This document shows positions 1-64,000 of a stretch of 64,000 nucleotides of DNA, piece by piece (positions within the stretch are counted from its first letter, which is position 1; each line of letters opens with the position of its first letter). The stretch lies in NCBI RefSeq assembly GCF_001625215.2, contig NC_030386.2, positions 39,464,796 through 39,528,795 of the forward strand, in the 5' to 3' direction. The stretch comes from Daucus carota subsp. sativus (lineage: Eukaryota > Streptophyta > Magnoliopsida > Apiales > Apiaceae). A program made the position numbers and the translations under genes. Below the pieces are notes generated by a model. The model was not told where the DNA came from and ran no database searches. It was given only the letters and a program-made list of their open reading frames with translations.

Positions 1-55
1 AGTAATATGAAGCTCTTAGTTATTTTGCGCACTTATGATTTGTTGGGTTTTGCAG

Positions 56-659
56 GCGGATATTGACAACAGTGGAACAATAGACTATGGTGAATTTCTT
101 GCAGCTACTGTGCACTTGAATAAGCTGGAGAGAGAGGAAAATCTAGTTTCAGCATTCTCATTTTTCGACAAAGATGGCAGTGGTTACATAACCATCGATG
201 AGCTGCAACAGGCCTGCAATGAATTTGGTTTAGGTGAAGCTCACCTTGATGAGATGATTAGAGAAATTGACCAAGATAATGTAAGTTTACTAGAGTGAAG
301 TATTTATTACACGTCCGTCTTGTTTGCTGCAACAAAATTTAAAAAATTCTACTTATTTGCTAATGAGAGGTTATGTGCTTAGGAAGATATATCTGCTCAA
401 GTTAAAATTAAATAATTTTTGCTTTGATACCCGTCTTTTAAAAAGTTTGCACTACTGGCTTAACCTGCTGTTGATCACAAAACAGTTCTACTTATTTGCT
501 AATGAGAGGCTTACATTGCAGGATGGGCAGATAGATTACGGAGAATTTGCTGCAATGATGAGAAAAGGCAATGGAGGAGTCGGCAGGAGAACTATGAGGG
601 GCAATTTTAACTTGGGTGAAGCATTAGGGGTAGCAGCGCAAAATGACAAATGTGTCTGA
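56..659 (+). CDS. Calcium-dependent protein kinase (CDPK), last two exons only
   Basis: This is the C-terminal calmodulin-like domain of a CDPK, a Ser/Thr kinase activated by Ca2+ binding to its EF-hands. The kinase domain and first EF-hands lie upstream of the window. Visible exons are 56-280, after a TGCAG acceptor, and 522-659, ending in TGA. Exon 1 contains an EF-hand loop ([12 protein letters not shown]) and a second one ([12 protein letters not shown]). The last EF-hand loop, [12 protein letters not shown], is split by the intron between N and D. The tail [14 protein letters not shown] and a short LGEALG end are typical of CDPKs, and the wording is closest to the CPK4/11/12 type from memory. 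The join is in frame (75 codons, then 45 plus stop), so the 3' end looks functional. Family confidence is high; subgroup is an inference. Confidence 0.93.
347..509 (+). repeat. 24-bp direct repeat inside the CDPK intron
   Basis: A 24-bp sequence beginning TTCTACTTATTTGCTAATG occurs at 347-370 and again at 486-509. The second copy sits immediately before the real 3' splice site (acceptor ending at 521). The first copy is followed by TTATGTGCTTAG, which resembles an acceptor, so the duplication has created a possible decoy 3' splice site about 139 bp upstream of the real one. Confidence 0.75.
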
Positions 660-1900
660 AAACCTCATTATCCGGAGTCCGACTGATTCTCCTGTTTTAT
701 GAACTCAATGCAAAACGTTTACATATATGTTGCATTACGACTTCATTTTCTTGATATAAAGATTCGTAGTCTGTTTGGTAGTAGTGCTGACAAACACCTT
801 ACCTATCAGTGAAATGTGAAAATTACACAAGGCAAAGCCAAAACCTTTTTTTGTTTATCTTTTCTCTGGTGATTCGAGTGGTTGTGGGAAACTTGCTACC
901 AGGATCTGGCTGTGTACTGTTTTAATTTCCGTTTCATGTGTAGCAAACTACCAGAATCTGTGTTAAGTACTTTTTAAAGAAAAATTTAACAAACTTTTTC
1001 ATACCTAGCATTTCCCGTAAAACAAATGGGCGAGACGTTGGGAGTATTTGTTATATACTCCATCAAGACCATGATTGGACGGGGCGGATGGAATATTTGT
1101 TATATACCGGAAATAATGTATGATGGGATTGAGCATTCGGTTGGTTTGGTTCAAAATCGGATTGAATCGGATAGACTGATAATTGAACTTTTATTTTTCT
1201 GGAATGAAATTTCATTATGAACCGAAAAATACTGAATCGAAAAAAATCAGTTCGGTTCGTTTAAAAGAACCGAAATTATCTTAAAAATAAAATTTTATAT
1301 TACAAATAAAGCTAAAATTTATGATTTTATTTTGAAAAATAATATTAATTAATCACCACCACTTCTTCAAAGATATATATAATTAAATTAACAAATTAAA
1401 AATTATAATCATAAAATATAAGATATATATCAAATATATATATATAACATAAATATAAATTAATATTATATATTGTTTGGACTATTCAGTCTGAACCGAA
1501 ATATTATTATTTACAGACGAAACTAAGCCGAATTTTATTTCAGGCTATTTGGTCTAGGCCTTTTTTTTAGAAAATTAGGATCAAAGTGAAGTTTATGACA
1601 CATTTCGTTTCGATTTTTCGGGTCTAATTCGATTTTGCTCATTACAATGTCGATCAGAGCTGGAATTCAAGAAATGCATGATCATATTGTCAGTAATGTT
1701 TTAGCCACTAATAAAAACTATACTGGATATATCAAATAATTCGCATAAAAAACCTTAAATTTTCGATCTATTACTAATAAAGGAATTAGAATTAATTGAA
1801 AAGAATATACACCAAAATATACTAACAAAACAAATGTTTATTTACATCTCAAGAAAACACGGTTTCATACCTCGAATTCAAAAATCTGGTACACGTGGCG
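660..1900. other. CDPK 3' UTR and AT-rich intergenic DNA
   Basis: The first part should be the 3' UTR of the kinase gene. From about 1130 to 1560 the DNA is AT-rich and repeats GAACCGAA / TTCGGTTC words on both strands, which suggests a decayed repeat. No coding potential or clear element ends were found. Confidence 0.5.
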
Positions 1901-1991
1901 TAATGTGATTGGAACAACTTCACCATGCTCTCTCTAACTTATTTCTTTCAATCTCTCTCTCAGTTAGGGTTCAAGCTTAAATCAGATCGCC

Positions 1992-2097
1992 ATGACGCCG
2001 CCGGCAACGGCCGCCGACGCCGCTGGTGGACGACAAAAACAACAGCGTACTGAACCGGCGGCCCAGATATCCGTTCTTCACCAAAGCCGAACCGCTG
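1992..2097 (+). pseudogene. Exon-like gene fragment, unit 1 (frameshifted copy)
   Basis: A GC-rich segment follows a CT-rich leader and reads from an ATG as MTPPATAADAAGG and onward to a possible splice donor (CTG|GTACTC). The paralogous segment at 11176-11307 in the second duplication unit is open for 44 codons up to the same donor. Relative to it this copy lacks an internal stretch and differs by two bases before the donor, so the frame is broken (106 nt in all). No downstream exons were recognised. It is probably the first exon of a gene whose remainder is lost, carried along with SGS3. The product is not recognised. Confidence 0.4.
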
Positions 2098-2289
2098 GTA
2101 CTCCCTCTATACACAATTATGTTTACTTTGTAATGATTGTTTTATTGTTGATTATGCTTGTGAATGATTGATGAAGTGACTAATATGCCTGGTTTATGAA
2201 ACTTTGAGTATAGGATTAGGGTTTATTAGTAGGAAAAAGTGAATTTTATCATAAAGCTTAGTATGGAGAAATTATGATCAGGAAGAATT

Positions 2290-4120
2290 TCGATGATGTT
2301 TATGAATTTTATGCTCTCTTGTTATTTAGGCTCGTAATGATGGAATAAATTAAGTGCTTACTTGATTGGTCGAGTGCATAAATAGTGGTTTTCAGATGGA
2401 AAGGAAGAGTGTTTGTTGTGAAGCCCCGTAATAGCCTAATAGGTTATAGGGGTTTGTTATTGCGTGTGCATGTAGTTGCGCACTAGGTCTAAATAGCATT
2501 GTTGTATGTCCTTTTGTGTGATAAGGACTTCAATATACAGGCTGTTTGTTGTTGGGAGTTCTCTTCACAGCGATTGTGAGTTTTTGGAGACAAGACTAGT
2601 TCAACTGGATTTTGATATGAACAGTGTGTTTAAGGCGCATATTGTAAAAAAGCGCAAGACCCAAATTTGAGGCATGACTCGCGAAGCTCCATTAATCGCG
2701 CGCCTTTTGGCCAAAAAAATAATTACTCAAGGATTTAACAAATAAGTAATACTGAACATAGTCTTAACATTTTAACATAACAAAGAGCATGAATAACATG
2801 ATAAAAGTGCCAATAATACAGCCTTAATCAATGAAGTTCTCTAATTTGGAAGCTGTGGTGTTATCTGAGCTCAATCTTCGGCCTCTCAAATTCTCTTTTT
2901 TCTTCTTCCTCTTCATCATCTTCAACTTGTAGACTTGATGTTGAGAGAATAAGAGTTGAGCGGCTGAGATTCGAGAGATGAAATCCTAAAGTGGGCGTTT
3001 TCTCCTTTTACCCTTTTAAGGGTATTATTGTCTTTTTATATTATGAGCGCCTTTTTTGCAATTCTTAGCGCCTTTAGTGCCTTTTGGACAATTTCAGAAT
3101 CGCGCTAAAGCGCACATTTTTTAACAAGAGATCTTGCGCCTAATCGCGCGATTAAGTGCGCCATTAACAACACTGGATATGAACCATAAATTGGACTTGT
3201 CTGTCCAGTTGTGCACCTTACTATATCTGAATTTTTTTGTTATATATATGTAATTTATCACATTTAAGTCAAAAGTAACTTTTTTAAATGGCCCAAATGA
3301 CTCCCACAATTGGACTACTTTACCTTTGTGAACAAGTTATGTGAATATATATGGGAAAATTTGGGGAAAAAAAGGAAAAAGTATGCATGGCAAGTTTCTT
3401 TATTAGTTTAATATGTTTAAAATTTATGGTGTTTGATTTACAAGAATTAGATGTGTTGTTTCTTCTTTTGTAAAAACATATATTAAACTCACCAAGGTGT
3501 CTCAACTTAGGAATGTTTATAAATGTTAAAATGTTTTGTTCTTTTGTTGATCAGTCTTGTCATGATGGGATAACTTAAGTGCGTACTTGACTGTTCAAGA
3601 GCATAAATGGTGGTTTTCAGTAGGAAAGAGGGAGTGATTGTTGTGAAGCTCCGTAATAGCCTAATAGGTGATAGGGGATTGTTATGCGTGTGCATGTAAT
3701 TGTCACACTAGGTCTAAATAACAACGTTGTTTGTATGTTCCTTTCGTGTGTGATAAGGACTTCAATATATTGGCTTTTTGCTGTTGGTAGTTTTGTTTAT
3801 GGTGTTTGTAAATTTTGGGAGACAAGACTAGTTCAGCCGAATTTTGATATGAACTATAAGTTGGACTTGTGTTATTAATTGGTCGGGTTTTGTTAGGAGT
3901 ATTGTTAGACGTTTTCCTGTTGTGCATCTCACTATATCTTGGAATGTGTAACCTTTGCAAACATGTTTTGTGAATAAACATAGAAAATTTGGGAAAAAAG
4001 GAAAAAAAAATATGTGGCAAGTTTCTTTATTAGATTAATCAAGTATAAATTTTGCATCGTGTCTTCTTATGTAGAAATAAATATTCATACTCACCAAGGA
4101 GTCTCAACTTAGGATTTGCA
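2290..4120 (+). repeat. Internal tandem duplication upstream of SGS3 copy 1
   Basis: A block starting around GGTGGTTTTCAG, then TGTGAAGC(T/C)CCGTAATAGCC, and ending near GTCTCAACTTAGG appears at about 2290-3507 (interrupted by a MITE) and again at about 3507-4120. The second duplication unit has a single copy, about 11510-12145. The extra copy therefore arose, or was lost, after the larger duplication. It has no convincing coding content. Confidence 0.7.
2622..3175 (-). mobile_element. hAT-type MITE, 554 bp, with 8-bp target duplication
   Basis: The terminal inverted repeats begin CAGTGT(T)GTTTAA on the left and read CAGTGTTGTTAATGGCGC on the complementary right end. The element is flanked by a perfect 8-bp duplication GATATGAA (2614-2621 and 3176-3183), the hallmark of hAT transposons. 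The paralogous sequences near 3850 and 11870 read TTTTGATATGAACTATAAG without the insert, so empty sites exist in the same window. It carries no transposase and is related to the 553-bp element at 25666-26218, but in the opposite orientation. Confidence 0.9.
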
Positions 4121-4960
4121 TGTACAAGTATATATGGGCTAAATTAATATTAGCATATTAAAGACAAGACAAAACTCTATATTGTACTAACACCACGTTA
4201 CTAATTACTAATATAGTTAAAGCAACAATGGCAAACGTGGTTGTCTCCTTAGTCCTCTGCATGATTTCATTGACAATGAACAATCCCTCCAAAATGTAGT
4301 TGTCAAAGAAGTTGCAGTGTCTAAGCCCAACAAGTCTTCTTCGGGGATTCTTTGAAACGCACAATGAGTGAATGAAGACGGGGCTTTTTTTTTTTTTTTT
4401 TTTTGAAAATGAGAATGAATCTCAACAATATGAACCGGCAGTTCACCGTGATAATTCTTTCATTCAAGAAAGCTTATTATCTAACCGTCGGACATACAAG
4501 ATGACCGGGGAAATTTAGACAATAAAACTTTAATGTCTGAAAAGAAAAACCAAGACGGGGCTTTTTTAAAATGCACATTGAGTGGGTGATTGGGGGAAGG
4601 GGGCCTGAACGCTTGATATGTTCAAGGCTTGTATACTGAGGGATTTCATGGGTTTTGACTTGAATTTATTCATTATGCGTTGCGTTTTAGGGAATTCCTA
4701 GATGGTTGTGGAGAAGACTTGTGGTACTCTGACCCCACATCTTTTTCGACAATGTCGTATTGAAGGGGTTGTCCATTGTCATTGGACTTGACAACTGCAT
4801 TTGTGCCATTGCGACTTTAATAGTATACTAATAACTAGTAACAAGTAATGCGGTGTTTGTAAAACTTAATCTAGTTAATAAAGAAACTTGTGCATTTTTT
4901 ATCCAATTTTCCCAAATATATATTCACAAGACCTGTTCGCAAAAGGTAACAGATTCCAAT
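3950..4960. repeat. Large imperfect inverted repeat (foldback), unit 1
   Basis: The left arm (about 3950-4350) matches the reverse complement of the right arm (about 4690-4955). Examples are the GCAATGGCAAACGTGGTTGTC block pairing with GACAACTGCATTTGTGCCATTG, and the TTTGCAAACATGTTTTGTGAA block pairing with TTCACAAGACCTGTTCGCAAA. The right arm is shorter than in the second unit, having lost an internal segment. Transcription across it would give a long imperfect hairpin RNA. The origin is unknown: it could be a foldback transposon or a repeat inserted in both orientations. Confidence 0.7.
4391..4551 (-). mobile_element. Poly(A) retroposon with 16-bp target duplication
   Basis: A T-tract followed by about 150 bp is bracketed by the direct repeat AAGACGGGGCTTTTTT at 4375-4390 and 4552-4567. 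This is the structure of a SINE- or LINE-type retroposon inserted on the minus strand. The equivalent site of the second duplication unit, near 12412-12435, is uninterrupted (GAAGATGGGAGTTTCTT), so the insertion postdates the tandem duplication. The T-tract lies at the left edge, so the exact boundary within it is uncertain. Confidence 0.75.
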
Positions 4961-5309
4961 TTTAGGGGCTGTTTCGTATATTTTTGAAAAAGTTGACTTT
5001 GGCTTATATGTGATAAGTGATATATATGGAAGGTAGAAAATGAAAGTGAATTGTTACTACCTAGCAAACCATATTTGGATACAGTGAAAGTGAAACTGAG
5101 ATGTAGTAATCTACATTATTACTCATACATTCCCATTTCCATGCTGAAGAATTCCTTTGATGTTCGTATAGAGTGAATTTAGAGTGATAATTAATGTTGG
5201 AAGTTTAATTTGAAACACAAAACGTAATACCTGCATCTTAAAACAAAACTTAACAAAAAAGAAACCCGAAAAAAGAAAAAGTAAAATATATAGTCTAAAT
5301 CTTTTCCAC

Positions 5310-5529
5310 AAAAGCCCAGAAATACCAAATCCAGGCCCACCGGATATTAAAAAAATTATACACCTAATAACAATTTTTTCAAGTGTTGAGTCCTCACGCC
5401 CCTTGTTTTCACTCCCCGGTCATACTTATTTCACCCCCTCTCTCTGAAATACCCCCCCCCCCCCCCCCCCACACACACACACAAAACCCTCGCTAAGAAA
5501 CTCGTCTCATCTCTATCAATCATCTTCAG
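5310..5529 (+). promoter_or_regulatory. SGS3 copy 1 promoter and 5' UTR exon
   Basis: The block shares long wording with the corresponding regions of the other two SGS3 genes: AGGCCCACCGGAT, TTTTCACTCCCCGGTCATAC, a pyrimidine-rich run with a long C-tract and CA repeats, ACAAAACCCTCGC, and a splice donor ATCTTCAG|GTACATTT at 5529/5530. A leader intron of about 1350 bp follows and ends at the acceptor at 6879, seven bases before the ATG. The AGGCCCA word resembles a plant site II-like element. The exact transcription start cannot be read from sequence. Confidence 0.65.
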
Positions 5530-6886
5530 GTACATTTATTGCTCTATCTCCTCGATTATCTCACTGCGATTTTGTATCTCTGCGAGCTTTAGTTGATTTA
5601 TCGATTCTTTTTAAGGATTTAGAGCCTAGTCTATGTGTACAATTGTGGTTTTTTGTGTTGTGATATGTTTATATGTATTTTTTGTTGATTAAATTGATTT
5701 AGGGCTTTTGTTTGTTAGGGTTTTATTACGGTAAGGGGTTTGGTATGTGTTTGGGCTAGGTTTAGCGACTTTTTGGGGGTTTAATGCTTAGTCCATGTTT
5801 TCATTTGTTTTTTTTTTGTTTTTTTTTAGTTATTTATTTGAGTATTTTGTTGATTAAATTGATTTAGGGCTCGTCTTTGTTAGGGTTTTAGTGTGCTAAG
5901 GTGTTTTGTATGTGTTTGTATTGTTTTTGGGAGTAAAATGTATGTATACACCATATATACTTGTTTAATGTTTTCGATTCTTTCTGTGTATTCTTTAGTT
6001 TGTTTTCGGTGTTCGAATATTATTTTTTGTGATTTCAGGGGTTTTAAGCCCAATCTATGTGTATATTTGTGTTTTAATTGTTTTTTAGGTGTTTATATAC
6101 ATGTTTTGTTGATTAAAAGGCTTTATAGTTTATATTTGTCAGACTTATAATCATGTAAGTAGTTTTTTTATGTGTTTTTAGTTTCTCGCACGTCAAAAGT
6201 GTAAATACGAATTTACGATCTTGACTTCTTTGATGTAATTGTGTGCGCTGTTATATTTACTTATATTAGCTTATGTCTTTTCTGGTATTTGAACTTGTTT
6301 TTGTGATTCAAGGGGTTCTAATCTTGATCAGTGCGTGCATTTGTGTTTTGCCTGCTTATTTAAATGTTTTAAAGTGTTTTAATGATAAAATTACTTTGGG
6401 CCTTATAATTTGGGCTTGCAAATGTTCTTTTAGTGTGGGTGTGTTTTTGTTGTTAGCTCCTGTGGGATTTATGTTCTTGTTTTATATATCCACTATATTT
6501 CCTGTGCTCTTATATTTCCTATATTGTATCGGTTTGTGTTATTGTACTTTGTTTAAGCTTAATTTATGTGAACAGTTGTAGTTTTAATTGTTTATTTAGA
6601 TGTTTTGATGTTCAAAGTATGAATTGGTCCGTAGTTCATGTGTGCTGATAATTAGCCTTTTATTTTTGGTACATGTCCTATGTATTGAATTTTTTGTTTT
6701 AACTTGTCACTCTGTGTTTATATTATTGTAATATTTGTTATATGCTAAATGTGTATCAAATTTTCGTGTAATATACATTAATGACTGATGTACCATGATA
6801 CCACTTTTACGAGTTGTGATTTCTGTCACAACATGTTTTTTTAAATGATATTTTTCTTTCGAAACTGTGTTTGCGCCAGTTAAAGT

Positions 6887-9800
6887 ATGAGTTCGAGAAG
6901 AGGGGGCGGATCTGGTGCAAGACTACCTGCTGCTGGTGGAACTGGTAAAGCGAAAGGCAAAAATGTTTCCCAAGTTTCTGATAGTTGGGCCGATCCAGTA
7001 GCTGATTGGGTGTCAGATATAAGTCTCGATTCTGAACAAGATGGAGGCTGGAAGGAGGTTGCGAGAAAGCCCCGAAAAAATTCTGTTGGAAATGTGGGGA
7101 GTGTGTATCCAGGGACAAAAGTATCAGGTAATCCCTGGACAGGGTCTAAGGGGACTTCAAATGCATGGACAGGACCTAAGCAGCCCGCCAATGCCTGGGT
7201 GGGGAAGGGTTCTGTGAATGCCTTTGCAGCACCAGCAGGTAACAATAAATGGCCTTCTGCTGGCAGAGGAGTTTGGAACCAGTCATCCTCAATAGTGTAT
7301 GAGAACATTTATGATGAACCAGCTGTTATTCCTCCTCCTCTTGAGAATGGATGGCAATGGCGTAATAACACATCTCAGGTAGCAAATTTTGGTAATGTAT
7401 CTGCTTCAAACCCTGCCGATGCTACGTATGACGAGGAGGAAGAGAGACATGATGATAATGACGGTGACGAAGATGATTTTAATACTGAAGATATATATGA
7501 CTCGGAAGAATATGACTCTGATGAAAGCCAGAAGAGTCACGAAACTCTCAAGAAAACCTCATCGCTCAAGGGTTTTTTCAAAACCCTAGATGAGATGAAT
7601 ATAGAGGAAACTAGTGAACCTGGTAGGGAGTGGCACTGCCCAGCCTGTGCTGGTGGACCTGGTGCTATTGACTGGTATCGTGGACTGCAGGCCTTGACGA
7701 CCCATGCTAAAACTAAAGGCAAAAGAAGGGCAAAGGCCCACAGGCTACTTGCCCAACTCTTGGATGAGGAGCTGCGTTTGAGGGGAGCTTCCGTGATCCC
7801 TGCTGGCGAAGCGTTTGGCAAGTGGAAAGGTTTGAACGAAAACGTTGTAAGAGACAGGAAAATAGTTTGGCCTCCAATGGTGATGATCATGAACACACAA
7901 TTGGACCAAGATGACAATGGAAAGGTAAATTTCTATTTATATGCTATTACATAATGCACCCTTGATTTTTAGAGTGACGAATCTAGCTTTCCAAGCTGAC
8001 GAGCATACGATGATCAAACTTTCTTCATGTGCTGTTCCTTTGGCCTTACCTCTTTACTTACTATTGCATTTTCAGTGGCTTGGCATGGGAAACGCTGAGC
8101 TTCTTGAGTACTTCAATGCTTATGAAGCCGTGAAGTCCCGGCATTCTTATGGCCCGCAAGGGCATCGAGGTATCAGTGTCCTGATCTTTGAGGGCTCCGC
8201 TGTTGGTTTTTTGGAGGCTGAGCGATTAAGCAAGCATTTCGAGGAGGAAGGAACGAATCGTGAAGCTTGGGCTCGTCGTCAGAAGTTGTTTCTTCCTGGC
8301 GGGCAGCGTTTGCTGTATGGTTATTTGGCAGAGAAAGGAGATATTGATCATTTTAACCAGCATGCGCACGGTACAATATTTTTTTAACATTATTTGTGTT
8401 AAAAGTACCAATTCCCTCACTTTCCTTCCTTCTTTTCATAAAAGTTTATATTGTTTATCTTTGTTGGCTAGGCAAAACCAAACTGAAATTTGAATTGAGG
8501 TCCTACGAAGAGATGGTTGTCAATCCGATGAAGCAGATGAATGAGGACAATCATCTCCTCAACTACTACAAGAAAAGAGCTCTCGAGGAGATTAAACAGG
8601 CCAAAGTATATCATGATTCGTTTGCTGCTGTGTCTGACAAATTGCGCAAGACCCAGGAAGAGAATCGCATAGTGCGACAAATGACAAAAGTGCATCATGA
8701 GGAAAACAAGGAGAAGGTAATGAGTGATCCTTTGCAATACATAGTGAAAAACTGAAAATATTTTTATGGCTGTTATGGAGTGTGTACAAAGCTGCCTCGC
8801 GATTCACTAAAATTTTGTCACCTGTTCGTAATACTTGTTTTCTTAATTATAAAGTTTATTCATTGAACAAGTCATCTTAAGTTCTATGTGATATATTCTT
8901 GTTATTGCTCACCTACTATCTCGACAGACATTGTATTTGTCTGCACTTCTTGATAATTTTTGAGTACTTCAGTTCTTGGAGGCACATCCGTAGCTTGTTC
9001 AGTTTTTGGAGAGTAGTAATAGTACGACATCTTTTTAGACTCCAATCTCCATTATAAATTATGGACTATCTAATTTTATGTATTTGTTTGAATTATCTAG
9101 TGATTCGGTGACAGTTATCAGTATACATATTATTCTTTACTTTTGTAATGTTTCCTTTCCCCAATTTTCTGTCACATTTGTAGTTGTCAGCTTCAGTTTT
9201 CTGATTGATCCTAGTTTGTTATGTGACAATTCTAGTTGTCAGGTCCATTTTCTAACTGTTCCCAGCTTGTTATGTCATAGTTGTAGTTTTCAGCTTCATT
9301 TTACATTGCTGGCAATGAATCTTTTTTAGCTTCTTGGTGCATTTCTAACTGGTGTTGGGAATTGCAATTTTTTAGATGGACTACCAAGAAGAATTTTATA
9401 AAGAGCAAATCAAGCTTATCCACGAAGCCCGCATTGAGGAGGAGGAGAAATTCGAGAAGATACAGCAGGAGAAACGGCATCAGATGAAGATTTATATGGA
9501 GAAACCCTCTTCAGCAGAGGACCGCCAATTCAGGTAAGATGCAAATAGTATATTGGAGGCGTTACTCGTGTTTATGCCTTATCCGCATGTTCTTTCTCTG
9601 TGATGTAAAAAATCTTCAGTTTACATATAATGCCGGTATTATAACCGTTTCTGCATGATGGGGATGCTAGTAAACCCTTCTCTCGGCTTTGTTTGCCTTT
9701 CGGTTGTAGATTGATTGCATTTCTGAATTGTGTTGCCGGTTTTGCTTACAAAGTTTAAGTCAGTATGTAGTCATCTTCTTTTCACTGATTCTTTAATGTA

Positions 9801-10289
9801 CTATTTATGATTTGCATCTTGTGTAACCTCTTTTTACGGAGCTTGTAAGCCCTTTTTACTCTTTTTTCTTGTGATGCAATTTATATCAATCGCCTTACTG
9901 CTAGAGCTCGTGCTAAATATGTAGGGTGCTAGTAGCTTTGCGAATAAAAAGGATATTGTTAAGTTTTCACTTCACAGATATATTGGTTTTTTTTGCTGTC
10001 CCGATTTGTAGTGATAATTAGTTACATTCCTTGTGTTTATTCCTTCTTCTCTTTTTTGGGTTCTTGAAATAGGATCAACAAGGGAGCTACGTTGATTTTG
10101 TCTCAGCAGAAAGAGATGGACAATTTTGCTGAAGAAAGGGACAAACTTCTTAATAATCTTGAAACGAGGAAGGCCGAGTTGAAGCGGCAACGCTTCGAGG
10201 AAGATGTAAGGCTTGAGAAGAAGTTTGATGCAGACTTAAGTCAGCTGATGGAGAGATACACTAGAGGGAATGCACCAGATATGTCCTGA
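6887..10289 (+). CDS. SGS3: SGS3, copy 1 (650 aa)
   Basis: SUPPRESSOR OF GENE SILENCING 3 binds dsRNA and works with the RNA-dependent RNA polymerase RDR6 in cytoplasmic siRNA bodies, making trans-acting and secondary siRNAs and defending against viruses and transgenes. Exons are 6887-7924, 8076-8370, 8472-8716, 9376-9533 and 10073-10289; all junctions are GT-AG and phases agree, giving 650 aa against 625 in Arabidopsis. From the N-terminus there is a Gly/Arg-rich start, Trp-containing repeats (NPWTGSKG, NAWTGPKQ), an acidic Asp/Glu stretch near residues 180-215, the zf-XS finger with WHCPAC at about 249, the XS domain at about 310-465, and a long charged coiled coil to the end. The start is chosen because MSSRRGGGSG is shared by all three copies. 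This is the upstream member of a direct tandem pair. Confidence 0.95.
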
Positions 10290-11040
10290 GGAGAGAGGGG
10301 TCTGACAGGATGCATCAGTAGAACTTGTTCTAAATTTAATGCATTTCAGGATTCATAAAACTAGGAAATTTTGGACTTATGACATGAAGCTTGAGGCTTC
10401 CAGTCACAACTGCTCGGTAGTTGCTTGAGAGTTGAGACCCAAAACTAAGCAGCTTTTCTGAAGGTTTTTTTTAATGGTTATCTTCGAAACCCGTTATTAT
10501 TTGCATTTTGGTCATCTCTATCTATCACAATTTTAAGTGGTCAGGAAAATACCGTTTAGATTTCAATTTTAAATATAAACATTCTTTAACATTCATAATA
10601 TTTTTAAAGAGAAGAAAATCTCATTTGTGTTGTATTTATGCCCAATCCCATGAAAAACACTTACAAATTCTAGAAATCCTAATATTAGACTTAATGTTAC
10701 AGATTAGTATTACTTCGACATAATTTTAGAAGTTCAAACAAAATAAAATTCATAAAGAATATTTCTTAAACACGTGTAGAGTTTTATTATTATGAACTCT
10801 AAAGTCATGTGATGTCTTATTTTCATGTGACACAGGAACATATTTTTAGAATAAAATATTTAAATTTTAAATTATAGTATTAATTATCATTTCTCTCTTC
10901 CCTAGCATCAACAATGCTGAATACTTTCATTTTTAAATTTAAATGAAAAAACTAGCAAGTATTAATAAAAACAAAATATGTTACATAATTTGCATCAATA
11001 AAATCCAAATTTGCAATTTTTTTTGACAAACATAGTTGAT
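10290..11040. other. SGS3-1 3' UTR and AT-rich spacer
   Basis: The first 200 bp, with TTGTTCTAAATTTAATGCATTT, is shared with the 3' flank of copy 2 and is probably 3' UTR. The rest up to the second duplication unit is AT-rich with no supported gene. Confidence 0.5.
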
Positions 11041-11175
11041 TTTAAACATTTGGAACACGTGAATGATATAACTCAATAACTAACGTTGCTGTTCAAGTCC
11101 ATCTCTCTCCTCTCTCTCTATTTCACAAATCTCTCCGTCTCTCTGAAAGTTAGGGTTTAAAGTTTGAATCAGATC

Positions 11176-11307
11176 ATGACGTCGGGGGCAACAGCCGCTG
11201 TTGGACGACAACAGCAAGGGATTATACGTATAGCTATATTCCTCTCCTCGACCGGTACTGAACCAGCGGTCCAGATCACCGATCTCCGCCCCAAAGCTGA
11301 ACCGCTG
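11176..11307 (+). pseudogene. Exon-like gene fragment, unit 2 (open for 44 codons)
   Basis: After a CT-rich leader resembling a plant 5' UTR (CTCTCTCC repeats, GTTAGGGTTTAAAG), an ATG opens a reading frame beginning MTSGATAAVGRQQQG and ending TDLRPKAEPL right at a splice-donor-like CTG|GTACGC. It is paralogous to 1992-2097. A CACGTG word lies about 120 bp upstream here, and one is also present upstream of the first copy. No later exon was found before the SGS3 promoter, so it is either a truncated gene or an upstream transcript with a distant 3' end. The product is not recognised. Confidence 0.4.
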
Positions 11308-11509
11308 GTACGCTATCTATACACAAATATGTTTACTTGTTGTGATTGTTTGTTGTTGATTATGCTTGTGAGTGATTGATGGAGTGAATTATATGCGTAG
11401 TTTATGACTCGAAACTTCGAGAATGAGATTAGTGTTTATTAGTAGGCACATGTGAGTTTTATCGTAATGCTTTGTATTAAGGAATTATGATCACGTAATA
11501 TTGGAATTT

Positions 11510-12145
11510 CGGTGATGCTTATAAATGTTATGTTCTGTAGTTGATTGGGCTTGTCATGATGGGATAACTTAAGTGTGTACTTGATTGTGCGGAGCATAAA
11601 TGGTGGTTTTCAAGCAGGAAGGAGCATAAATGGTGGTAGTAGTAGGAAAGAGAGAGTGTTTGTTGTGAAGCTCCGTAATAGCCTAATAGGTGATAGGGGA
11701 TTGTTATGCGTGTGCATGTAATTGTCACACTAGGTCTAAATAACAACGTTGTTTGTATGTTCCTTTCGTGTGTGATAAGGACTTCAATATATCGGCTTTT
11801 TGTTGTTGGTAGTTTTGTTTATGGTGTTTGTGAATTTTTGGAGACAAGACTAGTTCAGCCGAATTTTGATATGAACTATAAGTTGGACTTGTGTTATTAA
11901 TTGGTTGGGTTTTGGTAGGAGTACTGTTACTCTGTTAGACGTTTTCCTGTTGTGCATCTTACTATATCTTGGCATGTCTTACCTTCGCAAACATGTTTTG
12001 TAAATATACATGGAAAAATTTGGGAAAAAAAGGAAAAAATAAACATGGTGAGCTTTTTTATTAGATTAATTAAGTAAAAAATATGCGTCGTGTCTTCTTA
12101 AGTAGAAATAAATATTCACTCGCCAAGGAGTCTCAACTTAGGAGT
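11510..12145 (+). repeat. Single-copy counterpart of the 2290-4120 repeat, unit 2
   Basis: The block contains TGTGAAGCTCCGTAATAGCC, the GTCACACTAGGTCTAAATAA stretch and the TTTTGATATGAACTATAAG empty site for the hAT MITE found in unit 1. It anchors the alignment of the two tandem units and carries no recognised gene. Confidence 0.7.
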
Positions 12146-13055
12146 TGTATGTACGAGTATATATGGGCTAAATTAATATTAGTGTATTAAAGACACGACA
12201 AAACTCTATATTGTATCAACACCACATTATTAGTAATATAGTTAAAACATAGTTAAAGCAGCAATGGCAAACGTGGTTGTCTCCTTTGTCCTCTGCATGA
12301 TTCCCAGTGACAGTGAACAATCCCTCCAAAATGACGTTGTCAAAGAAGTTGCAGCGTCTAAGCCCAACAAGTCTTCTCTAGGGATTCTTTGAAACGCACA
12401 ATGACTCAATGAAGATGGGAGTTTCTTAAGAATGCACAATGAGTGGGTGATTGAGGGATGGGTGCCTGAACCCTCGATCTGTCCAAGACTTGTCCTGAAG
12501 ACTGAGGGATTTCATGGGTTCTGACCTGAATTTATAACTCCCATTCATTATGCATTTGCGTTTCAGAGAAGTCCTAGATGGTTGTGGGGAAGAGTTGTCG
12601 TACTCAGACCCCACATCTTCTTCGACAACGTTGTTTTAAAGGGGTTGTCCATTGTCATTGGAATTGACAGCTGCATTCATGCCATTGCGACTTTAATAGT
12701 ATTACTAGTAACTAGTAATAAGAAATGTGGTGTTTGTAAAATATAAGGTTTAGTGGTTTAGCCTTGTCTTAATACTAAAACTAATCTAAGCCCTGACTGT
12801 ATTTTTATATATATTGTACATAACCTTCAAGTTGAGACTCCTCAGCAACTGTTGAATAATTTTTTCTCGAAAAACATCAGATTTAATTATTGGGAGTCCA
12901 AAACTATTCATTTCCAACTCTCTTTTTTTTGCTAAATTATTCATTTCCAACTTAATCTAGTTCATAAAGAACTTGTGCCCCCCCCCCCCCCCCCCCCACC
13001 CCTATTTTCCCAAATATATATTAGCAAGGAGTGTTCGCAAAAGGTAACAGATTCC
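11980..13055. repeat. Large imperfect inverted repeat (foldback), unit 2
   Basis: The left arm (about 11980-12440) pairs with the right arm (about 12555-13055). GGAGTCTCAACTTAGG near 12127 faces AAGTTGAGACTCCTC near 12828, and GCAATGGCAAACGTGGTTGTC near 12260 faces its diverged complement near 12665. The right arm is fuller than in unit 1. A 30-base C-rich tract at about 12969-13000 interrupts the right arm. Arms of over 400 bp with a loop of roughly 100 bp would give a strong hairpin if transcribed. Confidence 0.7.
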
Positions 13056-13359
13056 TGTTTTAGGGGCTGTTTCATATTTTTTTTTTTGAAATGGTTGACT
13101 TTGGCTTATATGTGATAAGTGACATAAATGGATAGTAGAAAATGAAAGTGAATTGTTATTACCTAGCAAACCATATTTGGATACAGTGAAACTGAGATGT
13201 AGTAATATAAATTATACTCATATGCCCATTTCCATGCTGAAGAATTCCTTTGATGTTTGTATAGAGTGAATTGAGAGTGATAATTAGTGTTGGAAGTTAA
13301 ATTTGGGCCCAAAACGTAATACCTGCATGATAAAAGAAAGCGTAAAAAATATCGTCTAA

Positions 13360-13599
13360 ATCTTTCCCACAAAAGCCCAGAAATACCAAATCCAGGCCCA
13401 CCGGATTTTAAAAAAATTATATACCTAATAAAATTTTCAAGTGTTGAGTCCTCACGCCCTTGTTTTCACTCCCCGGTCATACTTATTTCATCCCCCCCAC
13501 CCCTCTCTCTCTCTCTCAACCCCCCCCCCCCCCCCCCCCTCTAGACACACACAAAACCCTCGCTTAGAAACTCGTTATATCTCTCTTAATCATCTTCAG
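13360..13599 (+). promoter_or_regulatory. SGS3 copy 2 promoter and 5' UTR exon
   Basis: The region parallels copy 1: AGGCCCACCGGATTTTA, TTTTCACTCCCCGGTCATAC, a CT/C-rich run, ACACACAAAACCCTCGC, and the donor ATCTTCAG|GTACATTT at 13599/13600. The leader intron runs to the acceptor at 15348, seven bases before the ATG. It is about 400 bp longer than in copy 1, partly from extra sequence around 14770-15060. Confidence 0.65.
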
Positions 13600-15355
13600 G
13601 TACATTTATTGCTCTATCTCCTCGATTATCTCACGGAGATCTTGTTTCAAAGCTTCGATTCTTTTGTCTGGTTGTATCTCTACATGCTTTAGCTTGATTT
13701 ATCGATTTTTTTACGGATTTAAAGCCTAGTCTATGTGTCCATTTGTGGTTTTTTGTGTTTGTTATCTGTTTATATGCGTATTTTTGTTGATTAAATTGAT
13801 TTATGCCTTGTGTTTGTTAGGGTTTTAGTACGGTATGCCGTTTTGTATGTGTTTGTGCTTGTTTTAGCGACTTTTTAGGGGTTTAGTGCTTAATTCATGT
13901 GTTCATTTGTGTTTTTTAGTTATTCATATGCGTATTTTGTTGATTACATTGATTTAGGGCTCGTGTTTGTTAGGGTTTTAATACACTAAGGTGTTTTGTA
14001 TGTGTTTGTACTGTTTTTGGGAGTAAAACTTATGTATACACCATATATACTTGTTTATGTTTTTGATGTTGTTTTCTGTGTATTCTATAGTATTTTTTTT
14101 CGGTGTTTGAACATTATTTTTTGTGATTTCAGGGGTGTTAAGCTCAATCTATGTGTATATCTGTTTTTTTAATTGTTTTTTAGGTGTTTAAATTCATGTT
14201 TTGTTGATTAAAAGGCTTTAGAGTTCATATTTGTTAGACTTATTATACTGTAAGTTGTTTTTTATGTGTTCTTATGGTTATTGTTGCTGCAAATGTTTTT
14301 CTTGCATGTCAAAAGTGTATATACGAATTTACGATCTTGACTTGTTTGATGTAATTGTGTGCGCTGTTATATTTACTTATATTAGCTTATGTGTTTTTTG
14401 GTATTTTGAACTTGTTTTTGTGATTCAAGGGGTTTTAATCTTGATCTATGTGTGCAGTTGTATTTTTGCCTGTTTATTTTCATGTTTTAAAGTTTTTTAA
14501 TAATAAAATAACTTTGGGCCTTATAAAATGTTCCTTTAGTGTGTGTTTTTGTTGTTGCTATTGTTATATCCCCATGTGTATGTATATATGACAATCTTAG
14601 CTCCTGTGGGATTTTTGTTCTTGTTCTATATATCTACTATATTTCCGTGCTTTTATATTTTCCTATATTGTATCGGTTTGTGTTGTTGTACTGTTTTAAG
14701 CTTAATCTATGTGATCAATTGTTGTTTTTTATTGTTTAGTTAGATGTTTTGATGATCAGAACACTTTAAGATGAATATTTGGTTTGGTTTCAAACTTGAA
14801 AGTGTTTTTTATGTGTCTATATGCTTGTCATTTTTAAATGATAACCATAAATGAGGTCTTTGTTGAACAAACATAAAGGACATTGTTAGCCTTTGTGGAA
14901 TTTTGTGTTTTCCCCAGTTGAGTTAAAAAAAATTTGCATGCAGAACACTTATACATATATTCCTTGATTTTCACTTATGTTTGTCCCTGAGTTTCTGCTA
15001 TATGTGTTAGTAGAAGGGTATCAAATCTTCATTATTTTTTTCTGTAAGATATTTTCCTTTAGACATGGATGTTCAAAGTATGAAGTGGTCCGTGGTCCAT
15101 GTGTGCTGATAATTAGCCTTTTACTTTTGGTACTAGTCCTATGTTTTGGATTATTATTTTTTTAACTTGTCACTTTGTGTTTATACTTTATATTATTGTA
15201 ATATTTGTTATATGCTAAATGTGTATCATAATTTGTGTAAATATACATTACTGACTGATGTCCCATGATCCCACTTTTACGAGTTGAGATTTCTGTCACA
15301 ACATGTTTTTTTAATGATATTTTGCTTTCGAAACTGTGTTTGGACCAGTTAAAGT

Positions 15356-18300
15356 ATGAGTTCGAGAAGAGGGGGCGGATCTGGTGCAAGACTACCTGCT
15401 GCTGGTGGAACTGGTAAAGCGAAAGGCAAAAATGTTTCCCAAGTTTCTGATAGTTGGGCCGATCCAGTAGCTGATTGGGTGTCAGATATAAGTCTCGATT
15501 CTGAACAAGATGGAGGCTGGAGGGAGGTTGCGAGAAAGCCCCGAAAAAATTCTGTTGGAAATGTGGGGAGTCTGTATCCAGGGACAAAAGTATCAGGTAA
15601 TCCCTGGACTGGGTCTAAGGGGACTTCAAATGCATGGACAGGACCTAAGCAGCCCGCCAATGCCTGGGCGGGGAAGGGTTCTGTGAATGCCTTTGCAGCA
15701 CCAGCAGGTAACAATAAATGGCCTTCTGCTGGCAGAGGAGTTTGGAACCAGTCATCCTCAATAGTGTATGAGAACATCTATGATCAACCAGCTGTTATTC
15801 CTCCTCCTCTTGAGGATGGATGGCAATGGCGTAATAACACATCTCAGGTAGCAAATTCTGGTAATGTATCTGCTTCAAACCCTGCCGATGCTACGTATGA
15901 CGAGGAGGAAGAGAGACATGATGATAACGACGGTGACGAAGATGATTTTAATACTGAAGATATATATGACTCGGAAGAATATGACTCGGATGAAAGCCAG
16001 AAGAGTCACGAAACTCTCAAGAAGACCTCATCGCTCAAGGGTTTTTTCAAAACCCTAGATGAGATGAATATAGAGGAAATTAGTGAACCTGGTAGGGAGT
16101 GGCACTGCCCAGCCTGTGCTGGTGGACCTGGTGCTATTGACTGGTATCGTGGACTGCAGGCCTTGACGACCCATGCTAAAACTAAAGGCAAAAGAAGGGC
16201 AAAAGCCCACAGGCTACTTGCCCAACTCTTGGGTGAGGAGCTGCGTTTGAGGGGAGCTTCCGTGATCCCTGCTGGTGAAGCGTTTGGCAAGTGGAAAGGT
16301 TTGAACGAAAACGTTGTAAGAGACAGGAAAATAGTTTGGCCTCCAATGGTGATGGTCATGAACACACAATTGGACCAAGATGACAACGGAAAGGTAAATT
16401 TCTTTTTATATGCTATTATATAATGCACCCTTGATTTTTAGAGTGACGAATCTAGCTTTCCACGGGAATGCTGACGAGCATATGTTAATCAAACCTTTCT
16501 TCATCTGCTGTTCCTTGGGCCTTACCTTTTAATTCACTTTTTGCATTTTCAGTGGCTTGGCATGGGAAATGCTGAGCTTCTCGAGTACTTCAATGCTTAT
16601 GAAGCCGTGAAGTCCCGGCATTCTTATGGGCCGCAAGGGCATCGAGGTATCAGTGTCCTGATCTTTGAGGCCTTCGCTGTTGGTTTTTTGGAGGCTGAGC
16701 GATTAAGCAAGCATTTCGAGGAGGAAGGAACAAATCGTGAAACTTGGGCTCGTCGTCAGAAGTTGTTTCTTCCTGGCGGGCAGCGTTTGCTGTATGGTTA
16801 TTTGGCAGAAAAAGGAGATATTGATTATTTTAACCAGCATTCGCACGGTACAATATTTTTTACCATTATTTGTGTTAAAAGTACCAATTCCCTCACTTTC
16901 CTCCTTTATTTTCTTAAAAGTTTATATTATTTATCTTTGTTGGGTAGGCAAAACCAAACTGAAATTTGAATTGAGGTCCTATGAAGAGATGGTTGTCAAT
17001 CCAATGAGGCAGATGAATGAGGACAATCATCTCCTCAACTACTACAAGAAAAGAGCTCTCGAGGAGAGTAAACAGGCCAAAGTATATCATGATTCGTTTT
17101 CTGCTGTGTCTGACAAATTGCGCAAGACCCAGGAAGAGAATCGCATAGTGCGACAAATGACAAAAGCGCATCATGAGGAAAACAGGGAGAAGGTAATGAG
17201 TGATCCTTTCTGATAAATAGTGAAAAACTGAAAATATTTATATGGCTTTATGGAGTGTGTACAAAGCTGCCTCACGATTCACTTAAATATTGTGTCACCT
17301 GTTCGTAATACTTGTTTTCTTAATTATAAAGTTTATTCTTTGAACAAGTCATCTTAAGTTCTATATGATATATTCTTGTTATTGTTCAACTACTATCTCG
17401 ACAGACATTGTATTTATCTGCACTTCTTGTTAATTTTTGTGTACTTGGAGGCACATCCTTAGCTTGTTCAGTTTTCGGAGAGTAGTAATAGTACGACATC
17501 TCTTTAGACTCCAATCTCCATTATGAATTATAGACTATCTATTTTTACATATTTGTTTGTATTATCAAGTTATTCGGTGACAGTTATCAGTATACATATT
17601 ATTCTTTACTTTTGAAATGTTTCCTTTCCTCAATTTTCTGTCACATTTGTAGTTGTCAGCTTCTGTTTTCTGATTGATCCTAGTTTGTTATGTGACATTT
17701 CTAGTTGTCAGGTCCATTTTCTAACTGTTCCCAGCTTGTTATGTCACAGTTGTATTTTTCAGCTTCATTTTTCATTGTTGGCAATGAATCTTTTTTAGCT
17801 TCTTGGTGCATTTCTAACTGGTGTTGGGAATTGCAATTTTATTTTTTTAGATGGACTACCAAGAAGAATTTTATAAAGAGCAAATCAAGCTTATCCATGA
17901 AGCCCGCGTTGAGGAGGAGGAGAAATTCGAGAAGATACAGCAGGAGAAACGGCATCAGATGAAGATTTATATGGAGAAACCCTCTTTAGCAGAGGACCGC
18001 CAATTCAGGTAAGATGCAAATAGTATATTGGAGGTGTTACTCATGTTTATGCTTTATCCGCATGTTCTTTTTCTGTGATGTAAAAAATCTTCTGTTTACA
18101 TATAATGCCGATAATAACAGTTTCTGCATGATGGGGATGCTAGTAAACGCTTCTCTCGGCTTTGTTTGTCTTTCAGTTGTAGATTGATTGCTTTTCTAAA
18201 TTGTGTTGCCGGTTTTGCTTACAAAGTATTAGTCAGTATGTAGTCATATTCTTTCTCACTGATTCTTTAGTGTATTATTTATGATTTGCATCATGTCCTC

Positions 18301-18769
18301 TTTTTACGGAGCTTGTAAGCCCTTTTTGCTCTTTTTTTTTTCTTGTGATGCAATTTATATCAATCGCCTTACTGCTAGAGCTCGTGCTAAATATCTTGTG
18401 TGCTAGTTGCTTTGTGAATTTACAAGGAAAAGGATATTGTTAAGTTTTCCCTTTAAAGATATGTTTGTTATTTTGCTGTCCCGATTTGTAGTGATCATTA
18501 GTTACATTCCTTGTGTTTATACCTTCTTTTCTTTTTCGGGCTCTTAAAATAGGATCGACAAGGGAGCTTCATTGATTTTGTCTCAGCAGAAAGAGATGGA
18601 CAACTTTGCTGAAGAAAGGGACAAGCTTCTTAATAATCTGGAACTGAGGAAGGCCGAGTTGGCGAGGCTCCGTTTCCAGGAGGATATAAGCCTAGAGAAG
18701 GAGTTTAATGCACAGTTAACTTGGTTGATGGAAAAATACTCCAGAGGGAAATCACCAGATATGTCCTGA
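15356..18769 (+). CDS. SGS3: SGS3, copy 2 (650 aa)
   Basis: This is the downstream member of the direct tandem SGS3 pair, with the same role in RDR6-dependent siRNA production. Exons are 15356-16393, 16553-16847, 16948-17192, 17851-18008 and 18553-18769, each the same length as in copy 1, giving 650 aa. The first coding exon differs from copy 1 at only about nine residues, for example WREVA for WKEVA and LLGEEL for LLDEEL beside the zf-XS finger. The last exon differs at about 17 of 72 residues and keeps the coiled-coil character. The WHCPAC finger and XS domain are intact. Nothing suggests a pseudogene. The sharp change in divergence along the gene points to gene conversion of the 5' part. 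Confidence 0.95.
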
Positions 18770-19961
18770 GGAGAGAAAGGACTCTGAGAGATGCCCCAGC
18801 GGAACTTGTTCTAAATTTAATGCATTTTTAGATTCATAAAACTGAGAAACTTTTGGTGAAACTTTTGGTGAAACTTATGACATGAAGCTTTAGGCTTGCT
18901 ATCACAGCTGCTTGGCACTACCTGAGACCCAGAACTTAGCAATTACAAAAAGCAAGTTTCAATTTGCTTTTAGCGAATCTCTGATGAATTTTGTTTAAAA
19001 TGGTTTTCTTTGAAAAAACCCATTATTATTGTTGCTGTTTAAATGCTGTTTTTTTTTTGTTGGTCTTGCATTGACTGTTTTATGTTTGTTACATTTGAGT
19101 TGACCATGGGATGATCTCAGTGACTTCAGGTTTTAGGCTTACACATTGCATAGGCTTCTGCGACCCGTCACAATATCTAGCTTTATTTTTTCCCGCCCTG
19201 ATATTTTGGATCGTCTTCTTAATGCTGCCTTAGAGAACTGAGATGATTACCTGAAGTCTTAGCCTTCTTTTAACACCCCATTGTTACTATTGTTGACTGT
19301 TTTTTTGGTTGTCTTGCACAGTTGTGATTGTTTTAGGTTTGCAGCCTTTGAATTGTCCATAGTGCAATTCAGGTTTTAGGTTTACAGTCCAGTTACCTCG
19401 TCTAATTCTATTTCTCGTCTTGCCTGCTATGAAGCTTGATAAGAAGGATCTGATAAAGATTGCTAGAGATTATCGAGATCACTTAACATCTCTTTCAACT
19501 CTGTATCCATCCCCGCCGTTGCTGATTGCTTCTTCACAGTCCCTCGATAAATCTAGAAATTAAATTCTCTTTTTTTTCTAAAAAACAAACGTGCATTCGA
19601 CTGGGATTTCAAAGATTTTTTTTTTCATGAAATCCGAAAATTTTCAATTAGAATTGTTTAAAATCCATTAAAATACTGGGTATTCAATTGGATTTTAAAT
19701 TATGCTACAAATATGATGGCATTAACCAAGATTTTAGATCATGCTTAAAAATCCGATGTTATTCAATTGCGATTGTTTAAAATCTATTGAAATCTGATGG
19801 TATGCAAATGTTGATCGTAACGTTCCATAACTGATCAAGAGGATTAAGCTGTAGATACATGCAATATGCAATTCAAAAAATAAAACATTCATAAGGATCT
19901 CAAAACTCAAACGAAGTAGTGCTCCAATTGGCCGAATATTCTTATATAATCTTAAAACATA
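18770..19961. other. SGS3-2 3' flank with a duplicated segment and a small exon-like ORF
   Basis: After about 200 bp of 3' UTR-like sequence, two related stretches around 19050-19200 and 19280-19420 share GTTTTAGG-type words and CTTCAGGTTTTAGG, suggesting an old local duplication. At 19429-19563 an ATG opens 44 codons beginning MKLDKKDLIKIARDYRDHL, followed by a Pro-rich stretch and a TAA. The composition is protein-like, but I do not recognise it. It may be the last exon of a lost gene. The rest is AT-rich. Confidence 0.4.
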
Positions 19962-20188
19962 CTCCCTCCGTCTCACCAGGTTCTTTATGTTACTTTTTAG
20001 CAAGCATTTTAAGGCTCCTATAAAGTATACTTATATTATATATTTATTTTTAAAAAAATCCTTAAAAAAAGTTTGACGTTTAAATTTTTATTTAAAAAAA
20101 CATTATTAAACTATACTTTATATAAGAGCCTCAAAATGCGTGCAAACAGTAAACGTAAACATCCTGTTGGGTGGTGAGACGGAGGGAG
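19962..20188. mobile_element. Stowaway-type MITE (Tc1/mariner), 227 bp
   Basis: The ends are CTCCCTCCGTC and its complement GACGGAGGGAG, flanked by TA on both sides (19960-19961 and 20189-20190). Interior arms also pair (TCTCACCA...TGGTGAGA). There is no coding capacity. It lies at the 3' edge of the RNase T2-like pseudogene. Confidence 0.85.
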
Positions 20189-20200
20189 TATGTGATTTGC

Positions 20201-20676
20201 CTACAAACTAGGAACAAGAAAAGTAAAATCACCGTCACACTGCCTCTTGATGTTGTTACCTCGTCCTAGAGGGCAATCTATATAAGAATACCCATCTGTT
20301 TTATCTAAACATATATAAATTTCGTACAAGTACAAAACAGTCCGGTATCTACGACACGAGATGTATATATTCTTGCCTTGCATTACATGCCTGAGAGCAT
20401 GTATGATAGCTTGTTTATTATACGTGTATTGGGCGTCGAATTTAATCTGGTTTGCTTGCAATGCAGCACGCAAATCAAGTCGTTGACGGGCTCTTATCCC
20501 GTCTCTGCCCACACGTCATTGGCTTGAAGTCCATGTTTAGTCCATTCTTGCTCCCAGAAAACACGGTTAGGCTTCTTGGTGATAGATTTCCAGGATATCT
20601 TCATATCCTCTTCCACTTTTTCAAACTGGATTGAAAAATTGAAATAAGACAAATTAATACCATATAACTGATTCAA
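20201..20676 (-). pseudogene. RNase T2 / S-RNase-like pseudogene fragment
   Basis: RNase T2 enzymes are secreted or vacuolar RNases that include plant S-RNases. On the minus strand the second conserved region is visible (FWEQEWTKHG, normally FWEHEWxKHGTC). The C-terminal half follows in another frame: a YTYNKQAI-type stretch, NIYISC, LYEIYICLDKT and YIDCP, in the family's order. It is broken in three ways. The N-terminal part with the first catalytic His is absent. A frameshift lies near 20500, where the two readings overlap. The expected Cys after KHG is missing (KHGLQ). A Stowaway MITE ends about 12 bp beyond it. Family assignment is confident; loss of function is inferred. Confidence 0.8.
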
Positions 20677-21551
20677 ACGGGATTTGGGTAAATACTAATA
20701 ACAGGTCAAAATTTTAGGTCAAAAAGGGGTGACAATTTCAAACAGATCATATTCGTGTCAGCAATCGGGTCAATTTCAGGTTAAGCTAAAATCATCTAAA
20801 ATTGAATAAAACTGAAAATTGAAGTTATTAGAAATGAAATACTCATTTTGGGTTCATTTCGTGTCAATCGGATGATTTTCGGATCACTTTCGGATTTTGT
20901 CTCGGTAAATCTGGTTGCGGGTTCAGGTCGGGTTCGAGTAGTGTCTATATTGCCGGCCCGCCAAAAACTGATTCCCCAAATGAAGACGACCTTATGCATA
21001 AACAACTGACAGGTAGCTTTAACTAGTTACAAACCTAACAAAATGTTCAACTAGAGGAACTTTTCATTAGCTCTTGCTTCAGGGTAAGGTAATCATTTGA
21101 GTTCTCTAAATATGGCAGCTGGGCCACAGAAGCCGATGCTACGGGTAAACTTGAAACCTGAAGTGCACTCAGGTCATTCACTGGAAGATTCGAAGGACAA
21201 GTGTGCAACCATATACAGTAACAGTCAAGTGCAAGAACTTCATCACAAAGACCCACAAAACAAAAGCATTTTAACAAAACTTCATCACAGAACTTTAACG
21301 GCAACAATAATTGGGTTCGAAAAAAACCATTTCACAGAACTTCATCACAAAGACCCACAAAAAGGAAATTAAAACTTGATTTTTGTAATTACTTAGTTCT
21401 GAGTCTCAAGTAACTGCCAAGCAGTTGTGACTGGAAGACTAAAGCTTCATGTCTTAAGTTTCACCGCAAGTTTCTTAGTTTCATTAATCTAAAAAACGCA
21501 TTAAGATTGGACCAAGTTCTGCTGCTGCATCTCTTAGACTCCTTTCTCTCC
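20677..21551. other. Spacer and SGS3-3 3' flank
   Basis: From about 21400 to 21551 the minus-strand reading resembles the 3' UTRs of SGS3 copies 1 and 2, with GACATGAAGCTTTAG and AACTTGGTCCAATCTTAATG. The rest shows no supported gene. Short tandem-like words CTTCATCACAAAGACCCACAA occur twice near 21238 and 21340. Confidence 0.45.
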
Positions 21552-24500
21552 TCAGGAGATATCAGGTGCTTGTCCTCGGCTGTACTTCTCCATCAGCCGA
21601 GCCAACTCAGCATCAAACTCCTTCTCTAGCTTAACATCCTCCTCGTAGCGCAGCCTCTTTAACTCAGCCTTCCTATCTTCCAGATCTTTTAGAAGTTTGT
21701 CCCTTTCTTCAGCAAAATCATCCATCTCTTTCTGCTGAGACAAAATCAATGTAGCGCCCTTTTTGATCCTATTTCAAGAACCCAAAAGAGAAAAGAAGGT
21801 ATAAACACAAGGAATGTAACTAATTATCCCTACGAATCCATACATTGAAAAAAATATATATATCTTTACAGGTAAAACTTACCAATATCCTCAACAAACT
21901 TACACGATAAAACTAGCACACAAGAAATTTGGCACGAGCTCTAGCAGTTAGTCTCATGATATAAATTGCAACCCCAGAAAAAAGAGGAAAAAGGGCTTAC
22001 AGGCTCAGTAAAAAAGAGGTTACTCATGATGCAATTCATAAATAAATAATACAATAAAGAATCAGTGAGAAAGAAGATAACTACATACCGACTATAATTC
22101 GTAAGCAAGAACGGTAACACAATTTAGAAATGAAGTCAATCTATAACTGACAGGCAAACAAAGCCAAGGGAAGCGTATACAAGCATCCCCATCAAGCTGA
22201 AACTACTAATACCAGCATAAAATGTGAACTGCAGATTTTATACATCACACAAATAGAACATGTGCATACAGCATAAACATGAGCAACCCCTCACATATAC
22301 TATATGCATCATACCTGAATTGGCGGTCCTCTGCAGAAGAGGGATTCTCCATATAACTTTTCATCTCCTCCCGTTTCTCCTGCTGTATCTTCTCGAATTT
22401 TTCCTCCTTCTCAATGCGGGCTTCATGGATAAGCCTGATTTGCTCTTTAAAAAATTCTTCTTGGTAGTCCATCTATAAATTTTGAAATTCCCAACATCAG
22501 TTAGAATAGCACCACAAAGCTAAAAAATAATCATTGCCAGCAATGACAAAAATGAAGCTGACAACTACAATTATAACATATCAACCTGGAAACAATTAGA
22601 AAACTGGAGCTGACAGCTACAAATGTAACATAACAATTGAGGAAACAAGCCATTACTAGAAGTAATTTATAGCATGTAAATGATAACTGTCACCAAATCA
22701 CTTAATAATAAATACATATACATATAGCGAATGTATAACTGATAAAGGAGACTAAAGAGAAGTTTTACTATTTTCTCTGTGAAAAATGAACAAGAATGTG
22801 CCTTCAGGATAAAATGAAGCAAAAAATGAACAAAAAGTGCAAAAAAAATAATGTGTCAGAATAGTAGCTGAACAATAACAAGTGTATATCAATTAGAACT
22901 TGGAATAACTTATTCGATGTATAAACTTTACATTTTAGGAAAAAATTATTACAAACAGGAGATGCATTATGTTAGTTAATCATGAAGCAGAGACAAGATA
23001 CACTTTTACACATTTCCATACCAGTCATTAAGATATTTTCACTGTATATAAAAAAAAATCACTGATTACCTGCTCCTTATTTTCTTCATGATGCAACTTT
23101 GTACGCTGTCGCACTATACGATTCTCTTCTTGGGTCTTGCGCAATTTGTCAGCCACAGCATCAAACGAATCTTTGAGTACTTTTACCTGTTTCTTCTCCT
23201 TGACAACTCTGGTCTTGTAGTAGTTGAGGAGATGATTGTCCTCACTCATTTGCTTCATTGGATTGACAACCATCTCTTCGTAGGACCTCAATTCAAACTT
23301 TAGTTTGGATTTGCCTAGCCAATCAATGATAAGCAAAATCTACTTTTAACAAAACAATAGGAAGAAACTGAAAGATTTGGTAATTTTAACACATAAGGGT
23401 GAAAAAATATTGTACCCTGCGAATGCTGGTTAAAATAGTCGATATCTCCTTTCTCTGCCATGTAACCATAAAGCAAACGCTGTCCGCCGGGAAGAAACTT
23501 CTGCTGACGACGAGCCCAAGCTTCACGATTCGTTCCCTCATCCTCAAAATGCTTGCTTAATCGCTCAGCCTCCAAAAAACCAACAGCCGAAGCCTCAAAG
23601 ATAAGGACACTGATACCTCGATGCCCTTGCGGGCCATAAGAATGCCGAGACCTAACAGCTTCATAAGCATTAAAGCAATCGAGGAGCTCTGCGTTTCCCA
23701 TGCCAAGCCACTGAAAATGTAACAAGTAAAAAGGCAAGGGAGGACGAACAGACAAAGAAAGGTTTAATCATCAGAAGCTACGCAACATTACAATAGAAAG
23801 CTAGATTTCTTACTAGAAAAACAAAGGGAGCATTATATAATAACATAGTAAAAGAAAATTACCTTTCCATTGTCATCTCTGTCCAATTGTGTGTTCATGA
23901 TCATCACCATCGGAGGCCAAACTATTTCCCTGTCTCTGACAACATTTTCATTCAAACCTTTCCATTTGCCAAAGGCTTCACCAGCAGGGATAACAGATGT
24001 TCCCCTCCTGCGCAGCTCCTCATCCAAAAGTTGAGCAAGTACCCTGTGGGCTTTTGCCCTTCTTTTGCCTTTAGTTTTAGCATGAGTCATCAGGGGCTGC
24101 AGTCCACGATACCAGTCGATAGCACCAGGCCCTCCAGCACATGCTGGGCAGTGCCACTGCCTATCAGGTTCAGTAATTTCCTCTACTTTCATCTCATCCA
24201 GGGTTTTAAAGAAACCCTTAAGTAATGAGGTCTTCTTGAGAGTTTCGTGGCTCTTTTGGCTTTCATCAGAGTCATATTCATCTGAATCATATATATCTTC
24301 AGTATTAAAGTCATCTTCATCACCATCATTTTCATCATAACTCTCTTCCTCTTTGTCATATGTAGCATCGACAGGGTTTAAAGCAGATACATTACCCACC
24401 TTTCCAACCTGAGAAGTGTTATTACGCCATTGCCATCCATTCTCAAGAGGAGGAGGAATAACAACCGGTTGATCAAAACTGTTACCATACTCTATGGAGG

Positions 24501-24879
24501 TTGACTGATTCCACCCTCCTTTGCCACCTGCTGGTGCTGCAAAGGCATTCACAGAACCCTTCCCTGCCCAAGCATTGGCGGGCTGCTTAGTTCCAGTCCA
24601 AGCATTAGAATTCCCCTTAGACCCTGTCCAGGGATTACCTGATACTTTTGCACCTGGATACTGACTTCCCACATTTCCAACAGGTTTATTTCTGTGCTTC
24701 CTCGCTACCTCCTCCCAGCCTCCATCTTGTTCAGAATCGAGACTTATATCTGACATCCTATCAGATACTTGATCGGCCCAACGATCAGAAACTTGGGAAA
24801 CATTTTTGCCTTTCGCTGTTTCGGCGGCACCAGCAGCATGTATTTTTGGACCAGACCCACCCCCTCTTCTTGAACTCAT
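21552..24879 (-). CDS. SGS3: SGS3, copy 3, inverted and more diverged (643 aa)
   Basis: This is a third SGS3 gene, convergent with the tandem pair. Exons on the minus strand are 24879-23863, 23710-23416, 23314-23070, 22472-22315 and 21768-21552. Phases agree and give 643 aa. Exons 2-5 have exactly the lengths of the other copies; exon 1 is seven codons shorter, mostly from loss of the NNKWPSAGRG stretch. The WHCPAC finger, XS domain (including FEASAVGFLEAERLSKHFE) and charged coiled coil are present, and the start MSSRRGGGSG is shared. N-terminal residues after it differ (PKIHAAGAAETAKGKN). It looks functional. Its intron sequence aligns only partly with copies 1 and 2, so the duplication is older than the tandem one. 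Confidence 0.94.
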
Positions 24880-25665
24880 ATTTTAACTGGCCCAAACACG
24901 GTTCCGGATGTGAAATACCTTTGATACCTATATAAAAAAAAAATTGTTAAATGACAGAAAATTTATATTACAAAAGTGGAATAATGGTATATAATGTATA
25001 CTTACGCAAAAGGTTGATTTACATTTGGCATTTGGCATACTAAGAACAATTACTATAATGAACACAAAGTGACATGTTAAAGCTGAAAAACCTATACCTA
25101 ACAACAGTACCACAAATGCAACACAATAGTCAGCACATCGACCACGGACCACTTCATACTTTGATCATCCATGAATACAGGAAATTCTTTTACAAAAATA
25201 ATGAAGACTTGAGACCCTTCTACCAACACATATACCAGAAACTCAGGCACAAACTTAAGGGAAAACCTCAGAGTATATTGTACAGATGTTCTACATGCAA
25301 AAATTCTCTAGCTCTACCATGAAGCACAGAACAAACCACACAGGCTAAAAATGTCAGTCATGTTTTTTCAACCAAGACCTCGTTTAAAAAATCAAATGAA
25401 ACGATCCCAGAATATAGTGCTTTTTGTATATATGTGACAACCAAAAATGGCAACCATACAAACACATATAAGAACTTTCAAATTTGAACCCAAACCAATA
25501 TTTATATCGAAGTGGTCTGATCATCAAAACATGAATTAAACAATAAAAACCACAATATTCACAAAGATTAAGCTTAAACCCAGTACAACAACACAAACCC
25601 ATACAATAGAGGGGAAGATAACAACACAGAAAACAAGTTCAAATACCAAAAACAAATAGGCTTAT

Positions 25666-26218
25666 CAGTGTTGTTAAAAGTGCGCTTAATTGCACAATAA
25701 ATGGTGCTTTGCGCTTAGGGGAAAGATGTGCAATTCAAATTAAGCGATTTAATGCTATTCTGAAATCAACCAAAAAAATGCTCAAGAAGCACGCTGAAGC
25801 GCTAAAAAGCACTAAAAGCGGTAGAAAGCGCTCAAGATGGTCAAAAGGCAACAATACCCTTAAACAGGGGAATAAAAGAAACCCTATCTTCAAGTCTTGC
25901 ACAGAAGAGGTGGCTGTATAACAAGTTTCAATGGCTCTTGCCTTTTGAAGGACCGGAAATTGAACTAAATGACTGAAGCTTTTAAATTATTGAACATTTA
26001 TGATTGATGCTTTTATTGAAAATTTTGTTGTATTAGACATGCTTAGCTATATTTAAATGTTGAGAATCTAATAAGTATATATTTTGTTAACAAATATGAT
26101 CTTACATTGTTTTCGACAAAAAAGCGTGCGATTAATGTCACTTTGAGAATCTTTGAGAATCGTGCTTCAAAATAGGCCTTGCACTTTATATAAAATTGCG
26201 CGCCTCAAAACAACACTG
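25666..26218 (+). mobile_element. hAT-type MITE, 553 bp, in the SGS3-3 leader intron
   Basis: The ends are CAGTGTTGTTAAAAGTGCGC and, complementary, CAGTGTTGTTTTGAGGCGCG. Flanks are AGGCTTAT and AGACTAAT, a diverged 8-bp target duplication. The interior repeats AAGCGC/GCGCT words and matches the minus strand of the element at 2622-3175 (for example CAATACCCTTAAA). Copies 1 and 2 carry an uninterrupted TATTAGCTTATG at the equivalent intron site near 6266 and 14385, so this insertion is specific to the third gene. An internal open stretch of about 70 codons is not a recognisable gene. Confidence 0.88.
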
Positions 26219-27160
26219 AGACTAATATGTGTTAACATAACAGCACACACAATTACATCAAACAAATATAAACTCTAAAGCCTTTTAATCAACAATACAA
26301 GTATATAAACACCTAATAAGCAACTAATACACAAATATACACATACATTACACTTAACACCCCTGAAATCACAAAATATGATTTTTGAACACTGAAAAGA
26401 AACAAACATTTATACGGAATACAACATCAAAAACATTAAACAAGTATTCGCGGTGTATACATACATTTAACACCCAAAAACAGCAATCTTACCAGCAAAA
26501 ACAATACAAACACATCAAAACACCTTAAAGTTCTTAAGCCCTAACAAACGCAAGCCCTGGATCAATTAAATCAACAAAACACTCATATAAACATCTAACA
26601 AAAACAAATGTACATAAAAAAAAAAGCATTAAAACACGAAAAAATCGCACAAACACATACAGAAGTAAAAACATGGCAAACACAAGCCTAAATCAATTTA
26701 ACCAACAGAACACGCATATAAACACAAATAAACACATGAATAAGGCATTAAACCCCGAAAAAATCAAGAAAACAAGCAAAAACACATACAGAACACCTTA
26801 CAGTACTAAAATCCTAAAAAAACACAAGCCTAAATCAAATTTATTCAACAGAACACACATATAAACGATTAATAAACACAAATGTGCACATATGTTAAGC
26901 ATTCGCCCCGAAAAAATCGCACACACAAAACACCTTACAGTACTTCAACCCTAACAAAAACAAGCGCTAAATCAATTTAATCAACAAAACACGCATACAA
27001 ACAACTAACAAGCACTGCAAAAACAAATGCATACGTAAATTACGCTCTAAAACCCTAAAAAAATCTCAAGATCAAGCAAAAACACGCAGAGACACACGAA
27101 AAAGAAGCTTTGAAACAAGATCGCGGCGAGAAAATCGGGGAGAGAGGGCGAGAAATGTAC

Positions 27161-27380
27161 CTAGAGATGATCGAGAGAGATGAAACGAGCTTTTCGGCGA
27201 GGGCTTTGTGTGTGTGTGTGTGTTTTTTAGCGAGAGAGAGGTGAAATAAGTATGACTGTGAGTGAAAACAAGGGGCGTGTGTTTTAAGCTCGGAGACTCC
27301 GGATTTGAAAAGGCTTGTTAATTGATTGATGTATATTTCTCTTTGGAATCCGGTGGGTCCGGGATTTGGTGTTTTGAGCC
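27161..27380 (-). promoter_or_regulatory. SGS3 copy 3 promoter and 5' UTR exon
   Basis: Read on the minus strand the region contains ACCAAATCCCGGACCCACCGG, a TTTTCACTC-CAGTCATACTTATTTCA block, a CT-rich and CA-repeat stretch, and a donor ATCTCTAG|GTACATTT at 27161/27160. These match the leader regions of copies 1 and 2 in order and spacing. The leader intron is about 2.27 kb, lengthened by the hAT MITE. Confidence 0.6.
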
Positions 27381-27532
27381 GTTTACGGGAAAAGATTTTG
27401 CCAAGATTTATGTATTCTTTTGGAAATTTTTTGTTGAAACTGTAGTTTTGGATACGAAAGAATTTTTATTTTTTTTTATTAATGAAATCCACCTTTTCTT
27501 CGCTTGAGATCCGGACAATAGAATAACAAAGA

Positions 27533-27644
27533 TGTGTATAGAAGAAATGTAGGTGCCGTTTGTTCAGTCCTTAACAAAATTGTTAAATTACAGAGAGATG
27601 CGTATAAAAATGTAGCTGCCGTTTGATCAGTCCTTAACAAAATT
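27533..27644 (+). repeat. Short tandem repeat, two units of about 62 bp
   Basis: AAATGTAGGTGCCGTTTGTT...TTAACAAAATT at about 27546 recurs as AAATGTAGCTGCCGTTTGAT...TTAACAAAATT at about 27608. There is no coding content. The DNA from here to 28117 is AT-rich and otherwise featureless. Confidence 0.7.
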
Positions 27645-28117
27645 CAATAAATCATATCATATTTAAAAATTATAAATATAAGATATATTTATTTTCATAC
27701 ATATTATCATCATTTGAGAATATAATCAAAATCAATTCATTGATTATATTATTAATTATATTTAATCAAAATTGTGATTCGTAACAAAAATACATTTCAT
27801 CTATTATCATGTTAAAATAATATAATCATTTTTTTTCTTTGTCATGCAATAATATATTCGATTAATAGAGTATTATAACTAGAATAATTTTTCATGATGG
27901 ATGAAGATTTTGAGAATTAAAATAACATCCCGTCATGTTTTGAAATTTGAAATATCATTTACATCTACACATTATCATGTCTCAAAAAAATTATTGCATC
28001 TAATATCAAGCGATTTTTCCAAAACATATTATCTTCATTAAATACATAAAAAATCCTATTTTGTAGGTTTTAAGGTCGAAACTTAATGTTATTCAATAAA
28101 TTGGAAACGATTTAAAA

Positions 28118-29578
28118 TCAATATACTTATATAAAGGAGAAGCGAGGGGCGTGTAGGTGGCGCCTCTCACATCGCTCCGTTCTATTTTTCTAATTTTCTG
28201 GAATTTTTGAATAAAAAAATACCAAAAATTAGAACTACCATTTTTAGTTTCGGATATATTAGAAGCAAGTTTCAGAATCTGATTTTGTTTCAGATTATTT
28301 ATGGAATATAGTAGCTTGAAAGTATTAATTTGATTTTGTTTCTATATAATCTGGTTTTGTTTCAGATTATTTATGGAATATAGTAGCTTGAAAGTTTTAA
28401 TTTGATTTTGTTACTATATAAAGGAGGAGCGAGGCGCGTGTAGGTGGCGCCTCTCACATCGCTCCGTTTTATTTTTCTAATTTTCTGAAATTTTCAGATG
28501 AAAAATATCAAATATTAAAACTGTCTTTTTTAGTTTCGGATATATTAGAAGCAAGTTTCAGAATCTGATTTTGTTTCAGATTCTTTATGGAATATAGCAG
28601 CTTGAAAGTTTTAATCTGATTTTGTTTCAGATTATTTAATTATGGGATTATTTAATTATGGGAAAGAGTAGCACACAAGTCTCTCTGCATCTATAAATAC
28701 CTCTATAGGTTGTAGAGTTTTTGATCATCTTAACACAATCTTCTCTCTCAGTATCACAACCTTAGCTCTCTCTGGTGATATTTCTATTGCTCGATTTCTA
28801 ACTCGGTGTTGCCGTTCTTCTGGTGAAGGCTAGGCTGTTTATACAGTATTAAAAAATATAAAGGTTGTTGTAAGCAAAGGTAGTTATAAACCGCTATGTG
28901 GGAGTCGACAAATCCAAACACGGGAGAAGAATATAGTCTTGACATGATATTGATGGATGATATCAATAAATTAACTATTAGTAATGTATGTTTGTTGATT
29001 ATTCTTTTATAAAATTTGTTTTGTTCATCGGACATGTTTGTTGTTGTTAATTTTTATATAATTTACTTTGCACACAAGAAAATATTATTCATGCATTATC
29101 TGTTTGCTCCGTTCAAACAACTTTTAAGTGAAGACTGTTCATACAGTATTAAAAAATAAAGGTTGTTGCAACTAGGGTAGTTATAGACCGCTATCGCACG
29201 GATTTAAGTTAGATGTTTTTGTGCACAATCAATCCAAAAAAATTGGAGGAAGGTGACAATGCAAGAGCATGATTACTTTTTAAAAAAAACACAAATAAAA
29301 TTAAGATTTGTCGTGCTTTAAATTGTTAATTACGCGTAGAAATTTATTTTCGTATTTTCAACATGAATTATAGTCTAATTTTGCAATTTTATATATTAGT
29401 ATTGGCATTACATCAAGATTTTTATAATAAAAAATTTAATTTATCCTACAAATATTAATTTTTAATCATTAATATATTTTTTATATATAGCCACAAAATT
29501 ATTGCATTCTACAAATATTAATATTAGATCGTTAATATAATTTTTATAGGCCGCCGCAACGCGCGGCTTCTCAACTAG
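28118..29578 (+). mobile_element. Non-autonomous Helitron, about 1.46 kb
   Basis: The 5' end reads A|TCAATATACTTATATAAAGG. The 3' end is a GC-rich hairpin (GCCGCAACGCGCGGC) followed by TTCTCAACTAG|T, the CTAG terminus and A/T insertion site of Helitrons. There is no Rep/helicase coding sequence. Two direct repeats of about 290 bp, starting TATATAAAGGAG(A/G)AGCGAGG, are at about 28129 and 28419. A second repeat, CATACAGTATTAAAAAATA through CCGCTAT, is at about 28836 and 29131. A TATA-like CTATAAATACC near 28690 may belong to captured promoter DNA. Confidence 0.75.
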
Positions 29579-30431
29579 TTATAAATAAGAATGACTGATG
29601 ACATGTTTGGCTATATATATCTATGCTCCACAGAATAATAACCTATTTCGATAAAAAAAAAATGTACATTATTTCCTTGTATCAATTAGTTAATAATATT
29701 TTAATATTGGAAATTCTTTATGATACCAATTATAAGTATCATATTTTTGATTTTTATATATGATAACTTGTAGGTTTAATTTTTCACATATAACACCATC
29801 ATCTTCTATAAAATGTAATAAAATTTTTATTTAAAACTGTAAAATAAATTATACATGTGAAAATTTTACGAAAAAAATACATGAAATAAATCTTTTGAAT
29901 ATGCAAATGGAGTTAAAACGAGTGACATATATTCGAACTTTATGATCAAACTTTTAATCATTTATATCTCACTCATTTTGATTCGGATTTGCATGATTTA
30001 AGAGTTTATATTGTATAATATTTTATTAAAATTTCAAATATATAATGTTTTTGCAATTGGAAATTAAATCTTGTACATTTTTTTTTTTGAGAATGAATCT
30101 TGTACATTTTATTTAACACGAAGACATAATACGTGAAAAACCAAATATAAAAATTTATCACATATATGAGTTAAAAATGTGATAATATCATTGATAAAAG
30201 TCGATATCACAATATTCGTTTAATATATATTATTTGCATAAATAAGTCATTTCATACTAGAAACATTTAAATATTTATCTACTTTCCAGGAAATTAATAA
30301 TTATTTAATATTTCTTATTTTTAGGAATAAATGTAGCTTTTGATATCTTTATTCTTTCTGAGAGATACAAGGCCTAAATATGAATCTATTGATATTATAT
30401 TTAGTTTTTAAGTTTTTAATCTATTGATATT
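29579..30431. other. AT-rich spacer with a tiny retroposon scar
   Basis: No gene is seen. At 30067-30110 the direct repeat AATCTTGTACATTTT brackets only about 14 bp (a T-run plus GAGAATG), which looks like a severely 5'-truncated poly(A) retroposon on the minus strand. Confidence 0.5.
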
Positions 30432-30451
30432 TTGACGAAGGAAGAAGACTT

Positions 30452-30918
30452 TCATTCATTTAAACTATCACTCATACACAGAGATAAAACCTCAGAAGGG
30501 GCATCAAACTCTGAGAAGCTACGATCAGAAAGAAAACAAGACTGCCTTGCTAAACAATGGGCAACCTTATTTGCTGACCGCCTAATGAAACAAATTTCAG
30601 CATGTGCAATATCTTGCAGGAGCTGTTTACAGTTAGGGCTGTTTAACGAACCGAGCTGTTCGCGAACAAGCTCGAGCTCGGCTCGTTAAGAGCTCGTTCG
30701 GCTCGGCTCGTTAAGTTAACGAGCTCGAGCTCGAACACAAAAAATTGTTCGTTAAGTAAACGAGCTCGAGCCGAGCTTTTAGTATGTTCGGCTCGAGCTC
30801 GGCTCGAGCTCGGCTCGAGCTCGTTCGGCTCGAGTTCGGCTCGTTAAAGCTCGAAAAAATGTAATATTTTCGGGTTTTTTTTTATAATTTATATATGTTA
30901 TTGGACTCAGAATTCAAC

Positions 30919-30974
<56 letters not shown>

Positions 30975-32090
30975 AGTGATGTAAACAAAATTTTAGGAAA
31001 TAATAATTTTATTTGGTTTTTAACAGGCAAGTAGAAGTTTGACTAGTACCGCTAACTAGTGTTTAATCCTAATTTAGTGTTTCAATATTTTAAAAAATAT
31101 TTTTTACCGATCCAACTGTATGAATGTTAACATATATACATTTTAGTGATATAAACAAAGTTTCAAAAAAATTGAAATTATTAGGTTAGCTATTTTAAGA
31201 GTCAACTAGCGGTTTGTCCTTATTTTTTTCTGGCTCGGCTCGACTCGACTCGACTCGGCTCGGCTCGTATTTGTTCGCGAACAAGCTCGTGTTCGGCTCG
31301 TTAGTTAACGAGCCGAGCTTGAACACAATTTTTGTTCGATTAAAAAGCTCGGCTCGGCTCGGCTCGTCAGAAAAAAAATTAAAGCTCGGCTCGGTTCGGT
31401 CAAAACTCGGCTCGGCTCGGTTCGTGAACAGCTCTATTTACAGTCCAACACAAGTCGACCAAATGTGGAATTTAACTACACTGAACTACGTAAAGCTTGC
31501 ACCACTTTCATACAATCAGACTCCACCACCACCACCTTGCTCCACTGCTTTGTTTTGACCCAGCTCAAAGCTTCCTTAACAGCTATCACCTCTGCTAGAT
31601 CCGCGGATGTTTTTCCGATTTTGCTTGCCGCCTTAGCTCCCAACAATCTTCCTGAATGATCACGAGCAACACACCCAAAACCAAAACAGTTTTCATCATC
31701 GAAAAGGGCTGAGTCAACATTTATCTTGATTGTATTCATATCTGGTTTCGTCCAACGCTCACTACCATCCTTCGCATGCTTAAACGCGATTGACGGAGTA
31801 AAATATTTCAGCTGAGCTTCCATCCAATGATCAAGAGTAAACTGAGCAGTTCTAATTACCTCATCGACATGAAGGTATGTTTCATGCCAGACCACCATAT
31901 TCCGAGCTTTCCAAACGGACCACAGCAGCATCACCAACTTAGCTAGTCCTGAATTGTCATATTGATCCATTACAATATTCAGCCAAGCAGCAAAATTGTC
32001 AACGTCATCCATAGTGTTGCCAAAACCTGCACCCCGTTTACATGCTTGAGCAAACTCACACCGGATATTGATAATCTTTTTAACAAAAAT
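30452..32090 (-). pseudogene. LINE-type RNase H domain pseudogene, split by a hAT element
   Basis: The minus-strand reading runs from about 32090 to a TGA at 30452-30454 and encodes the end of a zf-RVT-like region (LLWSVWKARNMVVWHE) followed by a plant RVT_3 RNase H domain (NTIKINVDSALFDDE, VARDHSGRLLGAKA, VVVESDCMKVVQAL, and after the insertion FIRRSANKVAHCLARQS). Such domains come from non-LTR retrotransposons or their domesticated relatives. It carries an in-frame TAG just after the QALRSSV stretch and an 803-bp hAT insertion at 30634-31436. Removing one target duplication re-joins the frame at DCK/Q. It is non-functional as it stands. Confidence 0.82.
30634..31436. mobile_element. hAT-type non-autonomous element, 803 bp
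   Basis: Terminal repeats are TAGGGCTGTTTAACGAACCG and, complementary on the right, TAGAGCTGTTCACGAACCG. The 8-bp target duplication TTTACAGT is perfect (30626-30633 and 31437-31444). Subterminal regions are dense in GAGCTCG/GGCTCGGCTCG repeats, and the middle holds an (AT)n tract at about 30920-30971. There is no transposase. It inserted into the RNase H pseudogene. Confidence 0.9.
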
Positions 32091-32364
32091 GTGTTAGTTT
32101 GTTCAAAATAATTTAAACTTTATGTTTTGTAAACCTGTATCGAGTGACAATGCCAAGCAGACCGGCCGGTCTGATAGTTCCGAATATTAGTTATAAAGCG
32201 AGCAATTATGCAAATAACCGAAAAGGAGTTGAAGATGTATAGATTTGTCACATTGATTTGTAGTAGATGTAGGAAACTCAAAACCCTTTGAATATATAAA
32301 CACATGCCTTGCAATTATTCTTCACAATCTGCAGAAACAACTCATCATTCCGGTACCGCGAATC

Positions 32365-34577
32365 ATGGCAGAAGCAAAGCCCTTTCCATTCACTGCATGT
32401 GTTGATCATCCAAATATCAGTACGTTTTACTTTTATTTTATTTGATTATCTACTAATCCTGACTATAGACGAGAAAGACTTGCGTATAGCTAGCATCCAT
32501 ACTAATTAAGAGTCCCAAAGACAGAATTTGACTAAGGCCTCTTAAACTCAGGCCGCTTGCTATGCTTATAGGTTGTTTATTTTTTCTTTTACTGCAGAAT
32601 ATTCTTACTAATGTAAACAAATAAATTTTGCAGCTTGGGGAGAATTATTTTTGTATTGGCTAGGAGCTAACGGTAACTTCAGACCAGAGATACGAGCATT
32701 AGGTATCGATTAACAGATCGATCATGTCTTGGAGGCTATGATATTGTGCTCTAAATCTGATGTTTTATTTGCTTTCTTGCATGTTTTTCACGTAACCTAC
32801 TGTATTCTGCAGCGTTTCGAGAGTCTGTGACTTTGTCTGCAGCTACCTGCAACTTTTCAAATCACGGAAATCACTGGGTATGGATTGTTTTTCTTCATAG
32901 TTTATTTCAACAAGCATCTTGAATTCTTGATCATATATATAACGTGCACATAGTCTATAGATACATAATATATATCACAAGGAAAAACGGTTATTTTCAA
33001 TCGCGACCACTCACCATTTTCTATCGGTAACGATCAAAATTACATGCACTACAACAAAACTAGGTTTTTACGGCGAAAGTTAAGGCGCAAGTCCGTCGTA
33101 AGTTCTTACTTTACGACGGACTTTTTCCATCGTTTTTGGTCAAGTCGAAAGTTGCAAAATACGTCACAATTCCAAACATGCGTCGTAAGTATTAAAACCG
33201 TCGTAAGTTACAGAATTTACGACGGAACTTTCCGTCGCAAGTATGTTGTGGGCCCAGATCCTTGTATGGATAAATTTTATCTTATGACGCACTGTCCGTC
33301 GTATGTTAACTACCTTACGATGGAAATACGGAAATAAGAACTAAAAGAGGTCGAAAATAACGGATCGAAAATATATGTAATTTTGACTCATTGTTGGCAG
33401 TCGAAAATAAGAATAATAACCGATTTTTCTGTCGTGCATGAAATTATGAATGCAATTAAAAAGTCCTTTGCATATCATAAACTCCCTTACAATTTGATAT
33501 CATGCATGCCTAATATACAGAAGTGTTGTTCACTTCTTCTTGTTTATATATTTCAGAAGAGAGGCGAGCAGACGTAGCACGGGCTAGAAAGAATCATCCT
33601 TATTCTATACCTGTAAGATAGATCTGTACTTGTGGCGGATTATATCGATTAAGGTTTATTAATTTGCAGCTGCTTTTTTACACCAATCTCATTTTCGAAT
33701 TGCCTGTGCAGGTGATTGTACAGCAGGCTGAGGAAAGCCAGATGTGTTATCCCAAAAAGAAGAAGTAATTTGCCTATACCTTTGCTTTTTCTCTTCTCTC
33801 TGAATTCTGAGTTTAATCCTTCCCTGACTTAACTTGAAAAAGATTTGCTTATTGTTTATAAACAAGTGACAAATAACTTATATTTTATTAGTTTAGATAA
33901 ATTCATTAATAATTTATTATTTTTAAGTATAAAAACTAGTATAATGATATATAAAATATAAAAATTATCTTGTAAGGTGATATATATATATTATATTTGT
34001 TAAAGTCAAATATCAAAAATTAAAATAAGCTGAGGGTTTTAACTTTTCAATTAATTCTAATTCATGGTTAGCTAAAATTATATTGTAAATCTGTCATACA
34101 AATTATATAAAAAACTGATTTTTTGTTAGTTTAGGGGAAAAAAACTCAAGAATAGGACGGTATCTCCGTATTCCCGATTTTTTTAAATTCTCAAATCAGA
34201 CATTCATATGCATATCTTGTCTGACACACATCGTCACCTGCAGGTTACTCTTTCCACCTAACTGCAACCTTGAAGCACTTTTCATTGCGATTTGGACGCT
34301 AATCTATCAGCGTGGCCATAAGTCATTACGTGGCTATGTGGAGCATATGGATCCCATTTGTGAGTTCATATTGCATATACATGCATGTTTTTACGATTAA
34401 GTCTTAATTAGCCCAATTTGTTTATGCATGTAAACAGTTGAGAAACCAATGTCATTAATCTACGAAGAATACAAAGACGAAGACGGCTGCCTCTACATCA
34501 ACTTAAGTGGCGAGAAGAAAGAGCTGTTTCGTGAGCCTATTCCCAGTAACATCATTGCATGGACTTTCTATGTGTAG
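32365..34577 (+). CDS. Divergent ATG8-like ubiquitin-fold protein lacking the C-terminal glycine (139 aa)
   Basis: ATG8 is the ubiquitin-like autophagy protein attached to phosphatidylethanolamine through a C-terminal Gly exposed by ATG4. Exons 32365-32419, 33557-33612, 33712-33764, 34244-34359 and 34438-34577 have consensus splice sites and matching phases, giving 139 aa (ATG8 is about 117-122). Matches in order: KERRADVARARKNHPYSIP to ERRxAEAARIREKYPDRIP; VIVQQAEES to VIVEKAEKS; KKKxLxP; and SLIYEEYKDEDGCLY to STIYEEHKDEDGFLY, then SGE. The central strands and helix are poorly conserved. After SGE the usual TFG is replaced by a 20-residue tail with no Gly, so canonical lipidation looks impossible. 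The open frame and intact introns argue against a simple pseudogene, but expression is unknown. Confidence 0.75.
32634..32877 (+). other. Two possible cassette exons in intron 1 of the ATG8-like gene
   Basis: Segments 32634-32702 (TTTTGCAG before, GTATCG after) and 32813-32877 (TCTGCAG before, GTATGG after) have good splice borders and stay open in the frame set by exon 1, reading TWGELFLYWLGANG... Together they are 134 nt, so inclusion would shift the downstream frame and hit TAG at 33575-33577, giving about 69 residues. They may be alternative poison exons, remains of another gene, or chance. Confidence 0.35.
33047..33330 (+). mobile_element. CACTA transposon end, fragment
   Basis: CACTACAACAAAACTAGG resembles the CACTACAAGAAAA terminus of plant CACTA (En/Spm) elements. 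It is followed by repeated TCCGTCGTAAG / TTACGACGGA motifs in both orientations, typical of subterminal repeats. No matching opposite terminus was found nearby, so this is probably a solo or eroded end. It sits in the first intron of the ATG8-like gene. Confidence 0.6.
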
Positions 34578-34928
34578 ACATTTAAAGGATTAACACGATT
34601 TGGCTAATTAATTTCTATACTATCTTATGATTATGGTTTGAGTCTCCTAATTAAGTTTATAAATATATAAAGGTTTGAGTCTCCTAAATTTACTACAATT
34701 GTGTGTTCCCCTCCATTTGGTTAATGTCCATTAATTAACTATATATATATATATATCTTGTAATTACATCAAATTAAACAGAATTGTTTGTGTGTTTAAA
34801 TTAATTAAAAATTAAAAATAATAATGCAAGAATATCTTTTTAACAAGATATTAAAATATTATTTTGAAAAAAGAGAAAAGTAATTATTGAGGGACAATTT
34901 TTTCTCAAACTTGACCATGAAAAAGATG

Positions 34929-35000
34929 GGGAGATTGTAACATCTTGATAGTAGGGATTTGACAGGGAGATTGTAACATCTTGATAGTAGGGATTTGGCA
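34929..35000 (+). repeat. 36-bp tandem repeat, two copies
   Basis: The unit starts GGGAGATTGTAACATCTTG and is repeated head to tail with almost no change. The surrounding 34578-35390 is AT-rich without a supported gene. Confidence 0.8.
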
Positions 35001-35389
35001 GAAAATAAATATTCATACCGCGCTTGATTAATCAAATCAGAACTGAGGAAGAAGCCACCAGCTAAAAACTTTAAATTAGTTCGTTGTCACAAAAACTACA
35101 GTGGACTACTCAATTTTGAAATATATTAAATAGATATTCTTTTAGATATGATTAAAATTAATTAAGAGGAACAAGTTTTTCCTTCTAAAATATATATATA
35201 TGTTATATTTTTTATGTAGAAAAGAATAAAATCAATAAATTTAGTACAACATTTCCAAATATCTAAAACTTAAATCATATCATTGTAATATTTTATTGCA
35301 GTAATTTTGACTCATGCAATTAAATATAAAATTTTAGGTCAATAAAAGAAATTAATTTGAATTAATCATTTTAAAAACATCTTATGTAA

Positions 35390-36155
35390 AATTTTCAAAT
35401 TTCTAAAATTGACCTAGACCATTCAAATATCTTATTTTATATTCATTAATATTTTGTTGAAGTAAAATAAAATCGGACCCACAAAACAAAATCCAAAATC
35501 CCAAATAAATATAAAGCAACTTCTTTTTTTGAGAAATAAGTGGAGACAAACCCTTTTCATTACACAAACGATCCATATTATTATTATATCTGAGCTCCTG
35601 AGCTATAAATCTTTGCAGCGCCTGCATATACCCTCATTTTCCGTGTGCTATCTGCCGTTTACATCCACATTGCAAGTAAACTCAAATTGAAAATGTCAAG
35701 CCCTAGAAACAGTCCCCAAAGGCTAGACGGAGCAGCTCAGGAAATTGAAGTGTATATATATGTTACTCGCTTATCTTATCTTGATATTCTAGTTCTTGAT
35801 TTAGTTATTATAGTTTATGATATACCTTATACTCATTGCGGTATAATAATTCTACATGCTTTATTGTGAAATTCAATCATCTCTATGAAGTGCGTGATTG
35901 ATAATTCTTCTCTTATTTCTTTTTCAGGTCGCTCCTGCTTTAGTGGCCATAGTTATAAAATACTTACTTGTGAACGATTGTGTAATCAATATGAATCCTC
36001 CATTATGATTAATAGAATCTATCAATCTGAATAGAAAAATATTTTGATGAATAGCATATCGAGAAATAGTTTTTAGGCAAAAATCTAGATCTAGGAAATT
36101 ATTGCAAAGTTATAGATTTCTCCCATTAATCTGTGTTTTTAAGAACTAAGCATTG
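35390..36155 (+). pseudogene. Decayed duplicate of the Rxt3-gene promoter, exon 1 and microexon
   Basis: The region parallels 36160-37055. Shared landmarks are CATTAATATTTT, AAACAAAATCCAAAA, the AAATAAGTGG word, an ATG at 35693 reading MSSPRNSPQRLDGAAQEIE, the intron words TTCTAGTTCTTGATTTAG, the acceptor TTTTTCAG, and AAAATCTAGATCTAGGAAA downstream. In this copy the 8-nt microexon GTCTGAAG plus donor is replaced by GTCGCTCC with no usable donor, and no further exons follow before the second copy. It could still act as an alternative promoter or first exon. Confidence 0.75.
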
Positions 36156-36326
36156 TTGGTAACATTTTCAAAACTTTAAAATTGGACTAGACCATTAGAT
36201 ATCTTATTTCATATCCATTAATATTTTATTGGGGCCCATAAAACAAAATCCAAAAGCCCATATAATTATAAGGCAACTTCTTGTCAACAGAAATAAGTGG
36301 GGACCTCCTTTACATTACACAACCAG

Positions 36327-36424
36327 CCCATATTATTATTATAATTGAGCTCCCTAGCTACAAAACATAACATGGCCCATATTATTATTATAATTGAGCT
36401 CCCTAGCTACAAAACATAACATGG
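36327..36424 (+). repeat. 49-bp perfect tandem duplication in the Rxt3-gene promoter
   Basis: The unit starting CCCATATTATTATTATAATT and ending ATAACATGG is present twice, at 36327-36375 and 36376-36424, about 105 bp before the ATG. The decayed upstream copy has only one related stretch, so this is a recent local event. It doubles a GAGCTCCCTAGCTA segment that could hold promoter elements. Confidence 0.85.
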
Positions 36425-36529
36425 CCCACATATACCCTCACTTTCAGTGAGCATCCATCTTTTTATCACATTCACCCTTTTATCACATCTCTGCTAGCTA
36501 GTCACAGTCTAAGTAAACCCAAATTAAAA

Positions 36530-39500
36530 ATGTCAAGCCCTAGGAACAATCCCCAAAGGCTGGATGGTGCTGCTGCTCAAGAAATTGAAGGGTATATATA
36601 CATATTATTCACTTATCTTGATTTTCTAGTTCTTGATTTAGTTATTATAGTTTATGATATACTTTATACTCATTGCTGTAAAATGATTGTAATTCTACAT
36701 GCTATGTGAAATTTAATAATCTTTATGAAGTGCCTAAAGTTGTGTAATTGATATTTCTTCTTTTATTTCCTTTTCAGGTCTGAAGGTAAGCTGTAATTTG
36801 TCATTACCGGTGGGAATTGCTCATACTTTACTACATTAGTTGTAAAATACCTACTGCGTAATCTATGTGAATCCTCGATCTTTATCTATATGGTCAATGG
36901 AATCTATTAGTCTGAACAAAAAGATTTTGATGATTAGCATGCTCTCAATACAATACAGATCGAGATTAATTTTTAGGCAAAAATCTAGATCTAGGAAAAA
37001 GAAATGCAAAGTTATAGGTTTTTCCAATTAATTTATATCTCTTAAGAACTAAGTATTGTTTTAGGTCATCTTGATCCCACAGTAGTAGCAAAAAAATACT
37101 TGCACAAATAAAAAAATAGCACATTTAGTACTACTTTATTAGCCGGAGAGTATTCTTGGTGCGAAAAGTAAACTTAGATTAATGAAGTAAATTAGTTTAA
37201 TTAAAAATTTAGCACTGGGTTGCTTTCAGAAGCTAGGGTTTTACATTGGTCAAATGACCAAATTGTACTAATAGCAATGGGGGAGGCATAGAAAATGATC
37301 CCTCAGTTTTGTTTTATGACTGTCTTAATCCTCATGGACTCTTTTATGAAAATAAATTATGTTTCGAACTGCTCATATTACTATCATATATTATATTTAA
37401 GAGGTTAATTACTTGTTAATGAACATCTAAGATGACTAACTAAAATGCAATTGGCTTATGAAACCTCAGGATCTTAAAAGATGGTATACATGCAATTACT
37501 AATTGATAAGGTTAATCATTATTGGTGTCTAATTAGCTGTTAATATTTCTAATTTCCCCAATATTCATCCTCCTCTGAATCATTATTAATGATATAGATG
37601 ATTGTTATTCTGATGATAATATACAGATGCACATATAATTGTATCTTAGTTTAAATGATTTTAAGTTTTTGGTTACTGTTTCAGGAAAATCTGTTGTTAT
37701 GTATAAAGTTGGCGAATGTTTACAAGATCTGTTAAAAGCATGGAAGGAATTTGTATCCTCCCAAGCTAATAAATCTTCGGAAAGCTTTGAGAATGGTGTT
37801 ACTCTAGAAATGCGGATACCAGCTGAGCATGTCACAGCAACAAATCGCCAGGTAAATTTGTTATACTTTTGTGAGCATCAGAGGATCACTAAACCTGATG
37901 GATAAACTCCTGCAGCAAAAGATAAAAACAGTGAAGAAGCATACAGTGGTTTTCTTTTCTTTCTTTTGGTTCATGTATGTATGGCAGTGTATCAGAAGTT
38001 TTTTGAGTATTTTTTGTTCCTGCAGGTTAGAGGTAACCGGCTATGGGGGACTGACATATACACCGATGATTCTGATATTGTTGCTGGTATGTTGTGTGAG
38101 AACAAAACATGTTTGTGTGGACTGCACGGGTATTAATGATCGTGGCATTTATGAGTGTTGCTTTTGTATTTTCAGTCCTTATGCACTTGGGCTACTGTCG
38201 CACAACTGCTTCTCCTCCCCCATCTGCTTTGCAGGAGTTACGAGCTGTGATCCGACTCTTACCTCCTCAAAAATGTAAGTCCATAATCATTGAATTTCCG
38301 AAATTGGATGCCATTGTGCCAGTGTTCCTTGCATAATTAGCAGCAATAGCCAGCTTTTATTCTTTTTTTGTATACTGAACTAGCAGCTGAAACATATGCC
38401 CAGATGAAAGTAGTAAGCAAGGTTGTAACCACATGATCATCTAGATATTTGCTCTTAAGTTAAGAGCTCTTTTGGTAACCATTGATGTGGTATCTTATAA
38501 TTAAATACAACCGTAACCCTAGCAGTTACCGGAAAGTAATTAAGTTATTTGTCTGCTTTAAAAACTTTGGTGAAATAAGTTGCTTAAATATAACTACACA
38601 GCCTAGATTTAGTTGCAATAACAGCTCCATATCCATAGTTTTTTGTTGATTTAATTTTTAACCATTATTTGGTTGTGCTTCTTTTCTTATTACGAACATA
38701 TATTTTGGACATTGTTCTAGGCTACTTGTCTTCACTGAGGAACGATATTCGTTCACGTGCCTGGGGAGCTCCTACTGAATGCAGTTACCGAGTTGAGAGC
38801 TGTTGCATCATTAAGGTAAAATGAACACTTTAATCTGGTTAATATGTTATTCATACTAAGATGGTTTTAATATTTGTCTGCTTGCCATGTCTTGTATTCC
38901 AGAGAGGAGGTGGAACCATTAATCTTGATCCATGTACCTCCCCTATTGAGCCTACACTCGCGCCAATGGTTGTGGAGAAGACAATGACTACAAGAGCTGC
39001 AGCTGCGGTAATATCAATATTTAAGTGTATTATTATGTCCTATATACATGTTGTTTCCATGTTTAACATTGTTGTTGGTTGTGTGGAACCCTTGGTTGTT
39101 TAATCTTTTTTTAATTATCAAATTTATTGTTTTAGCTGATTCAAAAGATTTGAATCTGTTGATCTTTTGTGATTGGGATCATTCTAATTAACCTTTCCTT
39201 TATGTGATTTTGGAGAGTGGCTATGGTAGTTTGGTCAACTAATAATTATGAACCAGAACAGGTGGTATATATATTTGATTTATAATGCCAGCTGCTGTGA
39301 AGTTATTTTTTCTTTTTTTTGTTGCTGCAGAATGCATCAAAGCAGCAAAGATTTGCACAGGAAGTTATGATACAATTCAACCTCTGTAATGAGCCTTGGT
39401 ATGATCTGGACCCTCCTAAATTTAGCAATATTATTTAGCAATTTTTCTGTCTCTACATTTTCATTTTCGCCTTCACCTTCCAGGATCATGTACAGTATCA

Positions 39501-40532
39501 ACGCTGTTGCTGATAGAGGTCTGGAAAAGCCCCTCTTTACATCAGCCCGCTTGAAAATGGGAGAAGTTCTGTATTTGGAAAATCATGCTTGCAGGTAGAT
39601 TTCTATCTATTTGACTAGAGTTTTTATCTTTTAGAATTAAATTATATCTTTTGTATTATTACTTTGGAACCTGGTTGATGCAGAAAGTTATGATAATTAT
39701 GTTTCATATATTTGTAATCCAGACAGTATATATATGTTAAATTCATCTAATGTAACAAACTGATGATACAATTATGAATATTGTTTAATTGTGTACTTCG
39801 TGAATCTTCTAATTAAAGAATTTTTCAGGCTCGTGAAGTTAGTAGTACAATTAGAACCTCACACTCACAGTGTACACACACACACACACACACATAACCA
39901 ACTTTAAAAATAAGGTACCTTAAATGTTTGTATGCAACTATAAGTATAAACTTTAAAAATAAGATACCTTACATGTTAGTCTGTAACTATAAGTATAAAC
40001 GTATAAGTAGGGGTTTTCAACTTCCCATCTTTATGTGGCTGCAGATATGAGCTCTGCTTTGTTAAGGAAAAGGTGGTCAAGAGAGAAACAAAAGATCCTG
40101 CAAATATAGCTGAGTCTGAGAGCATTGATCTCTTTCGATGGTCTCGTTGTAAGAAGCCCCTTCCCCAGGAGTTGATGCTTTCTCTAGGAATCCCCCTCCC
40201 TCTTGAAAATGTGGAGGTATGTAATTGCAAACATCTATGTCTTATAATCTTCTCTTTCATAGTTTCCACGGCTTGTAAAATGATCCGGATCGAACGGGAC
40301 ACCATCTGCCCAAGTATCAGATCATATCGTTTTATTTTTAGGATGTCTAGATTTGGGTCGGGAATCATTTTATTTATTCTCATGTGCCTTATACATTGAT
40401 ACCTATGCTCATACACAGGTGTTGGAGGATAATCTTGAATGGGAAGACATCAACTGGTCGCCGTCAGGAGTTTGGATAGCTGGAAAAGAGTATCCGCTTA
40501 ATCGGGTGCATTTTCTAGCTCCAAAGAAGTGA
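36530..40532 (+). CDS. Rxt3-domain protein, histone deacetylase complex subunit-like (353 aa)
   Basis: Rxt3 is a subunit of the yeast Rpd3L deacetylase complex; the Arabidopsis protein HDC1 carries a related domain. Eleven exons with matching phases are read: 36530-36591, 36778-36785, 37685-37851, 38026-38086, 38176-38274, 38721-38815, 38903-39007, 39331-39398, 39484-39594, 40045-40216 and 40419-40532, giving 353 aa. The second exon is an 8-nt microexon (GTCTGAAG) that joins ...EIEG to SEGKSVV in frame. The domain signature is LWGTDIYTDDSDIVAVLMH, followed by LRAVIRLLPPQ, SRAWGAPTECSYRVE, an EPTLAP stretch and YELCFV. HDC1 is much longer as I recall, so this is a short relative. The family call rests on remembered motifs. 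It is expected to be nuclear; no targeting signal was checked. Confidence 0.75.
39877..39896 (+). repeat. (AC)n microsatellite
   Basis: About ten CA dinucleotides lie in intron 9 of the Rxt3-domain gene. A simple repeat with no other signal. Confidence 0.85.
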
Positions 40533-42386
40533 GGTTTTCCACCAGCTTCTCCAAACTAATGAGTTTGGATTATCATGTGTTCTCGACTATAGTTGGTAAT
40601 CATGAATAATGTAGGAAGTGTTCGACCATATTGTACCTAGATATTGTATCTAGATGAGCATGTGGTCACAACGTTGGTTACTACTTTTGATAAAGTGTTG
40701 TACCTGAATTGTTTTTGCAATGCTGAAGTTGGGAGATATTGGATAATTTTTCTAAAGATTTTCATTGCTCTTTTCTAAGATGATGCTGCATGATTGATTA
40801 ATTTTACGCCGCATGCAACCCATTTTTCATCGATTGTTTAAGTGGATCTGAACTTGTCCAGGTTGGATACATCCTTTGGTGTGCCTGGTATTAAAAAAGT
40901 TATTTTAATTAATCTAATAAGGCATATAAATTGGAACATTTTTAACTAAGATCTATTTATTTGAAATTTTATGGGATGTTTTTTAAGAAAATTATTTTAA
41001 CCAACTCAATAAAAATATATACATCCTAGGACTCATTTTAAATGTAAATATTATTTCTTCAAAAAAAATGTAAATATTATTCTAACACCCATCTCAAAAA
41101 TAACATCAAATATCAGAATAAGATTAGATCCGATATCTATTACTGTACTTTAAGTATCAATTAGGTAAATATTGCAAAGAAGGTGAGTGAGTAATTAGAC
41201 TAATGAGTTAAAGTAATTCTAGATGTGATATTTTAAATAATTAATGGACTCTAATTGATAAAAAAAAATAAAAATATATAATTTCAAGTGTGTCTGACAA
41301 AGGATAAATACATAATATGAATTCTGGCACTTAAGTTTAACTCTTAAGTAGCAATAATTATAAAGGCTTAAACACGTGCATCTCTTTATATATATTTGAA
41401 ACAAAAAAGCTTAGTAATTGTCCAATGAGCGTACGTAGGGAATAGAATTTATATTTATATGAAAATTTTTAATAATAAATGTTAAATAAATATTCAACAT
41501 TTCTTATTCTCAAAAAGAAGACACTTATCTTTTTAAATAAAAATATAATTACGTATTTTTTGGGAAATAAATGATCATCTTTTAAAAATTAAATAAGTTA
41601 AATTGAATCTATATATTATATGACTTGTTCTTTTATTAATATTATTTTGACACTTTGAAATTCCATTATCCTAATGTTCGGCACTTATTAGTACTTATAA
41701 CAAAATTTACATAAAAATAAAATACGCAATTTAGATAAATTTTGAATTTATATAATTATATAGCATCAAAATTATAATTGCTATGAGGATTAACAACAAT
41801 TCCGGTTATGAAAATTCCTTAACTAAAGATGAGTTATCGTATTTGAGAAAATAGAAATAATCCCATGAAGATATCACATTTCAACCCTCTCCCTTGTCCA
41901 TAATTTTAATCAATATTTATAAAACCGATAGCAAATGTCACGTTATTATTAATTAAAATCTTAAAATAATATATTTTATTTATAAGAATATAAAAACATT
42001 ACAATATTTTAGATTTAAATTATAATTAATCAATATAATAATAATTATTAAAATAAAATATATTAAATATTCAACAAATTTTATATAATATTTTATGCTC
42101 AGAATTTAATCTATCACCGTAACTGGCTCACTGCAGATGCTCTGAGGCAATCTTACTCTTAACATGTTGATGAGGTTAGCTGTGAATCCGCTGTTCACTC
42201 AGATTCACGCAGATTCGATATCTTCATACATCATTTTCAATTTACCACGTGGGTTTAAATGCCAGCAGACGGGGACCGAGCAATAAAAATGTCACAACTA
42301 AACAAATTGTACAAATTTGACTTTATATAGATATGAAAAATATCAGGATCCGGTAATCTTATGCCACACATTCACAACTCTTCAAC
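40533..42386. other. Rxt3-gene 3' flank and P450-A upstream region
   Basis: This is AT-rich intergenic DNA without a supported gene. The final 150 bp contains GTTTAAATGCCAGCAGACGG, GGGGACCGAGCAATAA and a TTTATATAG box about 65 bp before the P450 ATG. Related words recur near 53775 and 63845, so this promoter-side segment belongs to the repeated P450 unit. Confidence 0.5.
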
Positions 42387-44446
42387 ATGTCTCCCACAGA
42401 TTTTGCGTTGCTTATAGTAACCGCCGGAGCCTTGGGGTGGTTCATCCTGCGATGCCGAACCATGGTTCGACACCGCGGCCGCAGGCAACCACCCGGGCCA
42501 ATAGGTTTACCGGTCATCGGTCACCTCCACATGCTAGGAAAACTCCCTCACCGCAGCCTCTACAAGTTGTCACAAAAATATGGTCCCATAATGTCGATCC
42601 GCCTCGGATCTGTTCCCACAATTATAGTGTCGTCGCCCTCGGCTGCTGAGCTCTTTCTCAGGACTCACGACACGGTTTTCGCTAGCAGGCCTAATGCCCA
42701 GGCCGCCGAGTACTTATCCTATGGCAGCAAAGGTTTGGCATTCTCGAAATATGGTTCGTATTGGCGTAGCGTGAGGAAGTTTTGCACAATGGAGCTTCTT
42801 AGTGTCGCGAAAATTGATTCTATGGCTAGGCTGAGAAGGGAGGAACTGGGCTTGCTGGTGCAGTCCCTGAAAGTGGCGGCCAGGACCGGTGAGGTTGTGG
42901 ATTTTAGCGAGAAGGTGGCGCGTCTGATAGAAGACATGACTTGCCGAATGTTGTTTGGGAAGAGCAGAGATGATCGGTTTGACTTGAGTAAGATCATACA
43001 TGAGCTGGCAGAGGTTACTGGAGCCTTCAATCTTGCGGACTATGTCCCATTTTTAGGGGCATTTGATCTCCAGGTATCAATTACTAGTATAAAACTGCTC
43101 CCTCCGTCCACCAGATTCTTTATATCATCGAACGTAATCTCGACATGCATTTTAGGGCTCTCATTAAGCATATTTACATAATTTATATCCAATTATACTT
43201 AACGGAAGTCTTAAAATGCGTGTGAAGCCCTCCGTCCGCCAGCGTAAAGAACCTAGCGGGTCGGAGGGAATATACTTGAGATCTCATTGTTACGGTGGGA
43301 GCTATACTTGAGATCTCATTGTTACGGTGGGCTCTCGGGTTTAAAATAGGAGAGAAACGGAGAGAAGTGAAAAGAAAATTTAATGAATTATTAATCGAGA
43401 AAAGAAAAGATAACTTCCACGGGTTTCTCTTTAAAAATGGATTGATTTGGAGAAGAACTCTCACACTTGCTAATAAAATATGGGCATCACGTAATTAGGC
43501 AAACAGAGTATATGATTTGGGTCCGTCACGAACAAGATAAAATATTAAAATTGCAGGCAGAACCTGTTTCCTCTGCAGGTAACTCAAGGACCCTGATCTT
43601 TAATTTAATTGTTTTCGTCAGGGATTAACTCGACGCCTCAGAGTTGCTGCTAAGGCATTTGATAAAATCTTAGAGACTATCATTGATGATCATGAACAAA
43701 AAGCTGGAAATGACGATACAGAGCTTGATAAGGATTTTGTTGATGTCATGCTAGCTCTGAAGAACAATCCTACAAGTACTCACCAGCAATTAGCGCAGAT
43801 CATCGATAGATCAATTACCAAAGCCATTATCTTGGATATGATTTTCGGAGCCATTGATACCTCCCACACCGCGATAGAATGGATCATGTCAGAACTCCTC
43901 CGACATCCAAAAGTGATGAAACGACTTCAAGAAGAAATTAGTGTCATAGTAGATGGCGAACTTGTGGAAGAATCACATCTGGATAAACTTGAGTACCTAG
44001 ACATGGTGGTCAAGGAAGCCTTGAGACTTCATCCGGTGGGACCCCTGTTAGTTCCTCATGAGTCGATGGAGGACATTGTGATCGATGGATATTACATAGA
44101 GAAGAATTCGCGTGTGATCATTAATGGTTGGGGCATTGGACGAGATCCAAGGATTTGGTCTGAAAATGTGGAAGAATTCATTCCTGAGAGATTTGCGGGT
44201 ACTGACATAGATCTCCGGGGGAAAAGTTTTCAGCTTATACCATTTGGTTCAGGCCGGAGAGGCTGTCCAGGTATACACTTGGGACTAATAAACATCAAAT
44301 TGGTGGTTGCTCAGTTAGTACACAGCTTCGATTGGGAGCTACCTTTGGGGATTTCACCCGACGAGTTAAATATGGATGAAACATTCGGTTTGTCATTGCC
44401 AAGGGCAGAGCATCTCCTGGCCATACCCAAATTTAGGAAAAGTTGA
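42387..44446 (+). CDS. Cytochrome P450 A, CYP736-like (503 aa)
   Basis: An ER-anchored haem-thiolate monooxygenase of the CYP71 clan, closest from memory to CYP736A. The substrate cannot be told from sequence. Exon 1 is 42387-43073 and exon 2 is 43622-44446, with a phase-0 intron after FDLQ as is common in this clan; total 503 aa. It has an N-terminal hydrophobic anchor (FALLIVTAGALGWFIL), the proline hinge PPGPIGLPVIGHL, SYWRSVRKFC (helix C), the I-helix GAIDTSHTAIEW near residue 305, KEALR (ExxR) near 360, PERF near 417, and the haem loop FGSGRRGCPG with Cys about 443. All key residues are present. The intron carries a Stowaway MITE and a 32-bp tandem repeat. It is the first of three paralogues in direct orientation. 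Confidence 0.95.
43098..43270. mobile_element. Stowaway-like MITE in the P450-A intron, eroded
   Basis: CTCCCTCCGTCCACCAG at the left pairs with the GGTCGGAGGGAA end on the right. Borders are imperfect, so it is older than the other Stowaway copies here. P450-B and C lack it at this intron position. Confidence 0.65.
43271..43334 (+). repeat. 32-bp tandem repeat, two copies
   Basis: The unit beginning TATACTTGAGATCTCATTGT is repeated directly after the MITE in the P450-A intron; only the last bases differ. Confidence 0.8.
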
Positions 44447-44702
44447 ATTCCACATTCATGGTGGTATGTGTGATTGTCCTGTGTAACTTTAAGCAGAATG
44501 AGTAGCTACCCTCTTGTGAGGAGTTGTTTTGATAAATTGTTATGTGCGGACTGCAGTGTTTTATCAACTCCCTCCCTTCTTAATTATCAATCGCATCTGT
44601 TTTTAATTTTAAAATTTAAAATATCAAACTGATCGATATTTGATTAAATATTAAAATTATTTATTTATTATATTAATAAATTAAAAAATATATAAATAGA
44701 TT

Positions 44703-44788
44703 TTTTTTTTTTTTGAGCCAGAGTCGAACCCAGGACCTGGGCCAACAGAGGATAAGCCCTTAACCACTTGGGCTATCCAATCGTGCTC
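44703..44788 (-). mobile_element. Short tRNA-derived SINE
   Basis: On the minus strand the sequence shows an A-box-like TAGCCCAAGTGGTTAAGGG, a B-box-like GGTTCGACTCT and a poly(A) tail. It is bracketed by AAATATATAAATAGATT at about 44687-44702 and 44789-44805, a target-site duplication. The tRNA resemblance is only to the promoter boxes; it cannot fold as a full tRNA with proper arms. Confidence 0.75.
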
Positions 44789-45353
44789 AAATATATAAAT
44801 AGATTAGTTACATGTTTTAGTGAAAAAATTTGTTTAACTCTTCGAATCATATAATACACATAAATTTCATCAATTTAAATAATCAAAAATCACTTAAATA
44901 TTATAAATCTGTATTTAGGGAGGGCCAGTAAATATCTATATATATTAATTGGTTCTTTACACTTTGACATTTCAATTTCTGGTTCGCTTACATTCCACTT
45001 ATGACAACATTTTTGTATTTTTCCACTACTGCATATTTTTCTTCCAAAGAATTATTGCAGTTCCTAGTTAAAACAAAATTTATGACAGGGCAAGATCAAT
45101 CTTATCCGTGTCATGTTGACAACGTTAACTGTGGATTTGTTTTTCATATTTTCAACTTTTCGTTCTTCTAGGTGTTATGTGTCTACATTTAAATACCAGA
45201 TGATTTTCAGCTCGAGTGTTTGATGGGAGATATTTTTCTATCAATTTAATTCCTGTATTGTTGGCTGATTTGAATGATAAATGGAATACTTTTTCCGTCA
45301 AAAAAAAATGAAAGATGATAATAGAACGATCATAGATTACATTTTCAAAGATA

Positions 45354-45604
45354 CTCCCTCCGTCCCCCTGAGTAGTATACATTGGGGGACGGGGATGCGG
45401 CACGGACTTTAATGCTCCTGTAAAGTGTAGTTGTGTAATTTATTTTTAAAATTTTCTTTTTCTGAATTAAAGTTTGGATGCTATATTTTTATTCAGAAAA
45501 AGAAAATCTCAAAAATAAGTTATGGAACTATGTTTTATAAGAGCATTGAAATGCGTGTCGAGCAGTTGAAAAGAAACGTATACAATTAAATGGGACAGAG
45601 GGAG
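45354..45604. mobile_element. Stowaway MITE, 251 bp, with TA target duplication
   Basis: The ends are CTCCCTCCGTCCC and its imperfect complement GGGACAGAGGGAG, with TA on each side. The paralogous intergenic sequence at about 53629-53660 reads TTTCAAAGATAGACAAAT without the element, giving an empty site within the window. Confidence 0.85.
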
Positions 45605-46686
45605 TAGACAAACCGTATAAAGTTGACTTGTTCGGATATGATTAATGTAAATTGTTTAATTATAATTTAGTAAAATGATTTAACAATCATTCATGCATGG
45701 GAAATTTATTTAAAATAATCCAATCAATAAAATAGATTTAAAAAAATGGAGATAAGTTAGATATAAATATATGTCATTTTGATTTTGGATCTGCATTCTA
45801 ATTTCTTGCATGATTTATGGACATTAGTTTATTTTAATTTCCTAACAAAAAATATAAATGTAAAGTCTGAATAATTTTTTTAGATATTCATTTTATTTTC
45901 ATTTTTTTCATTCAAAATTCATTTTTTTTTTGAAATAAATCATATTAATAAAATTCATTTTTTATTAAATCATATTATATATATAGAAAATTACATAACA
46001 TATCATCCTTTCCTTTATTAATATAATTGATGAGTAGTTTATCAGAGTAATCGATGATAAAATTTCTATTGATAAGAAAGTGGTCAAGATTTAAAGTTGG
46101 GGAGCAACTGTGTTGATGTCATGCTAGCTCTATGAAGAATCAACATATATCATTTTTTGTAAAAAATAAATTATTAAATTATATTAATTAAAAATATTAA
46201 TAAAATTATTATTGTCATATATTTTTGCATCATTGATTGAGTTTTGTATCAAACATTAATATTTCATTACTTAAATAGAGACGGAAAAAATAAAAAATAA
46301 ATGTATCTCATACTTCCATTTCATACCCACCTCCCCACTTGGGTATCAAAAACAACTCATACCATGGAGGTTTAAGGCTGGGTTTCAGATTTTGTTTTTC
46401 TTTAGACAAACCTCATACATTCCATAAATCCATGAACCAAACGACTCCTAAATAGAATGAATATGTATTAGATTTTTAATTAAAATAATTAGAATGAAAT
46501 AATGGAAGTAACGAAAATTTTAAACTATTTTACTGATCACTAGCAATTTATACCAGTAAATTTAAGATTAGCAGAGAGAGAGGCTATAGCTCAATATATA
46601 TATACGCATATTGTGATAATGCATTTGCAGGTGCAGCACCTTTCTTTGACAAGAAACAAGTAGCAACACTTTCACAGCTCTTCAAC
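45605..46686. other. P450-B upstream region
   Basis: This is AT-rich intergenic DNA resembling 53.4-54 kb and 63.3-63.9 kb. The last 110 bp, with TGCATTTGCAGGTG, GCACCTTTCTTTGACAAG and CACTTTCACAGCTCTTCAAC just before the ATG, is almost the same as upstream of P450-C. A run of TATATATATA about 90 bp before the ATG may supply the TATA box. Confidence 0.5.
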
Positions 46687-48538
46687 ATGTCTCCCACAGA
46701 TTTTGCATTGCTTATAGTAAGCGCCGGATCCTTGTGGTGGTTCATCCTGCAGTGCCGAACCATGGTTCGCCAACACGGCCGCAGACAACCACCCGGGCCA
46801 ATAGGTCTACCGGTCATCGGTCACCTCCACATGCTAGGAAAACTCCCTCACCGCAGCCTCTACAAGTTGTCACAAAAATACGGTCCCATAATGTCGATCC
46901 GCCTCGGATCTGTTCCCACAATTATAGTGTCGTCGCCTTCGGCTGCCGAGCTCTTTCTCAGGACTCACGACACGGTTTTTGCGAGCCGGCCTAATGCCCA
47001 GGCCGCCGAGTACTTATCTTATGGCAGCAAAGGAATGGCATTCTCGAAATATGGTTCGTACTGGCGCAGCGTGAGAAAGTTTTGCACAATGGAGCTTCTT
47101 AGTGTCGCGAAAATTGATTCTATGGCTAGGCTGAGAAGGGAGGAGCTGGGCTTGCTAGTGGAGTCCCTGAAAGTGGCAGCCAGGGCCGGTGAGGTGGTGG
47201 ATTTTAGCGAGAAGGTCGCGCGTCTGATAGAAGACATGACTTGTCGGATGTTGTTTGGGAAGAGCAGAGATGATCGGTTTGATTTGAGTAAGATCATACA
47301 TGAGCTGGCAGAGATTGCTGGAGCCTTCAATGTTGCAGATTATGTCCCATTTTTAGGGGCATTTGATCTCCAGGTATCAATAACTGTAAAACTATACTTT
47401 TCTATTTATCGACGGGGCCGTTTGGGTGAACTTAAAAAAAGTGTTTATTGCTTAAAGTAAAAAAGTGAAGTAGAAGTTAGAAGCAAGTTAAGACTTATAA
47501 GTGATAAAAGTGTTTGGGAAATAAGTAGAAGCCGTGAGACAAAAGCTAGTATTCGTAGCTTTTTTTAAGTAATTCTTGACTTTTTACACAAACGGTACAA
47601 ATAAGTGCTTCGAACTTATAATTCAGAAGCCGGGCTTATAAGTCCGTGCCAAACACCCACTTAATTATCAGGGACCCTGATCTTTAAATCTTTAATGTAA
47701 TTGTTGTTATCAGGGATTAACTCGACGCTCCAGAGTGACTGCTAAGGCATTTGATAAAATCCTGGAAACGATCATCGATGATCATGAAGAAAAAGCTAGA
47801 AATGACGATACAAAGCTTGATAGGGATTTTGTTGATGTCATGCTAGCTTTGAAGAACAATCCTACAAGTACTCACCAGCAATTAGCGGAGACCATTGACC
47901 GATCGATCACCAAAGCAATTATCCTGGACATGATTTTCGGAGCCATTGATACCTCCCAAACTGCGATTGAATGGATCATGTCAGAACTCATCCGACATCC
48001 AAGCGTGATGAAACGACTTCAAGAAGAAATTAATATCATAGTAAATTGCGAAGTTGTGGAAGAATCACATCTGGATAAACTTGAGTACCTAGACATGGTG
48101 GTCAAGGAAGCCTTGAGACTCCATCCGGTGGCACCACTGTTAGTTCCTCATGAGTCAATGGAGGACATTGTGATAGATGGATATTACATAGAGAAGAATT
48201 CGCGTCTAATTATTAACAATTGGGGCATAGGACGAGATCCTGGGATTTGGTCGGAAAATGTTGAAGAATTCCTTCCTGAGAGATTTGCGGGTACTGACAT
48301 AGATCTCCGGGGGGAAAGTTTTCAACTTATACCGTTTGGTTCAGGCCGGAGAGGTTGTCCGGGCATGCACTTGGGCTTAATAAACATCAAATTGGTGGTT
48401 GCTCAGTTGGTACACAGCTTTGATTGGGAGCTACCTTTCGGCATTTCACCGGACGAGTTAAATATGGATGAAGCATTCGGTTTGTCATTGCCAAGGGCAG
48501 AGCATCTCCTGGCCATACCCAAATTTAGGAAAAGTTGA
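46687..48538 (+). CDS. Cytochrome P450 B, CYP736-like (503 aa)
   Basis: An ER-bound CYP71-clan monooxygenase and direct-repeat paralogue of P450-A. Exon 1 is 46687-47373 and exon 2 is 47714-48538, with the same lengths and intron phase as in A; 503 aa in total. The hydrophobic anchor, PPGPIGLPVIGHL, GAIDTSQTAIEW, KEALR, PERF and the haem loop FGSGRRGCPG are intact. Differences from A include LWWFILQC in the anchor, EFLPERF, GESFQ, PGMHL and LPFGIS around the haem region. The intron differs from that of A: it holds a different MITE, also present in C. Substrate unknown. Confidence 0.95.
47413..47660. mobile_element. hAT-like MITE in the P450-B intron
   Basis: The left end GGGCCGTTTGGGTGAACTT and the right end CCGTGCCAAACACCC are related inverted ends of the GGCCGTTTGG type common in plant introns. 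The interior has the GTGTTTGGGAAATAAGTAGAA motif. Because the same element sits in P450-C, the insertion predates the B/C duplication and postdates the split from A. Precise target duplications were not resolved. Confidence 0.65.
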
Positions 48539-48831
48539 ATGTGGAATTCCACATTCATGGTGGTATGTGATTGTCCTGCGTAACTTTAAGCAATATTAGT
48601 AGCTACCCTTTCCTCAGAAGTTGTTGTAATAAATTGTTATGCGTGAAATGCAGTGTGTAATCAACTTCATACATGACTGGTATTGCCTTATATCCCGTAC
48701 AAAATTGACAAAAACATGACAATTAAAGATTTCGTAATCCTCATCCTCCCGGAAAATTCATGGAATCAACCTTATAGATGTCGTAGAAATTCTGTTATTC
48801 TTTTTCGGTGGTAGTCACACAGACGTATAAA

Positions 48832-51189
48832 TCAATACCCTTTATTAATAAGCGAAACCACATTTCGGTGGAACATCGGTACCAAAAGTACCAAAATTTG
48901 GTCACTTTCACATTGATTAGGATTTTATAATCATTATTAAAATACTACAAAAGACTTCTATATTGAATAGAATTTTATTATTAAAGACTTTAATATTCAT
49001 TAGGACAATGAAAGACTTATGTATTAATTAAAATTTTATTATTAAAGACTTCAATATTGATTAGGACAATGTTATATAATTTTTTTATTTAATAACAATA
49101 ATCATTATAGAATTATGAAAAAAAATTCATATTGTTAGGATTCTATAGTTACTATTATATATTTTTAGGATTTTATAATTGTTATTATACAATTATGGAA
49201 AGACTTCTATATTGATTCGGATTTTATTATTAAAAATTTCAATATTAGTTAAGATTTTATAATTATTATTTAATTATATAAAAAGGCTTCTATAGTGTTT
49301 AGGATTTTATAATATAACATTTATCCTATCCGCACAGTTAAATCGCTAACAATTTAACTTATAAAACAGTTCTATAAATTTTTATATCAAAATCTGGCTA
49401 TCATCATATTATTTTTTATTTAACAATTATCTCACTATTAAAACAATATTATCAACAAAATTCTTTTTTTAGTTTTTTAAAACTCAAATAATTTAATATA
49501 CGCAACAACTCTGTAAATCTTTTATCATGCTTCAGAGTTCAAATAAATAAGGAGTTTATATTGATATTAATATAATATTCATATATAGTTTTATCAATAA
49601 GCAGAATCAATATCATCAAAATACTAAATATCAAATTACCAAAATTTGGTTATTATCATATATTTTTAAATAATAATTATTATTATCATATAACTATGAG
49701 AATACTTTCATGTATGATCAGAATTTTTGTAATATAATGATTATCACACCAACAAAATGACAGTTAACAAAGCTACTAATTTTAAATTTTAAAACTCAAA
49801 TAATTTATTTTATAAAATAACTTTAATTTGGTTATCATCATATAATTTTTTTATTTGGCTGTAATAATAATAATAATTATTATCATTCAGTGCTCTTCAG
49901 AAGATTGCGATAAAGACGAATAAGGCGGTTGTAACACTGAATTGACAAATGGAAACTTAAAAAAAATGAAGCCATTGTTCATATTGCAGCATATAATAAA
50001 AAAATAGAAACACATATGTCAAAATATTTGATATCAAATTAATTTTGGAAAGTTAATTAACTTTGTCAAACTACAATATTAGTTTATCAAACAACTGCAA
50101 CACCACGGTTAGATCTGCAAAAACTCCAACTAGAATTATATATAATGTTTGTCTATTAAATGAATAAAATAATTGCGAATTAAAATTTTGAATTTTTATT
50201 CAAGATTAAAGACGCTATAAACGAACTTATATGTGTTGATCTTGAATATTATTTTCACAATTTAAAAATCATCAAACAACATAGTAATTTTACTAAAATA
50301 AAACATATTGTTAGAGTTAAGTTCCATAAAATCCGCATTTAAGCCGTAATAAGTACCAATCATAATATTTTAGTTTAGTCATAAATAATAGACTTAACTG
50401 CAGGAGGATCTCAACTATTTTTTTCTGGCACAAAAGTGACCCAAATATAAAATCGGATAGTGTGAAGGCCTAACTATTTTCTTTAAACACATGAGTGTAT
50501 TCAATTTATGATTTAATTACAATATGATGATCGAACAATGTTTTTTTAACACAAAAATGGCCCAAAAATATAAATAAACAATATTTTTTAGACTAATTTA
50601 GACGGAATGCAATCATCTGCTTAGAAAAATATCTGAGCCATTTTTGTGAGAAAAATAAAAGTTGAGGCCATCTTCTTGCAATTAAGTCTAAATAATATTT
50701 TTAATTATTCAAATTTTATATGTAATTTATCATCATTAAGTAGTTTTAAATATAATTATCAATTAATCATTAACATCTTTCAACATTAACAATCATTAAG
50801 ATCATTATTCTACTTATGAGTTACATTTTAGAACATATATAGTGTTTAGTGATTTATAAAATAATTGTTTTATGTTTTGATTGCAACGATTATATTGTAG
50901 AACATAAACTCCAAATATTTTTAAATAATTTTGGACTACGACACTTTTAATTTATGGACTCCATTGAATAGGAACTTATATTGTTATGAAATAAATTTAA
51001 AATAGGATCAAATTTTAATATATAAAATCTTATATTAAATAACAATAATTCAAATGTCATTTAAAACAATAATTTAAATAGGTATAATAAAAATATGATA
51101 GCGTAATTAAAAAAAGACATTACTCTTCCAATAAATAATAAATTTTAAAATTTTAGTCAAACCCGTGCTTGGCACGGGTTATCAACTAG
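48832..51189 (+). mobile_element. Putative non-autonomous Helitron, about 2.36 kb
   Basis: The 3' end is clear: a perfect hairpin ACCCGTGCTTGGCACGGGT followed by TATCAACTAG|T, a typical Helitron terminus. The proposed 5' end, A|TCAATACCCTTTATTAATAA, resembles the 5' end of the 28118-29578 element (TCAATA, then AAGCGA shortly after), but is less certain. The interior is AT-rich with many degenerate copies of a GATTAGGATTTTATAAT / AAAGACTTCTATATTG word and no Rep/helicase genes. Confidence 0.6.
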
Positions 51190-51422
51190 TATTATATAAA
51201 TTAGTGTTATAACGGTGCGCGGCACAGAGCTCTAAATATAGATATTATGATTGAGTTTTTACGGAAGTAGATGCAAATATAGGAGTGGAATATTTAGAAG
51301 AAAAAAATTCAAAATAATTTATTAAACTATATTTTATGAGAGTATTAGAATACGTGCCGACTCATCCGAAGGTGCACAAGGATGAAAGGTCTTTTCACGA
51401 TTGACAACCTTCTTTACTGTTT

Positions 51423-51589
51423 TTTTTTTTTTTTTTTTAACGTAGGAACCCGCAGCCGCTACCCTTCGGGTGCGCACTGGGTAAACCCACGAGCTCACGC
51501 AATAGCCTGCAAACTACGTGAACCAAGGTAAACCGCACCTAAGCGCGACAGGCTCTGATCCAGGAGGCATAATCACAAATTCTGCTCCC
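51423..51589 (-). mobile_element. SINE, about 167 bp, with 13-bp target duplication
   Basis: On the minus strand the element runs from GGGAGCAGAATTTGTGATTA to GCGGGTTCCTACGTT and a poly(A) tract. TTCTTTACTGTTT flanks it on both sides (51410-51422 and 51590-51602). The GC-rich body contrasts with the surrounding AT-rich DNA. The 3' wording resembles plant SINEs ending in a GGGTTCCTACG-like motif; exact family not assigned. Confidence 0.8.
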
Positions 51590-51698
51590 TTCTTTACTGT
51601 TTGCCTTCACCTAAACAAGTTCTGAACGGAGTGCAAGTTTTTCGACCCCAAAACAAGTTCGACTATTGTCATTGTAATTATATTTTAAATTTCTTTTC

Positions 51699-52733
51699 TG
51701 TAGAATATAAAACTGATTATTATTAATTCTTGTTCCTCTAAAAAAAGATTACATCCATATTTATAACAAACGTACTTGACTCCTAACAATACTCTGCTAC
51801 TTCTAATAAATCTCCTAAAATAAGATAGACTCAATACCTCCTACAAACTCTCTATAACTCCAACAATCATCCAACTACTACAATCTAAAATTAATCCTCA
51901 AAATAAATAACTAAACAAATAATAATAATAAATAAATTTAAGATTATTCCAACAATCACCCCCATAATCTTAAATTTACTTAACAAAATTTATGAAGCAC
52001 TTCTCTTCATCTTGTGATGCACTTCTCACCACCATCAATTTTGTTAATGCACTTCTCATTAACACCAATTTGTTGATGCACTTCTCATCAACGCCAAATT
52101 CAGTGGAGCACTTCTCTCCAAGTTCACATAATCACCCATAATTCTAAAGTTCTCTCCAGGTGCATATAATCACCCATAATTCTAAAAAATATAAAATTCT
52201 CCCTCTATTCCGTCATAAAAAACACAAGATCCATCTCGTTCTACATGGCCTTCTATCTCATTTTCTGCCTTCAGCACCCTTCTCCGGCATCGCCTCGTCT
52301 TTCTCGGCAGCCCCATACTACACATGCATCCCATACTACACATGCAGCTTTACCACCATCCTTCTGCAACGCCTACATGAAACTATCTCGTCAAACCCTC
52401 ACTATGTGCCTCCACCACTAGCTGCGGCTTCACCACCGCCTGGCGGCGGAACAACAAAACCTCGCTCGGATACCAAGTGTAGAATATAAAACTGATTATT
52501 ATTAATTCTTGTTCCTCTAAAAAAAGATTACATCCATATTTATAACAAACGTACTTGACTCCTAACAATACTCTGCTACTTCTAATAAATCTCCTAAAAT
52601 AAGATAGACTCAATACCTCCTACAAACTCTCTATAACTCCAACAATCATCCAACTACTACAATCTAAAATTAATCCTCAAAATAAATAACTAAACAAATA
52701 ATAATAATAAATAAATTTAAGATTATTCCAACA
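51699..52733 (-). mobile_element. TRIM (miniature LTR retrotransposon), 1035 bp, identical 256-bp LTRs
   Basis: The LTRs at 51699-51954 and 52478-52733 show no difference by eye. They start TG and end CA, and are flanked by the 5-bp duplication TTTTC. Read on the minus strand, the internal region begins with a TTGGTATCCGAGC-like primer binding site (initiator-tRNA-Met type is TGGTATCAGAGC) and ends with a purine-rich TTATGGGGGTGAT tract before the second LTR. The 523-bp interior has no gag or pol and holds repeats of a GAGAAGTGC(A) word. Identical LTRs imply a very recent insertion that needed enzymes in trans. Confidence 0.9.
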
Positions 52734-55226
52734 TTTTCATCATTCTAAATTTTGTATATGAAAGTCAATTTCTAGTCTAAGTTTAGTACATAGTTTTGTT
52801 AACGAGACCGAGTTCGCTGGTTTTAGTTTACTGTGCAAGTTATGCAGCTGAGTCTTGTTTTTGGGTTTGTTTTGGTCGAGTCTGTATGAGTTGAATCTGT
52901 TTTGTCTGGCCGAGTTGGCGAGTGGTATATTGTTTTCGAGGCTTGCTAGTAATCTGTTTGTTTGATGATTTGATGAGTCTGCGGTTTTGTTTTCCTTTTC
53001 AACTTGTATGTTTGATTTAGTAAGTCGAGTAGGTGCTTGTGTTTTGAGGATTGAGTCTTTGGTTTTCTATATCACTGGCGAGCCATTCTGTTGTGTTTTG
53101 TTCGTCGGTCTTTGTTAATTATTTTGTTAAATAATTTGGATGATAAATTTTGGGTAATTAAAGTTAATTAGATTATACACTCAATTAGATTTTATAATAA
53201 CAAAAATTAGTTTTTAAAACACTCATCTTCACTAAACAAATTATTCTGATTCGTCTAGATTAGAAATAATAGATTGCAAAAATGAAATAAATAATCTTTG
53301 TGGAACAAATTCTTAAATTAGTAAAACGACGATCGTGCGCTTGTAATTTTAAAATCAATTTTTTTTAGCACATCAGCTATAGCATATTTTTCTTCCTAAA
53401 AAATTATTGCAGTTCCTATTTAAAACAAAATTTATGAAGGGCTAGATCAATTTTATCGTTTTACTGTGACATGTTGACAAAATCAATTGTTCACGTGTTT
53501 TTCATATTTTCAATTTTTTGTTTTTCTATATGTGTGCATTTACATGCAACGGGAATTAACGTGTCAATTTTTCTATGTGTGTGTATTTAAATGCCCGATG
53601 GTGATGGAACAACCATAGATTACAATTTCAAAGATAGACAAATCGTATAGAGTTGACTTATATTATATTATATGATTTGGATTTCACAATCATTCATGCA
53701 TGGTAAATTTATTTAAAATCATCCAATCAATGAATAAATTAAAAAATGGAGATCAAATTAGATAATTCTTATGCATGCGTTTAAATGCCGGCTTCGGGGA
53801 ATGAGCGATCATATGTAGTATTTTCAAACATAAATAAATTGTATAAATTGACTTCATTTAAATATGAATATAATTTATTTTTTTGAGGTTTTGATTTTTG
53901 ACATATATTTTTAAGTACTTTGATATGGTATTTAGAAATATTATTGTTAAAATTTTCTATTTCTGAAAAAAAATATACAATCAAAATTTTAATTAAAACA
54001 ATAATTTTATTATCCAAAAATATTATTTCTTAAAAAAAAATTCTAAGTAAAAATATGTAGTCAAACTTTTTTTTTTATTAAAAATTATATTTTTAATTAT
54101 CCGATCAAGTCACATAAAAATGTGTGTGAAAGATAAAAATATGTCATATAAAAAATTGAGGGACTAATATCTATTAATCTGAGCGTGTTTAACTCACGAT
54201 TTGGATACCAACAAATGAAATGATTGATATATACTGCATGATAAAAGAAAAATTGAAATAAATTAAGTTTGCAAATATATTATCATGCATGATATTAAAA
54301 AGGAAGATCGAATTTGATAGTAATATATGTTGTTTTAATATTAGAATTTTAGATAAATATTATTTTTTACAGGTTTTAAGTTACATAAACATGTTATTTA
54401 TTGTTCTTGTAATTTTCTAATAAAAATATATATTATAAATTTTATGTAGATAAAGAAAAGTTTAAACGATACTCACTCTTTCTTTTTTCGCGGATAAAAC
54501 TCCTCCTTATATTGAAGTATATTAAATATACTCAGAATCATCGAAAAAGCGCGGTTTAATTTTGGTTAAAATCATATGATTCGACTCTTTAAATTTTAAG
54601 ATGAAAAATATCTTAATAAAATAAGTTAAAACCTAATTTAATTTTAGAAATAAGTGACTTAAAAATCAGTAAAATATATTTTTCTGAATAACATAATATT
54701 TTATTATAAAAGTCTGTATTATCATTCTAAAAGAAATTATCAAAGTTATTTGAGAATTTGCCAAAAATACTATATTTTCTTATTTTTTGAAATTTACTAT
54801 CTTATAAAAATATTTACGAAAATACTGTCTTAAACTAAAATAGTGACATGCAACTTTTTTTATATACAATTTGGAATAAGATGCAATATAAAGTAAACTT
54901 TCTCGAAAAAAATTGAAATCATTTTTGATTGTAATGTATGTTGATATTGGTTGCATCTAATTTCATGTAGGTGGCACATTATAAATTTTCAAAAAATAAT
55001 ATTTTTGTAAAAAGATTTAAAACAATAAAAATATTTTAGTTTAAAATTTTAAAAGACTTGATATATTTTTCAAAAATAAACAACTTTTATTATTATATTT
55101 TTATCAACGAAAAAATCATCCAACATATAACATTATCAAAATAAAAAGCCGTTCACTTATTACATTCACTTAAAGTATAAATTACTTAATTTTCAATAAG
55201 TCAGTCTGACTAATGAGTAAATTTTA
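52734..55226. other. AT-rich intergenic DNA with P450-flank relics
   Basis: No gene is supported. The stretch from about 53380 to 53900 resembles P450 flanks elsewhere in the window (TTATTGCAGTTCCTA, CAACCATAGATTACA, GCATGCGTTTAAATGCC), suggesting leftover of an ancestral P450 repeat unit. The rest is AT-rich. Confidence 0.45.
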
Positions 55227-55425
55227 CTCTCTCCGTCCACCAAGTTCTTTACGTTATTTTTTGTCACGCATTTTTATAAGGCTCTTATAAAATATACTTA
55301 CATTATATATTTATTTAAAAAAATTCTGAAAAAAAATTTGACGTTAAACTTTTATTTAAAAAAAAAAATTAAAAAAATATTATTAAACTATACTTTATAT
55401 AAGCAAACATCCTGGTCTCGGGGAG
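55227..55425. mobile_element. Stowaway-like MITE just upstream of P450-C
   Basis: CTCTCTCCGTCCACCAAG pairs with the diverged right end GGTCTCGGGGAG, and TA flanks both ends. It ends about 100 bp before the P450-C ATG, so it adjoins the promoter. P450-B, whose proximal 5' region is nearly the same, lacks it. Confidence 0.65.
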
Positions 55426-55607
55426 TAGTTTTTATCGGTGTATATATACACGTGCATTATGCATTTGCAAGTGTAGCACCTTTCTCTGACAAGAAACAAG
55501 AAGCAACACTTTCACAGCTCTTCAACATGTCTCCCACAGATTTTGCATTACTTATAGTAAGCGCCGGAGCCTTGTGGTGGTTCATCCTGCAGTGCCGAAC
55601 CATGGTT

Positions 55608-58600
55608 TGTTAAGATACATGACCAGCAAGAGCATGAAGAGAGTGACAGCTAGCATGCACACGTCAGCAACAGTTTGTTACAAGTCGTTATCATACAGTT
55701 AGCTAGTAGCACTACTTGCACGACTTAGTTTTCTATGCTACATTGTCTATAAATACATCTGCACTGTTATTCATTTCTAGTCAGTAAGAAATAGAGGAAG
55801 AATAGCTATAGTTCAGTTTACAGTATGTAGTCATATCCTAGCTTTATACACAGTGTACATGAGAGATTGTTCATGGCTGATATTCTGTAAACAGTTGATT
55901 CTTGTTCTTAATGGAAGATTTCAGTAGTTTTTCAGTGAATTGTAACATGGTATCAGAGCGTATGGATGAGAATCGATCCGATCTTCCATTGATTGTTGTC
56001 ATCTAAAGTTTCAAGGTATTTCTTGATACTTCATTGCTGTAGTTTCTTGCTTGTTTTGATCGCATTTTCTTGAACGCATTTGATCGATTTCTTGAAGTTT
56101 TACATCGATTTGCTTGACTCTGTTCTTGACATTTGTTCTTATTGATTCTTGTGATTTCTTGTGTTGTGAAATCGATCGAGATATTGTGTTCTTTCTGGAA
56201 ATCAAGATTTTGTTCTGAATTACTTTCTTCTTACAAATCTATATCAGTTCTGTTTTCTGATATACAATGGCTACCAATTTGATTGCTGATCCTTCTCAAA
56301 ACCCTAGTTCTCCATATTATATACATCCTTCTGATAATCCTGGAATGAAAATAGTTTCTATTCAATTTGATGGATCTGGTTACAGTGATTGGAAACGTTC
56401 TATTTTGATTAGTTTATCTGCGAAAAACAAAATTGGTTTTGTGGATGGTTCTATTGAGAAACCACAGTTGGATGATGTTGTTACTTGTAAAGCTTGGGAT
56501 AGATGTAATAGCATGATGATTTCTTGGTTGTTGGGTGTTCTTGATCAAACTATTGCTCGAAGTGTCTTGTATTTCAAGACTGCAAGAGAAATTTGGTTGA
56601 ATTTAGAGGAAAGATATGGCCAATCTTCTGGCACAATGTTGTATGCTGTTCAACAGGAGATGTATAATCTCAAACAAGGTCAAGATTCTGTTTCTGCCTA
56701 TTATACGAAAACTAAGATGGTTTGGGATCAGTTGGATGCTATAGATCCTCTACCTATGTCTGATTGCACACACTGCACAAATGATGTGATCCAGAAATTG
56801 ATCAAATCTCAAGAGGACAGAAGACTTGTTGATTTTCTTATGAAATTAAATGAAGGTTTTGAGATAATCAGAGGCAATATTTTGGTGATGAATCCTCTAC
56901 CATCTATATCACATGTTTATCGTTTGTTACTTCAAGAGGAAAGTCACAAGAAGCTTTATCAGCCTAGTTCACAGTCTACTGATGAGATAATGGCATTTGC
57001 TGCCAACAGATTTAGAAACAATTTTAAGCAAGGTTTTGGTTCCACTGGCAATAATGAATCAAAAGGAAAGTTCAATCAATATTTCTGTGATCATTGTAAG
57101 ACTCCAGGTCATACTATTCAAAGGTGTTACAAGATACATGGCTATCCACCACACTTCAAGACAGACAAAGACAAAAGGATGGCTGCCAATGCTAATTTGA
57201 TTCCTGGTGATACCTCTGATTTTATTGAGAATTCTGGACAGAAAGATGAAGGGTTCACAGCAACTCAGTATTCCCAGTTGTTGAAATTGTTAGGAAAGGA
57301 AAATTTCTTGATGGATGGTCCAAAGGCTGCAAATGTAGCAGGTAAATTTTGTCTTGCATCTATGACACATTCTTGGATTGTAGATAGTGGGGCAACAGAT
57401 CACATGTGCTCTGAAATTTCCCTCTTTAGACATTGCACAGATGTCATTGGCCCTGCCAATTATATCACAATTCCAAATGGGAAACAAGTCTTGGTAACAC
57501 AGATGGGAGATGTACAAATTCATGATAATTTGGTTTTGAAAGATGTTCTTTATGTTCCAGATTTCAAGTTTAATTTGGTATCAATACCAAAAATCTGTAA
57601 GGACTTACATTGCACAGTTTCTTTTACTGATAATCAATGTTTTCTTCAGAGCAAATCAATGAGTCCACAGCTTCTTGGTGAAATGAAAGGAGGTCTTTAT
57701 TATCTGGCAGTTTCTGAACATTTAAAGGAGAAGTCAGCAGATTGTATGGTGGCAACTACAAAAGCACAAGATGATCAGAACAAAATTAAGCTGTGGCATC
57801 TAAGATTAGGGCATATTCCAGTTTCTATGCTTCATCATGTGAAGAGTGTTTTCAATAAGCCATGTACTCTAGATAATATCTGCCAAGTTTGTCCAGTTGC
57901 AAAGCAAGCTAGGAAGTCTTTTACTCACAGTTCTGTTAAGACTACAAAAGTGTTCTCTTTGCTTCATATGGATATATGGGGACCTTACAAGGAACCTACT
58001 CATAATAATTGCAGATTTTTTCTTACCATTGTGGATGATTTTACAAGAATGACTTGGGTTTTTCTTATGCAGTTTAAGTCTGAAGTAGTGAATATTTTTA
58101 AAGCTTTTGTGGCTCATGTTGAGAATAAATATACTGCACATATTCAGACTATCAGAACAGATAATGGACAAGAATTCTGTGGAGGAGCAATGCAAGAATA
58201 TTTTTTGCTCAAAGGGTTTGAGCATCAAAAATCCTGTGTTTACACCCCACAGCAGAATGGAGTGGTTGAAAGGAAGCATAGACACTTATTGGATACAGCA
58301 AGAGCTCTATTTTTTCAATCTAAAGTTCCTATTCAATTCTGGGGAGAGTGTGTGTTAGCTGCTACACATATTATTAATAGGATGCCTCTCACAGTATTGA
58401 ACAACATCAGTCCTTATGAACAATTTTTTCAGGAATCACCAGATTTATCTACTATGAAGGTATTTGGATGTTTGTGTTTTGTGTCAAATCATGATCCACA
58501 CAAATCCAAATTTGATGCCAGAGCCAATCCTCATATCTTTATTGGCTACCCTGCAGGACAAAAGGGATATAAAGTTTTAGATTTAAAAAGTTTACAAATT

Positions 58601-60916
58601 AGTGTGTCCAGAGATGTTACTTTTCATGAGCAACACTTTCCTTATCATTTACAGTCAGAGAGTCAAGGACCACAGTTTAAATTTTTTCTTCCTATAACAA
58701 CTGAGCAGACTGTATTTGATTTTTATGATATACCTGAGGTATTTTATCAGAATACTACAGATGGCCACACTGATTTTGCAGAAGATCATCCTTATTCTAC
58801 AGATGCTTCTAGCTCTTCTGAAAGTTCAGGTCCTTCTTCTACTTCTTATGAACCTGGTCCATCTACTAGGAAAAGTACAAGAACTTCAAAGGCTCCATCA
58901 TTCTTGCAAGATTACATATGTAGTCACAGTCAGCTAAATTTTAGAGAAAATGAGCATTGGTGCAATCTGATCTCTTCTTCCTATTTGTCTCCAACTCATC
59001 ATGCCTTCTTGGCACATACTGAGTCCTTAATAGAGCCCAAAAATTATGCAGAAGCTTGTAAGGATGTTAGATGGGTTGAAGCTATGCAGAAGGAATTAAA
59101 AGCTTTGCAAGACAATCATACTTGGGATCTTGTTCCACTGCCTAAAGGGAAGAAAGCAATAGGCTGCAGATGGGTTTTTAAAATCAAACTCAAGGCAGAT
59201 GGTTCTGTGGAAAGATTCAAAGCTAGGCTAGTAGCTAAGGGTTACAATCAACAATGGGGAGTTGATTATCAAGAGACTTTTTCACCTGTCATAAAGATGA
59301 CTACAGTAAGATGTTTACTAGCTTTGGCTGCTCACAAACATTGGAAACTTCACCAACTAGATATCAACAATGCTTTCTTACATGGTGATTTGTTTGAAGA
59401 GGTGTATATGATGGCTCCAGAAGGGTATGACAATCCTCATAATTTTGTTTGTCAGCTTGTCAAATCTCTGTATGGGTTAAAGCAAGCCTCAAGACAGTGG
59501 AATGCTAAGTTACAAGCAGAACTGCAATTAAGGGGGTACACACAGTCCAAAAATGACTATTCACTCTTCATTAAGAGGAATAGCTCACATACAACTATAA
59601 TTGCAGTTTATGTGGATGATATTATTTTGACTGGTGATGATGAGACAGAAATCCAGCTTATCAAGGATCATCTTCATGCTACTTTCAGCATCAAAGATTT
59701 AGGCCAACTCAGTTTCTTTCTGGGAATAGAAATAGGCTATTTAGATTCTGGAATATCAATGTCACAGAAAAAGTTTACAAAGGAGTTGTTGAAAGAAGCC
59801 AAGATAGAGATTGGAAGTCACAAGTCAGTGGTCACACCACTTCCCATTAATCTGAAGTTGACAGCAGAAGAAGGTGAAGTGTTCTCTGATCCAACTATCT
59901 ACAGATCACTTGTGGGAAAACTTAATTTTCTAACTCATACAAGACCAGATTTATCATACACTGTGCAGCACCTTAGTCAATTCCTTCAAAGTCCAAAAGT
60001 TTCACACTATCAGGCTTTACTACATACTCTCAATTATGTAGCTTCTACAGCTGGACAAGGGATTATTCTCAATGCAGAAGACAAATTAACATTACAGGCA
60101 TTTACAGATTCAGACTGGGGAGCATGTCAGGATACAAGGAGGTCTGTTTCAGGCTACATTATGCTGTTAGGCAAATCTCCAATTAGTTGGAAATCGAAGA
60201 AACAAGGAATTGTCTCTAAAAGTTCTGCAGAAGCAGAGTATAGAGCAATGTCTGCAGCAGCATCTGAAATTACCTGGCTGGTTAGATTACTTGAGGAAAT
60301 TGGTTTGGACAAATTGCATCCAGTGACACTTCATTGTGATAATCAAAGCACAATTCATATTGCAAAGAATCCAGTACAGCACGAGCGTACCAAACACATA
60401 GAAATTGATGTGCATTTCACAAGAGACAAGGTACTTGAAGGACTCATTCAGCTAGCCTACTTGCCCACTAATGCTCAGCTTGCTGATATTTTTACAAAGA
60501 TTTTGCCCTCAGCACATTTTCAAGAATTACTGACCAAACTAGGAATGGCAGAATGCCACTCTAGTTTGAGGGGGGATGTTAAGATACATGACCAGCAAGA
60601 GCATGAAGAGAGTGACAGCTAGCATGCACACGTCAGCAACAGTTTGTTACAAGTCGTTATCATACAGTTAGCTAGTAGCACTACTTGCACGACTTAGTTT
60701 TCTATGCTACATTGTCTATAAATACATCTGCACTGTTATTCATTTCTAGTCAGTAAGAAATAGAGGAAGAATAGCTATAGTTCAGTTTACAGTATGTAGT
60801 CATATCCTAGCTTTATACACAGTGTACATGAGAGATTGTTCATGGCTGATATTCTGTAAACAGTTGATTCTTGTTCTTAATGGAAGATTTCAGTAGTTTT
60901 TCAGTGAATTGTAACA
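55608..60916 (+). mobile_element. Intact Ty1/copia LTR retrotransposon, 5.3 kb
   Basis: The 5' LTR (55608-55947) and 3' LTR (60577-60916) are each 340 bp, start TGTTAAG, end GTAACA, and show no difference by eye. The 5-bp target duplication is TGGTT (55603-55607 and 60917-60921). The primer binding site TGGTATCAGAGC follows the 5' LTR directly (55948), and the polypurine tract GAGGGGGGA precedes the 3' LTR. A TATA-like TCTATAAATAC lies in each LTR. Small size and short LTRs fit an Ale/Retrofit-like lineage, but that is an inference. It interrupts exon 1 of P450-C. Confidence 0.96.
56267..60622 (+). CDS. Copia Gag-Pol polyprotein (1451 aa)
   Basis: A single open frame without breaks carries all functions of a copia element: capsid-like UBN2-type Gag, a CCHC zinc knuckle (CDHCKTPGHTIQRC) near residue 274, aspartic protease (DSGATDHM) near 372, the GAG-pre-integrase motif LWHLRLGHI near 509, an integrase core with D, D (DNGQEF) and E (NGVVERKHRH) near 568, 633 and 667, reverse transcriptase with YVDDIILTG near 1114, and RNase H (DSDWGAC, SSAEAEYRAM) near 1281. 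Gene order protease-integrase-RT-RNase H defines Ty1/copia. The stop codon lies 46 bases inside the 3' LTR, so the last residues are LTR-encoded. No inactivating change was seen. Confidence 0.96.
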   Translation: MATNLIADPSQNPSSPYYIHPSDNPGMKIVSIQFDGSGYSDWKRSILISLSAKNKIGFVDGSIEKPQLDDVVTCKAWDRCNSMMISWLLGVLDQTIARSVLYFKTAREIWLNLEERYGQSSGTMLYAVQQEMYNLKQGQDSVSAYYTKTKMVWDQLDAIDPLPMSDCTHCTNDVIQKLIKSQEDRRLVDFLMKLNEGFEIIRGNILVMNPLPSISHVYRLLLQEESHKKLYQPSSQSTDEIMAFAANRFRNNFKQGFGSTGNNESKGKFNQYFCDHCKTPGHTIQRCYKIHGYPPHFKTDKDKRMAANANLIPGDTSDFIENSGQKDEGFTATQYSQLLKLLGKENFLMDGPKAANVAGKFCLASMTHSWIVDSGATDHMCSEISLFRHCTDVIGPANYITIPNGKQVLVTQMGDVQIHDNLVLKDVLYVPDFKFNLVSIPKICKDLHCTVSFTDNQCFLQSKSMSPQLLGEMKGGLYYLAVSEHLKEKSADCMVATTKAQDDQNKIKLWHLRLGHIPVSMLHHVKSVFNKPCTLDNICQVCPVAKQARKSFTHSSVKTTKVFSLLHMDIWGPYKEPTHNNCRFFLTIVDDFTRMTWVFLMQFKSEVVNIFKAFVAHVENKYTAHIQTIRTDNGQEFCGGAMQEYFLLKGFEHQKSCVYTPQQNGVVERKHRHLLDTARALFFQSKVPIQFWGECVLAATHIINRMPLTVLNNISPYEQFFQESPDLSTMKVFGCLCFVSNHDPHKSKFDARANPHIFIGYPAGQKGYKVLDLKSLQISVSRDVTFHEQHFPYHLQSESQGPQFKFFLPITTEQTVFDFYDIPEVFYQNTTDGHTDFAEDHPYSTDASSSSESSGPSSTSYEPGPSTRKSTRTSKAPSFLQDYICSHSQLNFRENEHWCNLISSSYLSPTHHAFLAHTESLIEPKNYAEACKDVRWVEAMQKELKALQDNHTWDLVPLPKGKKAIGCRWVFKIKLKADGSVERFKARLVAKGYNQQWGVDYQETFSPVIKMTTVRCLLALAAHKHWKLHQLDINNAFLHGDLFEEVYMMAPEGYDNPHNFVCQLVKSLYGLKQASRQWNAKLQAELQLRGYTQSKNDYSLFIKRNSSHTTIIAVYVDDIILTGDDETEIQLIKDHLHATFSIKDLGQLSFFLGIEIGYLDSGISMSQKKFTKELLKEAKIEIGSHKSVVTPLPINLKLTAEEGEVFSDPTIYRSLVGKLNFLTHTRPDLSYTVQHLSQFLQSPKVSHYQALLHTLNYVASTAGQGIILNAEDKLTLQAFTDSDWGACQDTRRSVSGYIMLLGKSPISWKSKKQGIVSKSSAEAEYRAMSAAASEITWLVRLLEEIGLDKLHPVTLHCDNQSTIHIAKNPVQHERTKHIEIDVHFTRDKVLEGLIQLAYLPTNAQLADIFTKILPSAHFQELLTKLGMAECHSSLRGDVKIHDQQEHEESDS

Positions 60917-61557
60917 TGGTTCGACACCACGGCCGCAGGCAACCACCCGGGCCAACAGGTCTACCGGTCATCGGTCACCTCCACATGCTAGGAAAACTCC
61001 CTCACCGCAGCCTCTACAAGTTGTCACAAAAATACGGTCCCATAATGTTGATCCGCCTCGGATCTGTTCCCACAATTATAGTGTCCTCGCCATCGGCTGC
61101 TGAGCTCTTTCTCAGGACTCACGACACGGTTTTCGCTAGCAGGCCTAATTCCCAGGCCTATGGCAGCAAAGGGATGGCATTCGCGAAGTATGGTTCGTAC
61201 TGGCGCAGCGTGAGAAAGTTTTGCACAATGGAGCTTCTTAGTGTGGCGAAAATTGATTCGATGGCCAGGCTGAGAAGGGAGGAGCTGGGCTTGCTGGTGC
61301 AGTCCCTCAAAGTTGCGGCCAGGACGCGTGAGGTTGTCGATTTTAGCGAGAAGGTGGCGCGTCTGATAGAAGACATGACTTGCCGAATGTTGTTTGGGAA
61401 GAGCAGAGATGAGCGGTTTGACTTGAGTAAGATCATACATGAGCTGGCAGAGATTGCTGGAGCCTTCAATGTTGCGGATTATGTCCCATTTTTAGGGGCA
61501 TTTGATCTCCAGGTATCAATAACTGTAAAACTATACTTTTCTATTTATCGACGGGTA

Positions 61558-61796
61558 CTTAGGGGCGGTCTGGGTGAGCTTAAAATAAGTGTTTATTGCT
61601 TAGAGTAAAAAAGTGAAGTAGAAGTTAGAAGCAAGTTAAAACTTATAAGTGATAAAAGTGTTTGGGAAATAAGTAGAAGCCAAGTAATCGTAGGTTTTTT
61701 TAAGTACTTCTTGACTTTTTACACAAACGGTACAAATAAGTGCTTCTAAATTATAATTCAGAAGCCGGGCTTATAAGTCTTTGCCAAACACCCACT
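61558..61796. mobile_element. hAT-like MITE in the P450-C intron
   Basis: It is orthologous in position and sequence to the element in the P450-B intron (GTGTTTGGGAAATAAGTAGAA, CCAAACACCC at the right end). It has small deletions relative to B, for instance after AAGTAGAAGCC. Confidence 0.6.
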
Positions 61797-62673
61797 TAAT
61801 TATCAGAGACCCTGATCTTTAAATCTTTAATGTAATTGTTGTTATCAGGGATTAACTCGACGTTCCAGAGTTACTGCTAAGGCATTTGATAAAATCCTGG
61901 AAACGATCATCGATGATCATGAAGAAAAAGCTAGAAATGACGATACAAAGCTTGATAGGGATTTTGTTGATGTCATGCTAGCTTTGAAGAACAATCCTAC
62001 AGGTACTCACCAGCAATTAGCGGAGACCATTGACCGATCAATCACCAAAGCAATTATCCTGGACATGATTTTCGGAGCCATCGATACCTCCCAAACTGCG
62101 ATTGAATGGATCATGTCAGAACTCATCCGACATCCAAGAGTGATGAAACGACTTCAAGAAGAAATTAGTATCGTAGTAGATTGCGAACTTGTGGAAGAAT
62201 CACATCTGGAAAAACTTGATTACCTAGACATGGTGGTCAAGGAAACCTTCAGACTCCATCCAGTGGCACCACTGTTAGTTCCTCATGAGTCAATGGAGGA
62301 CATTGTGATAGATGGATATTACATAGAGAAGAATTCGCGTCTAATTATTAACAATTGGGGAATAGGACGAGATCCAAGGATTTGGTCTGAAAATGTGGAA
62401 GAATTCATTCCTGAGAGATTTGCGGGTACTGACATAGATCTCCGGGGGAAAAGTTTTCAGCTTATACCATTTGGTTCAGGCCGGAGAGGCTGTCCAGGTA
62501 TACACTTGGGACTAATAAACATCAAATTGGTGGTTGCTCAGTTAGTACACAGCTTCGATTGGGAGCTACCTTTGGGGATTTCACCGGACGAGTTAAATAT
62601 GGATGAAGCATTCGGTTTGTCATTGCCAAGGGCAGAGCATCTCCTGGCCATACCCAAATTTAGGAAAAGTTGA

Positions 62674-64000
62674 ATTCCACATTGATGGTGGTATGTGATT
62701 GTCCTGCGTAACTTTAAGCAATATTAGTAGCTACCCTTTCCTCAAGAGTTGTTTTAATAAATTGTTATGCGCAGACTTATATAAACTAGCATTGGCATTG
62801 TAGCCCGTACGTGTGGTTTAGTTGTTACAGTCTTACAGAAGTAGATGAAAAACAGGAGTGCAATATTTGTTGAGTTTTAGTGCGAACTCCTTACTGGCTT
62901 ATCTTGCTTTCTCCCAGAGGCATGAAGCCGCAATTAAACAGATCCAATCCCATCATTTAAGGGGACTAAAATTTAACCAGGGGCCTTTTAAATTATTTGA
63001 CATTAGAAATTTGTTGAGGGTCTTCTATTATACTACATCATATATATGCTTTGCAAGTTTTCTGAACTGTTTTGTACTAAAATATGATAATATCATACAT
63101 TTTCATGAGATTTTAAATATATAATTTATTAATTTGGTGGACTTCTGAAATGTTGGGATCTCAAGCCCATCCTGCTAGACATAAATACACGGCAAGTGAT
63201 CATGTGAACACCGAGAAATTATGCTGCTCAGTGCTCATAATCGATCCTCAATCACAATTTTTTTCAACTCTCTTCCCCACCCCTTGACCAGCTCTCGGAG
63301 ATTTCCTGTGTGTATATTTGAATGTCAGCTGATGGTGATGGAACAACCATTCATCGCATTTTTCAAATATAAACAAATAGTATAAAGTTGACTTTAATTT
63401 ATGATATTTAGCTTGTAATTCGTTATGATTAATAAAATGATTTCACAATTATGGATGGTAAATTTATTTAAAATAATACAATCAATGAGTATATTATTAA
63501 AGATTGAGATCAAATTAGATGATATATGTCACTTTGATTTTTGGATCTTCATCCATTCTACTTTTTGGCATAATTTATGAATATTTATTTATTTTAATTT
63601 CCAAACAAAAATATAAATTTATAGTCGGAATAAACTTTTAAAAATACCCGCTCACTCAATTTCCTCACACAAATTCATCTTTTATTTAATCATATTAAAG
63701 ATATAGAACATCAAAAAAATATTATCATCTTCTTTTATTAATGTAATTAAGAATTAGTTTATCACAATAACCGTGGATAAAATTTCTTGTACATAAGAAT
63801 GAAGTCAAGATGAAAGGGAGTGGTTGATATATCTGTGATATGCATGCGTTTAAATGCGACCTAGGGGAATGAGCAATCATATGTTGAAGTTTCAAATATG
63901 AACAAATAGTAGTAACATTTTAAAGCAAAAATTTGTCTCAGTTTATAAGCATGGCAAAAGTACGAACCGAAGCCGGGACTTATAGAACTTAACAAACCGT
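62674..64000. other. P450-C 3' flank and AT-rich intergenic DNA
   Basis: The first 100 bp matches the 3' UTRs of P450-A and B (CACATTGATGGTGGTATG, AACTTTAAGCAATATTAG). From about 63300 onward the sequence repeats words found before the other P450 copies (GATGGTGATGGAACAACCAT, GCATGCGTTTAAATGC, GGGGAATGAGCAATCATATG), so another repeat unit may lie beyond the window. No gene was seen. Confidence 0.5.

Follow-up and report, generated by a model that had tools for sequence, protein, structure and literature searches.

A carrot ATG8-derived gene without a C-terminal glycine, and a possible role for it that would not require lipidation

The window analyzed here, a stretch of 64,000 nucleotides of the carrot genome (C6:39464796-39528795), carries a spliced ATG8-like gene, the candidate of this study, whose parts and neighbors are listed in Table 1. 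The genome searched for relatives of this gene comprised 441,086,747 bases in 11 contigs, nine at 33-65 Mb and two at 0.25 and 0.13 Mb. Just upstream of the candidate there is a reverse-transcriptase-like open frame, and elsewhere in the window are three copies of a zf-XS/XS-domain gene with long, matching, unspaced open frames, one of them inverted, which we take to resemble SGS3. Tandem cytochrome P450 genes of two long exons each are also present, two scanned pieces of which match PF00067, and the first exon of the third P450 copy is split by a long element, presumably copia-like, in which an open frame of 1453 codons lies between direct repeats of 300 nt. These repeats are identical, which suggests that the insertion is recent.

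Table 1. Features of the candidate gene and of its surroundings in the window (exons numbered after the six-exon model).
Feature	Position	Strand	Remarks
Possible TATA box, TATATAA	32293..32299	+	66 bases upstream of the start codon; a pattern match only, which does not in itself show function
Exon 1, N-terminal extension MAEAKPFPFTACVDHPNI	32365..32419	+	C8 copy 90% identical over 41 nt
Exon 2, TWGELFLYWLGANGNFRPEIRAL	32634..32702	+	overlooked in the original prediction; counterpart of the C7 exon containing ATG8 exon 1
Exon-like remnant, 65 nt	32813..32877	+	in intron 2; inclusion breaks the frame; 74% identical stretch in C8 copy
Exon 3, (E)ERRADVARARKNHPYSIP, ATG8 helix 2	33557..33612	+	56 nt; length and phases as in ordinary ATG8
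Exon 4, VIVQQAEESQMCYPKKK(K)	33712..33764	+	53 nt; length and phases as in ordinary ATG8
Exon 5, rewritten core LLFPPNCNLEALFIAIWTLIYQRGHKSLRGYVEHMDPI	34244..34359	+	116 nt long; the ordinary genes have 119 nt here
Exon 6 with stop, IYEEYKDEDGCLY block and Gly-free tail	34438..34577	+	read from the sequence
Tail of 20 residues, KKELFREPIPSNIIAWTFYV	34515..34574	+	replaces the (N)TFG end of ATG8; 14 of 19 aligned residues common to the C8 copy
In-frame TFKGLTRFG then TAA, past the TAG	34578..34607	+	absent after the stop in the C8 copies
zf-XS/XS-domain gene copy	6884..8755
zf-XS/XS-domain gene copy	15353..17213
zf-XS/XS-domain gene copy	23028..24882	-
RVT_3 open frame	31476..32093	-	RNase H type, PF13456
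P450 genes	42357..48538
P450 gene	60868..62673
Long element	55221..61608
Open frame of the element	56261..60622
Direct repeats of the element	55608..55907, 60577..60876

The original prediction, made from the letters of the window, had read the candidate as five exons encoding 139 aa, and this much holds: the five exons (1, 3, 4, 5 and 6 of Table 1) were verified on the sequence, every border is GT..AG, the intron phases are 1,0,2,1 and the frame is open, with a GC content of 0.43 in exons against 0.24-0.36 in introns. What the prediction overlooked is an in-frame exon of 69 nt (exon 2) within its intron 1, running from phase 1 to phase 1 and bordered by ttttgcag and gtatcg, with the acceptor ttttgcag and the donor TTAG/GTAT as in the intact relative on contig C7 that is described below. 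Exon 2 of the C7 gene is homologous both to this exon (z=6.4, 0/5000 shuffles) and to ordinary ATG8 exon 1 (z=5.6, 0/5000 shuffles); compared with ordinary ATG8 exon 1 directly, the candidate's exon gives a weak score that is matched by 189 of 5000 shuffles. Because of this chain of homology the six-exon, 162-aa model is the best available, and it supersedes the five-exon model as the sole description of the gene. The candidate probably encodes this 162-aa protein, and the five-exon form, which likewise keeps the frame, may be an isoform. In the six-exon model the junction residue K19 of the shorter form becomes Glu, matching the ordinary genes. The alignment of exon 1 with its counterpart in the C8 copy begins 4 nt upstream of the ATG, and the first exons of the candidate and the C7 gene are weakly alike (111/5000 shuffles attain the score).

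It is clear that the candidate descends from ATG8, as had been proposed from its ERR..IPVIV, KKK and IYEEYKDEDG blocks. The joined 139-aa product matches the Pfam ATG8 profile PF02991 with E=1.7e-13 and 51.1 bits (cut-off 27) over nearly its full length (profile positions 1-101 of 104), and the 162-aa product scores 50.5 bits against the same cut-off. Among the best 60 of 111 PDB sequences matched at E<=1, the first is 5l83 (E=1.6e-15) and the second 7dht, which is named ATG8f; an excerpt of PMC7301642 gives 5l83 as potato ATG8CL. The four intron phases of the five-exon form (1,0,2,1) equal those of five ordinary ATG8 genes in the genome, and the intron positions agree as well, except for a slide of 3 nt (one codon) at the last intron, intron 4; relative to the ordinary gene structure, the candidate has one extra 5' exon. 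A chance open frame is ruled out by the profile match, the intron phases and the existence of related loci, and a retrocopy is ruled out by the introns.

Likeness to the ordinary genes is unevenly spread along the protein. Against the carrot ATG8 gene L012, 38 of 101 aligned residues are identical, divided into 16/37 in the exons from ERR to KKK, 6/38 in the exon that follows and, as far as SGE, 16/26 in the final exon. The contrast between the 6/38 of the rewritten core (exon 5, or exon 4 in five-exon numbering) and the 32/63 of the other aligned exons is significant (Fisher p=0.0006), which bears out the earlier description of the central segment as rewritten. A compensated frameshift as the origin of this segment was considered and rejected: the exon has the phases of ATG8, it aligns without gaps, and stops occur in its other frames.

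A Pfam search of the genome at E<=0.001 returned six ATG8 loci (12 exon matches), and at E<=10 there were 21 matches, including the last exons of the candidate and of the C8 and C7 copies (E 0.2 to 2). Five of the six loci are intact ordinary ATG8 genes, four assigned to clade I and one to clade II by similarity, and they end in TFG plus a short tail; their exon lengths are 37 or 43, 56, 53, 119 and 92-110 nt, the first exons of two of them having been taken from upstream sequence. L009 has a GC donor following its fourth exon, and the sixth locus, L014 (C3:10878129-10878438), is an ATG8 pseudogene, truncated and interrupted by a stop in exon 4. A weak profile match was also seen at G000:C1:42650258-42650383 (E=6, 15.5 bits). 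The candidate resembles the clade I genes in its profile match, its intron phases and the three blocks named above, and differs from them in lacking the C-terminal Gly, in its added N-terminal exons, in its rewritten core, in the change of F105 to C and in the loss of the UIM-docking segment. With clade II (the ATG8h/i type, carrot L013) it shares the family and a C-terminus that departs from the usual one, but L013 retains its Gly (...TFGYGYIQ) and has only 28 of 101 residues in common with the candidate.

Few eukaryotic proteins are more conserved than ATG8, whose function is as a rule identified with lipidation, for which ATG4, ATG7 and ATG3 act on its C-terminal Phe-Gly; the terminal Gly is needed for both ATG4 cleavage and lipidation. 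The 20 residues that follow SGE in the candidate contain no glycine and end ...AWTFYV before the stop, so that the C-terminal Phe/Tyr-Gly exposed by ATG4 is absent, and the earlier reading of a Gly-free tail of about 20 residues in place of TFG can be seen directly in the sequence. A non-exhaustive search of splice forms yielded no Gly-ending form in the frame used. Two in-frame Phe-Gly-stop strings lie within 1 kb downstream (34599 and 34716), each past at least one stop, and the first raises the question of whether readthrough of the TAG might add TFKGLTRFG and so place a Phe-Gly at the extreme C-terminus of a lipidatable protein. In favor of this are the presence of the string itself and the fact that Arabidopsis ATG8h/i likewise end at Gly (excerpt of PMC7301642). 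Nevertheless we regard readthrough as most improbable, since the C8 copies have no FG before their next stop, the C7 copy ends GVLPKVT, the Gly would sit some 30 residues past SGE as opposed to 4 in ATG8, and a string of this kind is expected by chance at a rate that we estimate, uncomputed, to be of the order of a percent.

The docking surfaces of the candidate are partly altered. In the alignment, ordinary I22, R29, Y50, F61 and F105 correspond to A51, S58, L79, L90 and C134, whereas P60, K76, K78, L80 and P82 are kept; the assignment of these residues to the docking site (W- and L-pocket) and their numbering are in part provisional and otherwise follow excerpts of PMC7615515 and PMC7301642. 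In the UIM-docking segment the ordinary IFIF is replaced by LRGY, which, subject to a weak alignment in this exon, fails the consensus of small hydrophobic-F-small hydrophobic-aromatic/T (excerpt of PMC7301642). These residues bear on the suggestion that the protein might be an autophagy decoy or inhibitor, binding AIM receptors or conjugation enzymes while itself unlipidated. The missing Gly and the partly kept docking site would suit such a role, but the UIM-docking segment is changed, as are residues of the W- and L-pockets. The AIM-decoy role that had been proposed finds no specific support, and we consider it improbable.

The candidate is one of a small group of Gly-less sequences that also includes an intact copy on C7 and two broken copies on C8. 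A genome search with the candidate protein at E<=10 gave 11 matches, of which five fell in the candidate, two in the C8 loci, one in the C7 locus and three in ordinary ATG8 exons; a search with the C7 protein at the same threshold gave 10 matches and no additional loci, and a DNA search of the genome with 34230-34600 found nothing beyond the two C8 loci and the window itself. On C8, the copy L026 and the ordinary gene L011 are arranged head to head, their starts about 1.9 kb apart. L026 still has the later exons and a tail of the same kind as the candidate's (SGEKKDLLPEPIPSNIMTWTFY), but its frame is lost in the first exon and in the rewritten-core exon. Still more damaged is L027, a near-copy 32 kb beyond L026 (95% over 283 nt, 80% over 1422). 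The C7 copy, L028, is intact and follows the same six-exon plan as the candidate, with 153 aa running from MEETISPYTFSG... to DGCLYMTMTGVLPKVT; taken alone, this protein reaches 31.2 bits with the ATG8 profile (cut-off 27) and matches the PDB at E=1.1e-12, and the exon that precedes its ATG8 body, DHGEIIMTLSVSKCNFKPEKPL, has ATG8 exon 1 (MAKNSFKSEHPL) as its second half (0/5000 shuffles). In the candidate, C8 and C7 copies the last intron is preceded by H-x-D-P and followed by (E/D)K-x-M-S, Cys replaces the ordinary Phe in DGC, and a C-terminal Gly is lacking. In a tree that included two Arabidopsis sequences and in which the frame-shifted part of the C8 sequence was entered as X, the three Gly-less sequences group with 99/98 support, which is to be read with a warning of long branches.

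Two of the four members of this group are broken, and the branch of the candidate (0.68) is far longer than that of its broken C8 sister (0.04). One plausible explanation is that the candidate is a once-functional ATG8 duplicate now decaying, its open frame left over from earlier constraint and no useful protein being made, and the out-of-frame exon remnant in its intron also fits such a history. The existence of a second intact copy on C7 speaks against decay, and in the candidate itself neither the frame nor the splice sites, whose disruption would mark a pseudogene, are disrupted. The comparisons of substitution rates described below bear on both sides of the question.

Codon comparison of the candidate with the C8 copy gave w 0.40 over 106 codons (p=0.0033), with w 0.23 (p=0.005) in the last exon, w 0.155 in the tail alone (p=0.013 uncorrected; differences 3, 1 and 7 by codon position) and w 0.46 (p=0.15) and 0.61 (p=0.46) in the other exons. 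This test covered six segments with uncorrected p-values; the 106 codons exclude the first two exons of the candidate and, in the C8 copy, two inserted codons and the frame-shifted middle. At the nucleotide level the last exon is more alike between the two copies (0.83) than the other exons (0.757 and 0.722), which are no more alike than the introns (0.64-0.79), and the signal of selection is therefore located in the last exon; in the rewritten core no constraint was seen. On the tree, neutrality was rejected for both tips jointly (p=0.0024) and for the stem (p=0.012), but not for either tip by itself (candidate p=0.49, C8 p=0.14). Adding the C7 copy (44 codons) gives w 0.31 for the whole group (p=0.001). 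Neutrality is also rejected within the group when the stem is left free (p=0.0009), and the C7 tip alone fits neutrality (w 1.0, p=1). The whole branch compared with ordinary ATG8 has w 0.46, no different from 1 (2dL 1.26; segment fits saturated or unbounded), and the substitutions are no more conservative than in neutral simulation, where, with four reference genes, 172, 152, 139 and 74 runs out of 400 attained the observed value. Parsimony suggests a single loss of the glycine ahead of the split into the three copies, and if so the selection postdates that loss. Preservation of coding sequence by selection after the loss is seen in the group overall and in the tail that the candidate and the C8 copy have in common. 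In the dN/dS comparison proposed earlier, neutrality is rejected for the group and for the candidate-C8 pair but not for the candidate tip alone.

How much weight decay should be given depends on these opposing results. A tip that fits neutrality on a branch that outpaces a broken sister leaves room for a recent loss of constraint, and the rewritten core and the type of substitution likewise show no constraint. On the other side, selection is detected inside the Gly-less group, and an intact frame and intact splice sites would be improbable if the candidate had been neutral since its split from the C8 copy: in simulation the start, frame and splice sites survived in about 4/20,000 runs (~2e-4). 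The simulation ran over half the distance between the candidate and the C8 copy (JC 0.304, based on 196 non-coding sites; 5 gap events, of which 4 were not multiples of 3) and used the five-exon form of a gene chosen because it looked intact; by our estimate from scaling the logarithm, roughly the last third of the time since the split could be neutral at the 5% level. Decay is therefore a serious possibility, though we think it on the whole less than likely.

The original prediction had left the choice between a decaying copy and a non-lipidated variant with a new role, and of these the second is favored, though unproven, by the intact C7 copy, the rejection of neutrality in the group and the outcome of the simulation, with the neutral-like tip of the candidate counting against it. 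On balance, and with confidence only modestly beyond an even division, we read the candidate as a lineage-specific, non-lipidatable ATG8 derivative, most likely with a soluble, lipidation-independent binding role now or until recently. The spliced gene would have arisen from a plant ATG8 by duplication as a member of the small Gly-less group, and its product of about 162 aa would consist of an N-terminal extension, the ATG8 helical arm, a ubiquitin-like region with one rewritten exon and a new tail. Without the glycine there should be no ATG4 processing and no ATG8-PE, and the predicted soluble module, untethered to any membrane, may offer its partners the surfaces it has kept (helix 2/strand 1 and the IYEEYKDEDG helix/strand 4), much as in the lipidation-independent Atg8 roles described below; more speculatively, the hydrophobic tail could stand in for the lipid in docking or folding, and its end, NIIAWTFYV, could be a membrane or pocket-filling element. 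Since the glycine is gone and the gene has seemingly been kept by selection, a role other than ordinary membrane tagging may exist. As a broader and tentative proposal, which we would not yet call likely, the carrot lineage might possess a separate lipidation-free class of ATG8-like proteins that carry an N-terminal extension, a rewritten ubiquitin-like core and, in place of the lipid anchor, a hydrophobic tail under selection, and that act as soluble or tail-docked adaptors with partners of their own.

Lipidation-independent roles have been described for ordinary Atg8 proteins in excerpts of the literature, including that of yeast Atg8 with Hfl1 (PMC6279349), roles of unlipidated Atg8 in flies (Drosophila Atg8a/b) and in nuclei (PMC7615515), and the action of Arabidopsis ATG8 with ABS3 without PE conjugation (PMC7301642). 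In Atg8-Hfl1, Drosophila Atg8a/b and ATG8-ABS3 an ordinary Atg8 is used in unlipidated form, whereas the candidate gene itself is without the site. Leaving aside BnaA3.ATG8C of rapeseed, which is reported to hold only one of three ATG8 motifs (PMC9569553), no plant ATG8 without a C-terminal Gly was found in the excerpts of the literature searched. The candidate derives from ATG8 yet lacks the lipidation feature by which ATG8 is defined. If this reading is true, a lineage that retained such Gly-less derivatives under selection would amount to a natural separation-of-function experiment, showing which parts of ATG8 count when there is no attachment to a membrane, and roles of plant ATG8 that do not depend on lipidation would become directly testable.

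Some further observations concern the 5' parts of the Gly-less genes. Their intron 1 contains exon-like tandem modules of about 63-69 nt (gcag...gtat), three of them at L026:1505-2375 and two in the window, namely exon 2 and the exon-like remnant; some are open and some broken, as though an exon had been duplicated several times, and one version is related to ATG8 exon 1. A DNA search for the intron module was swamped by a dispersed repeat (at least 55 matches; 40 of 387 candidates scored). In the C7 copy, a tandem duplication of about 160 bases (L028:2236-2560) places a second version of the start of an ATG8 exon (cagATGAGAGGCAAGCG..., ended by a stop) immediately upstream of the real exon. 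At about 33048, within the large intron of the candidate, a stretch starting CACTACAACAAAACTAGG presumably resembles the end of a CACTA-type miniature element.
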